The position numbers were made by a program, and so were the translations under genes. A stretch of DNA of 64,000 nucleotides from assembly GCA_949130485.1 (NCBI GenBank), contig OX422185.1, positions 2,402,304-2,466,303 on the forward strand, in the 5' to 3' direction. The DNA is from Agelas oroides. Lineage: Eukaryota; Porifera; Demospongiae; Agelasida; Agelasidae. Numbering within the stretch: the stretch's first letter is position 1; each line of letters opens with the position of its first letter. Shown here piece by piece: positions 1 through 64,000 of this stretch. The notes beneath the pieces were generated by a model. That model ran no database searches, had not been told where the DNA came from, and was given only the letters and a program-made list of their open reading frames with translations.

Positions 1-520
1 CTTTGATAATCCATTTTTCCTTCTTCAATGCGAATAGGAAATTTTTGTGAGCACACAATTTAGCGCAGCTACCTACGTAGCACTACGTATTTATTAAAGG
101 CATAGGGTGGTCACTGACTAAACAATTTATCTATGACCTGGTTTGTTACCACACTGCTGGGCATTTATTTCCGTGATACAAGAGCTCACCAAGCCTAGTT
201 AGAAATGAAACTTTAGTGAAGTGGCTTTGCCTTTTATTATAATATTAGTAGTGGTGGAAGAGAAGACAAAGGAGAGGTAGCGAAGAAAGGAGGAGAGAGG
301 GTTTGCAGATTCTTTGCATCACACAAAAGCCGATAACAATAACAGTCTTGAGTGGTTGCAATTTGCTAACTACTTAGCATGCTGCAGGGCTTCCCTTTAG
401 ATAAATGTAAGTTCATGTGCTTTCAGTATTGTGAACAACACATGACACTTGGTGCTTTTTAGTGATCTAAAAAAGGGAGGAGAGAACATTAAAGGGGAGA
501 ATATTGCAGGGAGTAGATAC

Positions 521-3500
521 CTTGGCACTCCAAAGAAGAAGGTTGGTTTTACCTCCTTTAATGTCTTTCCAAGGGAACCCTGTGTCAAATCATTAGAGTA
601 AATGCAAACCTATAACTCAACTCAAAACAAAATGCCAAGATTTAAAAGCTGATGGAGGAGGAAGAGAACAGGGGGAAAGGAGGGAGGAGGGAGGGGAGAG
701 CAGAAGGGAGTGAGACAAGCAGAAATGAGGAGGGAGGGGGAAGAGAGAGAGAGAGAGGAGAGGGATAGAGGGGGTAGGAAGGGGGAGAAAGTGAGAAGAA
801 AGGGGTGGGAAGGGGAGGGTAAGGAGTGGGAAGGGTGAGGAAATTCCTTAAAATCGGGATATTAAGCACTGGTGGCTATTTTCGAAATTAGCAGCCAGAA
901 TGGGTGCTTATTTTTGAGGGGTGCTTATTTTCATGGGGTGCTAATAAACGCATGCAATTTTCTGGTAGCGTGCAGTTGCATGGGTACGATATGTTTTAGG
1001 CCTAGAGGTTCTTTTTCTGCTAATTTCTGTTCAATTTTTCTACAACCAGAGATACAGTCAGCAATCGATCGATCATTGCCAACCCCCGCCCACCAACGTA
1101 AATCACTTGGAACCAACGAATCCGTGAGAGGTTTTTGCTAATTCCTGGATATATTTTATCAAGAGGCCTTGCCTAAATTTTGGTTTGTATCCCGTGTCGA
1201 TAGCTTGCTGATAGACACTGGCAAGAATTAGCCACTATGTTCGAAAAAGCCGAATCAACATATTCACTTCCATTTGCGCGGTAACGGGTGCCTTTTTATG
1301 TGGGGTGCCTATTTTTGTATGGGTGCTTATAAATGTGATGTGGTTGTGGTAATCAAAATGGGTGCCTATATTCATGGGTGCTTATTTTCTATGGGTGCTT
1401 ATTATCCCGATTTAACGGTAAGAGGGATGGAGTGGCAAGGGTGAGAAAATGAGAGGGAAGGAGTGGGAAGGTGAAAAAAGTGAGAGGGAGGTGGAGGAAG
1501 GGGAGAAGAAGGGAGGGAAAAAGCGGAAGGAGAGAGAAGAAGAAAAGTTTACATGTACCCTTTTAGCCCCCAGAGGATTTTATGCACCACTACCTTAGCT
1601 ACTTATTTTAAGTGGTCCACTAACCTTATTTTGACTCAGAATGAAGTTTGTGTGGTCACTCAAGTTTCAACATTTTTGATCATAACTCAGGTTAGCAGTG
1701 GTTTAAGAAAATCGCATATTCTCATGATCATCTTTAACAAATGTAAGTACCTTCATGTTAAGATAGCTAGTTTGGGCACTGATTTTGACTTCATCCTGAA
1801 ATGCAGTTCTGGAGCCTTGTATAAAGGCTAAGGTAGGTACATTGTTAACAAGCTAGATCTAGCTACAACTTTCTGGTAGCAGACTACCGATACAGCACAG
1901 CCACACTGAGCTACAAGTCATTTTGATGCTTCAGTGAAGTGCACACTTAGGTACTGGTTTGCTGCACTATATCACATCCCATGTCTCCACAGCAGGGCAT
2001 TGGAATTGAAATGTTGGAGTTGGAATGATTCTGGAATTTTGTACTTAGAGGAGTGAATGTGAATTGAATGCGAGCGAGGACATTTGTAACAGGAATGGAA
2101 TAGAATAGAATTGGAGTTCTAGGCGGAATTCCACAATTCCGTACCAATTCCACACTGGGCAAGTTCAAGCTTGTGTGGTGTAAAAGCCCTCTATGAAGTA
2201 ACTGTGATAATATACTGTAATATGTTCAGATTGACTTGAATGACTTCGATAGTATTAAAAGTTAGAACTATGATATGTGCTAGGTTGTAACTACCGAGAC
2301 TGTGGAATTCTGGAATCAGAAATTGCTTAGGAATTTAATGGAATGGTGTGGAATTGACATGGAATGGCAAAGTTGGCTGGAATTTATTTGAATTGAATCC
2401 CAGTTTTAAGGAATTGAATTGGTATGTGACCTAGAACAGAGTGAGTTGAATAGGAATTGAATTGAAGCTTCAGGTGAATGAATGTGAATTGAATTCCAAT
2501 GCCCTGCTCCACAGCGCTTATGATGGCAACGGTGCTTCTTTACAACACCGACCGACGTCTCTCAATAGGCTTTGCACGCTGTTCTTAGCTCTTACACAAC
2601 TCAGATATACAGATAGTAGCATGGCTATCTTCTGCCCAGCAAGTTGGCTGCCTTTGTATCTTTTGCTTCTACATGGCTTCATTTACCACCTATTGGCACC
2701 CATCGTAGGTCTTAGACATACAGTGTTCATGCATTTATGGAAGGAAAGCTGATTTGTCCACCTGCATTCAAGTCACCCACACCGTTTTCTTTCCACTTGG
2801 GGTGCGGTTATGCTCGAAAAAAAAAGAGAAAAAACCCCCTCATATATTAGAGATACCATTGGTTAGCTACAACCAACAATATAGTAGCACTGCATGCTTA
2901 CACAGTATAAAGGGTGAAGCTAACATTGAGCCAAACTCAAATTTGGAATAGCTATACCTTATCATTCTGAGATGACATGCAATGATAACTCACTCTGAGT
3001 GCGTCAGGCTGTGCAAAGTACATAGTTGCACCTACTAACAAAGGTAGGTAGATATCAGTCATCTGTAAGGTGAAGCAAACTATAAACAAGTACAGTGCAG
3101 TAAATGGTCTTTTTTTGCGTGTGTGGTGTAAGACTGATCAGTCTTTTTTTTTTTTTTTCCATTTGTAAGCCTCATACCCCACATTGAACATGTCTTTATT
3201 TGGTCTGTCTTACTATACTGTATGAACATAGTGTGACTGTTGTAGTGATGACATGTACCTGAGCAGAAATGTGACTCAGTGGAAGGTAGCTAACTCCTTG
3301 CTCTTCTCCATCCCTCAAGCGCTTGTACGTTTCTTTAAGAGCTCTTGAAGTAAAGGTGAGCTAAAACAAACAGTACCATGTATGATTAAAAGTCAGTGTT
3401 ACCATAGTGTACCTATATACTAGCTAGGTTCCCAACATTAGAGTGTTGCAAAAAAGCAGGGTGGGAACTCGAATAATTTGTAGACCAGATAACTATGTGT

Positions 3501-6500
3501 GTAGTATTCGCCCATTTATGATCTGTGTGCTGCTCAGTGATGTGCTCTTTGCCCTCGAGTCTTAATGCCTGACCCATGTCTGTATTCATAGCTTGTTACC
3601 CCGCGCGTGCATGCGCGAAGGGGTTAAGCAATCGGTTTTGTCCGTCTGTCAGTCTGTCTGTCAGTCTGTCTGTCAGTCTGTCAGTCTGTTAGTCTGTCAG
3701 TCTGTCAGTCCAGTGAAAAATTTTGAAATCAGCACATTTACTGGGTTAAACAATTGCTATACACGGCAATGACGTGGCAATCTAAAAAAAAATAATGTAT
3801 GTGTACCTGATAGTGCCCAAAACAGTTCACTCCTCTGCATTTCCAGCTATTTTCTATTTAACATTGGTATTGTCCACCATTTTGATACGGTCAACCACTT
3901 GGATACGGTGGAGACCAGGCACAGTATGCGGACTCCAAGCACGTGTTTGCGTTCACCAGTCTCCTCGTTCCCAGGATTGCGAAAAGCTGTGCGGGGGACT
4001 GGGAACGAGGCTACACCTTCACCTAGTCTCGATCTTGTGAACGACTGGGTACACCATTTGACAGGTAAGTGAAATATGGCTTATTAGTGCCGAATGCTCC
4101 TATACGGGCTTGATGAGGTCGGTCAGTTACTCTATGAAGTTGGTCAGCAAATATTTGCTGACAGCCATCAGGGGGCTGGGGGGTATGGCAGGCTGGGCAC
4201 AAGAGTAGAGCTTCAGTTGGAAAGTATAAAAATCCTTTGATCTTTCATCCCTACATCCAGCTTTAATATTATAGTGTAGATGCCCTATGTAATATGATGT
4301 ACACTGCATACCACAAACGTTTAATCTGTGTAATATGCAACAGTTATGGGCATGCATGGGTAGCAAACAGTTCAGTTTGAATTTTGCGCGGGGTATGTCT
4401 TCTCTGAAGACCTCTAGTCTTTATTTTGCATCCATAGTCATAGGTTCTTTGAATCAGGAATAAGAAGTACTGGCAATGCTGATTAAGTCAGCCACAGTAT
4501 AGATAGTGCATATTAGTTCTCAATCAAAGAATGTAGTTGTCTCTTAAAGAAACTTACATTGTCATGGCTAAGCATAACTCCATTTGGATTACCAGAGGTC
4601 CCAGACTATGTGTGTATGGAATGGGAGGTAGAAGAAGGAAGAATTGGGAAGTCGTGATCAGTATACGTGTAGCTACTGCAGTTGCCAGATGCTTTAACTC
4701 ACTGTGTAGATAAGCAGGGCACATTGGCCTGGCTTCTGAGACACGATTTTTTTCATCACCTCACCACTCGTAATCCCATCCCCCAGTTTCAGAAACTCCT
4801 CCCACTGCAACAGAAAGCCACCAGCGAGTTATGGGAAGTCAAGAACAATGAGTGGGCACAGTACAGGTAGTAGTTACAAAGCTAAAACTCTATTTGCAAC
4901 ATATATAGCAGCATTTAACCCTTTAAAACCAAAATTTTTTCACTTGAAACTACTTTTAGCATATACATGCCTTTAACACATCATATCTTCATTTCTTTCC
5001 AAGCTCTGACTCCAAAACTGAACCCAAGTGCACTTTCAGCATCAATAAGCAGACTCGCAAACTTAACCATGCCCACTCATTAACGAGCATGCAATAGTCA
5101 GCATTCTCGGTTGGCAAACACCTGCTCAGAGCCCAATCAGCCGTCCCTGCCAAAAATGCAAGGTGAGAATAGCATTTTCTAAGCCTGTTCATTTAGCCAG
5201 GACAAGAATTGGCCCACCTGGTGCCAACCATGGTCCTTTTACAGTCAAGCCTAACAGCTGCCATGTGCACAGCACCCTGCGGGTGACCTAACTCCCTTCC
5301 CTCTATCCTACCTTTTCTGCTGACGCAGAACCCACGAGCAAGCACACAGAGACTGTCTTTCTGCGCAGTGCGCAGTGTGATTAAACCAAAAGTGCACTAT
5401 TGGGTTTAAAGGGTTATTAAGTAGGTTGTGTGAGCTAGATGGCACTCACGTAGCTGCTCCAAGATTGCATGTGTGTGTGTGTGTGTGTCACCTCATAGAC
5501 ATTGGGGTACTTCTGGCTGAGTTCTCCTTTGTACTGCACAATGGCCTTCAAGTGAGGGAGGCGGTCCCGAATCTGCAGAAGAGGAGTAGCGTTAAATTTA
5601 TAAACTAACAAACAACAGCTGAACATGATCAACTAGTACTGAAAGTGAACATCACAAAAACCACATTGGCAGGCAGGTATTAATAACTACATCTCTCTGT
5701 TAATCCTTTAACTACTAATGACGACTATCGAAATTCGGCTGCATGTTATCAGTTGGTGCAATCCATTTTGAAGATAGGTTCTGCACTAGCAGAAAGGGTG
5801 GGACGAGGGGAGGTGTGTGGGTGTCACCCGGAGGGTGACAGTGCATGGTGGCTGTTGCAGCAGGCTGTAGAAAAGCCCTGGTCAATGCAGGTGGGCCATT
5901 GTTCTGCTTTCTTACACAAACGGGCCTAGAAAACACTCCTTTCGCCTTGTAGGGCTCCATTTCTGACATTTTAGGCAGCTTTCAGTCCAGAGGAGCTCTC
6001 TCTGGTAGGAGGGCCCTGGCTATTGAACGCTCGCAAATGAGTGAGTGTGGTCAAGGTCATGAACTTGTAAAGGACATGTGGCTCAAGTTTCCAGGACTAG
6101 CAGCAGAAGCGGAAATACTGGTGAAAAAACGTGTGACTAGTCTAAACAAGACCTCTAAAAAATACAATTCAGTAGTTAAAGGGTTAAAATATATGTAGCT
6201 GTTTCTAGCTATAGATGTAGTCATGGTCTCTGTTTCTGGTCTGATTATGGTGATTTCAGATTTGAGTAAAGTCTGTATCCAGTAACTATAAACACTGGAC
6301 CCGGGGATTAGCAATGACTGGGTACTGAAGGACCCAAGGACCAATGACCCAATGACCCAGAGCTCTAATTGATGTACTGCACTGCAGTTGTTATGACAGA
6401 AATGCAGCTATATGGCAATACTGTGTCAATTAAATACTCTAAGCCCAAAACAATGGCTATGTCTTGTACTGTAGTGCAATGCAAACTGAAGACATTGAAA

Positions 6501-8840
6501 AAAAAATTAAGAAAAGAGGTTAAATTGTCTTGTCATTTGTAACCTTCAGAACCAGAAACAGAGAATTAACTCTTGCTTGGCCTGAGTGATAACTCTGTAG
6601 CTAAAATGAGTTACCGCAAGTATTTTATCAAGCTGCTTCTGGTTCTCCACCACAATGATGTTGGCCTGGCAGTCACTTGCCACAGAGTAGCAGGCTTCAG
6701 TTTTGCTTGTTGTATAGATCCCAGTTGGCAGACCTCTGTACACACAAACAGACATACATGCCTTACATACATGTGCACACACATTATGACAATCAAATGA
6801 ACCAAATCCAGCTCAGTTTGGAGGTAGGTCTAGATGTTAGCTAGAATGTTTTAACCACGGTCCAATTTCTTTGGTTCCTTGTTCTAAATTCCTGGTGGTT
6901 GCCAGATTTTTTCCATTTGCCTTATGCTATCACATGCATTCATTCACAGCTGAGGCTCTCAAGCATTAACCTAAAAATTTTAAAAACAAATCTGTTCAGA
7001 GATTCTCCAAAACAAAAAAAATGTGTACGTGTACATCATATTCTGTTGTGTGCTATATTTCTTGGTCAATAATTTTTTGGGTGGAGAAGTGATTTGCATA
7101 ATAATTTGCACACACCATGCACCTTTGTACCATGTATAGATTACCCTACTATCTATGCTGGCTGGCACATTGGATATGGTCATTTGCTCTGGAGTCTGGA
7201 ACCCCTGGCAGTATTGTATCATGTTACAACAGTATCATATTACAACAGTATCTTAGTTGAAATCTTTTGTAACTATGTTACTGCCATGATGGTAATGATC
7301 TGTTACATACACACAGCTGGATCAATTGTAGCAAAATAGACACCAATATTTTTACACCAGCCAATCAATTGGCCTTGTATCATGGGGGTAAGAAGCTATC
7401 TGATACTTTTACATACCGTATAGCGGGAAATTTTTGCTGGTGCAAAATTTCGCGAAAATGCCTCCAGACTCTTCAGAAGAAATTTTCGCGGTTTTTATTT
7501 TCGCAGAACGAATGCGTGATGCTCTGACCACACCCCTGCCAGTTGATGGCCATGCCCCACATGCGAACCGACACTGAACGACGAAGCGAAGAAGCAAGCT
7601 TGTGCAACAACGGTCTAGTCTTCCTTTGTGTGGAGGCCTTCGCAATTTCGAAAGTATCAGGACTGCCGTAGTGGGCGAGAAACTGTCTTGTCGAACAGAA
7701 GGATTCAGCACTGCTGATCTCGGTTTCAGCACTCCTGATCTCGGCTTCAGCACTCCTGATCTCGGCTTCGACAACTTAGGAGCATCTCATTGGCAATTTG
7801 TACAGTAGCAGGCTGATTATTCTCGACAGCGACTATTTAGAGCGCAGACAGACTGTAGAGAACCATCTCGTTCACACGGGCACTAGTTCGTATCGATGTA
7901 CGCACATGATGACATCATCAATTTCCGTCTTAGTTAAATTTTTCACGGCTTTTATTTTCGCGGAAGCAGGTCTGTCCGCGAAAATCGCGAAAACTTGCAC
8001 CCAGCGAAAATTTCCCGCTATACAGTATAATAACTCAGCAAAACCACCAATTTCTGAATGTGGCCTCACCCAGCGAACATGGCTCCCAAGTTAGAGATGA
8101 ACCATTCTGGTGAGTTGAAACCAAGGATGGCCACTGCATGGTAGGGCTCCAGACCAAGCTAGGGAAGGAAGAATGTGTCATCTCAAGGTGTATGTGATGT
8201 ACTTTGTTAAGCAATTGTGCACAATTGGAAATCAGCATAGGATCTTTTCCACTGCCATGCTGGATAGGTATACTACCCATTTCATCAGTTCGTTAATGAA
8301 CAAAAACAGGTATCTACGTCCAGTTTTGCTAGCACAGCACACTATGTCAGTAAACAGGCATTTTCTTGGTCACATTTTGTATTCACAGACTCAAAACAGC
8401 TGCTGTTCAGTGCACTCATTCAGTTCCCACTCTCACCTTCAAAAAGGACTTGGCAGCCTTGATACAAAGATCGTAGTACTCTTTGTATGAGATGTCCTTC
8501 CATTTCCCATCCTCTTTGTATTTCAGAGCAGGATTTTTTGGAAATCTGTCCACTGCATCCTTGAAGAGCTGCCCAACCGTCATTGGTTCCTCTGCTTCAA
8601 TACCCTTTTCTCCAATGGCCAAGTCCACTACCCCATCTGGAACCCATGTACACACTTTAGTACGAGCTGACTTTGGTGTTGGATCTTCCTCATCTTTCCT
8701 CTCTTCCTTCTGGGCAGCTGTTTCTTCTGTCTCCCTAGTTTCAGGTTGAGGTAGCTTCCCTACTTCTCCCTTTACTTCATCCTCTCGAGCTGTGGTGGTG
8801 GTCTGGATTGCTTGTTGTTTCTCTAAAGAAGGTTCTTCCC
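521..8840 (-). CDS. ACSBG-type long-chain acyl-CoA synthetase, copy 1 (3' part outside window)
   Basis: Predicted to activate long or very-long-chain fatty acids with ATP and CoA; the family is known, the substrate is inferred. Nine minus-strand exons are visible: 8437-8840, 8070-8158, 6615-6735, 5492-5572, 4703-4804, 4558-4605, 3259-3360, 2994-3062 and 521-579. All have GT-AG borders and compatible phases. They encode the N-terminal half: [14 protein letters not shown], the [18 protein letters not shown] block, the P-loop region, YLPLSHISAQ and [19 protein letters not shown]. The P-loop reads [18 protein letters not shown], so the usual lysine (PKG) is asparagine. The remaining eight exons, including the YGMSE motif and hinge, must lie left of base 1. 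The start codon is uncertain: the first exon is open up to a Met at 8910, but an acceptor-like site at 8841 suggests an earlier exon. Exon lengths from the second exon on are identical to copy 2 at 31621-43974. Confidence 0.88.
640..1560. repeat. Composite dispersed repeat with a GGGTGCTTATTTT motif and purine-rich ends
   Basis: Purine-rich (GGGAGA)-like tracts at about 640-850 and 1420-1550 bracket a unique-looking core. The core holds several 'ggtgcttattttcatggg' units. Parts recur at 45897-46625, 50345-50420 and 54905-55095, so this is an old mobile element with at least four partial copies. Bases 1-520 left of exon 9 of ACSBG copy 1 show nothing else I can name. Confidence 0.55.
1787..2815 (+). 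repeat. Dispersed repeat interrupted by the hAT-like MITE
   Basis: The flanks 1787-1992 and 2507-2815 together match 44363-45095, sharing runs such as 'ctacaactttctggtagc' and 'gcccagcaagttggctgcc'. Removing the MITE at 1993-2506 restores the alignment. A segment around 1653-1705 matches 44310-44360 in the opposite orientation, so the ancestral repeat has a palindromic left part. Confidence 0.7.
1993..2506. mobile_element. hAT-like MITE with 8-bp target duplication
   Basis: A 514-bp element with terminal inverted repeats CAGGGCATTGGAATTG and CAATTCCAATGCCCTG. It is flanked by direct copies of CTCCACAG at 1985-1992 and 2507-2514. CAGGG ends plus an 8-bp duplication are the hallmark of the hAT superfamily. 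The interior is a degenerate GGAATTG-rich sequence with no transposase. The related repeat at 44363-45095 has the empty site, with a single CTCCACAG at 44558-44565. It lies in the intron between exons 8 and 9 of ACSBG copy 1. Confidence 0.85.
3598..3745 (+). repeat. Dispersed repeat carrying a CTGT/CAGT microsatellite
   Basis: Repeated tctg/tcag tetranucleotides at 3640-3712 follow a short 'gcgaaggggttaagcaatc' head and precede 'cagtgaaaaattttgaaat'. The same head, microsatellite and tail occur in reverse orientation at about 39225-39330, in an intron of ACSBG copy 2, so the tract travels with a mobile sequence. Confidence 0.6.
4915..5420. mobile_element. TTAA-associated MITE
   Basis: Ends TTAACCCTTTAAAACC on the left and, on the right, the inverted TTTAAAGGGTTA followed by TTAA. 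The interior is about 480 bp and matches 16563-17040 along its length ('aattggcccacctggtgcc', 'gcaccctgcgggtgacc'). It is non-coding. TTAA borders plus CCCTTT ends suggest a piggyBac-like origin, as an inference. It lies between exons 4 and 5 of ACSBG copy 1. Confidence 0.55.
5470..5491. repeat. GT/CA microsatellite touching a splice donor
   Basis: A (GT)n tract on the plus strand, (CA)n on the coding strand, directly follows the GTGACA donor of the exon at 5492-5572 of ACSBG copy 1. The homologous donor in copy 2 at 40863 has no such tract. Confidence 0.85.
5700..6187. mobile_element. TTAA-flanked MITE with CCCTTTAACTACT-type ends
   Basis: TTAA at 5700-5703 and 6184-6187 flanks inverted ends (TCCTTTAACTACT on the left; AGTAGTTAAAGGG on the right, whose inverse is CCCTTTAACTACT). 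The centre carries an inverted version of the 'caccctgcgggtgac' block of the element at 4915-5420. TTAA target duplication and CCCTTT ends fit a piggyBac-derived non-autonomous element. It sits between exons 3 and 4 of ACSBG copy 1. Confidence 0.65.
7413..8028. mobile_element. TIR element with TATAGCGGGAAATTTT ends
   Basis: Inverted ends beginning ATAC(C/T)GTATAGCGGGAAA extend about 90 bp on each side, with many TTCGCG motifs. The interior holds three tandem copies of a 21-bp unit 'cactcctgatctcggcttc' at 7708-7770. There is no transposase. The right end stops 42 bp from the exon at 8070-8158 of ACSBG copy 1. Confidence 0.75.
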
Positions 8841-9369
8841 CTTTTAAGGAGATAAAGAATTGAAAAAGTATGACTTTCTGCAAAGGTGACTCTACTTTCA
8901 ATGCTCTCAATGCTTGTAGTTTGATAGTCGGATACTTTACAGAAAAAATCAGGTTGATAGTATAAAGCCCTCACCCAAGAATAATGAGTAAAAGTCCAAC
9001 AGGATGAGGTGATTTTAGTTTTTGTCATTGATCTACTTGTATGTTCACTTGCCTTTGGGATAAAAGCAGTCAAAATACCAGTGAAAATCACTGCAACTTG
9101 GTCAGTTTAAGTGAAAAATGGGAGAAGTAAACCTGCATTAGATGTCGTATTAAATTGCAATCACAGTTCACAACTAAATATTGTAGAGCTAGTTTCACAG
9201 ATCCAAGTTTTCCAATAAGAAAGCGAAAAGAAAATGAATACATTAGAATAAATATATCAATAGTTAATGCCAAAGGCGGTGACTAACTACACGGTTCACA
9301 TTCAAAAGACCATTCACAGAGCAGTGACAGATAATCACACATTGTTGGGCAATTCTTCATTCCTTGCAC

Positions 9370-9500
9370 GAGGTCTTCCCAAATGAAAATGTCAACTCTC
9401 AAAAGGTCAACTTGATAATTATCGTCTAAATGAAAATGTCAACTCTCAAAAGGTCAACTCAATAATTATCGTCTAAATCAAAATGTCAACTCCCAAAATT
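9370..9500 (+). repeat. Short tandem repeat with the AATGTCAACTC motif
   Basis: Two units of about 55 bp contain 'aaatgtcaactctcaaaagg' and 'ataattatcgtctaaat', followed by a degenerate third. Related sequence occurs inverted at 10470-10520 and as a hairpin at 32865-32935. Apart from this, the 8841-10803 stretch between ACSBG copy 1 and the death-domain exons has only a poly-C/poly-A tract at 9711-9749 and nothing else I can name. Confidence 0.6.
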
Positions 9501-10803
9501 TCAAAACGGCAACTTTGAAAATGTAACGTTATGCAATTCTCAAAATGCTAAATCGGCAAAATCTCATCTCCTCTAATTTTAACCGTAACCCTTTGATAGC
9601 CTGTTAAACCTAAAAGATTGGTTTATATATAGAGGAGTTACTTTGACCCAAGCCTCTTTATAAAATGCAGAAAGGGCAATTACTGTTATTGAAGAACACA
9701 ACCATGTGTCCGCCCCCGGGCCCCCTCCCCCCCCCCCCCCCAAAAAAAAATGCGAAGAAGGTGGTCTACAAAATGAGAACTGTTGAAACTGTACCAGCCA
9801 TATAATATCTGTAGATGCTCTACAAGGTGTCATTATCGAAACCAGCTATGATACACCATCAACATGATCTATGCTCATATAGATGTCCATTATTTCCTCT
9901 AGTGGTAGAAGCAGCTTTTAGGTGATATGGCAGGGAAGGTTGATTCGAATTGATTAGATCTGCACCAGTTCAAAAGCTCAATGTAATGTCTGGGTTGAGG
10001 TCAATCATCAATGTGAAGTGCAGTTGTATAATTACTCTATAGTCTTGCCAAGCATAATAGGCTGCACAAGATTATAAATTGCTGATAATATGAATGTTAG
10101 ACATTTAATAGAATAAAATATGGATGGCCATGCTGACCTCCACCCCCATCCAGAAAGAATGTTTTGATATCACACACCATATACCTGCACATAAAATCAT
10201 GGCTTTATTTGTACACATGTTGAGCATGTTGTGGTGCTTCAGATATGCTAATGATACCTGTGAGTGTAAAGTGGGTATTTCTATTTATAATAGAAGTGTA
10301 TTGCCTGGCTTCTTTCTTATTTTGATAAAGCCTTGTGATGAAGCAGCTAAGAAGCACTGATGTTAAAGCATTCTAGCTAAGGTAGATCCAAGGCACTAGA
10401 TTCTAGTCTCAGTATGAATCTTGGGGTGTGGTTTAGACTTTGTAAAAACAGAAAAATGTTATTCAAAATTGAAAATCAACATTTTGAGAGTTGATTTCTC
10501 AACCTTTTGATACCAACTTAACCTTGAAAAGATATGACCAACATATAAACATACACACATGCACAGTCACAGTCCAGTCAAAGGATGGAAATAGCCACAG
10601 ATACCTATGCAAATATAGCTATGAATGATGGTAGTTACAAAATTAATATAACATGTATCAAGGTGACTCCAGAACTATGCACAATGCTGCTGGATAAAAT
10701 TTCCTCTCTACACAGTAACCAACGTCCCAAAATCAATGATATGATCTGAACAAATCTAGCCAAACTTTAATCACACATTCAATTGTGAAAGTTTCTCAAA
10801 ATA

Positions 10804-11117
10804 TCATACAATATACATACCTCCAGGCTTGTGGTTCTTGGCTATTTTCCTCGCAATTGCCATGTTTGCTCCACCTGCAGGATGACCCACTGCCTCCACC
10901 AATTGCTGCCAAGTTGGTTCACCAAACTTCTTTACTTTGTATTTCCTATTCAGCCACTCACTCAACATTGAGTCAATGCAAGCAGGATGGTAGCCAATGT
11001 TCTCAGCTTGGATGTTATCAAGTGCATTAGGATTCAGTCGTAGAGCAATACCAATGCTCTTCCACAGTGCAGCAACTGGGAAGAGCTCCTTCTTCACTTC
11101 AAAGAGATCATCAATAT
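10804..11117 (-). CDS. Death-domain exon A
   Basis: This exon encodes a full death domain of about 98 residues, with the family pattern LFEVKKELFPVAALWKSIG, LNPNALDNIQAEN, MLSEWLNRKY, PTWQQLVEAVG and ANMAIARKIAKNH. The acceptor is at 11118-11119 and the exon starts in phase 1. It either reads on to a stop at 10804-10806 (…PGGMYIV) or splices at a GTATGT donor just below 10821, again in phase 1. Death domains mediate homotypic contacts in apoptosis and innate-immune signalling; that role here is inferred from the fold family. It is close in sequence to exon B at 17380-17673 and is probably the 3' end of the same gene or of a duplicated neighbour. Confidence 0.72.
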
Positions 11118-11796
11118 CTGTATGAGCAGTGTGACAGAACAAAATAGTTTCATTTTAGGAATGCACCACATACTAAAATAATAGTAAACATTAACTGGAG
11201 TGTCCTATATGTGGCACATAATCTATGGCCACTAGGTTCAATGGAGTCTGCAAAGGTGCTTCACATTGGTACAGTACTATAAGTTACTAGATTTGAAAAG
11301 TGATGATGTCAGTTTGACAAAGACTGCAGGTTAATCTCAGCCCACTCACCTTCCTGCAGTCTACATTTTCTGACTTCATAGTTGACATAACTACAATTTT
11401 CTTACAGTATGAGACTGACACTGACTCTGGATATGGCTATGGAGGCCAGCGAGCAAAGATCACTGATGGTGTAAGGCTCATCATCAATGAATCTATTTAA
11501 GCAATCAACATCGCAGGAAAGGCATATAACGTTTTGGCTTGTGAGTCTTCTTCAGTTATGGCACAAAAGTGGTTTGACACTCAACAAGCTATGGCTCTCA
11601 TTGCTGGAACTTTCACTGTAACTGGAAACATAATTAACATTGCTGTATTTCTGCTATTTCGAAGTTGTGCCAATTGAGTGATGGACATAGCAGAAAAGAC
11701 AATTCACATTTCAGCTTGTGAGTCTTTATCTGTGGCATCAAATATATTATTACTGGTTTATTAAAGACCACTAGTCATACATAAATAGCTACATGC

Positions 11797-11853
11797 CTAG
11801 TGGAGAGGAGTCAACTTCTCTGACATCAATGACATCAGAAGAACTCTGTGTAG
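11797..11853 (-). CDS. Short linker exon with a non-standard GC donor
   Basis: A 57-nt exon reading TQSSSDVIDVREVDSSPLG in phase 1-1, about 680 nt upstream of death-domain exon A. It is a clear duplicate of the 57-nt exon at 24293-24349 (TQISSDTVDVSDVDTTPLG). The donor here is GCATGT, whereas the sister exon has GTATGT. The exon therefore either uses a GC-AG intron or is decaying. Both copies sit 5' of a death-domain exon, which suggests that a linker-plus-death-domain block was duplicated. Confidence 0.5.
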   Translation of the reverse strand, partial: LHRVLLMSLMSEKLTPLH

Positions 11854-12332
11854 CTAGAGGAAGAGAAGTTATCATTGATGGTAAGACAATCTCGGTATGT
11901 ATGATTGTATACAGTCAACAATGTGGACCCAAACTTTGTATGAACTAACCAGTGAACAAAGTGTAAAAGTTGCTCATAGGCATATAGGAGAGGGGGGAGG
12001 GGGGGGGGGGGGGGGGGGGGGGGGGCACTTTTGGGAAGGAACCGATTGCAGTCAATAGTAGTTTTCAACAGTGCAAGGCAGCAATGGCTGCACAAGAACC
12101 ACAATGTTTGTTTTCGCATGTGTCAACTGTCAAGGTGTGGTAATACAGCTAAGACTAAACACAGCAGCAATACGTACAGCCAAAAAGTGACATCAGAAGC
12201 AACTTCAGACTGCTAATTTAATTTAAGTTGAAATCTAACTTTATACAGACATTCTGATCCAGGTCACACATTTGTCGAGTCCAACATATATATATGAATC
12301 AAGTCCATGGGCATATATACACAGCCTATACA

Positions 12333-13521
12333 TAGAGTAAGTTAGCAATCGTCGGACGACAGGTATATTCGGACACTCAAACGCGGAGGGAAAACTGCGT
12401 AAACATTCGGCGATACCACAAGACTGTAGCTGAGGTACGTGGTACCTGGTGTACCAAAAATGATGCCCGCGCATTGTTTCCTGTTGGCGCTAGAAGCGAT
12501 AAAATGGCCGTCCGAAAAACATCAATATTCGGAAAAGTGTATGTATTTTCAGACACTGTTGTTTGTGCCTTCTCTGAAGCTGCTTTTGGAGAGATTTTAG
12601 CATCGATACGATGCCCCAAGACCTCCCCAATTCGCAATATATTTTGGTAGCGGTAGCTGCTTTGAACACGGGTCTCATTACTTTCACGTCGTTTCATGTC
12701 CCCTGTCACATGACCCAGGTGCAGGGTGAAAGCCGCATTACGTCGCACTTACGCCACATCGCCACAAGTGGCATCGCATGGTGTTCGTCACTTTTTAAAG
12801 CAGAAAAAAAAAAGAAGGAATAAAACCCATTTCCTGTCCCTAGCCCTAACCCTAACCCTAACCCTAACCTGTATACTGAGCCCTAACCATTAGACCACAA
12901 GCAACTTCGAATGACCATACAGTATACACACTTTTCCGTCTAATGTGTACCACCCAACTGTCATACAAGTGCCATACAAGTGCCATACAAGTGCCATACT
13001 ACACTACGCATGCGCAATGCAGGCTCCACCCACACATATCACGTGAGGGGGCATGAAACGACGTGAAAGTATTGAGACCCGGCCTCCCCTTTGAACACTC
13101 AGGGGCGCAGCTGAACATGGACCGGTCCGATTCGATCGATATCGGACGGTGAAATTTGTCATTTTTTGCTGTGTTGTCTCCAAACAAGTTGAGGTCTCCA
13201 CCATATTAGCATCAGTAGAATCTACAGGCTCTTGGCTACATGCTGGTACTTGTCCGGAGTTTGTGCGTTGAGTAGTTCTCGAGATATAAATATATTTCAT
13301 GTTTCTTTCCATAAACTACGCTGGTTGATTTATGTGCAGCATAAATAGGTGAGTTCAAACGATATCGTGCAATATCTCGAGAACTACTCGTCATTTTTGG
13401 TACACCAGGTACCACGTACCTCAGCTACAGTCTTGTGGTATCGCCGAATGTTTACGCAGTTTTCCCTCCGCGTTTGAGTGTCCGAATATACCTGTCGTCC
13501 GATGATTGCTAACTTACTCTA
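12333..13521. mobile_element. 1.19-kb TIR element with nested palindrome and a telomere-like tract
   Basis: Outer inverted repeats of about 130 bp (12333-12465 and 13393-13521) begin TAGAGTAAGTTAGCAATC and include 'acaggtatattcggacac'. TA at each end fits a TA target duplication. Inner inverted repeats at about 12670-12730 and 13020-13085 ('ctttcacgtcgtttcatg') make the element a nested palindrome. The centre has (CCCTAA)n at 12839-12868. No transposase is present. Its right end is 17 bp from the linker exon at 13539. Confidence 0.8.
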
Positions 13522-13538
13522 GCTACATGTAAAGGTAC

Positions 13539-15930
13539 TGATATTTGCAGTTGCTGACTTTTTGATTCTTCTTCTTCTTGTGGACTGGATGGTGTCTCCT
13601 TGGGTGCTGACACCTCTGGCACTGCAGTAAGAAAGGTAATAGTATTAATTGATTCCAGGACTACACTGTGACAGTAAACTACACTACATTATTACTACCA
13701 TGAACCATGTACAATGACTATAGCATGGATTATCGTGAGGTCATAATGCCTGGAGGATCAATACACATGCACAAACAGTACATAGAAAAGTACTTGAGCG
13801 TAGTTGAAAGAGGTGAGTACAAAAAATATTATTTACTAAATTTGTCAATTAATACATTGTTATTGCATGGACAATGTCTCAGACACAGCTCTCATGTAAT
13901 CACTGATCCTACATTACATGCACCTTAGCCCATGTAGTTGCTGGGGGAGGGGGAACGCTTGGGCCTTTCCAGTTTAAGTAAAGCTTTGAAATTAGATACT
14001 CGGAGATCATATTTGGCAAACAGGATTCTGAATTAATATATGCCCATGATGTGTCGTGAATGCTGTCGAGTTCAGCCAGACTTTGTCTGTTAAGTTAGTT
14101 ACATGGATCCGAAAGAGTTTGAAAAACTGGCGAAAAGTAGAGATAGAAACTTGGCCTCTGTAGTCTACATAAATAATTACAGCACAAAACCCACACTGGC
14201 TTGCAGTATGCCTGAGTCCATTAAAAAGCTTATCAAACAACCAGTGAAAATATGTTAGCTAGTTGCTGATTCAGCTGTTCTTTTATATATGTGTAAAAAC
14301 ATTTGCAATAATAATTTTATGCTAAGTACTAACGTTTGGCTTTGCAGGTGCCAAAGCATATTTTTGTGCAAGTCTGGAAAGCTGACAAATGCTTAATGAT
14401 GAGAACCTTACTATTAGCATCCTTTGGCCAGCTTTGTAGCAGATATAGACAAAAGTTGATGCCCCAAAGGACAAAATTGATAGGAAATCAGTGCACAAAT
14501 TTGTAGTATTGTTGCAAGGCTGCTGATCATATATAGCTACGAGCACCAAAAATGGACCACACAGATATAATGCATCATCAACTTCTTGATGACTTGGCAG
14601 TTCCGAACTTATCGTTAGTAGTTTACCTCTACGTCAGATTCCTGGGTTGGCACAAAAACCCTGACTAGAAAGTCAAAAGGTCAGCAGGAGTACAGCACAG
14701 TAGAAAATGTTCTACACATTACAAAATATGGCTTTTTCATTTACATTTTCATCATTCCTGGTTTTACCACTTACTTGCACTCATGATATTATACTATCAT
14801 ATTTTCACTTGCTTTTAGCTTTTGAAAGCATTGGCACTTGTAAACTTATACTACTAACTCCTACTTGAGAAAAAACGTTAGGTCATGTTTATAGCTAAAC
14901 TTAAAAGGTACACCTGTACAATGATATAAAATTCATGAGTCTTAAAAGCACAAGAGATTACCACATTTTTGTCATTGACAATGGCTGTGAGATAAAATCA
15001 GGCATCAGAGAATAAGGCTATGACCACACTCCTTACAGTGTTACATATACAGAGATAAATGCCAACAATAACAAGCATGTTAGCTACATGGGAGGGACGG
15101 TGGGAGATGGAAAAGGTAGTCTCATTCCCAGACTATTTTTTGGCACGTATGTGGAAAAACAGTCTGGGCACGATACTATGAGAGGGTGTGAAGTTGCTGG
15201 CAGACAACAAACAGCCGAGAGAGCACACTTACCTATTTTTGTTTCTTGTGAACTGGGTTGTAGCTGCTGAGACACTAGTGGCACCACTGTAAGTAAGGTG
15301 ACATTTGACTCCTGGACTATAATGTGACAGTGAATTGTACTATTAGGTACATTAAAAATAGTTGCTTTATTGCCCTCTTAAAAACTAAGCATGATAGTAA
15401 TAGATTCTAAAATAGCATGGAAGTACCATGTTGTAATGCCTAAGTCTGAATGCATGGCACCAAATCATCAACACAGCTAGCTAGCATGTTACCTTGTTCA
15501 TCTGTTATGGAATGATGTGGGGGAGGGGTTGTTCTCTCAGATTGTGAGGAGGTTGGAGGTGAGGAAGGATGGTCAGAGATACTAGAGGGAGGAGGTGAAC
15601 CTACTGGGAGACAAGCGATAGTCAATACACCGAACACACTGTTATAGTATAACATTACATTTGAAAGCCAATACAGCTAGCAACCATTTTACCTGAGTGA
15701 TGTTGTTTGGGTGAGTGAGGGGCAGAGGAGGTCACTTTGTCAACAACAACAGGTTGCTGGGATGCTGAAGGAGGAGAGGGACTGTCAGAGATGGTCGAGG
15801 AGGGAGGGGATGGACCTACTGAGAGATAACAAACATGAATAATAACCTGAAATGTGCAGTAGAGAACTATTAGTCTTACTCATTTGTTTTTCTTCCTCTC
15901 CCTGTGTATTGGGTGGTGTTTGTTGGGGCA
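13539..15930 (-). CDS. Cluster of five Ser/Pro-rich linker exons
   Basis: Five small minus-strand exons: 15880-15930 (QQTPPNTQGEEEKQM), 15693-15815 (PSPPSSTISDSPSPPSASQQ), 15493-15600 (GSPPPSSISDHPSSPPTSSQ), 15233-15286 (VPLVSQQLQPSSQETKIG) and 13539-13621 (PEVSAPKETPSSPQEEEE). Each has an AG acceptor and a GT donor; the first four are phase 1 at both ends. They would form a flexible, low-complexity spacer between the death domain encoded at 17380-17673 and the one at 10804-11117. The exons at 13539, 15233 and 15880 share flanking intron sequence ending in a conserved block near 'atgtgacagtgaa', so they arose by duplication of exon plus intron. The donor of the last exon lies 17 bp from a transposon end at 13521 and is out of phase with the others. 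Confidence 0.55.
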
Positions 15931-15995
15931 CTGCAGTAAGAAGGGTAACAGTAATAACTCCAGGACTACAATGTGACAGTGAACTATATATCACA

Positions 15996-16385
15996 GTAAA
16001 AACAAATTGGTTGTTTTAACCACAGAGTGGCTCTGCTGGTTGCAGACTAGGTAAAGAAATGAGAGGATTAGTTTGGTATTAGAGACCAATTGCATAAGGC
16101 AACCTGAGAGGCAGCTGCATGCCCCTTCATCTTACAACCATAACACAGTGACATGTTCCTTACTACAACTTTAAAGTGCACTTGTAATGACTCCTTCACA
16201 GATGTTCTGGGGGTTGTCAGTCTACTGTGGTTGTAAGATGAACTGGGCAGCTAACTCTCAGGTTGCCTTATGCAACTAGTCTTCCATACCAAATTAAACC
16301 TCTCATAATCACTGTCTCTCCAGCTTGTATGCAACTAAAGTAACCACTCTGCCATTAAAACAACCAACTTGTTTTTGCAGAGTAT
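15996..16385. mobile_element. Fold-back element between linker exons and death-domain exon B
   Basis: Two diverged inverted arms of about 145 bp, 15996-16141 and 16237-16385, share 'gcataaggcaacctgaga' and 'catcttacaacca'. The spacer is about 95 bp and non-coding. Confidence 0.65.
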
Positions 16386-16562
16386 ATTAGCTGGTTACAA
16401 CACCACAATTGGTCATATACTAGTTATGGTGGCATTAATGGTCAGGCACACATAATATAGACATAGTATACTTACATTAGGTGTTGAAAGAAGTGGGCAA
16501 TCAATTACATTATACCATACCCTAATTGCATTGAGAGTTGTTAAAGCAAGGTAGTTGCTGTC

Positions 16563-17040
16563 CCATTTTAATTAATTAATTAACACCTTTAACACATTTT
16601 TTTCACTAGAGTACTTTCACCTTTACCACACCACATTTTCATTTCTGTCGGAGCCCTGCAGCTGCCTCCAAAACTGAGTTCAGCAAAAATAAGCAGACTT
16701 GTGACTTTAACTATGCCCACTCATTATTGAGCATGTAATAGCCAACATTCTTGGCTAGCAAACACCAGTTCAGAACACAAACCGCCCTGCTGAATGCCCT
16801 ACAAGGTGAGAGTAGTGCTTTCTAAACCCATTCATGCAGCTGGGGCGAAAATTGGCCCACCTGGTGCCAACCATTTACAGCCATGCTTAACTCTACTAAT
16901 TAGCAGCTGCCATGTGCAAAGCACCCTGCGGGTGACCCCACCCATTTCTCCCTGTCCCACTCTTTCTGCTGATGCAGAACCTGCAAGCAAGCGCAGTATG
17001 ACATAACCAAAAGTGCACAATAGGGTCTAGTAGGTTAATA
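16563..17040. mobile_element. Degenerate copy of the 4915-5420 TTAA MITE
   Basis: Aligns with 4915-5420 over nearly the whole element, including 'agcagacttgtgactttaac' and 'aattggcccacctggtgcc', but the ends are eroded. It lies between death-domain exon B and the linker exons. Confidence 0.6.
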
Positions 17041-17379
17041 AGCTGTAGATCTTTTCACCTTCAACTTGTGCATATTTCTGTTAAAGTCAACGAGCTATGC
17101 TTGTAGTCAATTGCATTTGCTGCACTGGCAACTGTTAAGACTCGACTTTGTCAAGTAAGTTAGTTATCAGATCAGAGAGCAGCTGCTTGACTTGGTTGAA
17201 ATTCTTTTCTATGCATGCACTGTATATCTCTGCATTCTAATACTATTAATGATCCGAGAAAGCCTCTGGTTGCCGTGCTGGCATTCATAATTCACTTGCA
17301 TTTGGCTCAGTGTGAATTACCAAACTAAATTCTGTTACAATTTATGAAAAAAATATACCTTGCAATAAATTTGATATAC

Positions 17380-17673
17380 CTGTAGCCTTGTATTTCTTGG
17401 CTATGTCACTTGCAAGTGCCATGTTTGCTCCACCTGTGATGTCACTCAATGCCTTGACCAACCGCTGCCAAGTTGGTGGTCCGAACTTCTTCTCATTGTA
17501 GTTTCTCTTCAGCCACTCTTTCACCACTGAAGTCAAACACCCAGGGTCACTACTATTCTTAGTTTGAATGCTCTCCAAGATATTAGACTCCAGTTGCAGA
17601 GCACAACCAAAGCTCTTCCAGTTTGTAGTGACTGGGGTAAGTTCTTCTCGTACATCATAGAGATCCTCAATAT
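17380..17673 (-). CDS. Death-domain exon B
   Basis: This exon encodes a second complete death domain: IEDLYDVREELTPVTTNWKS, then LQLESNILESIQTKN, VVKEWLKRNY, PTWQRLVKALSD and ANMALASDIAKKYKAT. The length (294 nt), borders and phase (1-1) match exon A at 10804-11117, so the two come from one duplication. The donor reads GTATAT. Downstream on the minus strand lie the five linker exons at 13539-15930 and then exon A. The simplest model is one gene with two death domains separated by a linker; two separate genes are also possible because no internal start or stop exon was identified. Confidence 0.72.
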
Positions 17674-17699
17674 CTGAAGGGCAGAACAAAACTTGTTAC

Positions 17700-19189
17700 A
17701 TGAGTGTTTCTCCAACGAGACACAGTCACACTTACATCATGCATATTGGAAGCACATCCACTTACCTTAGACGCATTTTGATCTAGCAAGAGTTTTTTGA
17801 CACAGGGCATAGGCTCAAGTCTAGTAAGCCTCCTATATTGAATTGATCAGCTTTAGAAATACAGGGGTCTACTGTAATGTGTGTACTGTGAAAACACATG
17901 TGAACCTGTGAACTCACACCAGAAATATTTTATAGCTGGAACATAATTTTTTTCCTCACCGACACAGCACATGCAACTGTTGTCAAACAAGATGGCCATG
18001 CTACTGCTATCTATATCTGAGTTATGTAGGAGCTAAGAACACAATGCTGGCCTTACATGAGAGGCATTGACAATACTCTATAGAAGTGTCTTTAGTAGGC
18101 AAAGCTGTACATGCATGGGAATGATTGTGCAGTATATTCGTCTAGAACAAAGCATTCCAGCTGTCAAATATTTCCAATGAGTCCACAGTCCATAGATTAC
18201 AATAGGCCCATACAGATGTGGCTTGAAATGAATCTGGCAGAGTGATTTTGCTTGCTGCTTGGTACCATTAGCTATTTATTCAAGTATATCAACTGCTCAC
18301 TAGCAAAATGTAAACATAATTACACCCCAAGATGCAACTTAAAGGACCCGCGTAAATAAATAATATAACTAATATAACTAATATAACCCAATATAATACA
18401 CAGGCCGGAGGAAGCGTTGAACATCCAATCTGAGTTGATATTCGTTAATGGCATGGTGCACTTATCCCATGAATGAAACTTTGGTACACCAACAACTCTC
18501 CCTTCACCAGCTACACCACTGTCACCCCTCACAGCGACTCCCGAAGCGATATTTCCGCTTACGTGACGTCACGCGTTCAATATACTACGTATAAAATCAT
18601 TGCGTGTATTGAGCGCGCTACCGCGCTTCGGGCTGATATTACGCACGCGAGTATAAAGGAAGTGAAGGCGTGCCTTGCTATTCACAATTGATAAACTGAT
18701 GTCTGGCTCCTCCCTTGAGGGTAAAGCTTTTTTAAGAAACCACAAAACTCTGAACTCTAAGGCTTTCTACTTCAGGTAAATTTGCAGCACAAAATCCTGA
18801 TCTCTAAAACCTACTTCAGGTCTTGTAGCTAAGTAGCAGTGGCCTACCAGCAAACATTACCTCTTATAAGCATCTTGGGGTGCAGTTACTTTGCTCGGTA
18901 ACTAAGCCATTTTATATATCTGCAGGTGCTCTTTGGGGCTGTGGTTTACATGTGTACTTAACTATAAGACAATGTAATTCTACAACCGTGATGACAACAG
19001 TGTTGCAATAACTGTGCCTTTCTCTTTCCATGTTATGGTTTAGCAAACTTGAGTAAAAGTAAGGGTTTCCTTTCAATTAGTGGTCCGCCTCCAGTAGCCA
19101 TGGGTTAAATTACATATCTTGTTCAGTTATGGCTCCATGCGGCAGGACATGAATTCTGCTATTTTGTAATTGTCTGTTGTGCTAGACAT
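17700..19189. other. Non-coding stretch upstream of death-domain exon B
   Basis: I see no exon. A short CpG-rich patch with a TGACGTCA site is at 18540-18670, and small 'aatataact' repeats are at 18360-18395. Otherwise it is ordinary AT-rich sequence leading into the satellite array. Confidence 0.4.
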
Positions 19190-22100
19190 GTGGTGGATCT
19201 CTGTTATATTCATGTTTTCTTGGATGAACTCTAGTGCTATGAGCAGCAATCATGTATTTTTATAAAAGTATTCATGCCTTATTGGAACCTTGAGTTACAC
19301 AAAGGATGTAACTCTACACTGTGGTAAAAAGTAGGAGGTACAAGGTCTTGCAAATGCATGCAGAGGTTTTTTCGTTCAGTGTAGAGAGAAAATATAGTTT
19401 TGAAAGATGAATAGGCTCATACAATTGAAACAGTAGTTTTTTGTGGCTAAAGATCAAAGAAAGTTGAGACAAGGTCAACTGGTTTGTAATTTTTATCCCA
19501 CATTGACAACTGCCTGTAGCTAAGTAGATCAACCAAAAATATAATACTTCCTGTGATATGTGGTCGATCAATGACTACTTTCCTTTTATAACAGCCTTGC
19601 GGTAGAGCCAGTGATGTATATCCTCTCCAGCTCTCCTTTCTAAGAACTTTCTGACTAAACTGTGCATGATAGGGTCTTGTCAGTATTGTAACCTTGGGCA
19701 AAATTTTTGTCACTTAAACATAAAAATTGTCCAGTAACCTATCAACGGTAACTGCAAGTGGATTTGATATTACTTATTAGTGCACCTACATGTGTATGTA
19801 CATGTACAGCAAGCAGGATTGAGGTCATTGTATTAGACTCAGTGTGGTATATCAAGTACCATAATATATCACTGTAAAAAATGGGTAGTCTGGTCGTAAG
19901 AGAGGTCACCTCATTTGCAGTTTGAGTCCCATTCAAGTTTAGGCAGTAGCCCACCTCCTTTTGCCATGGTAGGGTTACACCCCTTTTTGACTCAGGTTTC
20001 CAGTACAACATGAACAAACGTTATTTTGTTTTTTTCCAAAAAAAGGGGTGGAACGCTAGCTATATTCATGTAGTACTGAATGAACTTTGGGCAATATTTA
20101 TGCATTTTTGCATAAGAATTCATACCTTATTGGGTAGGTCAGATTTAGTCAGTGGCCCACCTCCTTTTTCCATAGTAGGGTTACACCCCTTTCTGACTCA
20201 GGTTTCCAGTACAACATGAATAAACGTTATTTTGTTTTTTGCCAAAAAAGGGGTGGAACACTGGTTATATTCATGTAGTACTGGGAACTTGGGAATATTC
20301 AGATACTATGAGCCACAATCATGTATTTTTATAAAAGTATTCATGCCTTATTGGAACTTTGCGTTACACAAAGGATGTAGCTAACTCTACATTGTGGTAA
20401 AAAGGAGGAGGTGCAAGGTCTTGCAAATGAATGCAGAGGTTTTTTCTTCCAGTGTAGAGAGAAAACATACAGAAAAAGGTTTTTGAAAGCTGAATAGGCT
20501 CATACAGTTGGAACTATAGTTTTTTTGTGGCTAAAGATCAAAGAAAGTTGAGACAAGGCCAATTGGTTAATTGGTTTGTAATTTTATCCCACATTGACAA
20601 CTGCATGTAACTAAGTAAAATGTAACACTTCCTGTGATTGTGGTCGATCAATGACTACTTTCCTTTTATGACAGTCATTCATATACCACTATAAAAAATG
20701 GATAACCCAGTAAGTCAGTTCAAGTTCCATTCAGGTTTAGGTGGTGGCCCACCTCCTTTTCCATGGTAGGGTTACACCCTTTTGTGACTCAGTTTTCCAG
20801 TACAACATGAATAAAATTCTTTGGTTTGTACCGAAAAAGGGGTAACACTGGCTGTATTCATGTAGTACTGAATGAACTTTGGGCAATATTTATGCATTTT
20901 TGCATAAGAATTCATACCTTATTGGGTAGGTCAGATTTAGTCAGTGGCCCACCTCCTTTTTCCATAGTAGGGTTACACCCCTTTCTGACTCAGGTTTCCA
21001 GTACAACATGAATAAACGTTATTTTGTTTTTTGCCAAAAAAGGGGTGGAACACTGGTTATATTCATGTAGTACTGGGAACTTGGGAATATTCAGATACTA
21101 TGAAGCCACAATCATGTATTTTTATAAAAGTATTCATGCCTTATTGGAACTTTGCGTTACACAAAGGATGTAGCTAACTCTACATTGTGGTAAAAAGGAG
21201 GAGGTGCAAGGTCTTGCAAATGAATGCAGAGGTTTTTTCTTCCAGTGTAGAGAGAAAACATACAGAAAAAGGTTTTTGAAAGCTGAATAGGCTCATACAG
21301 TTGGAACTATAGTTTTTTTGTGGCTAAAGATCAAAGAAAGTTGAGACAAGGCCAATTGGTTAATTGGTTTGTAATTTTATCCCACATTGACAACTGCATG
21401 TAACTAAGTAAAATGTAACACTTCCTGTGATTGTGGTCGATCAATGACTACTTTCCTTTTATGACAGTCATTCATATACCACTATAAAAAATGGATAACC
21501 CAGTAAGTCAGTTCAAGTTCCATTCAGGTTTAGGTGGTGGCCCACCTCCTTTTCCATGGTAGGGTTACACCCTTTTGTGACTCAGTTTTCCAGTACAACA
21601 TGAATAAAATTCTTTGGTTTGTACCGAAAAAGGGGTGGAACGCTAGCTATATTCATGTAGTACTGAATGAACTTTGGGCAATATTTATGCATTTTTGCAT
21701 AAGAATTCATACCTTATTGGGTAGGTCAGATTTAGTCAGTGGCCCACCTCCTTTTTCCATTGTAGGGTTACACCCCTTTCTGACTCAGGTTTCCAGTACA
21801 ACATGAATAAACGTTATTTTGTTTTTTGCCAAAAAAGGGGTGGAACACTGGTTATATTCATGTAGTACTGGGAACTTGGGAATATTCAGATACTATGAAG
21901 CCACAATCATGTATTTTTATAAAAGTATTCATGCCTTATTGGAACTTTGCGTTACACAAAGGATGTAGCTAACTCTACATTGTGGTAAAAAGGAGGAGGT
22001 GCAAGGTCTTGCAAATGAATGCAGAGGTTTTTTCTTCCAGTGTAGAGAGAAAACATACAGAAAAAGGTTTTTGAAAGCTGAATAGGCTCATACAGTTGGA

Positions 22101-24150
22101 ACTATAGTTTTTTTGTGGCTAAAGATCAAAGAAAGTTGAGACAAGGCCAATTGGTTAATTGGTTTGTAATTTTATCCCACATTGACAACTGCATGTAACT
22201 AAGTAAAATGTAACACTTCCTGTGATTGTGGTCGATCAATGACTACTTTCCTTTTATGACAGTCATTCATATACCACTATAAAAAATGGATAACCCAGTA
22301 AGTCAGTTCAAGTTACATTCAGGTTTAGGTGGTGGCCCACCTCCTTTTCCATGGTAGGGTTACACCCTTTTGTGACTCAGTTTTCCAGTACAACATGAAT
22401 AAAATTCTTTGGTTTGTACCGAAAAAGGGGTAACACTGGCTGTATTCATGTAGTACTGAATGAACTTTGGGCAATATTTATGCATTTTTGCATAAGAATT
22501 CATACCTTATTGGGTAGGTCAGATTTAGTCAGTGGCCCACCTCCTTTTTCCATTGTAGGGTTACACCCCTTTCTGACTCAGGTTTCCAGTACAACATGAA
22601 TAAACGTTATTTTGTTTTTTGCCAAAAAAGGGGTGGAACACTGGTTATATTCATGTAGTACTGGGAACTTGGGAATATTCAGATACTATGAGCCACAATC
22701 ATGTATTTTTATAAAAGTATTCATGCCTTATTGGAACTTTGCGTTACACAAAGGATGTAGCTAACTCTACATTGTGGTAAAAAGGAGGAGGTGCAAGGTC
22801 TTGCAAATGAATGCAGAGGTTTTTTCTTCCAGTGTAGAGAGAAAACATACAGAAAAAGGTTTTTGAAAGCTGAATAGGCTCATACAGTTGGAACTATAGT
22901 TTTTTTGTGGCTAAAGATCAAAGAAAGTTGAGACAAGGCCAATTGGTTAATTGGTTTGTAATTTTATCCCACATTGACAACTGCATGTAACTAAGTAAAA
23001 TGTAACACTTCCTGTGATTGTGGTCGATCAATGACTACTTTCCTTTTATGACAGTCATTCATATACCACTATAAAAAATGGATAACCCAGTAAGTCAGTT
23101 CAAGTTCCATTCAGGTTTAGGTGGTGGCCCACCTCCTTTTCCATGGTAGGGTTACACCCTTTTGTGACTCAGTTTTCCAGTACAACATGAATAAAATTCT
23201 TTGGTTTGTACCGAAAAAGGGGTGGAACACTGGCTGTATTCATGTAGTACTGAATGAACTTTGGGCAGTATTTATGCATTTTTGCATAAGAATTCATACC
23301 TTATTGGGTAGGTCAGATTTAGTCAGTGGCCCACCTCCTTTTTCCATAGTAGGGTTACACCCCTTTCTGACTCAGGTTTCCAGTACAACATGAATAAACG
23401 TTATTTTGTTTGTGCCAAAAAAGGGGTGGAACACTGTGTTCCTGTAGTACTGGGAACTTGGGAATATTCAGATACTATGAGCCACAATCATAAAAGTATT
23501 CATGCCTTACTGGAACTTTGCGTTACACAAAGGATGTAGCTAACTCTACATTGTGGTAAAAAGGAGGAGGTGCAAGGTCTTGCAAATGAATGCAAAGGTT
23601 TTTTCTTCCAGTGTAGAGAGAAAACATACAGAAAAAGGTTTTTGAAAGCTGAATAGGCTCATACAATTGGAACAATAGTTTTTTGTGGCTAAAGATCAAA
23701 GAAAGTTGAGACAAGGCCAATTGGTTAATTGGTTTGTAATTTTATCCCACATTGACAACTGCATGTAACTAAGTAAAAAGACCAAAAATGTAACACTTCC
23801 TGTTATATGTGGTCGATCAATGACTACTTTCCTTTTATGACAGTCATTCATATACCACTATAAAAAATGGATAACCCAGTAAGTCAGTTCAAGTTCCATT
23901 CAGGTTTAGGTGGTGGCCCACCTCCTTTTCCATGGTAGGGTTACACCCTTTTGTGACTCAGTTTTCCAGTACAACATGAATAAAATTCTTTGGTTTGTAC
24001 CGAAAAAGGGGTGGAACACTGGCTGTATTCATGTAGCACTGAATGAACTTCAGATACTATCAGCAGTATTTATGCATTTATTCATACCTTATTGAGTATA
24101 TACACAGAGAATGTAACCCTAAACCATGGTAAAAAGTGGGAGGTGTATGG
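19190..24150 (+). repeat. Long-unit satellite array, about 790-bp units
   Basis: Direct repeats spaced about 780-800 bp (for example 'gcgttacacaaaggatgta' near 20360, 21154, 21951, 22741 and 23520) with a diverged first unit near 19295. Within each unit, a block with 'cccacctcctttttccat' and 'ttccagtacaacatgaat' occurs twice, about 200 bp apart, so the unit is itself built from shorter repeats. Units two to five are almost identical, while the edge units are diverged and truncated. Short open frames in each unit simply repeat and show no sign of being genes. Confidence 0.92.
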
Positions 24151-24292
24151 CGCAACTGAGGTGACCCATCTTGAATTACACTTCCATTTTTTTCCCATGA
24201 AGAGGTTGACACTAATCACAGACATGATGATTGTGATGGCTGGTGGATGGGAAGTGGAGATCGTACACTAGTGCACTTAAGTAGTTACATAC

Positions 24293-24349
24293 CTAGTGGA
24301 GTGGTATCAACATCTGAGACATCAACAGTATCAGAAGAAATCTGTGTGC
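24293..24349 (-). CDS. Short linker exon upstream of death-domain exon B
   Basis: A 57-nt phase 1-1 exon reading TQISSDTVDVSDVDTTPLG with an AG acceptor and a GTATGT donor. It is the intact sister of 11797-11853. If it is spliced to death-domain exon B at 17673, the intron between them contains the whole satellite array of about 790-bp units (19190-24150). Confidence 0.48.
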   Translation of the reverse strand, partial: AHRFLLILLMSQMLIPLH

Positions 24350-24719
24350 CTAGAGGTAGAAAGAAAAAAATGCAGTTAGCTACTATATACAGCCATAATG
24401 ATATACAGTCAAACCAAATTTATTTTTGCAGTCAAATGATCAGATCAGTTGGTCATTAATACATTGGCAACTGTTTCCAGGCCTCCCCACTTCCAGTTTT
24501 TGATCACTTACTATAAAGCAATCAAAAACAGGAAGGTGGGAAGGCCTGGGATTGAGGCTAGACAAGGCTAGACAACTGTGATGAGGCTAGACAACTGCAT
24601 ATGGCTACATCCTAATCAAAGATTTTTACCTGTAACAGGCTACTTTACACTACTTTATAGTTATAGCTGTAGGTTACAAATCTGCTATGCAGCTTATGCA
24701 CATATGTGTACACTAGCGA

Positions 24720-27700
24720 TTTAAGGGAGGGGGGGGGACAGGCCCGCCCCTGTTTCCAGCGAGATTGCGCAACTTACACGTACGTCACGTTTTAATGACT
24801 CTTCACATGACTTGATAACTGTCTGGGACGGTGATGAGTCTACTAGCAAAGCGTCCTGGTATGGCTATTCTGAGCTTGTGTATGATATATTATATGCCAA
24901 ACATGCACGTTGAAATTTTCCCCAGGGATTTAATTTCGCGACTTGCGATGCGCGATAACGCGGTGTGCGCGTGGGTTACTAACGCGCGCCTGTTGCTAAA
25001 GCGCGTGGCACACGCAATATTAATGTTGCGAGTGCAGACAACTCGCAGACATTTAGGACATTTATCCACCGTGAAAATATACGGTACTATGTTATGCAAA
25101 CACAGTTGAAAATGGCCTCAGATCACTCCTCGCGCACTCAAAAATTCCAAAAATGTTCCGGGAAGCATGGCAGTAGTTTCAATGTGCCGAGATAGCTTTT
25201 ACCATATAAATTAGCTGCCCCTCCCCTTCATTAGTGTATGGCGCAGTTTGGCGTCGCCGACATTTCGCTTGCAGAAAGTTCCCGCAAGCGAAAGGTCAGT
25301 GCCAAACTAGTGAAAGTAGCGTTACCTTAAAATTTTTGCGTTTTTCGCGAGTTGCCATTTGCACTCGCAGAAATAAAATTACGTGTGCTCACGCGGCGCC
25401 ACACCGCGCGCCTTTCCGAACAGTAAATAAAATTTGCAGCATTTTTCTTTTGTTGTTCTTTTTTTTTTTTGTTTTTTTTTTTTTTGCAAAAGCCTTTATC
25501 GCTCTAAGATTTGAACGTATAAGCTATAGCTTTAAGGGTTATTTTTTTTTTTATTTCTGCGTTTTGTTCGTGGAGCTAAACGCCGGGCTTGTTCCGCTGC
25601 GAGCTAAGGTCATTCCAACTGGTATTCTTGTATTCAATTGTGTCAGTCCTTGCAGTGTTATGAGCATGCTGATGATTAGCAACCTAACAAGCAAGTATTT
25701 CGCAGGTGTTGACTATATTGTACGCCCAAAGATTCTACGGTGAGTGTATAACCCGGTTGAGATTAGGCGATCTGACATTCGGCAATATAGTTCACTGCCA
25801 ATTCAGCTGCCAAATCGAAATACCGATGCAACTCTCCCGCATACACGCGTGTCTGTTTGCGGTACTGCATGCGCATGTGCAAAAGTTAAGTGGCTGAAAT
25901 TTGATTCGATCGAATATAGAAGCGGTTGGTGGACCAGAAACGGGATATCAGTGTAAAGTGGTCTTAACGTCCCACACTGTGAACGCCGGACTGCCCGTAG
26001 TCTTATGTTCCCCTTCTTTTAATTTATTTATAGCAATTACCAGTTTGAAGCCAACATTATCCACACAACTTACATACGTACCTCCTTCCATTGTGGTGAG
26101 GTCAGGGAGGAAAGGCGCCTCTGTGGTCTGAACTCAGTGAGCTGCAACAATTTATACGCCCCTCTTTTACAATTCACGTGATCAAGTCTACCAATCAGCG
26201 AAGCAAAAACGCTTCCGCTTTAGTCTCATGCCCAGACCCCTTTCAGAAAAATCGAGAAGGGGTCTGGCGACACGGCCATACATAGCTTTGTCCCGCGCGG
26301 ACTGTAGAGTGGGCGCCAATCAGATTGCAGAGTTTAGTTACATCACGTTAATCGCTACGTGCCAAATCTACAAGTTGGTGCTGTGCTGTGCTGTTTGACA
26401 ACGCTCTGATGTTGCTGAGAGAAAGAATGGGGTCTAGAAAATTCTTGCTGAAGCAAAGGCAGGTAACGGAAGCTTTCGCTTCTGGGAGAGATACATTCGC
26501 CAGTCTTCCGACCAGCTACGGTAAGAAATTTTGCCACGGTTGCATTTCCACAGCATAGATACTGTTGAAAAGAGTTTTTCTGAGCTGCAGATATGGCTTG
26601 AACGGCGAGAACACGTTCTACGCATAAACTGTGGCCGATCAGACCGTTCTGTTCCTACAATAGCAAGTAATTGTTCGGACAATAACACGCGTAGCTCTAG
26701 CGCTTTCAGCTTCACGATCTCTTGCCAAGCAGCAGTGTATACGTTGCTTACTGATGTATCGTGGTAGCAGTCTTCGCTCATAAGCGAGGCTAGTGCCTCG
26801 CCGCCACACGGTCACGAAGAACTGACGTATTTGCTGAACGTATTGTGTATGGAAATCTAAAAGGTCAGTTGAAACTTGATTTGTGTGTATGTGAAGTCCT
26901 AAGCTACACTCACGGCACCATGAAACGAAGCCGAGAGGCATCGAAGCAACTTGCATTGTCAGTGGTGACAGGGGACGACCCCGTGTAAGCTCCTACTGTG
27001 AGCAACGAACGAGGTTTATGGTGGTTCTGTGTGTACGTGTATACGAACACATTCGACGATGAAAAGCTCATGTGCATTAAAAGCTTCGAAGTGGCTAGAG
27101 AGCCGGTAGCGGAAATTAAATTCTAGGGTCGATAACTTCTGACAGCAAACTCCAATTTTAATGAAACTAGTATCCATAGATAGAGCTTTAAAAGAGCTAC
27201 AAAATGATATCCTTTTTTCCAGCAAGCTGTTTAGAACAGCCGCCATACCTAGTAAAATTCACTTCGCATAATCCTAAAGTACCGGTACCGGTTCTTTAAG
27301 CGTTTGTATTTGTATTTACGACAATATTAGGCACAGCCTAACGATCTACTGATACTAGTTTCATTAAAATTGGAGTTTGCTATCAGAAGTTATCGACCCT
27401 AGAATTTAATTTCCACTACCGGCTCTCTAGCCACTTCGTAAAAGCTTATGCCAAGAAGAAGCTCGCTATGGGACGTTTACACGAAGGAAAAGTACCTATG
27501 CAAGAAATAGGACGTTAGGGTTACGATCAACTAGTTGGAAATCTGTGAAATGCATACAGGCGCCAGTCGTTTACATATAGGCAATTAATAGTTGACTTAG
27601 TACACAATAATTATTCATTGCCGAAGCTGCGCGAACGCGCGCGCGTCTCCAGCGATGCCTGAGGCCTCGCCGTAATTTAAAGGCCGATCGCTTACCTTTG

Positions 27701-27800
27701 CGCCAAATGTAAGACAAGGAAAGCGTTTCTTCTGTGTTCTGGTGTGTTTTACGGGTAGCGCAGTGTATATACCACGGCTGCATGTAAAGAAATCTTGAAA
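24720..27800. other. CpG-rich island with no supported exon
   Basis: CG dinucleotides are far denser here than in the flanks (runs such as 'gcgatgcgcgataacgcgg' near 24945), with T-rich tracts at 25450-25490 and 25535-25555. Open frames are present but lack domain-like sequence or splice sites. A 'ctcatgcccagacccc' hairpin is at 26222-26275 and an inverted repeat at 27081-27447. It may be a promoter region or recently arrived DNA. Confidence 0.45.
27081..27447. mobile_element. Inverted-repeat element, about 95-bp arms
   Basis: The arms 27081-27173 and 27351-27447 are inverted copies with few differences ('ctagggtcgataacttctga'). The spacer is about 180 bp and non-coding. Confidence 0.75.
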
Positions 27801-28241
27801 ACTAGACTTGAATTGAAGATTCTACGTCCCGCGAAGCGCATTTCTTACGTCTAAAACAAGTAAATTCCTACAAATATTACTGAAAGTATATGTAAAGCGC
27901 CAGATATCTTTACATGCCAACCTAGCAAATATAGTATAGTAGTGCAAGAAAGTAGTGCAGGTGGCTCAGTGTTTGTGCTTTTCAGTAAATGTATACTTGA
28001 GGTTTCTTGCCCAATTCTTGTGACGAGCTTGACCAGGTTGGCTAGGATGATCCATGTAATGCCTATATGTACCTCTTTAGGAATGCTTTCGGATTTAAAT
28101 AGAAGTTGGGGAAGAAGAAACTCATTGGAAAGTGAGCATGCACATATCTGAGGGGGTAATTAGTGATATTAACCTTGACTTTGACTGAAAGGCTTTTGAA
28201 AAGATCACAACTGAGCTGAAACATTGCCTGAGTTCTAACTG

Positions 28242-28491
28242 TCATTTGCTGTTACAGTGGAATGAGTGGCGTATAGGTATGTTTGTATCCACGTGCAGTG
28301 TGAGAACATGGCTTGTTAGATCTCTCCTGTACTGCTCCATCATACATTTCAGCCCATTGTCATCACTAAACACATCCATGATGCTCTGCAGCAGAAAGCA
28401 GTTGAGGTAATCCCAGAGCCCATTTTTGCTGAGTGGAAAACAGACATCTTCTAGACTCTTAGCAGACTCTACAACTTTGGTGATTGTGTCA
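28242..28491 (-). pseudogene. Fragment of the helical domain found in the death-domain proteins
   Basis: The minus strand is open from a possible acceptor at 28492-28493 to a stop at 28242-28244. It reads ITKVVESAKSLEDVCFPLSK, then GLWDYLNCFLLQSIMDVF and LKCMMEQYRRDLTSHV. This has the same layout as INFLNFRLLHLVVKKFG…LKDQVEKYGEEVSKF in the last exon of the gene at 45134-58156. It lacks the C-terminal half of that domain. A coding-looking continuation (MTVRTQAMFQLSCDLFKSLS, from 28245 downward) is in another frame, which suggests a frameshift. It could be an exon with an unrecognised donor, but a broken copy is more likely. Confidence 0.42.
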
Positions 28492-29131
28492 CTTCAGTCT
28501 CAGGAGAGGAGTACATTGTGATGAGAAACATCTGGACAGCGCCAACATGGATCCTTCTACTCTGAAGTCAGCTGTGGAAATCTTCCCCTTGACCATTTGA
28601 ATGTTGTGACACGCTATGATAGCAGATGCTGTTGATTAAGATTCTCTGACCTTACATCTGATGGAATGCCTGTAAATTAGTGTAAAAGATCAATCGTGTG
28701 AAACATTACAGATTACAGGCTCATTCACAAGCTGGGCGTCCTATGCAAATTACTAGGAAGATGCTTTAGCGTCGTGGGGCGAGCCTGAGCAAGCAGCACA
28801 TCAGTGTGCTGATTAGTGTCATGGCACACAGACCACATGTCTGTCCAGGCAGCTAGCTACTGTCGCTACACATGCTCATGGATTTAATAGTAAAAGACTG
28901 AGTAATGCTTATAGTCTCAGGAGAATGAAGCTCTCTCCCTCTCAACTCCTCCAACAAGGCAATCAAGTAAAAACAAACTTGCTGTCTTGATTCTTGAAGA
29001 TAATATTAGACTTCAGTTGCATATAGTTCCTGTGACTTAGTGTATATCCAGAAGACCCAGAGCTAGCAAACTTAATTACCTAAACAATGCATCAGCACCT
29101 CAAGAATCAATGCAGCTAGCAAACATAACAC

Positions 29132-29407
29132 CTGAAAGTAGTTGTGGGGGGAGATGCGGTGGAGAGCAGGACACTCCCAGAACTACAGCAGGAGCCAGGG
29201 AAGGTAGAGAAGTGGAGAGGTGGTCATAAATAATTGGAGAGGGAGGTGGTGGACCTGCCAGGAGACAAAAAGCAGCCATTAACATACAGCTGCATGGGCA
29301 TTCCATTGTGAACTCAATGGATACAATCCCTGTCACACTCATTAATGTAATTTATCCCAATGTGTGGACTGGGTGGTGTCTTCTGGGTTGGTACTGACAC
29401 AGTGGCA
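29132..29407 (-). CDS. Pro-rich linker exon and a degenerate neighbour
   Basis: The exon 29132-29254 reads GPPPPSPIIYDHLSTSLPSL and closely resembles the Pro/Ser linker exons at 15493-15600 and 15693-15815, with the same AG acceptor and GT donor arrangement in phase 1. About 150 nt upstream, a sequence ending at 29407 resembles the linker exons at 13539-13621 and 15880-15930, including the shared intron flank. It has small indels and no clear donor, so it is probably dead. The order is the same as at 15693-15930, consistent with block duplication. Confidence 0.42.
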
Positions 29408-31620
29408 CTACAGTAACATTACAATCCCCAGGACTACAATGTGACAGTGAACTATATTTTCAGAAGTATGAAGATACATTTTCTTTTGAAGTTAACCACA
29501 TTAAGGTAGGACAACCTTGAATCACAAATCTCCGAGTAGTGTGGATGGTGGATGGGTAATGTCACAAGATTCACAAAAAGTTTGTACCAAACTGCTTCCT
29601 CTACCTGATAATGTCAAAAAACTCAATTTTTAGTCCCTCAGCTAGAATAAAAATTTGCACCCTCTCCAAGGCTCCACCCCCAGTCTGACCACATCATCAA
29701 CACACACACAAAACAAGTAAAAACTTTACATATGGATTTGTCCTGGGACCACTTCAATTCCAGTCTACAGGCCAAAACACACATTTGACCTCAAAAACAG
29801 TAATTTTGGCAGTGCTGGCTTTCAAGAAAATTCGACACACCTCCACTCAAACCAACTAAAACTGAGCCCAGTTTCAGAAAGCTCAACTCACCCCCTACAA
29901 AACTATGTATGCTTTTTCCCAGGCCAGGGAGTTATGCACGAACCTACTCCCTGTCATTGCCCCTAGAATGGAGCCAAGTTACACACATTCCCACTGGCAT
30001 AAAATTGGGCGGGGCCTAAGTCAGCTTTCTACAGTACCTTTGCCAGACAACTGTGTGATGATACCCGTCTTCCAGGATGGCTCTCTGCCTTTCCGCCACA
30101 CTCACAAACATTCAAGCCCACTCAGGCAAGCTTTGCACACACAAATAGCCAACCATCACATTCAATGAGCTAGAAAATCTTTTTAGTGTTTTTTAAGTGT
30201 TGGAAGATTTCTTCAAATTTCCGCTCAGCCACATGAAAGTGCCACCAGACCACTACAAAGGGCCGCATGCCACACACCCCCCTTGTTGATTCCGGTTGCC
30301 ACCATGGGAAAGTGTAAACAAGCCAATGAATTTCGATCGCGCCATTATGGTCACCCGATCATTTGTGAATGTGAGGGTAGATTGCAATTGCTAGCTCTGT
30401 ATAGGCTATTGTCTGTGGATGATGTCAGTTGGGTAAATCTAACTTTTAGTCTGGCCATCATAGACTGAACCTCTCCTGTAAGATGGTGATATTTTACCTT
30501 CTACAAATCAATCAGCAAAACATGCAATAGCAAAAACATGCAGCAATAGCTAGTAACTTTGGTACATAATAACTACCTCAACATAATATTGCTAACCCTT
30601 TGTTGAGTGTGGCCAAGCTACCCTTGCAAGAATAGTTAGTAACGTACCAACTAGTTTGTCCTCAACTCAAGATTGGTTTCCAGACACTTCAGTGGAGGGG
30701 CATAGTGAGTAAGCAAGGCCAGATATAGCTGACCTGAGGCTGTTTTAAGGTTACAGCTTTGTCTTTACTCCATTTCAGAGTAATAACATAAAATAACTTA
30801 GGGATATACATACAGCTCAGCTATAAGATATGTATTATAGCTCAGGTTTCTAAATTGCCACATTAAAAGTATAGTTAGATAATGCTCTCTTCAGGTTACT
30901 TTCTAAATTGTTTCTATATAGTGATCTGAGTGTGGGTCCATGGCTACATTTCTGCCATCAGTGTTGATGGAGGAAAGAATGTCTTGTCAAGAAACCAGAA
31001 TTCAGGTTTTATATACCAATAGTAAGAAGTGTTTCATCATGATAAATCATGCATGCGCCAGTGACGGTGTTGGTGCTCCCCCACTCGACACAACTAGTTG
31101 TTTTGCATACATTTGAAGCAGGATCATTGTATAGGCAAGGTGTATGTTGTTGTTGTGTATCCTTGCTGGCTACCTAATCTTCTGATCTTGTATATAGGTG
31201 TTTCCTATATTAGATTGTCTGCACTGCATGGTCTGCAAGCTATGTAATTGCACTGTCCACTCAGATAAAATGATCACATGACTATGTTTCTATTTAAAAG
31301 CCACGAAGCAGGTTATCGTCTGTAATAGTAGAAGAGGGTATATAGAGAAACTATAGGGAAAGTTGGCTCTGACTAGTAGGTAAAAGATTATGCAAAGAAG
31401 CAAAGGACAGGTTATGTGCGTATTGTGTTCACTCCTTTCAGCCAGTGAATAGTAATACTGGCATTACTGGGCTTAACCATGGACTATATTTCATGTACAA
31501 GTACAAGAATCCTGTGTGTAACAAAATTGTGCATCTTTTAGTCATGCTTATTGTAAATGTAAATCACATATGAAGCCAGCTAGACTAAGCTGTATAATCA
31601 ACACAATTTTTATGTATCAT
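29408..31620. other. Gene-free stretch 3' of ACSBG copy 2
   Basis: Contains no exon I can support. It should include the 3' UTR and polyadenylation site of ACSBG copy 2 just below 31621. 'aataaa' is not obvious on the minus strand next to the stop. Confidence 0.35.
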
Positions 31621-33470
31621 TCAAGATTCACTGTACATGGCATCAATTGTTGCTGCATATTTCTTGTGCACAACATGACGTCGGACCTTCAGTGTGGGGC
31701 CTGCAAGACAACAGATGTAATCAGTTCACAGGAAATAAAATTGGTAGTCTGCACATACAACTTCAGGCCCAGTAGTAAGAGTGTCTAACTATTGAACAGG
31801 GCCATAATCATCAAATTTGAAGAGTTGGGCTACTTACTAGTATGCCTGAAAACACAAAAGCTAGTTGGTCTTGTGGGCATGCCCCCTAGAAAATGCATGA
31901 AATTTAGATGCTCTGAGATTAATTACTTCCGAGACCATTTTTGGACCAAAGCGATGGCCAGACCATACATGAATATCTAATTTCTCTACTCATCCCGTCA
32001 CATGTCACTAGTTTCGGCTATGCAATCAATCGCTCAAAGAATGGAAAGTAGTTGGAAGGCTCATCAGTAAGATTTGGAAGAGACTCTTTCACACAAGTTT
32101 CAATTGCAACACATGGCATCTGTCCTGCCAACATGCATGTTGTATGTGTGTGGTGCCTGCATGGGCGTCTGGCGCTAATTGGTGATGTCAAGCAAGCGAA
32201 GAGTGAGGAAAAAAGTGGTCCAAACTAAGCAGACTGGCTGCTACGGCCCTGTTAATCACACTGTAAATTCCAGCTGGATCCTCTAAGTTTAAGGTACTTT
32301 AGTCTTACCAAGTTCCCCTCCACGTATGGAGAAGTCCGAGTCAAGAAGAGTCCACTTTTGTACCTGCACCAGAAAGGTATATTATCTGCCATTACCCTAG
32401 GCAACATATAAGAATGTTGCTCAGTGTTGTAAATTCCTTTTAGTAACCTTCAAACAAAGTTAACTAAGCTACTACATCTTGACTTACTGTAACCATGACC
32501 AAATTTTATTGGCAACAGAAGTTTTAGTATTAGTTCTAGCATAGCTATAAAAATTACTAAACTATAACTATCTGGTGTTCATATTCCAGAACTATAACCA
32601 ACTAAACCAAAATTATTTCCAGATTTGAAAAACTAACTACAACTAAACTAAGAGCATGAACCCCTTACTATAACAACACTGATTGTTGCTCATATCTAAT
32701 TCTACAGTGACATTTATGTACTAAGTAAGCCCATTTCTTGCTCCACCCTCCCTGAACATGAAGATCGTCAAGCCAACAACAGCATTTGGGGTGCCAGTGG
32801 TTTAGGCTTGTAAAATGTTGGCTGTATTCCACTTTGACCCACACAATAAATGAGTTAGTCTCAGAATGTCAACTCCCAGAATGTCAACTTCCCAAAATGT
32901 CAACTCCCAAAATGTCAAGTTGGGAGTTGACATTTAGGGAAGAACCCCAATAAATAACATGTATTAGCACGCATTATATTTATATCTCCAAGCCCTTTCA
33001 GCCAAAAGGCCAGTTTTGCAAGGGGAGGAAGAGCAAAGAAACTTTTTACCTATAGGAAGCAAAAGGTAGAAGTTGAACCATGTACTTTACTCCACATGCT
33101 GAATACTTTAACTTGGCCACAAGTCACCTCCAATGTGTGAAAATGACCATGTGTGAATTATGCATTCATTTATCATGCAAATGCAGATTTAAAGGCAGCT
33201 CAGCCTGATACAGTACAGGTATACCTACCTTCTGTGCTCTGGAAGTGGCATGCTCATTAGCCTTGTCTAGCCCCTCTTGGATGGCAGAGAACACAGCTCG
33301 GTCCTCCTTTTGCAAAATCTCAGATACTTTGGTGTTGCGAGAGCCAAGAGCCTGGATCATCTGTTGTGCTTGTAGGGTAAGGGTGTCCAGGAACTCTCGA
33401 GTTTTAGGGTCCATCTCACACTGGAAGGAGAAAGTGTAGGTGTTTACATGTGTGTGAATGGGAGTACAGT

Positions 33471-33512
<42 letters not shown>

Positions 33513-34090
33513 GGGGGGGCTACTGTATATGTTGAAAGTTTCGTGGCAATCAAAATTTACAAAAGCTTGTCACACAAACTTTTCATGTTTTGAGGTTTTG
33601 TGACTCATGTTAGAATGATGTGTGTGCTGTGTACTTACACACGTACCACATGTGATCTCACAAGAGTAGACCAATTTACACAATACAAGAACATTTATTT
33701 ACAGCAAAAATTATACGGTTTTGTGATTAGATCAATTTCTACAATACAGCCTATGATCACGTATACAGAGTAGAAGTGTGTGTGGTAGGGCTAGAACGAT
33801 TAGGTGATTAGTCAGATAATCAGTTGCTATTAAGGTGGCACGGTACCCTGTATTTTCAAGGTCAACAAACCTGGAATCCAAGTTGATAGTCTTCTTTGTC
33901 TTGTTAAAATTTTAGCGCACAGTCCGTTTTGGGAGTCTCAAACCATTCACGGTCCGTAAAATTGGGGATTTTCCCCATTTCCTGTCGGCATTGCCATCCA
34001 ATAATCAGTTTATAATTAAGTTAGTTAAGATGTGGCCTGGCGGCACCCTTCATGTGGTGGTCGGAACTTTGAAGATAAGCTTAGATCGAC

Positions 34091-34122
<32 letters not shown>

Positions 34123-37100
34123 GGAGTTTAGTAGAGTGCTGTAGTGTCAGTAGCTGTGAGTAGTGCGTGATGCCTGCTTGTGAAAGCAAGCTTGTGTCTA
34201 GAAGCAGCAGAAAGGCCACAGTGGCCAAGACTGTATTTGTTGAGTAGGCCCAGGTCTCGCGGCCGTATGCCTAGTCTAGTTGGTGACCGTGACCAGGTGC
34301 TTCGAGTGCTGGGCTGGGCTTTAACTAGAATACGCAATTTATCGTTTGTGCTACAGTCTGACAGACAAGGGAGCTGAACGGTGGCTGTGTGTGGAACAGA
34401 GCCGTGAGTTGTTTAGCGACATAAGGGGGAGAGGTGGGGCTAGTAATGCTTGCTTCCACTCGTGAATGAGCCCCTCCCGTAGACAAGCTGTGAATTTTTC
34501 GAAATGTGCATTCATTTTGGTGCAGTCAAAGTTGTCCATTCCAAGAGTAGTGACAAACATGAGTCTAGCCTGACTTTGAGAGTAGCTTTGAACAAAAGCT
34601 GGCATAGATTGATTTGAGATACATTGGTGGTTGGGACGCTACCTACAGTGAGCGTGTAGATGCGTCCATCGAGTGGCAATTTTGGGTTCATGAATATATT
34701 AATGAACTACTAAAACCCTTTTTAAAATTAGGCAAAGCAAGATTGCCCTAAACCAAACCCTAACCCTGAAACTAGGAGTAACCCTGGTCCTGACTGTAAC
34801 CCAAGTTTATGTTTTCGTTAACCTCCGCCGAGGGACGACCGTGCCACCTTAAGGTTGTTGACTACAATGTATACTTGTCAGCTGGCTGACACTGAGTTTT
34901 ACAGGTGCAATGCACTAGTTTTGTAGAAGTACTATGATGGCCAGCCATATGTCATCACAGGATTCTGTGAGAATTTCAACAAATGAGTTGAGTAATAATG
35001 TACATTCTGCTAGTATTGTACATAATATTATTGTGAAAATCCATTAGTTGTCCTAGTGTTTGAGTGTTCATGTAGGGTAGATACATGTGTGAAAAATGTA
35101 CTACTTAAGTGAGTTACAGGTTTTCTTAAAAGAGGTACTAATTTAAACAAAAGAGGGAAGCTTCTCAACTACACTCTGATTTGAATTGTAAGCACTCCTT
35201 GAACTTTACGGTTTATACCCATTATGTCTAATCCCATTTCGTCTAATCCCATTTGGTCTACAAAAATGTAAATTGTCCCATTTTGTCTAAAAGTGATATA
35301 AGTTAGCAGTGATTACAGTACAACACAGTGCAGCTAAAATGACACCCAATGGCTGTAAGCCTTTACAAGTTCGCTGAGGTTGTAATCACCTGCCTCTTAA
35401 GCTTTTAAGTGGATTGATCTGAGTGTAAGCAACCCTAACCTTTAGTACCTCAGGGACTCAACACTTGAAGTCGATTGATCTGAGTGTAAGCAACCCTAAC
35501 CTTTAGTACCTCAGGGACTCAACACTTGAAGTCATTGATCTGAGTGTAAGCAACCCTAACCTTTAGTACCTCAGGGACTCAACACTTGAAGTCGATTGAT
35601 CTGAGTGTAAGCAACCCTAACCTTTAGTACCTCTGGGACTCAACACTTGAAGTCATTGATCTGAGTGTAAGCAACCCTAACCTTTAGTACCCCTGGGACT
35701 CAACAGGACCGTCAAAGGAACTAGAAATTGCTAAGAAATGTTTTTGGATTTTAGACGAAATGGGACAATTTACATTTTTGTAGACCAAATGGGATTAGAC
35801 GAAATGGGATTAGATGAAATGGGCTGACACCAACTTTACGTGTGATACACACAAAAGGAATGCAACTGAGGTGACCAAAATGTGGTTGAAATACCAAACT
35901 TTTTACAGTGACATACATGTGTGAAAATTTACCTTAAGTGTCAAGAGGCAAGTTAGGAAATTCCTCTTGTCACCGACGACCATTGCATTGCTGAGGAAGG
36001 GAATCTCATTCTTGATCTTGTTCTCAATGGGCACCGGAGGGATGTTCTCACCATCTGACATAATAATTAGCTCTGGAGGAGAGAGAAGACAAGGTAAGAG
36101 TTATTAGCTAGAGTGTCCACTCACGAAAGAGCAACCACCCCCTACTTTTTGCCCAATTTGGGTCAAAGTTTACTTGAATGAGTGCTCACCCTGGAGCAAG
36201 CTTCGCCTGGAGTTTGAGAAGCACAGCCTCATGTGCTATGCGTATCTGAGATAAGAAGTAATACTTCACCGAAAGTTACTACAAGGCATCTTCACATAGA
36301 CGGACGTAGCTAATGCGGTGCACACTGTGAGCTACACCATGCTCACAGTGACATGGTGCCATTCAGAGTGTTGTGTGCCATCAGGACTCAACTTCGAAGC
36401 TGCTGGTGATTCTATTGTATGTTGTAGTTTTTGGATCAAGGGCATCGAGTCACAGTAAACATGACATGGGCACTCCTTCGGGTTAAATGCAGAAACACTC
36501 GAAAGAGCACCCACCCCCCTCTTTGGCAGACTTGTAAGGTGCTTTGCCCATGGGTGCTCTTTCGCGTGACTACGGTATTTTAAAATTAGACCTTAACCAG
36601 ATCAAAGTCTTAGACAGAAAGATGGAGGTAAATGACTGAGGGGGGACTTGAACCCACTCCCTGGTAAATGGTCTGCCATGCTCTAGCCAACTAAGCTACT
36701 GAATCATTCAGCAACTCAGTGGCTTGTATATATGAATACTAGGGCTAATCTATTGGAGGTTTAGCCAAAGCCTGAATGTTTGATGGGGGGAAGACATAAG
36801 AGAAAGCGGGAGAGGAGGATGTGGGGAGGTAGGTGGGATGTATTCTTTGTCCCAAAAGCATTTTTTACACCTAGTTTGTGAAATACCAGGCCTGGCGGAA
36901 GCAAAATTTCATTGGTCCGGCTTACTGGGACTTTGCGTGCGTTAGCACGTAGAATGTAACCTAGGGGGGTCTGGGGGCATGCTCCCCCAGGGGAAATTTT
37001 TAAAAATTTGATTCTCTGAGAGGCTTCTGAGGCCATTTTTGGCAACGAACGCTGCAGCCAGGACCGAACTATGCTATTCGCCCAGCCGCGGCAAGCGACG

Positions 37101-40100
37101 AATGCTACAGCTATAGGGCCGAACTATGCTACATTAGTCTGGCATCGCCGGCACTTAGCTTGCAGGCGACAAGCACGCATATTTCCAGCCTGCACGAGCA
37201 TGTGGCCGCTCGAAAAATCTTGGAATGTCTCAAAAATTGGTCAGGCCATGGCCTGAGCAACCGGACCGGCTCTGCCGGCCCTGAATACGGGTAGTTTGTG
37301 TATGACAATTGGGGAAAGAAGGAGGGAAATCCCAGCATTAGGATGTACACAAATTGTACAATAAGCCAATAATGTACCCTCACCTTTGATCCTGCCAGTG
37401 ATGTACAAGAAATCATCCTACAGTGAAAGTGAATGGAACAACAGAGATAAAGCACACCCTGGGAATGGTGCCACATAATCAACTCTGTGATCAAGTGATG
37501 GAAGGCAGTCAATAGTTTTTGCATGGCAAGACTAGCTAGTTGTAAGCAATCAAGCAGAAATGACACCCACTTGAACTTTGCCAATGTCTCCTGAGTGCAG
37601 CCATCCGTCATCATCAATGGCTTTCCTAGTCTCATCTTCATCGTTGAGGTAGCCCATGAACACATTGCGGCCACACAAGCAGATCTGGATGGTAGACAGA
37701 GCAAAAATGGTTGTCTAGATTGTCCAAATTGTTTATACACACAAAAATCTCAATCATCATACGTATAGTATACTGGAGGGTATATACTCAATTTCAACAT
37801 ACAGTAGTATTACATACACTTCCTCCACTTATGACAACAGCCTCATACAAACAATATTATATACTTCGCAGCTGCTCAACAATCATTTCACATGACTGCC
37901 ACTTTCCAGCTCACCTCTCCTTCCCCATTCTTATCTGGGTCAGCAATCTTCATCTGGACTCCCATGATGGTCTTGCCACAACTCCCAACCTTCCATCCAT
38001 CTGGCTGGATGAGGTTTAGTGTGTGTGGTCCTGAGCTTTCACTCATCCCATACAGCACCATAAGTGGAATATCAATAGACATAAAGTACTCATGGACTTC
38101 TCTGCGCATTGGTGCTGCCCCTGCAGCAAATATTTCACAGTGCTGGAGGCCCACCTCCTCAAGGACCTTCTTGAGTATCCATTCTGCCACTGTCCACCCC
38201 CAGGGCAGGGAACGACTATAAGAAGTAGGAATCACTGCTACACATTTCAGATAACATATATAGCTAGCTACAGTAAATGTGGTAGCCTTGAAATGCAATG
38301 AGTGCTGAAATTGAGCCATTAAGGAGTTGACAACCTGATTCACTTTCAGCGCCACAGTCAGTAGGTTGTAGGCTTTCTTAGTCTAAGTAAAACGTCCCAT
38401 GAGATATATGCTATACAGACCAGGTGCTAACATGTTCATTTTCTGTATACATGATGGGAAGTTGCTCACTCCTTTATCACCCCTCAGAACAAGGAACAGT
38501 ACAGTGTTTTGCGAGTCGCTTGTCCAGTGACTTTTAGCAATAGGCCTTAATTGCTGGTTTGTCAGTTCAGTGCACAGGCAATAATCAAGTGAGAGGAAAC
38601 ATTTTGCAAACCACAATTCATATTTCAACACCTATTGCTAGCACTCACTGGACAAGTGACTTTCAAATCTTGCATTAAATGCCAGTGCTATGAGGATGAT
38701 TGTACAGGTTGACTCACTTTTCCTGCCTGTTAATGTTTCCTTTGAGCCTAATGTTCTTGGCCCAGGTGAAAATGACCCCCTTCAAACCTGTACTGGTATC
38801 ATGTTCTCGCAGACGCTCCATCATTGTCTCATATACACTAAAAAGATGACAGAAAGGAGAGAAGAGAAAGGGAGATAAGACGGAGATTTGAAATGAGAAG
38901 GATGAAGAGGAGGGAGAAGTAAGGGAGGGGAAAATATTGTAGGCTCCCAAAAGAAAACTAGAGATCTTCACATACCCTGCGCTATTTCTATGTCAGAAAA
39001 CTGAACAGTTTGAAACCCAATGGAACAATAATTATTGCGGTATGCAGTGTAGAACCAGCTGTGACAACTGCCATGTGCTGTCACCCAGAGGGTGACACCC
39101 ACCCATCTCCCCCTATCCCACCCTTTCTGCTAAAATGAAGTGTGCCAACTGTAACGTGTGCCCAAATTTGGATGACAACTATAGTTGCTGTTAGTAGTCA
39201 AAGGTTTTAACCAAGCAAAGCACTGATTTCCAAAATTTTCACTGGACTGACAGTCAAACTAACAGACAGACAGACAGACAGACAGACAGATTGACCAAAC
39301 TGATTGCTTAACTCCTTCACGCATGCACAGCAGGGCAAATAAAAGTGGATACCTTGGTACTCCAAAGAAGAATGTTGGCTTTACCTCCCTTAATGTCTCT
39401 CCAAGTGAACCCTGTGATGGAATTGTTAGAGCCTTTATTGGTAAATACAATTTAATTTGCTTAAATTCAAAGCCAAGCCCCTACCAATTTAAACTCACAT
39501 TGATAGCATCAGGCTGTGCAAAGTACACAGTTGCACCTACTAACAAAGGTAGGTAGATATCGGTCATCTGCAAGGTGAGGCAAAACAGAAGCAGATGGAG
39601 TAAGTAAACAAATGTTATTTTGTTGTTGTTTAAGTGAACGCTTGTAGCAACCAAAGGCACCTTTGTGTGATCCCTTAAATATAGTGCCTACGGTACCGAT
39701 CATTTACCACTTATTTGCATCATACCATTAAACATGTCTTTACTTATATGTTTTACTCATCTGAAATGCAAGGCAAATAAAGAAGCAACCTGAATAAACA
39801 CATTCTAGTTTGTCTTTTGTTCTTATTTGCCATTGTACTTGGTCTGTCCTTGTATGGTACATATAGGTGTTACTAGCATGCAAACCTCATTTTCAGGTCC
39901 CCACTCATGCAGTTTTTGTTGTTTGATATAGAAAGGTTTTTCTATTCTGGAAGTGACATAAAGCTAGCTGTGCAGGGACAAGGGAAGGAGGGTAACGTAT
40001 CAACATCATGTGAATGTTGTGGCATTGACATGTACATACATGACATGTACATACATGACATGTACATACACTACATACATGACATGTACCTGAGCAGCAA

Positions 40101-43100
40101 TGTGACTCAATGGAATGTAGCTAACTGCATGGTCTTTTCCATCCCTCCATCCCCCATATGTTCTGTTAAGAGCTCTTGCAGTAAAGGTGAGCTAAAATGA
40201 ACGACACCAGAAATACATACATGTGTGATGTAAAGATATTAAAGTTATGTCCTTTGTATGTTATGGTGGACAAAGAGATTGAAACTTACATTGTCATGGC
40301 TAAGCATGACTCCCTTTGGATTACCAGTGGTCCCAGGCTATGCATCAGTAGGGAGGTAGAAGTGGAGGGAGAAAGTAAAGTGGAGAAGGAAAAGAGGAGG
40401 GAAGGGAGAAGGATTAGTGGAGAGGGAAAAAATGGAAGAGGAGAATATAGAGGGAAGGGGAGGAGGGAGGAAAGGAAGAGGGATCGCAGGATAAAGAGGG
40501 AAGGAAAGGAAAAGAGAGAAGGATGTCAGCATAAGCTCTGCAGGTGCAAGTTGCAGTAACTCACAGTGTAGATAAGCAGGGCACACTCATCTGGCTTCTG
40601 AGACTCGATTTTCTCCTGTACTACACTTGTTTCTATTTCAGTCCCCATCTCCAGAAACTCCTCCCACTGCAAACAGAAACTTTATCATGTAAGCAACCAT
40701 TGGCTAAAGATGAAGTTAGGAGAACAAGGAGTGGACAGATTGGAAGTTTCAAAGCTAAGAACTCCTACTCATCAATTTCCTAAATGGTAACAGGCAACAT
40801 AGCAGTAATACAGTTTGGGTGTGTGAAACCACTTGTTTTAATTGTTGCATGTGTACATGTCACCTCATAGACATTAGGGTACTCCTGACTGAGCTTCCCT
40901 TTGTATTGCACAATGGCCTTCAGGTGAGGTAGATGATCTTTGACCTACATAGGAGGAGAAGATCGAGTCAAACAAATACAAACTTTCAAGAGGGCCATTG
41001 GAAGCAAAATGGGAGTGGTGAAGTCATTCATGTGTGAACTACAGGGAAGTTTTTATTCATTTTTGTAATACTCAGAAGCACTGTCATTGCACTTCAGCTT
41101 CAAACATAAGCTGTAGACAAAGATACGACCAGTGTATAGTGAGTAGGAATACCTCAATTTATTTTGTGGGCAGGGTTTTGGCAACAATCAATGATGATGT
41201 GGCAAATTTTATGTATAACAGAAGCGGCTATACTTTCAATCTGAAGGCTTCTCTTTCACACTAGGCATCCAATCCATCCACAACAAAACACAAGAACACA
41301 AGCCAAACCATTTCATCAATGTCTTGAAAAAAAAGTGGTGAATCTATAGCTTTACTAGTTGCATTGCTTCCCAAGGATCTTGCTTAAGTCACCACTCAAA
41401 TCCACATTGGTAACTACCCATCCAGGTTTCATACAGTCAGACATTAGTTGGTAACCATGTACTGCCAGGCAGATATTGGTAGCTCACAATAAACTATCAA
41501 AATATCACATTTAGGGCCATGAAACTTGAAGTTTTGCTTGGGATGGCAAAAAAGTTTATGTAAAAATACAATTTCATAGCCATACTATACACTGATGTGA
41601 CAAAATAGTGAAGAGAACATCACTTTGTTTTCATCAAAAAAGCACTTTAAGATATTATACAAAGTTTTCACAAATTCAGCCAAAAATTATTGGGCCTCAG
41701 CCATCAGGTGTGCTGGGTATAACATGCAACCGTGTTGTGTGTTTAGTACATCCATTAGTTTGTGCATGAAGCTCCAAATACAGGATCACATCATGCAGCT
41801 TGTCTAGTGGTGTCTCCACAAACTTGCAGTCATACTGCAAGACTTACCTCGAGTATTTTTTTTAGGTGTATCTGGTTCTCCACCACAATGATGTTTGCCT
41901 TGCAGTTCTCGGCTACAAAGTGGCAGGCGTTAGAGTCGTATGTTTCATAGATCCCTGCTGGCAGACCTCTGTGTACACAATATGAATACATTGTCAGCTA
42001 GTAGATATAACAGAAATAATCAATGACCCATCAAAAGATGTTATAGCTGCAAAGTAGAATAACAAGCCCAGGAAAACTAACTAGGGAATCAGTGTCCGTA
42101 ATTTGCATTTACTGTCAATGTAAATGAAAATGAATAGAAACGTTGGTACACCAGATTACCCACATTGCAGATTAAAGTGTAAAAATATGTCTTCATGCTA
42201 CATTTTGTCACTTACTGTACAGCAGATACATTCTAAAGGTTTAATCATATAGACATGGATCTCAACATTACATCCCATTATGCCAAACAAAATGATAGAC
42301 CAAAGGAAGAACTCGAGATTCAACCTGAGTGAATATGCATTAGTGTAATGGTACAGTAAAGAAACTTTGGTTCATCAACAAGCCTTGCTACCGTGAAGAA
42401 TAACTTTATGTCTCCTCTCTTAGCTTGAAGATCTCAATAAGAATAAATGTAAGTAACACTAGCAAATGTTCTTTTGATAAAGCATTCCAAAGTAAAGCTT
42501 TGTATATATTTAAGTAGCACAGAACTCTAAAGTCAAGGTACATCTTCAACAATACACTCTAGGTTCTTTGCTTCCACTTAACCACAACTTCCCTACAGCA
42601 AACAAGAGAATTATAGCCTCTGCATCATATATCTCATCTACTCTTACATAGATAAATTCCCAACTCGCAAATTAATTTGGTAACTAGCTGAACACCAAAA
42701 GATTCATCAGCTTGTAGATTTACACTTGCCACTCACCCAGCAAACATGGCTCCCAGGTTTGAGATGACCCACTCTGGTGAGTTGAAACCGAGGATGGCCA
42801 CTGCATGGTGGGGCTCCAGACCAAGCTAGAGAGAGGGAGAAGAGTGGACGGGTTTAGAGGATTGGTTTAGGAGGATTTAAAAGTGCAGCTGATGTTTTCT
42901 CGCTGTAGCATATATTATATTGTTGACAAATACATAACATGTTCACTTTATGGGAAAGCTATCGTTGCTTGAAAAGATTTTTGTTAGAAAACAAACATGG
43001 CAACTTGCAGGCATCCACTTTACTACTAGTTTAGTCTTTCTAGTGAGGGAGATGGTGATTAACTCAGCATTGGCATGAATCTCTGGTATATCAGGTAGCT

Positions 43101-43974
43101 AAACTTCGTTTTCTAAACCCCCTATATCAAATAATGATGACACCACAGTGGAACACTTATATTTTTAGTAAAACTTGAACTCTGGTTGAGTGGGCCCTAA
43201 TGATTGATTGCAGAAATGCAGTCGTAGATCCATGCTAGGATAGAGTTGTTCACCGCATCCTACCCACTTTGCTTCATCTACATGCCGAACCCAATTCTTT
43301 TGCCTGCACTTTAAAAGTTGTAGAAGGTTAGCACTTCCCTCTGCTGACAAGCAGAACAGAATGAATACATACTCAGTACACTGAGAATGATAGGAGTGAA
43401 CAAGACTATGAACAGAAAGTAGATTATATATGAGCAAGCGATCAAGGACATGTGTTACATATCATGCACATCAGTGCGTGCAACAAATTTTTGTAAATAA
43501 CCAGAAATGCAAAATTTATGCAACTTTGCTCTACAAAAATAAACCCACCGTACAGTTTAAGTATGCAGCTCCCACTCTCACCTTCAAGAAAGACTTGGCA
43601 GCCTTGATACAAAGATCATAATAACCAGTGTAGGTGATGATCTTCCATATCCTATCCTCTTTGTATTTCAGAGCAGGATGCATTGGAAATCTTGCTACCG
43701 CATCCTTGAAGAGCTGCCCAACAGTTACTGGCTTCTCTGCTTCGATGCCGGTTTCTCCAACTGCCAAATCCACTACCTCATCTGCGTTCCATGTACGCAC
43801 TTTAGTATGAGCTGGGAGGGGCTTTGGCTTGGGCTCTTCATTTTTCTTCCTCTTTCCCTTCTGAGTAGCTGTTTCATTAGGGTGAGGTAGGTCCCCAGTG
43901 TCCACGCTAGCTCTTTGAAGCTGGATGGAATTGTGAAGGGATGATACACAAACATGTTCGTGAACGCTCTTCAT
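31621..43974 (-). CDS. ACSBG-type long-chain acyl-CoA synthetase, copy 2 (complete)
   Basis: Complete adenylate-forming enzyme of the bubblegum acyl-CoA synthetase family, predicted to make acyl-CoA from long-chain fatty acids. The 17 exons are 43582-43974, 42737-42825, 41848-41968, 40864-40944, 40565-40666, 40290-40337, 40090-40191, 39499-39567, 39353-39411, 38718-38837, 37915-38215, 37571-37684, 37384-37417, 35933-36072, 33229-33420, 32309-32363 and 31621-31700. They sum to 2100 nt (699 residues plus stop) with every phase matching; human family members are about 670-720 residues. Motifs: P-loop [16 protein letters not shown] (263-278, Lys about 270), [11 protein letters not shown] (450-460), WLHSGD (exon 12), [17 protein letters not shown] (exons 13-14, where MSDGEN replaces the usual TAGGEN) and [11 protein letters not shown] near the C terminus. 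The start at 43974 is the first Met of an open exon; a non-coding or extra 5' exon is possible. Introns 13-15 carry several transposons. Confidence 0.92.
33478..33511. repeat. TG microsatellite
   Basis: About 17 TG units followed by a G run, between exons 14 and 15 of ACSBG copy 2. Confidence 0.9.
33827..34855. mobile_element. TTAA-flanked 1-kb TIR element
   Basis: Inverted ends TTAAGGTGGCACGGT (33830-33844) and ACCGTGCCACCTTAA (34838-34852) bound about 1 kb with TTAA at each end. The interior includes about 28 consecutive A at 34091-34119 and a CCCTAA-rich piece near 34757-34775. No transposase is recognisable in the open frames. It lies in the intron between exons 14 and 15 of ACSBG copy 2. 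Confidence 0.65.
35216..35826. mobile_element. TIR element enclosing a 60-bp minisatellite
   Basis: Inverted arms of about 75 bp, 35216-35290 and 35751-35826, share 'aatgggattagacgaaatgg' and 'gtagaccaaatgggatta'. Between them, 35412-35705 carries five tandem units of about 60 bp containing 'gatctgagtgtaagcaaccc' and a CCCTAACCT core. It lies in the intron between exons 14 and 15 of ACSBG copy 2. Confidence 0.85.
36633..36705 (-). tRNA. tRNA-like sequence, probably a pseudogene or tRNA-derived element
   Basis: Exactly 73 nt that fold as a cloverleaf. The acceptor pairs 5 of 7 (one a G-T wobble would make 6). The D arm is TAGCTTAGTTGGCTAGAGCA, the T-stem pairs 4 of 5, and the T loop is TTCAAGT. 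A-box and B-box promoter motifs (GGTTCAAGTCC) are present. The nominal anticodon is CCA (tryptophan), but position 33 is A instead of U and the anticodon stem has a mismatch. It sits inside an intron of ACSBG copy 2 on the same strand. It is unlikely to be a working tRNA. Confidence 0.5.
36887..37283. mobile_element. CAGG-ended TIR element with 5-bp duplication
   Basis: Ends CAGGCCTGGCGG and, on the right, inverted CAGGGCCGGCAG; AATAC occurs immediately outside both ends. The interior contains 'gggggtctgggggcatgctc', a block also found at 46037-46110 inside another CAGG-ended element and, weakly, near 31878. It is non-coding and lies in the intron between exons 13 and 14 of ACSBG copy 2. Confidence 0.65.
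39225..39330 (-). repeat. Reverse-oriented copy of the 3598-3745 microsatellite repeat
   Basis: Contains a run of cagacaga units bounded by 'aaaattttcactggactg' and 'gattgcttaactccttc', the reverse complements of the borders of the repeat at 3598-3745. It lies between exons 9 and 10 of ACSBG copy 2, whereas the other copy lies between exons 6 and 7 of copy 1. Confidence 0.6.
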
Positions 43975-44140
43975 ATATTAATTTTACTGGTTCAATCACT
44001 CAGAGGTTGTGTAAATTTTTTGTTACACTTAGCCAATGATGTGCATTCTGGAGTAAGCATACTGTATTTTTGCTTTTGACCTCTCTGTTAACCATTGAAT
44101 TTACCCTCAAAGGCAAATGAGTGGAATTCATGCTTAACTA

Positions 44141-44275
44141 CCGTGGCATCTGTTCAGTATTTTGTTAACTACCTGTTCAGTATTTTGTTAACTACCGTGA
44201 CATCTGTTCAGTATTTTGTTAACTACCGTGAGTGACATCTGTTCAGTATTTTGTTAACTACCGTGACATCTGTTG
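44141..44275 (+). repeat. Minisatellite, four units of about 34 bp
   Basis: Tandem units of 'tctgttcagtattttgttaa' followed by 'ctaccgtgaca', with one shorter and one longer unit. It lies upstream of ACSBG copy 2. Confidence 0.85.
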
Positions 44276-44362
44276 AACCATGAATATACGATTTTTTTTA
44301 AACCCCTGCTAACCTGAGTTATGATCAAAAATGTTGACACTTCAGTGACCACACTAAATTTC

Positions 44363-45095
44363 ATCCTGACTTGCAGCTCTGGAGCCTTGTATAATAACTA
44401 AGGTAGGTACACTGTTAACAAGCTAGGTCTATTAGCTACAACTTTCTGGTAGCGGACTAACGATACAGCACAGCCACACTGAGCTACAAGTCACTTTGAT
44501 ACTCAAGTGAAGTGTGCACTTCGCTACAGGCTTGCTGCACTACAGCACATCCCATGCCTCCACAGTGCTTTTGATGGCAATGGTACTTCTTTACAACACA
44601 GACTGAGTCTCTCAGTAGCATTTGTGTGGTGTTCTTATTTTCTATACAATTTAGATATAGATGCATACAACAGTAGCATGGCCATCTTCTGCCCAGCAAG
44701 TTGGCTGCCTTTGTATCATCTTGCCTCTACATGGTTTCAATTATCACCTATTAGCACCCATCTTCTACATAGCTTCATATGAATACCAAGTAAGCTTCAC
44801 TTCACTCTAACTCCAATCCCCTGTTCCCTGTTTCACTTTTGACCTAATCTAGCTAGGCTTCCACACTATGTGTAGCTAGTGGGTTTCTCTTAGTCAAAGT
44901 ATGTGCCCTTGCTGCTTGCTCACCATGCACCTGGAAGTATGTGCCTCTAGTGGATCTGCTCAACGGTCTGTTATGGGCAGAACAAAATGGCCTGCCACCT
45001 ACACCCGATACTTTGTACTTGGGATGCAGTTACCACCTGCACTCCAGTCACTGTTTTCTTTCCACTTAGGGTGCGGTTATGCTAAAACAACAACA
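44363..45095 (+). repeat. Second copy of the 1787-2815 repeat
   Basis: Shares most of its length with 1787-2815 but has about 250 bp of extra sequence before the common right end ('cacttagggtgcggttatgct'). It lies just upstream of the first exon of ACSBG copy 2 and downstream of the last exon of the gene at 45134-58156. The rest of 43975-45133 contains no coding sequence I can support. Confidence 0.65.
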
Positions 45096-45133
45096 ACAAC
45101 AAAAAACACAATCGTTTTGACTTGCAGTGTGAG

Positions 45134-48100
45134 CTACATTACCGAAAAGAGAATCTCTCCATTGACGATCAACTCTTGAATATTCATCTTGTGAAAATTT
45201 GGTTGTTTCATTTTCATGGCTTCTTTGATGAGTCGAGCAGCACATGCTGGGATCAGCCATACAAGGCTCACACAACCCTGGTTGGCTTGGGAAAACCGAA
45301 AGATGAACGCATTCAGTTGAAATTCTCCAGCAAGATAGCTCTCCACATCAGCAATAATGGAGAGTGTAGCTTCTGGCCATTTTGTATTCAGCTTGACAAT
45401 GAGCAGCTGATAATTTGGAACAGAGCCATGTGCAGATTGACCTGACCAGATGCGATAGAAATCAATGAACTTGGTCTCCTTCATAAATTTGCTGACCTCT
45501 TCACCATACTTCTCCACCTGATCTTTGAGATTTTGGTTGCCGAATTTCTTCACCACCAAATGGAGGAGACGAAAATTTAGGAAATTGATTGCTCCAGTGC
45601 GACTAAGGATAGTGAAGATTTGATTCACGCTGGATTCGTTCAGCAGTGATAGGGTGTACTGATCAAATAATGGCAGATCTGCTTGTGTGCTCGCTTTGAG
45701 GCTGGTCAAGTACAGTCGAACTCGATCAACTCGTGTTCCCAAAGTCTCAAGTTCATCACTTGCTGCAACCAACAGGTCAGCAAAGCTCTCTTCCATCAAC
45801 TTTGTTTTGTTCCTCACTTCAGGGTTGACTGGTACATCAGGGATGCAAAGTGCACCTGGGGTAAGGAACAAGCATTAGCTAGTTGTAGAAATACTGTAAA
45901 ATAGGGATATTGTAAACGCATGTAATTTTCTGGTAGTGCGCAGTTGTGTGGGAACGGATTAGCCAGGCCCGTAGCCAGGATTTGTAGAAGGGGGGTCTGA
46001 TTTGTATGTATGCATGAATAAGCATGCAAGACTTGGGGGGTCTGGGGGTATGCTCCCCCAGGAAAGTTTTAGAAATTAGATGCTCTGAGCTTGCTTCTGA
46101 GGCCATTTTGGGACAGAAGCAGAGCCGTAGTAGCTACATGGCTCAAGGAGTATTTCATCCAATTTTTAGCTGTCCATGTATGCATTTGCTAAGCCAGCTG
46201 AGTTCGAATTTCCACGAAAGAAGGTACTATAAGGTTGGCAGAACAGCAGGTGGGGTGACATCACTAGGACAACTCTCGAGCGCCTGAACTAACGATTTAT
46301 TTACGTACGTATTTACACGCGTCCTTTCATTGCAGCGGCGTAAACTGTTTACGCGGGCGTTCCGCGCTGGTCCTCCATGAACCAACTCGCATAGCTGCAC
46401 CAGACACGGTGATTCTCAAAAGCAGTGAGACTAGTGGAATACTTTCAAAAGGTAGGACACTTAATCTTTTGGAAGTCAAAAGGGGGGTTTGAGCGAACCC
46501 CCTCGAATCCCCCCTGCCTACGGTCCTGTTAGCTGTGATATATTTTAGGCCTAGAGTTTGTTTTTGTTATAGCTTTCTACAGCCAGAGATACAGACAGCA
46601 ATTGATCGATCGTTGCCAACCCCCACCCACCAACTTATCTAACAGTATCTACTAGTGAATGTGCTGAACTATGTTATCCTACAGCTGCGAAGAGTGCAGC
46701 TCTAAAAACAGTATCTACTGGTGAATGTGTAGAACTAGGTTGCTCTGCAGCTTCTGAATCTGTAAGCTGTATCTTGGAGGAAGTTGGTGGGAAAGAACCA
46801 CCCCAGCCTAATTAATAAACAGTTTGATTGCCCAGAAACCAGTCAAGGTCAGTGTGAAGCTGAGATCACAGAGGGCAATGTGAGCCTGGACAGGGTACAG
46901 GGTAGGCTGAAGCATAGTATAGCATTTTGGGAGAGCTTGCAGCCCAGCCCATTTGATTGAGCACAATCAGGGAGGGTCCCCTTCTGGGTCCTGCCTGATC
47001 CCAGTTTTTGCAGAAGAGGTGATCATGCATCAGCACTGAAAGAGCCTGCATTCGTGAGTTCAGCAATAGAGGCACTGCTGGAGAATGGTAGCAAATGAAA
47101 GACCAGTAGTGTGTAGCCCCCTATCAGCGGTACACTCAGCCTCAAAGAAAATGCGGCTAGTGATAGATCTCAGGCATGTGAACGAATGCCTCTGGAAGCA
47201 GAAATTTAAATATGAGGATATGGCACTCCAATTGATGAAGTCTGGGGACTATATGGTATGTTTTGACTTGAAGTCGGGTTATCATTATATTGATGTGCAC
47301 CCTAGCCACCATTGGACCTACCTGGGTTTCTCATGGAAGTATGAAGACAAAGAACGATATTTAGTTTTCAAAGTGCTGCAGTTTGGGCTGGCTACAGCTT
47401 GTTATGCTTTACAAAGCTGTTATGACCCTTAGTAAGACACTGGAGAGGAATGGGTCTTTGACTGGTTTTGTACTTAGATGATGGAATATGTTTTGTCGGG
47501 AGCTATGAGCCTGCTCTCGCTGTCACAGATTCTACAGGCAGATCTTGAAGCCTCTGGTCTTGTAGTAAACAATGAGAAGTCTCAGTTTGATCCATCCCAA
47601 TCAGGTGGCTGGGATACGAAATTAACTTAGAATCAGGCACACTTATAGGATCCCAAGTCAGCGTTGTGAACGTTTAATAGAGAGCATTCAGGAACTGATG
47701 GTAGAGGGAAGGACAACTGTGATAGCTAGACAGTTGGCAAGTGTTGCAGGACAGATACTTTCGATGGGTATAGTGATAGGAGGAGTCACACAGCTACTGA
47801 CAACAATTATGTACTGAGCCATTGAATGTAGATCATGGAATGACTGCCTTACAGTTACGGATGATGTAAGATCAGAGATGCAATTTTAGCTCAGAAATCT
47901 GCGTGCTATTAATCAACGGGAGATTTGGTATCAGCCATCAGCAGTGAGAGTGGTTTACTTGGATGCAAGTAGTGTAGCATATGGTACATGATTGATATTG
48001 GACCAGAAATAGCACACGGACAATGGTCACCAGTGGAAAGTCAGCAAAGTTCCACATGGCGGGAGTTAGAGGCAGTCAAACGCATTTTGAGCTCATGGGC

Positions 48101-51100
48101 ACACAAGTTAGTAAATGAGAATGTCAAATGGTTTACTGATAATCAAGGGGTAGTTAGTGTGATTCAACATGGCAGTAGCAAAGATAATCTACAGCAGATA
48201 GCATTAGAGATATTTGGAATTTGTATGAATCATGCTATTAGGTTGGAGGTGGAATGGATTCCCCGGGAGTGGAATGAACAGGCAGACTACATTAGCAACC
48301 TCATTGATTACGACGATTGGTCACTGAATCCCAAGTACTTCAGGTTACTAGAACAAAAATGGGGACCACATGATGTGGACAGGTTTGCTTGTTATTATAC
48401 ATTGCCCAAAACAGATTGAGACAGCATGTACAAGGGGTCCAAGGCATGCAGGGTCCATGTACTTCACGACTCAAGTTCTGCAGACTCACTATGGACCCTG
48501 CATGCCTTGGACCCCTTGTACATGCTGTCTCAATCTGTTTTGGCAATGTATTCATTATTAAACATAATTAAATCGGTTGTAGCATCACGAAATATATTTC
48601 TCGGTAGCCCAGGACGAAAACTGAGCTTTAATTGGAAGGTTTTTCGTGGCGCCCATGCATAAGCTTCAGTATTTCGGTAAAGCTGTGACTACTAAAATAT
48701 CCAGTCGGCTGCTGTACGGCTACGCTTGATGAACAAAGAGCCCGCACGCCAGGTAACTCTTTCGCCATGGACTTGGACTTGGTCTTGCATCTTCTTTCCC
48801 TCAGACACAACATGAACATTCCGTGTGACGTGTTGCCTTCGCGGCTGGTAGATTGACGTCACGGTGCCACCGTATCACATGAGAAATCCGTCCAGGCTTT
48901 CCCTCCGATTTTTCTCCAAAGCTGCGAGACAAAATCCGGAACGGAAAGCCTGGGTTCGAGGCTATATGAACACTACGTAGGTAAGGCGCTGCATTCAGCT
49001 GCCTACTTGTAGCTACTCTACTCACAGCTTTATTGAACTGTAAAGCTAGGATGGTCAGTTGTCAGTATGATAGTAGCTTCTGTGCTGCAGCTGGTCAGTC
49101 GTCATGTGATTGACAACTGAAATTGGTTTCACAAAGTTTGGTAGGAAGAGTGGTTGGCCCTTCATCAGGTTATTACACATAATTATTTAATACATGCCTG
49201 GGACCACTACTAAACTGTCAACGCTGTTTCAAGTTCTGGTGTTGTGATTACACTTGAAATAGGCTTAGGTCTAACTGTAACTGAGATTAACATCAAAAAA
49301 GTACAGAAACAAGACTTAAAAACGTAAAAAGATGTAGGGATGGCATGCCAAAAAGTGGGCACACAAGGTAGGGATAACGAATGAAAGCAAAGGTCAACAT
49401 ATTGGCAAAGCCCCATCCCTACATCTTTTTCACACTACAGCTGATGCAATGCTGCTAGATCATATTAGCCTCGTTCCTGAGCCAACATGTGGGAGAAGGA
49501 ATGTGGCCTGGGGACGAGGTTAAAACCATGCCATGTACTTTAACGATGCTATCATAAGTCTGCAGTCTACTCCAACTCACTGCTTAAGTTGTCGAAGAGG
49601 TTCCGTATAACATAATGCTACCAAGAGGGTCATACTAGCCTCATTACCGGGCCATGTGGGAGGAGGAGGTGGCCTGAGAACAAGGCTACAGCCATGAACT
49701 GCCAGTAATAAAGGTTGTGAACTTGTGGTACGTTTTAGGAAGATCCCCATGCACTAACTGTAGTGTGAAAAAGATGTAGGGATGGGGCTTTGCCAATATG
49801 TTGACCTTTGCTTTCATTCGTTATCCCTACCTTGTTTGCCCACTTTTTGGCATACCATCCCTACATCTTTTTACATTTTTAATGTTTTTAAGTCTTATGT
49901 TATTTGGACCAAGCCTCACAAAACTGAACTAGGAGGGATTGCTGCATTCTAACCGCTTACATGCAATAAATGCAATTTCTTACTCACCCACAACAAAGAA
50001 AAAGCTACACTGCTTTGCACAGCCCCCTCTGCGACTCAAGTTAGAAAATTTGAAACTCCTACACTGCCATCAACGTTTTGTTAAAAATCAGCCTGTATAT
50101 TGCATTACATCATCATGACGACTCCACCCGTACTTTAACCCCTTAGCCACGTGAATCAGTTTCGGCGCATTTCGCACGCAATAACGCATGGAGATGAAGT
50201 TTTAGTGTGCGATTATTTCAGCATCAGTGAGCGCTTCATGCGTGTGGTGTAAGTTGTTCGAAATCCAGGTCAATTTTTCATTTTAGCGACCGTAACAGTC
50301 CGTGACCGAAGGGTTAAAGTCAAGTGGCTGCTCTCTATCGAGAGGCCTCGCCTAAATTTCGGTGTGTATCGCGTGTTGATAGCTTGCTTACAATCGGAGA
50401 TAGACACGCTAGTATTTACCGAGAAGAAGTGCGCGGGCTTGCCATACGCGCGCCTCCAAGTAAGCTTTAATTCCGAGCGAAGCGAAGCTATACCCGAGAT
50501 TTTTCGTCGTCGTCGTCGTCGTCAATAGTAAACCGGAAGTTGGCCTAAAAACTCCAATATCTAACTTGCAGGCATGAAAGCTCTAGTTGTTACTAAACAA
50601 ACTGTGTCGGTAGCCCAAGAGAAACAGATGCAGCACTCCGTAAAACACGGATTTCTCCAGAACGGTAGGCACAACAGCTATCAAACTTACTGGTATGACA
50701 GTTCCACCTGTGAGCAACCAACAGCAGACTAACACGATCTTTGCTCTTATCAACTCAAGCTTACAACAGTAGCCATTTAGCCTCGTTCCCAGGCCGTTCC
50801 CGCCTCCAGTTTTGATCGCTTGCAGTAGTTTTTATACTGCAAGCGATCAAAAACTGGAGGCGGGAACGGCCTGGGAACGAGGCTAGTAACCATTAGTAAG
50901 ACTGGTCTGGTTCCCAGGATACTTGGATTGGGAATGTAGAAAAATGTTTTGGGAAATGAGGGCAAACACGTCCGCGAGGTTAGCCTCGTTCCCAGGCCGT
51001 TCCCACCTCCAGTTTTTGATCGCTTGCAGTTTGCAGTATGCAAGCGATCAAAAACTGGAGGCGGGAACGGCCTGGGAACGAGGCTAGAGCGAGGTCACTT

Positions 51101-54100
51101 TGTATCCCTAGTATATTAAGTTAACCCTTTGATGCCAAAATATCAGTTGTACTGTGCGGCTTATATGACACATGTCCATGGTGAGGCCTCTGCTGATTCA
51201 CTAGTTCGAGAGGATAAACCAGGTATTGCATTGCTTGTGTACTGATAATTACAAAGCTTTGCTGCATAAAAATTGAATTGTGTTAGTCTCGTGCCCAGGC
51301 CCCGTTCGGAAAAATCAAGAAGGGGTCTGGGCACGAACCTACCTAATGGGCTATTCCAATTTTATGCGCCTATCAAACATCAAGCCCTAGGTACCCCACG
51401 TGGGGGAAAGGGTGGGGACAGGGTGAGGATTTGACTACGAGCACGTGCCCGAGGGGTGGGGGATTACACAGTTAAATTTCACGTGTTGCCAGACAAAAAT
51501 GAACACGTGCTCTGCAAGAAAAGAAAACAGAGGTTTTTGACTTGTGGAGGGTGTGGCATTTGATTTCAAGAAGTGCCCTTGGGGGTGGAGTTTTTCGTCT
51601 ACCATGAGGTGAAATCCCCACCTAGGTAGCTTTGTACCCAGGCCACGTGGGAGGAGAAAGACGGCCTGGTATCAACTACTTGCGCATGTGTGGCCGTTTC
51701 CGCTATATTTCCGTAAAATTGTAACGTTTACGTAGATTGTCACGTGCATTAATATACGAACAAGATATTCGAAAGTAGTATACATACAAAGCTGAAAAAA
51801 GAGCTACAACAAAACAATGCACACTCACGCCATTAAATTTGGCAATCGTAAGTGACCCCAACAGCGAGACTAACAAGATAACGGCGTAGCTACCCTGCCC
51901 TGTACCCAACTCGCTTTGTTTACTGACTTACCGAAACTAGATAGTAGCCGCAAGAAAGCATCATTGCCGGTATATACGGCGACTATCCTCTACATTCATG
52001 GAGTTGAAGGTAATTCAACTGGCAAACGGCTGTACCTTTCGATGATACAGAAATATATTGGCCGTATACAATGGAATCGTTCATAACCCACACCTACCAT
52101 AGGAAGATTGACGATTTCCAAGTCAGACACTGCCTCGATACTAGCCTGGTGTCACCAACCTTCGCTTACACAATTTGTGTGTATGTGGTTTAGTCTCATG
52201 AACCTGCCACCCTCATGCCACCTTCCTCCGTGGTAAGCAAAATTTGGTGACCGTTCCCAACATCACACCGCATTCGTCGTCCCTAGAGGTAAGAAATCGG
52301 CGCCACTCACACCATCAGAATGGCATCTGTAGATATTCACACGGCGAAGTGGACAGCCTGTGAGATTAGGTTGTGTGGCCGAGAGACTGTGAGACTTGCA
52401 CTGAAATTGTGAGTTGGCAGGACTGTAATTGTAACTGTATAGTAGCCTGTTCAGGTCAGTAGACGTGAAACTGAAACTAAAACAGATCAGTTGGAATACA
52501 TGGTGCCAGAAATTCAGATTATAGTTAGTGCATAGGTAAAGGTTAGGGTTGGGCATGTGAACAGGATTTCTGGTGCTGTATGTATTCCAACTGCATGATC
52601 ACTAAAACATGGCTATCAGTTCCGAAATAGTGTTGTTCTCAGACCCTTCTACTGGACTGGGGCTGGGGCTATGTAGTCTCACAAGCCAGACTCATTTCAC
52701 TAAGTGGGAAGGGTCTAGTGAACTGGGTGTACAAGCTGTGTCCCACTGGAATGCAATTAGCTGAATGAGAAATGTAGCTGAAGACATTGCTCCTTTTCCT
52801 TGTCATGCACATGAACTGCAAGACCCATGAACTATCTGCGACCTACAGTATGTAAATTTCACATGCCTTATAGCAACTTTGATTGTTGCAATACTCTAAG
52901 TTCCAGATGGCAAAGGCATCCTCGTGACAGCCAACTATGGACAAATGCAAAGCCAATGCATGGAGTACAACAAATGAATTTTGGTAGACTACAAAGTTTA
53001 CTTACACCAAGGTTAAGCACAATACAAAGCAAAAGGCATTGTTCCTTTTCCTCGTCATGTGAACTGTAAGACTCAATCATTACTCATCAACTATTGTTCA
53101 CAAGCCTTAGAGCAACTTCAATTGTTGCAATACTCCAAGCTCCATATGGCAAAGACAGTGGTTAAAGCATATTTGTTCAAGTGTACAATACTTCTATCCC
53201 TCATGACACCTAACTATGCATGCAAATACAAAGCACATACATGAATATGCTACAAGAACAGAGAAGTTTAGGCAAGCATGTACAAAGCGAAAAGTGGATA
53301 TGGCAATGGTGTGAAACCTTCCACCATCATGACAACATGAAGTAGACTTATGTAGAAGGTGCACTGAAATTAGAATAACCACACAAGAGGTTATTTTAAC
53401 TGAGTAGTTCTTGCAGTGGCATGTGTGTATATCTACACACACATATATATATTCTCCACTTTGTTTCTATAGTAACAGATGGGTTTTAATTTCCATATAC
53501 AGAATTATAGAATTTATAGATTCTGTTTCATATACCATAGGAACTTGTAAAATGATGCTTTCTATAGGCTACCTTGTTTACAGCAAGGACCAATCAGGTT
53601 GGAGAATATAACACATAAAGCATGTTAGTCTGGGATACAACAACAACCCTTATCCTCGGGCTCCACCCTGGAGTCAGGTGGTTATTGACCATAAATCCCA
53701 GGCTACCTAGTCTCGTGCATAGCCCATGTGTGCCTCCAAGCAAGAAACGGTCTGGTGAACAAAGTCGAATTCCTTGGGCTTATTCCCCAAAAGTGGTAAG
53801 GACCAATGAGATTGCAAGATTGGTAATTATTACGTAGCACTTCCCTTACAACATTAAAATTTTTATTCCTACTTATAATAGCCATACCTTTTTTGAGCGG
53901 GTCGGCAGAAAATGTTTTGATCGTTGCTAGGTGACACTGTTGCAAAAGTGTGTGCTAGCCCAAGAAATTCAACTTGGTTCACCAGACCGTTTCCCCTCAT
54001 GAGAGGGAGGAGTCTGGGGACGAGACTACAGGCTACCTGCATTATCTATTACATATATGACTGTATATGTAGATATGTGTATATAAGGGATGCATGCCTA

Positions 54101-57100
54101 TTTATGTGAAGAGCCATAAGGTGCCCGTTACTTTTATTCGTAGGTCAATAATTGTTGTATAAAAATATTGTCTCGTTCACATTGAATCTATCAAATGTGA
54201 AAATGTACAGTGCAATCTCAACCTGATTTACGGTAATTAGTCTTGTCCACCAGACCCTCACATGCAGTCTGATCACCATGGGGGGGGGGGGGGGTTCGAG
54301 TTCATTGACAACCATAATGTCACCAACATGGAAGAAGAATGTCTACAATTTGATTAGAATAGCATTACAAATTTGAGATCTTGTTCATAGTTAACACAAG
54401 ACTACATGTAGTTAGTTCTCATATTCGAAAATGGTGCATGTGCACTAGATCAGTTCATTATCTGACTTTTCACTGCCTCAGTTGAGAGAGCTGTTGAACG
54501 ATGGGCCAGACACCAAGCATCATAACCGTTTACACAAGGGTACAGATATTTAAAGATGCTGAGGACAGCCAGGAGCACTCAGGAATATTATGTCCACTAT
54601 AGTGTGCATGTGTGACTTTTGAGCTTAAATCTTCTGTATAACCCATAGTCATATTCCACAGGAATGTGACTTCACCCCCAACTGTGATGATAATGTTGTA
54701 CAAGATTTATGCTTTTACCCACAGATAAACAGACATTGGTCCTTGCAGGCATACCTGAGTTGCTACTTTGGAATAATTATGCCCACCTTTCTGATGGTGA
54801 ACTGGACAACAGTACTTTCGTATTGTATGTACTCAAGTTCTTGTCGTGCAGGTTAAAATATACACGGCGGCACGTGCCTACCCTTTTGGTACACAGTGGC
54901 ATTCAAGAAGAGTTAGCCGCTACATTCGAAAAAGCCGAATCAGCAAATTCACTTGCATTTGCACGAAACGAATGCCTTGTCATGTGTGGGGTGCCTATTT
55001 TTGTATGGGTGCTTATAAACGCAATTTGGTTGTTGTAATCAAAATGGGTGCCTATATTCCTGGGGTGCTTATTTTGTATGGGTGCTCATGCATGTAGGAG
55101 TAGTTCGATGTGTCTGTAGATTCCATGTATGATGCCATAATTACACAATTGATTATTACTATGGAATGAGGTGTACCATATTAAATTACTTGTTGCTAAT
55201 GCATGACACATAGTAGTCAATTACTTGTGCAAGAATTTTAGCTAGCTATCTGTCTCTTACTATGAAAATACACATAATTTGACAATTTGTTACAACCTGT
55301 TGACTGCAAGTGATGAAATGCTGGGTGGCAGCTGGGAATGATGTATGGATTCTCACTACATGTTTTAGATTCCAAGAGCCCAAGCATGCAGTAAACAACT
55401 TGATGAACCTTTTCAAATTATTAAATAGGCAGACTACTTTATAAAGCGTGTAAACAATGTGTATGCATCAAATAAATATTTGTGCTGTGGGGGGTTTAGC
55501 TTTCACGGAACATCTGTACCTGTACACCAAGGTCTTGACTCCTCCATGAGTAGTATGTAACCATCCTTCACATTATATACCACTCTTTTACTTTTGAAGT
55601 ACAAGTTTTAAACTTATCATATAATGCTGTACCTTCCATATTGAGATACCACCACATTCTCTCACATACTGGCTAAAATAATTATACTCACCTGCACTTG
55701 CCCCTGAAGCTGAGGATTTTCCTGTGACGAGAGCAGATGATGAACCCAGGGAGAGAGGTGAAAGTTCAGCAGAACTTGGGATATCAAAATTTGCTGTTGG
55801 TGAACCTGCAAAGTAAACGTTGCATGCTAGTTGTGTGATATTACTGAAGAATCTAAATGCACTGTTCAATAACTGTAAACTGTAATATCAAACTCAGAGT
55901 GGTATATACCGTATCATTATCAGAAGAACCAGGAATGCTTCTAGAATAGGTTTCTTGAAATTCCATGAGAAGTCCTATTTGGTTTCATTACTAGCAAATA
56001 TAACCCGTTACCCAGGCAACATCTAAGAATGTTGCCCATATCTCTCTTGTACAGTGATGTTGCCTAGGTAACAGGTTATATAATAGTTATATCCCTCCCT
56101 GGGGTGTGGTCTTGCACATTGGTGTCGGGCTACGCCCGACACCAATGTGTAAAACGACCACCCCCCAGGGAGGGATATAACTATTACTTCTACCATAAAA
56201 ATTAACTATGTAATGCTAATTGATAAGTGTTCTGAAAAGAAGACTGGTTTAATTAAAAGAGAAGCTTCTCAACATTTTGATTTCAAGGTCTTCAGAAGAC
56301 TTGTTTGGAAGTATTCCTTGAACTTCATGATGTGTACACCACACCTGCAACTGAGATAACCGAAATATGGTTGAATGTTTTTACAGTGTACCAAATAGGT
56401 TTTCGTGGAAGTCCATTTGCTTCAAAAGACTTACTTGGCTATATTCCTAGCCATAACAATGCAGCCATGGAATTCTACCAGGGTCAGATGTGCAAGATGA
56501 TAGCAATGCCAAACTTCTATACCAGAATGCTGATTTATAAGACTTCTGAATAGAGAGACTAATTAACTAAGGAGTAACGCTATACTCAGTTGAATTGAAC
56601 TATTAGGAAGTATCACTTCAACTTCCTGACGTGTCACGTACACCACTGGCATGCAAGTGAAATAGCCAAAGCAACCTAAAATGTTTTTCTTGTCAACTGG
56701 ACTTCTGATTTGCTATGCAATCATCTTAACAACAATTTTTGGTGAAAAGTCTGTTGCAATGGATTTAGCCGTACATGTGTTCAAACTCTGGCTCATATCC
56801 TCACTCAATAAATTCGAAACAACCACTGCTATGTGGTGTGAATGTTGTATCCAGTGACCTAAAAGATTTATGCTAAAACAGTTCCAGCTATTTTAATGGC
56901 TTTGCTTGTGCCAAGTTGTTTTGCAACATGTTTTACATGAAACATCTTGCTTTTAACACTATAATTATAAGCAGATATTAATAAATACTTAAATTAGGTT
57001 CCTTTTTCATGTAACAAGTTACAATGATGTTTTTCTCAAACATTCTGTGTATTTCTCATTGCTATACAGCATGCAGGTCAACATAAGATACCTGAGGTAT

Positions 57101-58156
57101 TTTCAGAATGTGGGTTGCCGTTGAAAGCAAGAGGACCATTGCTGACTGTAGATGCTGTGGAATAAACCAAAACCAAAATTATAATGTGTGTTGAAAATGG
57201 AGGATGGTACACCAAGCAACTTTAGTGTATGCTGGCATGCATTTAAATATTTGCACTTACAAATCAGAGCTGTTGGCATTGAAGGGGTAGTTGCTTGCTC
57301 ACAAACATGTTCTCCACTCAGTTGAGTACCTTAAATGATAGTGAAAAAGGTTAACTGATACAAGTCATGATGAGTGGGCAAACTTTAGGAACGCTGACAA
57401 GATTTCTGATAGGAGGGTCAGGAAGTCGTGTTGTACATTTGATTATGTGTTTGCAGCTGCCTGCATGGTATCAGTAAATAACTGCATCAGTAAATAACTG
57501 CATTATCTTCTTCTTGTGAAACTTCTATTCCAGCATGCAGATTAGGACTGTCTATGGCTACTCTCAGTCAGTATATATATGCAAGACTTAAAGCTCTCCG
57601 TTGGTGTCTTTGTACCAGTAAGTTTTTCAAAGAATATAGTTAACGTACTTTATGCGGCCGTGCAGATAACACCTCACCATGCCTAGGCCTGATTTGCTAA
57701 AGCAATGCGTGCTAATGACCTTTAGCAATGCGAAACAAATCAGGTTTGTAAGTTTTTATCCCACACTCAACACACCTTGAACTATTAACATATACCTTTT
57801 CCTGGGTATTCTTTCTGGGACAGATACTTTCGGATGTGCTCCATGAGATTTTGATCATCCAGTACTTCAAGACTCTTGATCAGTCTGGCCCAAGTGGCAT
57901 TGCTTGTGTTCTTCCACTGCCATTCAGACAGAACCTTGTGTATTTTATCATTTAGCTTTGGGCAGGATTCAGCTTCCTCTATCTTCGAAATGATCTCCCT
58001 CCCAATGAGGAGACAAGCGCCAACAGAAGCTAAAGAATTGCCTTCTCGTTCGATCATTCGACTGATGTGAAGCAAATCGAAGTCTTGGCATTGCAACTCG
58101 GCGAACCTTTTGCACGACTCCTCCCTAAACATGGGAGGCAAATCTTCTTCCACCAT
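45134..58156 (-). CDS. Death-like domain protein with C-terminal helical domain (five exons, complete)
   Basis: The five exons are 57796-58156, 57261-57329, 57092-57154, 55692-55805 and 45134-45855. They sum to 1329 nt (442 residues plus stop), and all four introns are phase 1 with GT-AG ends. Residues 1-120 form a death-domain-like helical bundle (REIISKIEE, KIHKVLSEWQW, TWARLIKSLEVL, LMEHIRKYL). Residues about 121-202 are Ser/Thr/Pro-rich linkers spread over three small exons. The last exon encodes a domain of about 240 residues, rich in charged helices (VEKYGEEVSKFMKETKF, RIWSGQ, VSLVWLIPACAARLIKEAM). I associate this domain with death-domain proteins of sponges, but I cannot name it securely. 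A role in intracellular signalling through death-domain contacts is inferred. Intron 4 is about 9.8 kb and is filled with transposons, including a DIRS-like relic. The start is the first Met of exon 1. Confidence 0.75.
45897..46625. repeat. Copy of the 640-1560 repeat, split by an insertion
   Basis: 45897-45958 and 46529-46625 align with about 945-1100 ('acgcatgtaattttctggta', 'tgccaaccccacccaccaa' variants). The intervening 45964-46528 is a separate element with CAGGCCCGTAGCCAGG and inverted CAGGACCGTAGGCAG ends, flanked on both sides by TTAGC. Confidence 0.7.
45964..46528. mobile_element. CAGG-ended TIR element with 5-bp duplication
   Basis: 565 bp with inverted ends CAGGCCCGTAGCCAG and CTGCCTACGGTCCTG, and TTAGC directly outside both ends. 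It shares the 'ggggtctgggggtatgctcc' block with the element at 36887-37283. No transposase is present. It interrupts an older repeat, which helps fix its borders. Confidence 0.7.
46632..48397 (+). pseudogene. DIRS-type (tyrosine-recombinase order) retroelement relic: RT and RNase H
   Basis: Plus-strand remains of one polyprotein in several frames. A gag-like stretch is at 46632-46800 (SECAELCYPTAAKSAALKTV, internally repeated). A pre-RT segment is near 46910-47090 (FWESLQPSPF, AFVSSAIEALLENG). The reverse transcriptase core is at 47085-47432 (KKMRLVIDLRHVNECLWKQK, YMVCFDLKSGYHYIDVHP, VLQFGLATACY). RNase H is at 47988-48397 (STWRELEAVKRILSSWAHKL, VKWFTDNQGVVSVIQHGS, VEWIPREWNEQADYISN, IDYDDWSLNP, GPHDVDRFACYY). 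The DNRGVVSI-like and WIPR.WN..AD.IS..ID.DDW patterns are typical of DIRS/Ngaro-like elements. Multiple stops and frameshifts show it is dead. No tyrosine recombinase or terminal repeats were found, because the copy ends at the hairpin starting at 48398. Confidence 0.78.
48398..48550. mobile_element. Near-perfect hairpin inserted at the end of the DIRS-like relic
   Basis: The arms 48398-48458 and 48491-48550 are inverted copies differing by one base (ccc against cc), with a 32-nt loop. The arms begin TACATTGCCCAAAACAGATT. The retroelement reading frame runs into the left arm exactly after FACYY, where related elements continue, so the hairpin marks an insertion or a breakpoint. The flanking TA dinucleotides would fit a TA target site. 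Confidence 0.75.
49313..49890. mobile_element. Fold-back element with 118-bp arms
   Basis: The arms 49324-49441 and 49758-49875 are near-identical inverted copies ('aaaaagatgtagggatggc', 'aaaggtcaacatattggcaa'), and 'aagactta' extends the match outward. The same 'aaagatgtagggatgg' block also lies at the inner end of each arm, so each arm is itself a small palindrome. Two 'cctcgtt…gggac' hairpins sit in the spacer. Confidence 0.85.
50779..51087. mobile_element. Two hairpins of the AGCCTCGTTCCCAGGC family
   Basis: 50779-50885 and 50981-51087 are each nearly perfect palindromes with ends AGCCTCGTTCCCAGGC and a shared stem 'gatcgcttgcag'. Shorter or older members of the family are near 3958-4012, 15119-15178, 24474-24560, 49472-49524, 49634-49688, 51286-51337, 51628-51675, 53975-54030, 59271-59505 and 62825-62937. 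Confidence 0.85.
52784..53290 (+). repeat. Two-unit tandem duplication, about 252 bp
   Basis: 52784-53035 and 53036-53290 align along their length ('gcaacttcaattgttgcaat', 'ccttttcctcgtcatg') with moderate divergence. Nothing coding is evident. Confidence 0.7.
54905..55095 (+). repeat. Partial copy of the 640-1560 repeat
   Basis: Matches 1230-1410 ('ttcgaaaaagccgaatca', 'aatcaaaatgggtgcctata', repeated 'gggtgcttat'). It lies within the large intron of the gene at 45134-58156. Confidence 0.7.
55990..56187. mobile_element. Two adjacent palindromes
   Basis: The first palindrome (about 55993-56080) pairs 'ataacccgttacccaggca' with its inverse. The second (56086-56187) has 50-nt arms starting TAATAGTTATATCCCTCCC that meet at 'gggctacgccc'. 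Both are typical of fold-back elements. The rest of 56188-57091 shows only a degenerate 'acagtgtacc' TIR remnant near 56390. Confidence 0.75.
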
Positions 58157-58240
58157 GACAGATTAACTACACCGCGATGTGATGTTCGAATGAGTCCTGA
58201 ACTGGCTTGCTAGAATTTTGCACTGCACTGCAGTGCGCAT

Positions 58241-60500
58241 GTGACGTCATACAACTTCCACGCATGAATAGACTATGCAGGGGTTCACTAAGTTCACCCA
58301 ACTCCATGTGGTGACATCACAATTTGTAATGTTTATTCCTTGCGCATTGCGCGCGCGGATCGAAGATGGAACTGGATCCAGACATGTTAATTGGAAGAGG
58401 CTCAGTATAAAGTCCCTTGTGAGGTAAACTTTCACTTACAGCTTGCTCTAGTTTTACGGGTCGTAGTTTTATACTTACAGTAACTCTGTGAACTAAATTC
58501 AGCATAATTTCCGGACCTGAAGAGCTTCAGTACTTTTCTCATGCCTTTGTGAGTGCAACAGCTAGCTCAGTAACATGCTGTGTGACTTACTAGCCTAGTC
58601 TTTCACGCTCAGGTCTAGCTTCACCAGTCTATACTAGTGATCATGAGCCATGTGCAGATTCTTTATAGTAAGTTCTAGTTTGCATGTGATGACCTAAATG
58701 TTTACTACAATCTGAGTACAAGAACAAATTTTGTGTGAGCATCTTGGGGTACGGTTTCACTTGACTGCATTATTTAAGATACTAAAAACTTGTCCCTCAG
58801 CAAGTCATGCAAAACAGTTGCTGGAAGGCATGCAGCAAAACAAAACACCAGAAAAATCACAGAGTCTGCATTGTGTCCAAAGATGTGCAACTTTTTAACA
58901 AGAATACTGAACTCTACTATTTTCAGAGAAAACTGCTCTTGCAAACTGAATCATGCACAGTGCAATCTGTTGAAGTGTACTCCCAAAGTAGTCTCATTGC
59001 CATACTCTCACAAATGTCTCATGTTCTGAGGGACATGTCTTGTCATGTGTAATGGTTGCTTACTACACAAAGAATGTCATAATTGCATTTAAAATCTTGA
59101 TCTCAAAATGCCGACAGTTTAGTGCTGAAGAACATTTACATCTTCTTTAATTTTACCTTGCTCCTCCCTATCACAAAAGCCTCTCTGCCCCCAGTTTCCA
59201 TGACAATGTTCTCATTTGGGGTACAGTGTGTGTCAAATTGCTCCACAGACGTTTGAACTAGCACAAGCCTTAGCCTCATTCCCAGCCTCCCCCGTTTTTA
59301 CCTTCCGTTTGCATTCACAATAATACACGGTAGCGGAAGACTAGCATTCACAATAATACACGGGAGCGGAAGACCAGCTGGTCTTCCGCTCCCGTGTATT
59401 ATTGTGAACACAAACGGAAGGTAAAAACACTGGTCTTCCGCTCCCGTGTATTATTGTGAACGCAAACGGAAGGTAAAAATGGGGAAGGCCTGGGAACGAG
59501 GCTACATAAGCCTGATGCTAAGACACTTATCCTGGTTTCTATCCAAGTTTAATATGCTGCTTGCAGTTTCTGCTCTGGAAACCAGCAAGCAACCAACGAT
59601 GGGTACATGACTACATGGCCTAACTCATTTCCGGGCTCCACTAATAAGCTTGAAATAAATCAAGTGAGGATACACTGAGAGTCTGGGAAGGAGGCTACAC
59701 TTTGTCAGAGCAACCCGCAAAAACATGAGGAATCCTGTCTAATTGGGACCTTAGTCTTACAAGGGGTAGTCACTTATATGTCCCATGTAGAAGCATTTGC
59801 GACCGGGATCAAAATTGAATCAAGTGATCAAAGCCCTTTTTGGGGGCTGATCAAGGTGACCTCTGAACTGCTCAAATCAATGGATCAAGAACACAGAAGG
59901 GAACGATCAAGCAATTAAGCACACTTTTTGCCAATCAAAAACCTTGATCACAGTCGCAAACGCTTGAACACACGGCATGTGACTACCCCTTGGTCAAAGT
60001 CTTAGTTTTAGTAGGTAACAGGTTAGCTCACAAGCTAGGGACGAACATGATCACAGTACTCAATATTAAAATACTGACTGAACCTGTTGGGTTTTTTTAC
60101 ACGAGTCCAGTATTAGCTACATAATTTTCTTGCTATAAAATTAAGTTGCACAATCTCTTTGAATACAATACAGACTACCTGATGTCTTGTTCAACTGGTG
60201 TTTTGTTGCTGCATGCCCTCCAGCAACTGAAACTCGACTCGAGGATCTAGCCCTTCGCAGAGAGGTGTGGCTTGCGAGACTAATGTGCTACATGTCTGGA
60301 TCCAGTTCCTTGGCGCTCTGCGCGCGCAATGCGCACATTACAGTTTATGACGTCACCACATGGAGTTGGGTGAACTTAGTGAACCCCAGACTATGCACGG
60401 AAGCGCGCCGGAAGTTGGTCACGCATATATACTCATCATGCTTGGGAGTCGCTAAGTTAACCCTCTGAAGTAAGTTGACCCAACTCCATGCGGTTACGTC
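58241..60500. repeat. Inverted repeat pair around the 5' end of the death-domain gene
   Basis: 58250-58390 and 60290-60420 are inverted copies ('ttcacccaactccatgtgg', 'gcgcattgcgcgcgc', 'gatccagacatgt'). A third, direct piece lies at 60460-60500. The first arm begins about 90 bp upstream of the start codon at 58156 and contains TGACGTCA-like sites, so it may form part of the promoter. Confidence 0.65.
59271..59505. mobile_element. Compound palindrome with duplicated arms
   Basis: Ends 'cctcattcccagcct' and 'aggcctgggaacgaggct' belong to the AGCCTCGTTCCCAGGC family. The interior has four copies, two in each orientation, of a unit with 'ggtcttccgctcccgtgta', meeting at a perfect centre near 59383. 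Confidence 0.85.
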
Positions 60501-60641
60501 ATCTATTGAATATCCATAAGTAACTCGTCGTACGGAGACTGTATACAGAGCCAACGAAGACACTAGTCACAGAGGTGTTCACCACACTTATAAACCAGAG
60601 GAAGAGAAAAAAAGTACAGCTAGTGCATTCCCTGGCCCCAG

Positions 60642-60680
60642 CCCTAACCCTAACCCTAACTCTAACCCTAACCCTTGACC
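60642..60680 (+). repeat. Interstitial telomere-like tract
   Basis: Six to seven CCCTAA-type units with one variant (CTCTAA). Its flanks resemble those of the CCCTAA tract at 12839-12868 in the element at 12333-13521: an A-rich lead-in and then 'ccctggccccag' or 'cctgtccctag'. Confidence 0.85.
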
Positions 60681-60795
60681 ATTTAGCCAACAAGCCACAA
60701 CAGACAACCAGCGCACTGTCCAGTCTAAGTACCGCTTTCTGCAGCATGCAGTTGAGCGCATGCAGTTGAGCGCATGCGTAAGGAGCTGGTACAAA

Positions 60796-61119
60796 TTAAC
60801 CTTTGAACCTCTGACATGCTCCACCGCTGTTATCAGACCGTGAGATTGACACTTCATTTGGGGCAAGAGCAAACAGCTGCTGATAATGTTGTTTTGACCC
60901 AAAATTTGTTATTATCTTAGTTGCATCAATGAACAGTTGAAATGTGTACAGATACTTTTGTGAGTTGTTTAAGAATTCTTGTATTCCCATAGAGCATTGT
61001 AGCTTTTGGGGGACAAATACATAAGTGGTATCATCTGATATTTGTAGTCCATGTTCTGGGGATTTTGCATTCACTAAACATCCGTGCCTTGGAAGTTTGG
61101 AAGATGTACTAAGTGACAT
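60796..61119 (-). CDS. Possible exon of an unrecognised gene, duplicated in inverted orientation
   Basis: The minus strand is open for 107 codons and includes YVFVPQKLQCSMGIQEFLNN and LFIDATKIITNFGSKQHYQQ. I recognise no family. Most of it is repeated in reverse orientation at 61299-61485, where the frame is broken by stops, so the left copy looks better preserved. It may be an exon or part of a mobile element. Confidence 0.25.
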   Translation of the reverse strand: MSLSTSSKLPRHGCLVNAKSPEHGLQISDDTTYVFVPQKLQCSMGIQEFLNNSQKYLYTFQLFIDATKIITNFGSKQHYQQLFALAPNEVSISRSDNSGGACQRFKG

Positions 61120-61485
61120 TTGTCACTAACTCACAGTACTCACATGCACAACTGAAATAGCATCCTTTGGGTCATTTACTGTGAACAACCATGGACCCAG
61201 TGTGAAGTAGTTTTGACAATGTGCACACTCCATAAAGAAAAGAAGAAAGCTGATTCAGACTCTCCACCAACCAATTTAAAATTATACAAAAACAAAAGAT
61301 GTTTACTGAATGCAAAATCCCCAGAGCATGGACCACAAATATTCATTTACAGATGATACCACATATGTAATTGTCCCCCAGAAGCTACAGTGCTCTAGGG
61401 GATACAGGAATTCTTAACCAACTCACAGAAGTATCTCTGTACATTTCAACTGTTCATTGATGCAACTAAAATAACAAAGTTTTGG
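60901..61485. repeat. Inverted duplication of a possible exon
   Basis: 60901-61082 and 61299-61485 are inverted copies at clearly less than full identity ('aagaattcttgtattccc', 'tgcaactaaaataacaaag'), separated by about 215 bp. The left copy is open on the minus strand and the right copy is interrupted. Confidence 0.8.
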
Positions 61486-61522
61486 TCGCAACAACATAAT
61501 CTCTTCTTAGAGTGAATTGATA

Positions 61523-61738
61523 CTAGCCACAGCTGAGTGAATGGTAGCAGAAGAAGTTGGACGCAGGACACCAAACCTTGGAGCGACCAAAAAGATTGCT
61601 GGGTAGTTCTGTTATGAGATACATAAGTTGCATGATCCGGCCCCATCTGATCAGACCCCAACACTCAAGAGGATAGCAGAAAACACTGGTTATATTATGT
61701 GCAATTGGCTCAGAGATGTTGTACTCTTCAATAAATTC
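61523..61738 (-). CDS. Possible exon of an unrecognised gene
   Basis: After a good acceptor (TTTTGCAG just above 61738), the minus strand reads EFIEEYNISEPIAHNITSVF and continues with WGLIRWGRIMQLMYLITELP for about 70 residues. The composition looks protein-like, but I recognise no domain. A possible donor follows the SNLFGRSK segment. Confidence 0.22.
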   Translation of the reverse strand, partial: EFIEEYNISEPIAHNITSVFCYPLECWGLIRWGRIMQLMYLITELPSNLFGRSKVWCPASNFFCYHSLSCG

Positions 61739-61739
61739 C

Positions 61740-62104
61740 TGCAAAACTCAACAGCTAGAAACTAAAGCTTGCAGCATTAGCTAAATGTTGTCCAAGTAGA
61801 AGTCCCCTAAATGAGCCTTCATGTATTAGATTTTATAGCGCATAGGTTAGAAATGGAGTTCCTAGCATTGTCTCCACTGGGGGGAAAAGAAAGAGATTTC
61901 CTATATTCCTGCTGAAATTTATATCCTGTGTGTGCTTATTAGTCACTGTTCATATGCAGAACTTATTGTAATATTTGCGGTGATTTGTGTAAATTGTGTG
62001 AATTAAAATTAAACTTGGCTGGACTAGCTATTTTATCTAAGTAGCTGACCAACCGCTAACTATGTGAGTTACTACTTGGTTGAAGCCATTCTCTGCCGCT
62101 GTAG
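61740..62104. other. Stretch with nothing recognised
   Basis: AT-rich sequence without repeats or splice-bounded open frames that I can identify. Confidence 0.3.
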
Positions 62105-62402
62105 CTACATTGTAGCTTCTATCGACTGGAAACAGTACAGATTTTCCCACTTGATACTTTGATACAGTCCCAACAAAGGTAACACTTCTATAGGCTGTTG
62201 CGAGGTGGATCTAGAAATGAGTTGTGGGGGGGGCAGTGTGGGTGATGTCAGAGGGGGAGGGTCCGAGAGGGAGGAGTTTCCCACACGACCGCGAAGCTCT
62301 GTGGGTAGTGCTTTCTCAGCTAAATCCGTATATGTAGTGAACGTAGTGCAACTGCGAGGCTCTGGCATCTCAGTGCTCTCCCGCTCATCATTTTCTCTTT
62401 AG
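62105..62402 (-). CDS. Possible Pro/Ser/Thr-rich linker exon
   Basis: The minus strand is open and biased toward Pro, Ser and Thr (DPPPLTSPTLPPPQLISRST), like the linker exons of the death-domain genes. It would lie downstream of the terminal death-domain exon at 63791, so it would belong to another transcript. Splice sites are only weakly supported. Confidence 0.22.
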
Positions 62403-63337
62403 CCTCTTCTGCCTCTCACATTTTTACCTCATCAAGGGAGGGATCCCGTCCTGGGATCATTATGGTTGCTTTTGTTGATTGGTATTTTGGTTGCTACCAG
62501 ACTATACCTCTACTGCCATGTGTTCCACAGCTGATTCAACTGTGGCTTTTAAGGTAGAGACATAGTCCACCAACCATTCCCTGATTGGCAATGATCACTG
62601 TTTTTGCTATTGCTGTAGTTTGCAAACTAAAACGTATTTATGTCGATCTAAACTCTGTCACCATACTCTCTCAATAATTATATACTATCATCAACCCTAT
62701 TCTTGTTCATGGTATCAAGTACTGAGAGAACACAACACTACATGATGAACACACTATCACTTTGTATGCTGTGAACTAATAGGCCCCTCTCTCACCTCCA
62801 TAAAGTTGTTCAGAAAGAGGGTCTTAGCCTTGTTTACCGGGCCCCATCCAACCTCCAGTCTGTTGCAGTATGAAGTGAGAGAGCATTTTCTTGCTGTGAG
62901 TGATAGGTAGCTAGGTGGGGCCTGAGAATGAGCCTACTGTCCCAGGGTGAGTTCATTGAGGTGGATGTCATTGTCAAAGGAATATTATCATATTGCAGTA
63001 AATGTTACTGTAGTACTGGTAGGTACTACCACCCCAGTGACAAAATGGAACAAGTAACCATCCATTCACTGTGTGGAGCAGACAGGTTTTCTGCACATGT
63101 AGAACATACTCATATGCCACTTGATGGACACTGTGTGTCATCAAGTATATACTGAGGCAAAATGCTGTCATAGATAGTCAACTAAATTTACGATATGAAA
63201 TGCATGATACTGTTTATAAAGATAGTACTTTGATCTACATGCATGGGACAGAGGTAGCTAACCATGTGGAAGCTCAAGGCACTGGTGTAATAGTTATTGT
63301 GCTGTAATTACCACACATGGTTGCATGTGCACATTAT

Positions 63338-63602
63338 ATACACTGTAAAAAAAGTGGGTAGTTTTAACCCATTGCAGTTACCTCAGTTTCATGCCATTTT
63401 CCACATGATTGGACAATTTCATTAGCAAAGTATTCTCCCATGACATTTACTAATGTTCTGGAAAGCCTAATCAAGTTCTTAATCTGTTTGGAATCTAAAG
63501 CAGGCAGTGGGACATCACTGTGTTTAACAATGCATATAAGTAAGAGGAAACTGAGATAACCAAATTGAGTCAAAACAACCTTTCCTTTTTTACAGTGTAC
63601 AT
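63338..63602. mobile_element. MITE with ACTGTAAAAAAAG ends
   Basis: Inverted ends ACACTGTAAAAAAAG and CTTTTTTACAGTGT bound 265 bp, followed inside by 'gttttaaccca' and 'ttacctcagtttc' and their inverses. Degenerate relatives lie near 19870-19930, 35860-35915 and 56340-56390. The minus strand is open inside it (LPALDSKQIKNLIRLSRTLV), but I do not treat this as a gene. Confidence 0.7.
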
Positions 63603-63790
63603 GTGGAGGCAGCCTCAAAATAACTGTCAATTAGTATTATTCACAATCTCTAACTATCAAAGGTCACTCTTACCTGTTCAATCTGGTATCTTTCAACTGC
63701 ACACAGAGCAACTATCAAACTCAGGGGATTACATTATGCAATATAACTACACACTATAGTTTAAAACATAGTACAATCAATTATACATAA

Positions 63791-64000
63791 AGTTACTTAG
63801 TAACAATTCTGTCTTCTGCAATTTTGTTAGCTACTCCAGTTTGCTTCACTCTAGGGTGTTTCAGGGCCTTCACTAAGTTCTTCCATGTTGGTATCCCCAT
63901 CTTTAGCACTTGGTCTTCTTTCTGCAGCCACGCAGCTATCACATCATCTCTGAACGTTTCTGAAATTTTCATGTTTTTCAAGTGAGGCTGGTACAGCCCT
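63791..64000 (-). CDS. Death-domain gene, 3' terminal exon (5' part outside window)
   Basis: Reading down from the right edge, the minus strand is open and encodes the last two thirds of a death domain: FRDDVIAAWLQKEDQ, GIPTWKNLVKALKHP and GVANKIAEDRIVTK, followed by a stop at 63791-63793. The WL..(Q/R), W..L..AL and A..IA pattern matches the death domains at 10804-11117 and 17380-17673. The domain therefore lies at the protein C terminus, unlike in the gene at 45134-58156, where it is N-terminal. Upstream exons lie beyond base 64000. Confidence 0.7.

Follow-up and report, generated by a model that had tools for sequence, protein, structure and literature searches.

Phase-1 death-domain exons and a probable family of death domain-acyl-CoA synthetase fusion genes in the sponge Agelas oroides

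The window analysed here, a stretch of 64,000 nucleotides of contig OX422185.1 from the sponge Agelas oroides, contains death-domain (DD) and linker exons that begin and end in phase 1, which raises the question of what kind of gene is built from them. A preliminary description had suggested a family of adaptor proteins diversifying by exon duplication. According to our analysis, the region probably contains two genes of a tandem fusion family on C3, the contig carrying the window, in each of which an N-terminal death-fold module is joined to a long-chain-type acyl-CoA synthetase (ACS) and the DD would recruit the ACS as a signalling output.

Two gene models and their enzyme part

Each DD gene of the window can be read in frame, on the same strand, into an ACS. 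The gene 1 model (58156-31621, minus strand) comprises a DD, a Pro/Ser linker, a domain referred to here as X and a complete ACS with a total of 1077 aa; its 20 exons from ATG to stop contain no internal stop and are joined by GT-AG at 19 of 19 junctions. The gene 2 model has the order (mini-exon), 57-nt linker, DD, Pro/Ser and other linkers, 57-nt linker, DD and ACS; its frame is open across the 18 exons listed, with one GC donor, and continues to the left of the window. Neither model contains a Pfam match to NACHT or LRR (NACHT searched at E 0.01). The features are listed below, all on the minus strand.

57796..58156, minus: first exon of gene 1 with the ATG, the death domain DDX and a phase-1 donor (Pfam Death; relatives)
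55692..55805, minus: gene 1 Pro/Ser linker, 114 nt, phase 1-1 (in-frame assembly; dN/dS 0.40-1.25)
45143..45855, minus: gene 1 X-domain exon, phase 1 in and 0 out (in-frame assembly; dN/dS 0.20-0.36)
31621..43920, minus: gene 1 ACS exons A1-A17, stop codon at the end (in-frame assembly; Pfam AMP-binding)
29132..29416, minus: linker copies upstream of the probable gene 2 start, among them a frame-broken one; either relics or belonging to another transcript
27851..28493, minus: degraded X-domain-like stretch interrupted by stops (recognised by eye)
26082..26091, minus: probable first exon of gene 2, ATG GAA GGA G, phase-1 donor (inferred; outside the in-frame assembly)
24293..24349, minus: gene 2 57-nt linker, phase 1-1, next exon upstream of DD-B
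17380..17673, minus: gene 2 DD-B exon, 294 nt, phase 1-1
15880..15930, minus: gene 2 linker of 51 nt with phase 1-1; copies at 13.6, 15.3 and 29.4 kb share its flanking intron
15693..15815, minus: gene 2 Pro/Ser linker, 123 nt, phase 1-1
15493..15600, minus: gene 2 Pro/Ser linker, 108 nt, phase 1-1
15233..15286, minus: gene 2 54-nt linker, phase 1-1
11797..11853, minus: the other 57-nt linker of gene 2, phase 1-1, with a GC donor; directly precedes the DD-A exon
10821..11117, minus: gene 2 DD-A exon, 297 nt, phase 1-1
521..8840, minus: gene 2 ACS exons A1-A9 (entry acceptor not unique); homologous exons go on left of the window to C3:2394832

A TATA box begins at about 26156, 65 nt ahead of the probable first exon of gene 2, a pattern with a frequency of 0.27 per 10 kb, and the linkers at 29.1-29.4 kb are upstream of this exon at 26091. 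The frame 28242-28493 within the degraded X-like stretch gave no Pfam match.

Gene 1 had previously been delimited as a separate gene at 45134-58156 that follows the same phase-1 rule. This applies to the DDX donor, the linker and the entry of the X exon but not to its exit, and the frame can be traced beyond 45134 to 31621. The rule ends at X and the ACS, because X is left in phase 0 and the ACS introns are mostly in phase 0.

The ACS of gene 1 matched the Pfam model AMP-binding over positions 1-384 of 384 (E 7e-73) as well as AMP-binding_C_3, and gene 2 matched Death and AMP-binding, the latter over positions 1-264 in the part within the window. With its full AMP-binding and C-terminal domains, gene 1 resembles long-chain acyl-CoA synthetases, from which it differs in that an N-terminal death-fold extension replaces the free N-terminus. 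The best NCBIfam model, FadD11, reached 241 bits, well short of the 950 set as its own cut-off; the enzyme is presumably a long-chain acyl-CoA synthetase of the bubblegum type (ACSBG). In the P-loop-like motif, gene 1 has GNPKGV and gene 2 GNPNGV, and the enzyme activity of gene 2 is uncertain because Asn replaces Lys. The dN/dS values of 0.12-0.47 for DDX, 0.20-0.36 for X and 0.29-0.40 for the ACS (12 of 17 exons, leaving out A6, A9, A13, A16 and A17) indicate purifying constraint on all three parts. Since both continue into an ACS under sequence constraint, the models do not support the label "adaptor".

The X domain of the window gave no Pfam match, and seven members searched at E 10 yielded only three single-member, chance-like matches; against the PDB, two weak matches were obtained (E 0.44 and 0.99). 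A weak structure model (pLDDT 41.8) suggests the order strand-helix-strand-strand-helix and a Gly-Cys turn separating the later strands. In copy 2883, X is split into two pieces 3.6 kb apart. Elsewhere in the same genome, an X-type domain with about 30% identity precedes NACHT-LRR in an NLR-like open frame (C3:170270); NACHT and LRR were both matched at L048.

Phase-1 symmetry of death-domain and linker exons

The symmetry described for the two DD exons of gene 2 was confirmed: DD-B (17673-17380) and DD-A (11117-10821) are both in phase 1 at either end and are joined in frame. The same was true for seven linker exons, whose lengths are all divisible by three (7/7); one of the seven is the Pro/Ser linker at 29254-29132 on the minus strand. 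Because these exons are of class 1-1, DDs and linkers can be added, removed or swapped without frame damage, as had been proposed.

The proposal was too narrow in scope, since the local phase-1 modules stand but the DD phase-1 layout is found genome-wide. Among at least 150 scored DD places, every seventh of rows 9-121 was sampled, and the best-scoring splice sites of these further exons were in phase 1 at 17 of 17 starts and 16 of 16 ends, the 17th exon ending in a stop; one member of the sample, L060, contains an in-frame stop. Phase 1 is thus a genome-wide tendency of the DD and not a local invention. In a separate set, the eight best DD matches, one of which is DD-B and two of which are protein-identical, phase 1 gave the best acceptor in seven (phase 2 in L005) and the best donor in five; the donors of L006 and L008 slightly favour a phase-2 site, and the top two of L002 include no phase-1 donor. 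The same kind of score placed the best acceptor in phase 1 in 2 of 16 ACS blocks, one block being misframed. Not every DD is a separate exon, as 10 of the at least 150 places are located inside open frames of more than 280 aa.

Assignment to the Death family (PF00531, curated cut-off 22.6 bits) differs between members. The DDX exon frame alone scored 22.9 bits and 19.3 bits within the gene 1 model, DD-B alone 21.5 bits, and DD-A alone gave no Pfam match; the gene 2 model reached 24.2 bits as a whole protein, with all single stretches below the cut-off. Death was matched in 2 of 10 relatives scanned (26.3 and 22.3 bits, one above the cut-off), and at E 0.01 nothing was found in the other eight. 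Only some members therefore reach the cut-off, and the remaining DDs are tied in by pairwise similarity. DDX has eight further places on C3 with 71-98% identity, and DD-B found nothing among PDB sequences up to E 1.

Recurrence of the linkers together with their flanking introns, also part of the preliminary description, was borne out by self-matches above chance (E 1e-14 to 2e-5): 24360-24266 matched 11864-11769 (78%, E 1e-14), 15986-15927 matched 13681-13618 (84%, E 5e-13), 29457-29413 matched 15989-15945 (89%, E 9e-10) and 29274-29108 matched 15835-15669 (67%, E 2e-5). Read in phase 1, the copy at 29412 meets an in-frame stop, and the copy at 13.62 kb has no clear donor and abuts a transposon-like inverted repeat (by eye). 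That the linker DNA is a widely dispersed repeat was dropped, as a 331-bp query found eight places, including itself and two other window copies. The pair of a 57-nt linker exon and a DD exon is present at several loci; at L002, L003, L004 and L006, no 57-nt linker was matched within 1.5 kb upstream of the DD.

Exon duplication as the source of diversity is thus supported for the linkers with their introns, but duplication of the DD within one gene is unproven. DD-A shares 69% and 66% identity with DD exons of two other loci and only 50% with DD-B. We dropped the idea that they are sister duplicates, since a mostly unresolved tree did not recover this grouping, although as a constraint it was not rejected (p-AU 0.171). 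A family of DD adaptors diversifying through duplication of DD and linker exons within one gene would account for the linkers and introns duplicated inside the region and for the class 1-1 exons. We regard it as very unlikely, given that the frames can be traced into the ACS, that DD-A and DD-B are each nearer to DDs of other loci, and that the phase-1 DD exon is common to a family with at least 150 scored places.

Module and enzyme at paralogous loci

The tandem array lies at 2.2-3.3 Mb of C3, and the analysis covered 256 kb of it as one contiguous stretch plus further pieces. On C3, a DD or X module (compiled by hand from the matches listed) lies within 6 kb upstream of 10 of 15 ACS first exons, and among the matches listed none of the 15 has one within 6 kb downstream. 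Random placement in the cluster would give 3.6 of 15; ten were reached in 4 of 5000 such placements and in 1 of 2100 circular shifts. Against this, the matches listed show neither a DD nor an X within 6 kb for 10 of the 20 ACS first-exon places. The spacing between X and the ACS first exon in five copies is about 0.3-1.3 kb. The top-scoring ACS acceptor is in phase 0 in all five X-type copies, fitting the phase-0 donor of X, and in phase 1 in the DD-type unit 2475, with small margins throughout (1.11 vs 1.04 in four X-type copies, 0.83 vs 0.81 in 2622, 1.06 vs 1.04 in 2475). For gene 2, the best candidates in phase 1 and in phase 0 score equally (0.97), and the acceptor used (8840) is outside the top four.

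We infer that all parts are carried by a single mRNA. Alternatively, each unit could consist of two adjoining genes, a short DD-X (or DD-linker) adaptor stopping after X and an independent ACS. The X exons that were read end in TTTTCG, followed across the exon border by GTAATGTAG, which is equally readable as an in-frame TAG stop two codons on, and copies 2273 and 2720 have what may be a separate start exon of the ACS, with 14 codons followed by GTAAGT. Two of the five X-type copies contain an in-frame ATG ahead of the enzyme core, before the acceptor at 43974 in gene 1 and inside the exon in 2883; in the other three (2622, 2720 and 2273), the frame upstream of the conserved core is open and has no ATG. 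Units 2369, 2342 and 2251 contain DDX-X with no ACS match directly behind, which also agrees with two genes. On the other hand, the start exon occurs in just two of five copies, as 2883 has a disrupted version and both 2622 and gene 1 lack it, the gene 1 ATG is missing in 2622, the gap between X and the ACS in unit 2273 is about 300 bp, and the top entry phase fits the upstream module in six copies, with the small margins given above. Other ATG-to-GT candidates in the 1.3-kb gap of gene 1 are not shared with the copies. Overall, two separate genes appear unlikely, and the fusion remains our preferred reading.

Some units deviate from gene 1. In 2475 and 2297, the last ACS exon has no gene 1 stop and a phase-1 donor is possible, and behind the ACS there is a DD exon that has a phase-1 acceptor and contains a stop (both by eye); the ACS first exon of 2297 is frame-broken.

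The DD is found ahead of X, of another DD and of the ACS. With phase-1 flanks and more than one architecture, DD exons are class 1-1 exon modules. It is conceivable, if rather improbable, that their symmetry was passively inherited from a single class 1-1 DD exon of an ancestor, copied many times by whole-gene duplication with no recent shuffling, which would be compatible with the fusion and with the phase common to 17 of 17 sampled DDs and the many paralogues in tandem arrays. The three contexts and the local duplication of linker exons with introns argue against it, as do the dS values between gene 1 and unit 2273, namely 0.058 for DDX (just 6 differences), 0.183 for X and 0.295 for the ACS; such differences between parts are expected if the parts were exchanged separately.

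Known systems and possible function

The closest known kind appears to be the Amphimedon proteins with DD and TRADD-N (NCOA6 clade), a lineage-specific expansion of 357 proteins (PMC8195603). The likeness consists in the sponge origin, one to three N-terminal Death-like domains, a second module and a variable C-terminus, and the weak X model (pLDDT 41.8) may resemble the TRADD-N motif in its element order and Gly-Cys turn (PMC8195603). Between this model and the described TRADD-N, the order of elements alone agrees, and an extra strand at 127-135 does not. Differences are the predicted ACS C-terminus and the gene 2 model without X; the C-termini named for Amphimedon are ankyrin, SH3-LRR, kinase, MATH, SH2, PDZ, caspase, PNPase and HD (PMC8195603). 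Sponge DD proteins with variable C-termini are therefore already known, and a metabolic lipid enzyme is not among the variable parts named there; "AMP-binding", "acyl-CoA" and "exon" each occur 0 times in the main text of that paper. In open-licence literature, judged by title and start of abstract, no report of a DD-ACS fusion was found. Dysidea avara is described with 25 NLRD (DEATH-NACHT-LRR) proteins (PMC12909245); the X domain preceding NACHT-LRR at C3:170270 is a point of similarity, whereas the models of gene 1 and gene 2 have no NACHT or LRR match.

Death domains are intracellular and all-alpha. Like the class 1-1 modules shuffled in metazoans, the DD has one domain per exon, symmetric phase 1 and several architectures (Patthy, PMC8001218). 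According to the text of this source, the vast majority of such modules are extracellular and the most-used ones mainly beta, with a negligible mainly-alpha fraction (PMC8001218), from which the DD differs.

In the proposed fusion family, class 1-1 DD and linker exons could be swapped, with the ACS part keeping its mostly phase-0 intron pattern. Most likely, the DD would bring the ACS into, or cluster it within, a death-fold complex that includes NLR or other DD proteins, and local acyl-CoA production may then be an output of immune or cell-death signalling. More tentatively, the ACS might be a death-fold effector, with DD assemblies nucleated by NLRs and other DD proteins recruiting DD-ACS for local fatty-acid activation and the family trading class 1-1 DD and linker exons within the tandem array, including the DD-ACS-DD sandwiches of 2475 and 2297; fatty-acid activation could in that case lead to membrane remodelling or cell death of the lipid-peroxidation type.

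If the fusion is true, acyl-CoA metabolism would be physically tied to death-fold signalling in an animal of an early-branching lineage. At the level of exons, the genome-wide phase-1 DD exon provides a concrete mechanism for the architectural variety reported, and is a case of a class 1-1 module that is both intracellular and all-alpha. Should transcripts confirm the models, cell-death signalling and lipid chemistry would be directly connected in this sponge, with the signalling domains on frame-safe movable exons.

Death-domain and linker exons

All death-domain (DD) and linker features in the window lie on the minus strand. The preliminary description had proposed that the DD exons and the 57-nt linkers are symmetric phase-1 exons, which agrees with the in-frame joining of DD-A, DD-B and seven linker exons, and that linkers recur with flanking intron sequence, which was borne out by self-comparison of the DNA.

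DD and linker exons of the window (DD exons start and end in phase 1; linkers have phase-1 joins, in frame)
29254-29132, minus, linker exon, 123 nt
24349-24293, minus, linker exon, 57 nt
17673-17380, minus, DD-B
15930-15880, minus, linker exon, 51 nt
15815-15693, minus, linker exon, 123 nt
15600-15493, minus, linker exon, 108 nt
15286-15233, minus, linker exon, 54 nt
11853-11797, minus, linker exon, 57 nt, GC donor
11117-10821, minus, DD-A

The wider claim of phase-1 linkers holds for these seven exons but not for two further copies, since the phase-1 reading of the copy at 29412 hits a stop and the copy at 13.62 kb, which adjoins a 1.19-kb element bounded by inverted 131-nt termini, lacks a clear donor. 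As the linker frame was partly picked by joining, the less circular statement is that the length is divisible by three in 7/7 linker exons. At about 12840, the element with inverted ends (12333-13521; 131-nt ends 99% complementary and 927 nt apart) contains a short telomere-like stretch of the CCCTAA type. The intron that separates the 57-nt linker from DD-B harbours, at 19237-24094, tandem units of about 793 bp whose central copies are nearly identical, and three tandem 47-bp units (9381-9521), the third only 66% like the first, lie between DD-A and the acyl-CoA synthetase (ACS) exons.

A search of the genome (259 Mb, 141 contigs) with DD-B gave at least 150 scored places from 625 candidates. 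Seventeen exons (every 7th of rows 9-121, read with 70-nt flanks) were scored for splice sites blind to phase, and phase 1 gave the best acceptor in 17/17 and the best donor in 16/16, the remaining exon ending in a stop. With the same kind of score, phase 1 was the best acceptor in 2/16 control ACS blocks of gene 1 (one misframed), and the 16 introns of the ACS part in the final model comprise 11 of phase 0, three of phase 2 and two of phase 1. Phase 1 therefore tends to go with the DD family genome-wide. Splice phases of the eight best DD matches were less clean than in this sample, and 10 of the 150 scored places are no exons of their own but parts of open frames >280 aa. This DD family is divergent; 2/10 scanned relatives matched Pfam Death and the other eight matched nothing. 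In the same assembly, cox1 on contig C141 (22436 bp) is interrupted by a stretch that contains a LAGLIDADG-like frame and is presumably an intron; the cox1 frame contains TGA codons, requires TGA as an amino acid and adjoins a nad1-like frame, which we take to be nad1. Taken with the expansion of DD and NLR genes, these features suggest that the genome is that of a demosponge.

Gene models with an acyl-CoA synthetase end

Extending the exons placed an ACS on the same strand downstream of each DD set in the window. The model of gene 1 has 20 exons and 1077 aa with no internal stops.

Parts of the gene 1 model
58156-57796, minus, DD exon DDX, with ATG
55805-55692, minus, Pro/Ser linker
45855-45143, minus, domain X
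to stop at 31621, minus, ACS, 17 exons

Pfam Death stayed under its cut-off in the whole model (19.3 bits) and reached 22.9 bits in the DDX exon frame alone, while AMP-binding matched at full length (E 7e-73) together with AMP-binding_C_3. A gene 1 intron holds, on the opposite strand, remnants of a retroelement with frames for reverse transcriptase and RNase H (47070-48419, plus).

Domain X of the window member had no match in Pfam. It has 142 scored places in the genome, and an open frame at C3:170270 (C3 being the contig of the window, which spans C3:2402304-2466303) has the same domain, at about 30% identity, ahead of NACHT and LRR. Its structure model is weak (pLDDT 41.8) and has six helices, a strand at 127-135, and a strand-helix-strand-strand-helix-helix order in which the turn joining the later strands carries Gly-Cys; once strand 127-135 is ignored, this modelled order would fit TRADD-N as described in section 8 of PMC8195603, so that X is a tentative TRADD-N candidate.

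Gene 2 is modelled as linkers, DD-B, linkers, DD-A and ACS exons A1-A9, with an open frame over the 18 listed exons, and homologous ACS exons run on left of the window to C3:2394832. Its first exon is probably ATG GAA GGA G/GTACGT at 26091, 65 nt past the start of a TATA box. Across 2 x 256 kb this mini-exon pattern has 14 matches, four of them on the minus strand including the candidate; two further minus-strand matches lie ahead of DD genes in the array, and a similar GGGCGTATAAA box accompanies one of these two. A start at 26091 would place the 29-kb linkers outside gene 2; the assembled string includes the 29-kb linker as a frame test only and omits the mini-exon. A degraded X-domain-like stretch lies upstream of gene 2 (27851-28493, minus).

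Judged from the sequence, DD/X and ACS are quite probably fused in one message. The frames are open across the joins, the X-ACS gap is about 300 bp in unit 2273 (paralogous loci on C3 are named by kb position), and in 3/5 X-type copies the open frame lacks any ATG ahead of the enzyme core. The top-scoring ACS entry is phase 0 in 5/5 X-type copies, as is the donor of X, and that of unit 2475 is phase 1, as is the DD donor read in its sister unit. However, the ACS acceptor score margins are small (0.02-0.07), the entry acceptor in gene 2 is ambiguous and X of copy 2883 is in two pieces. A DD/X gene followed by a separate ACS gene appears unlikely, although it would account for a TAG two codons beyond X, ATGs in frame both in gene 1 (at 43974) and in copy 2883, a candidate ACS start exon in 2/5 copies and further unshared start candidates in the X-ACS gap of gene 1.

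The tandem array on contig C3

Between 2.22 and 2.476 Mb of C3, every DD, X and ACS match lies on the minus strand.

Arrangements in the array
DDX-X-ACS: gene 1; unit 2273
DD-DD-ACS: gene 2
Split DD, then ACS: unit 2297
DDX-X, no ACS match directly behind: units 2369, 2342, 2251

In unit 2475, grouped with unit 2297, a 98%-matching DD lies 3.6 kb upstream. The genome search gave 20 places for the ACS first exon, 15 of which fall within this cluster. Among the matches listed, from which the module list was hand-copied, DD or X lies within 6 kb upstream of 10/15 cluster first exons and within 6 kb downstream of 0/15. Random placement inside the cluster gave an expectation of 3.6 and reached 10 in 4/5000 placements, as did 1/2100 circular shifts; since the units are tandem duplicates, the pairings are not independent events. 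The five other cluster places and the five outside had no DD or X among the matches listed, and at C22:4762974 the anchor was not found in the 0.5 kb of upstream DNA read.

Behind the last ACS exon of units 2475 (C3:2466114-2466410; window 63811-64000) and 2297 (C3:2286376-2286666) stands a DD exon with a stop. These last ACS exons are without the stop of gene 1 and may end in a phase-1 donor, which suggests DD-ACS-DD genes.

Comparison of gene 1 with its paralogues gave dN/dS values of 0.12-0.47 (DDX), 0.20-0.36 (X), 0.29-0.40 (ACS, 12/17 exons) and 0.40-1.25 (the short Pro/Ser linker). Because dS between gene 1 and unit 2273 differs by part (DDX 0.058, from six differences only; X 0.183; ACS 0.295), modules may have been exchanged or converted separately along the array, which is suggestive only at these small counts.

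Relation to known proteins and possible function

In Amphimedon, 357 proteins combine one to three Death-like domains with TRADD-N and a variable C-terminus (PMC8195603, section 10). ACS is not among the C-terminal domains listed in that section, whereas the window genes model with an ACS end; 'acyl-CoA' and 'AMP-binding' have 0 occurrences in the main text of PMC8195603. PMC8001218 describes class 1-1 modules as extracellular for the most part, and those used most often as mainly beta. The N-terminal DD theme is thus already known, and our literature search turned up neither an ACS end on such proteins nor a genome-wide phase-1 DD exon.

The motifs of gene 1 are, we assume, those expected in an active ACS enzyme. 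Its ATP-binding motif reads GTTGNPKGV (40337-40290) versus GTSGNPNGV in gene 2 (4605-4558), and with Asn for Lys in this motif the gene 2 enzyme may be weak or regulatory. Homotypic DD contacts would bring ACS into death-fold complexes.
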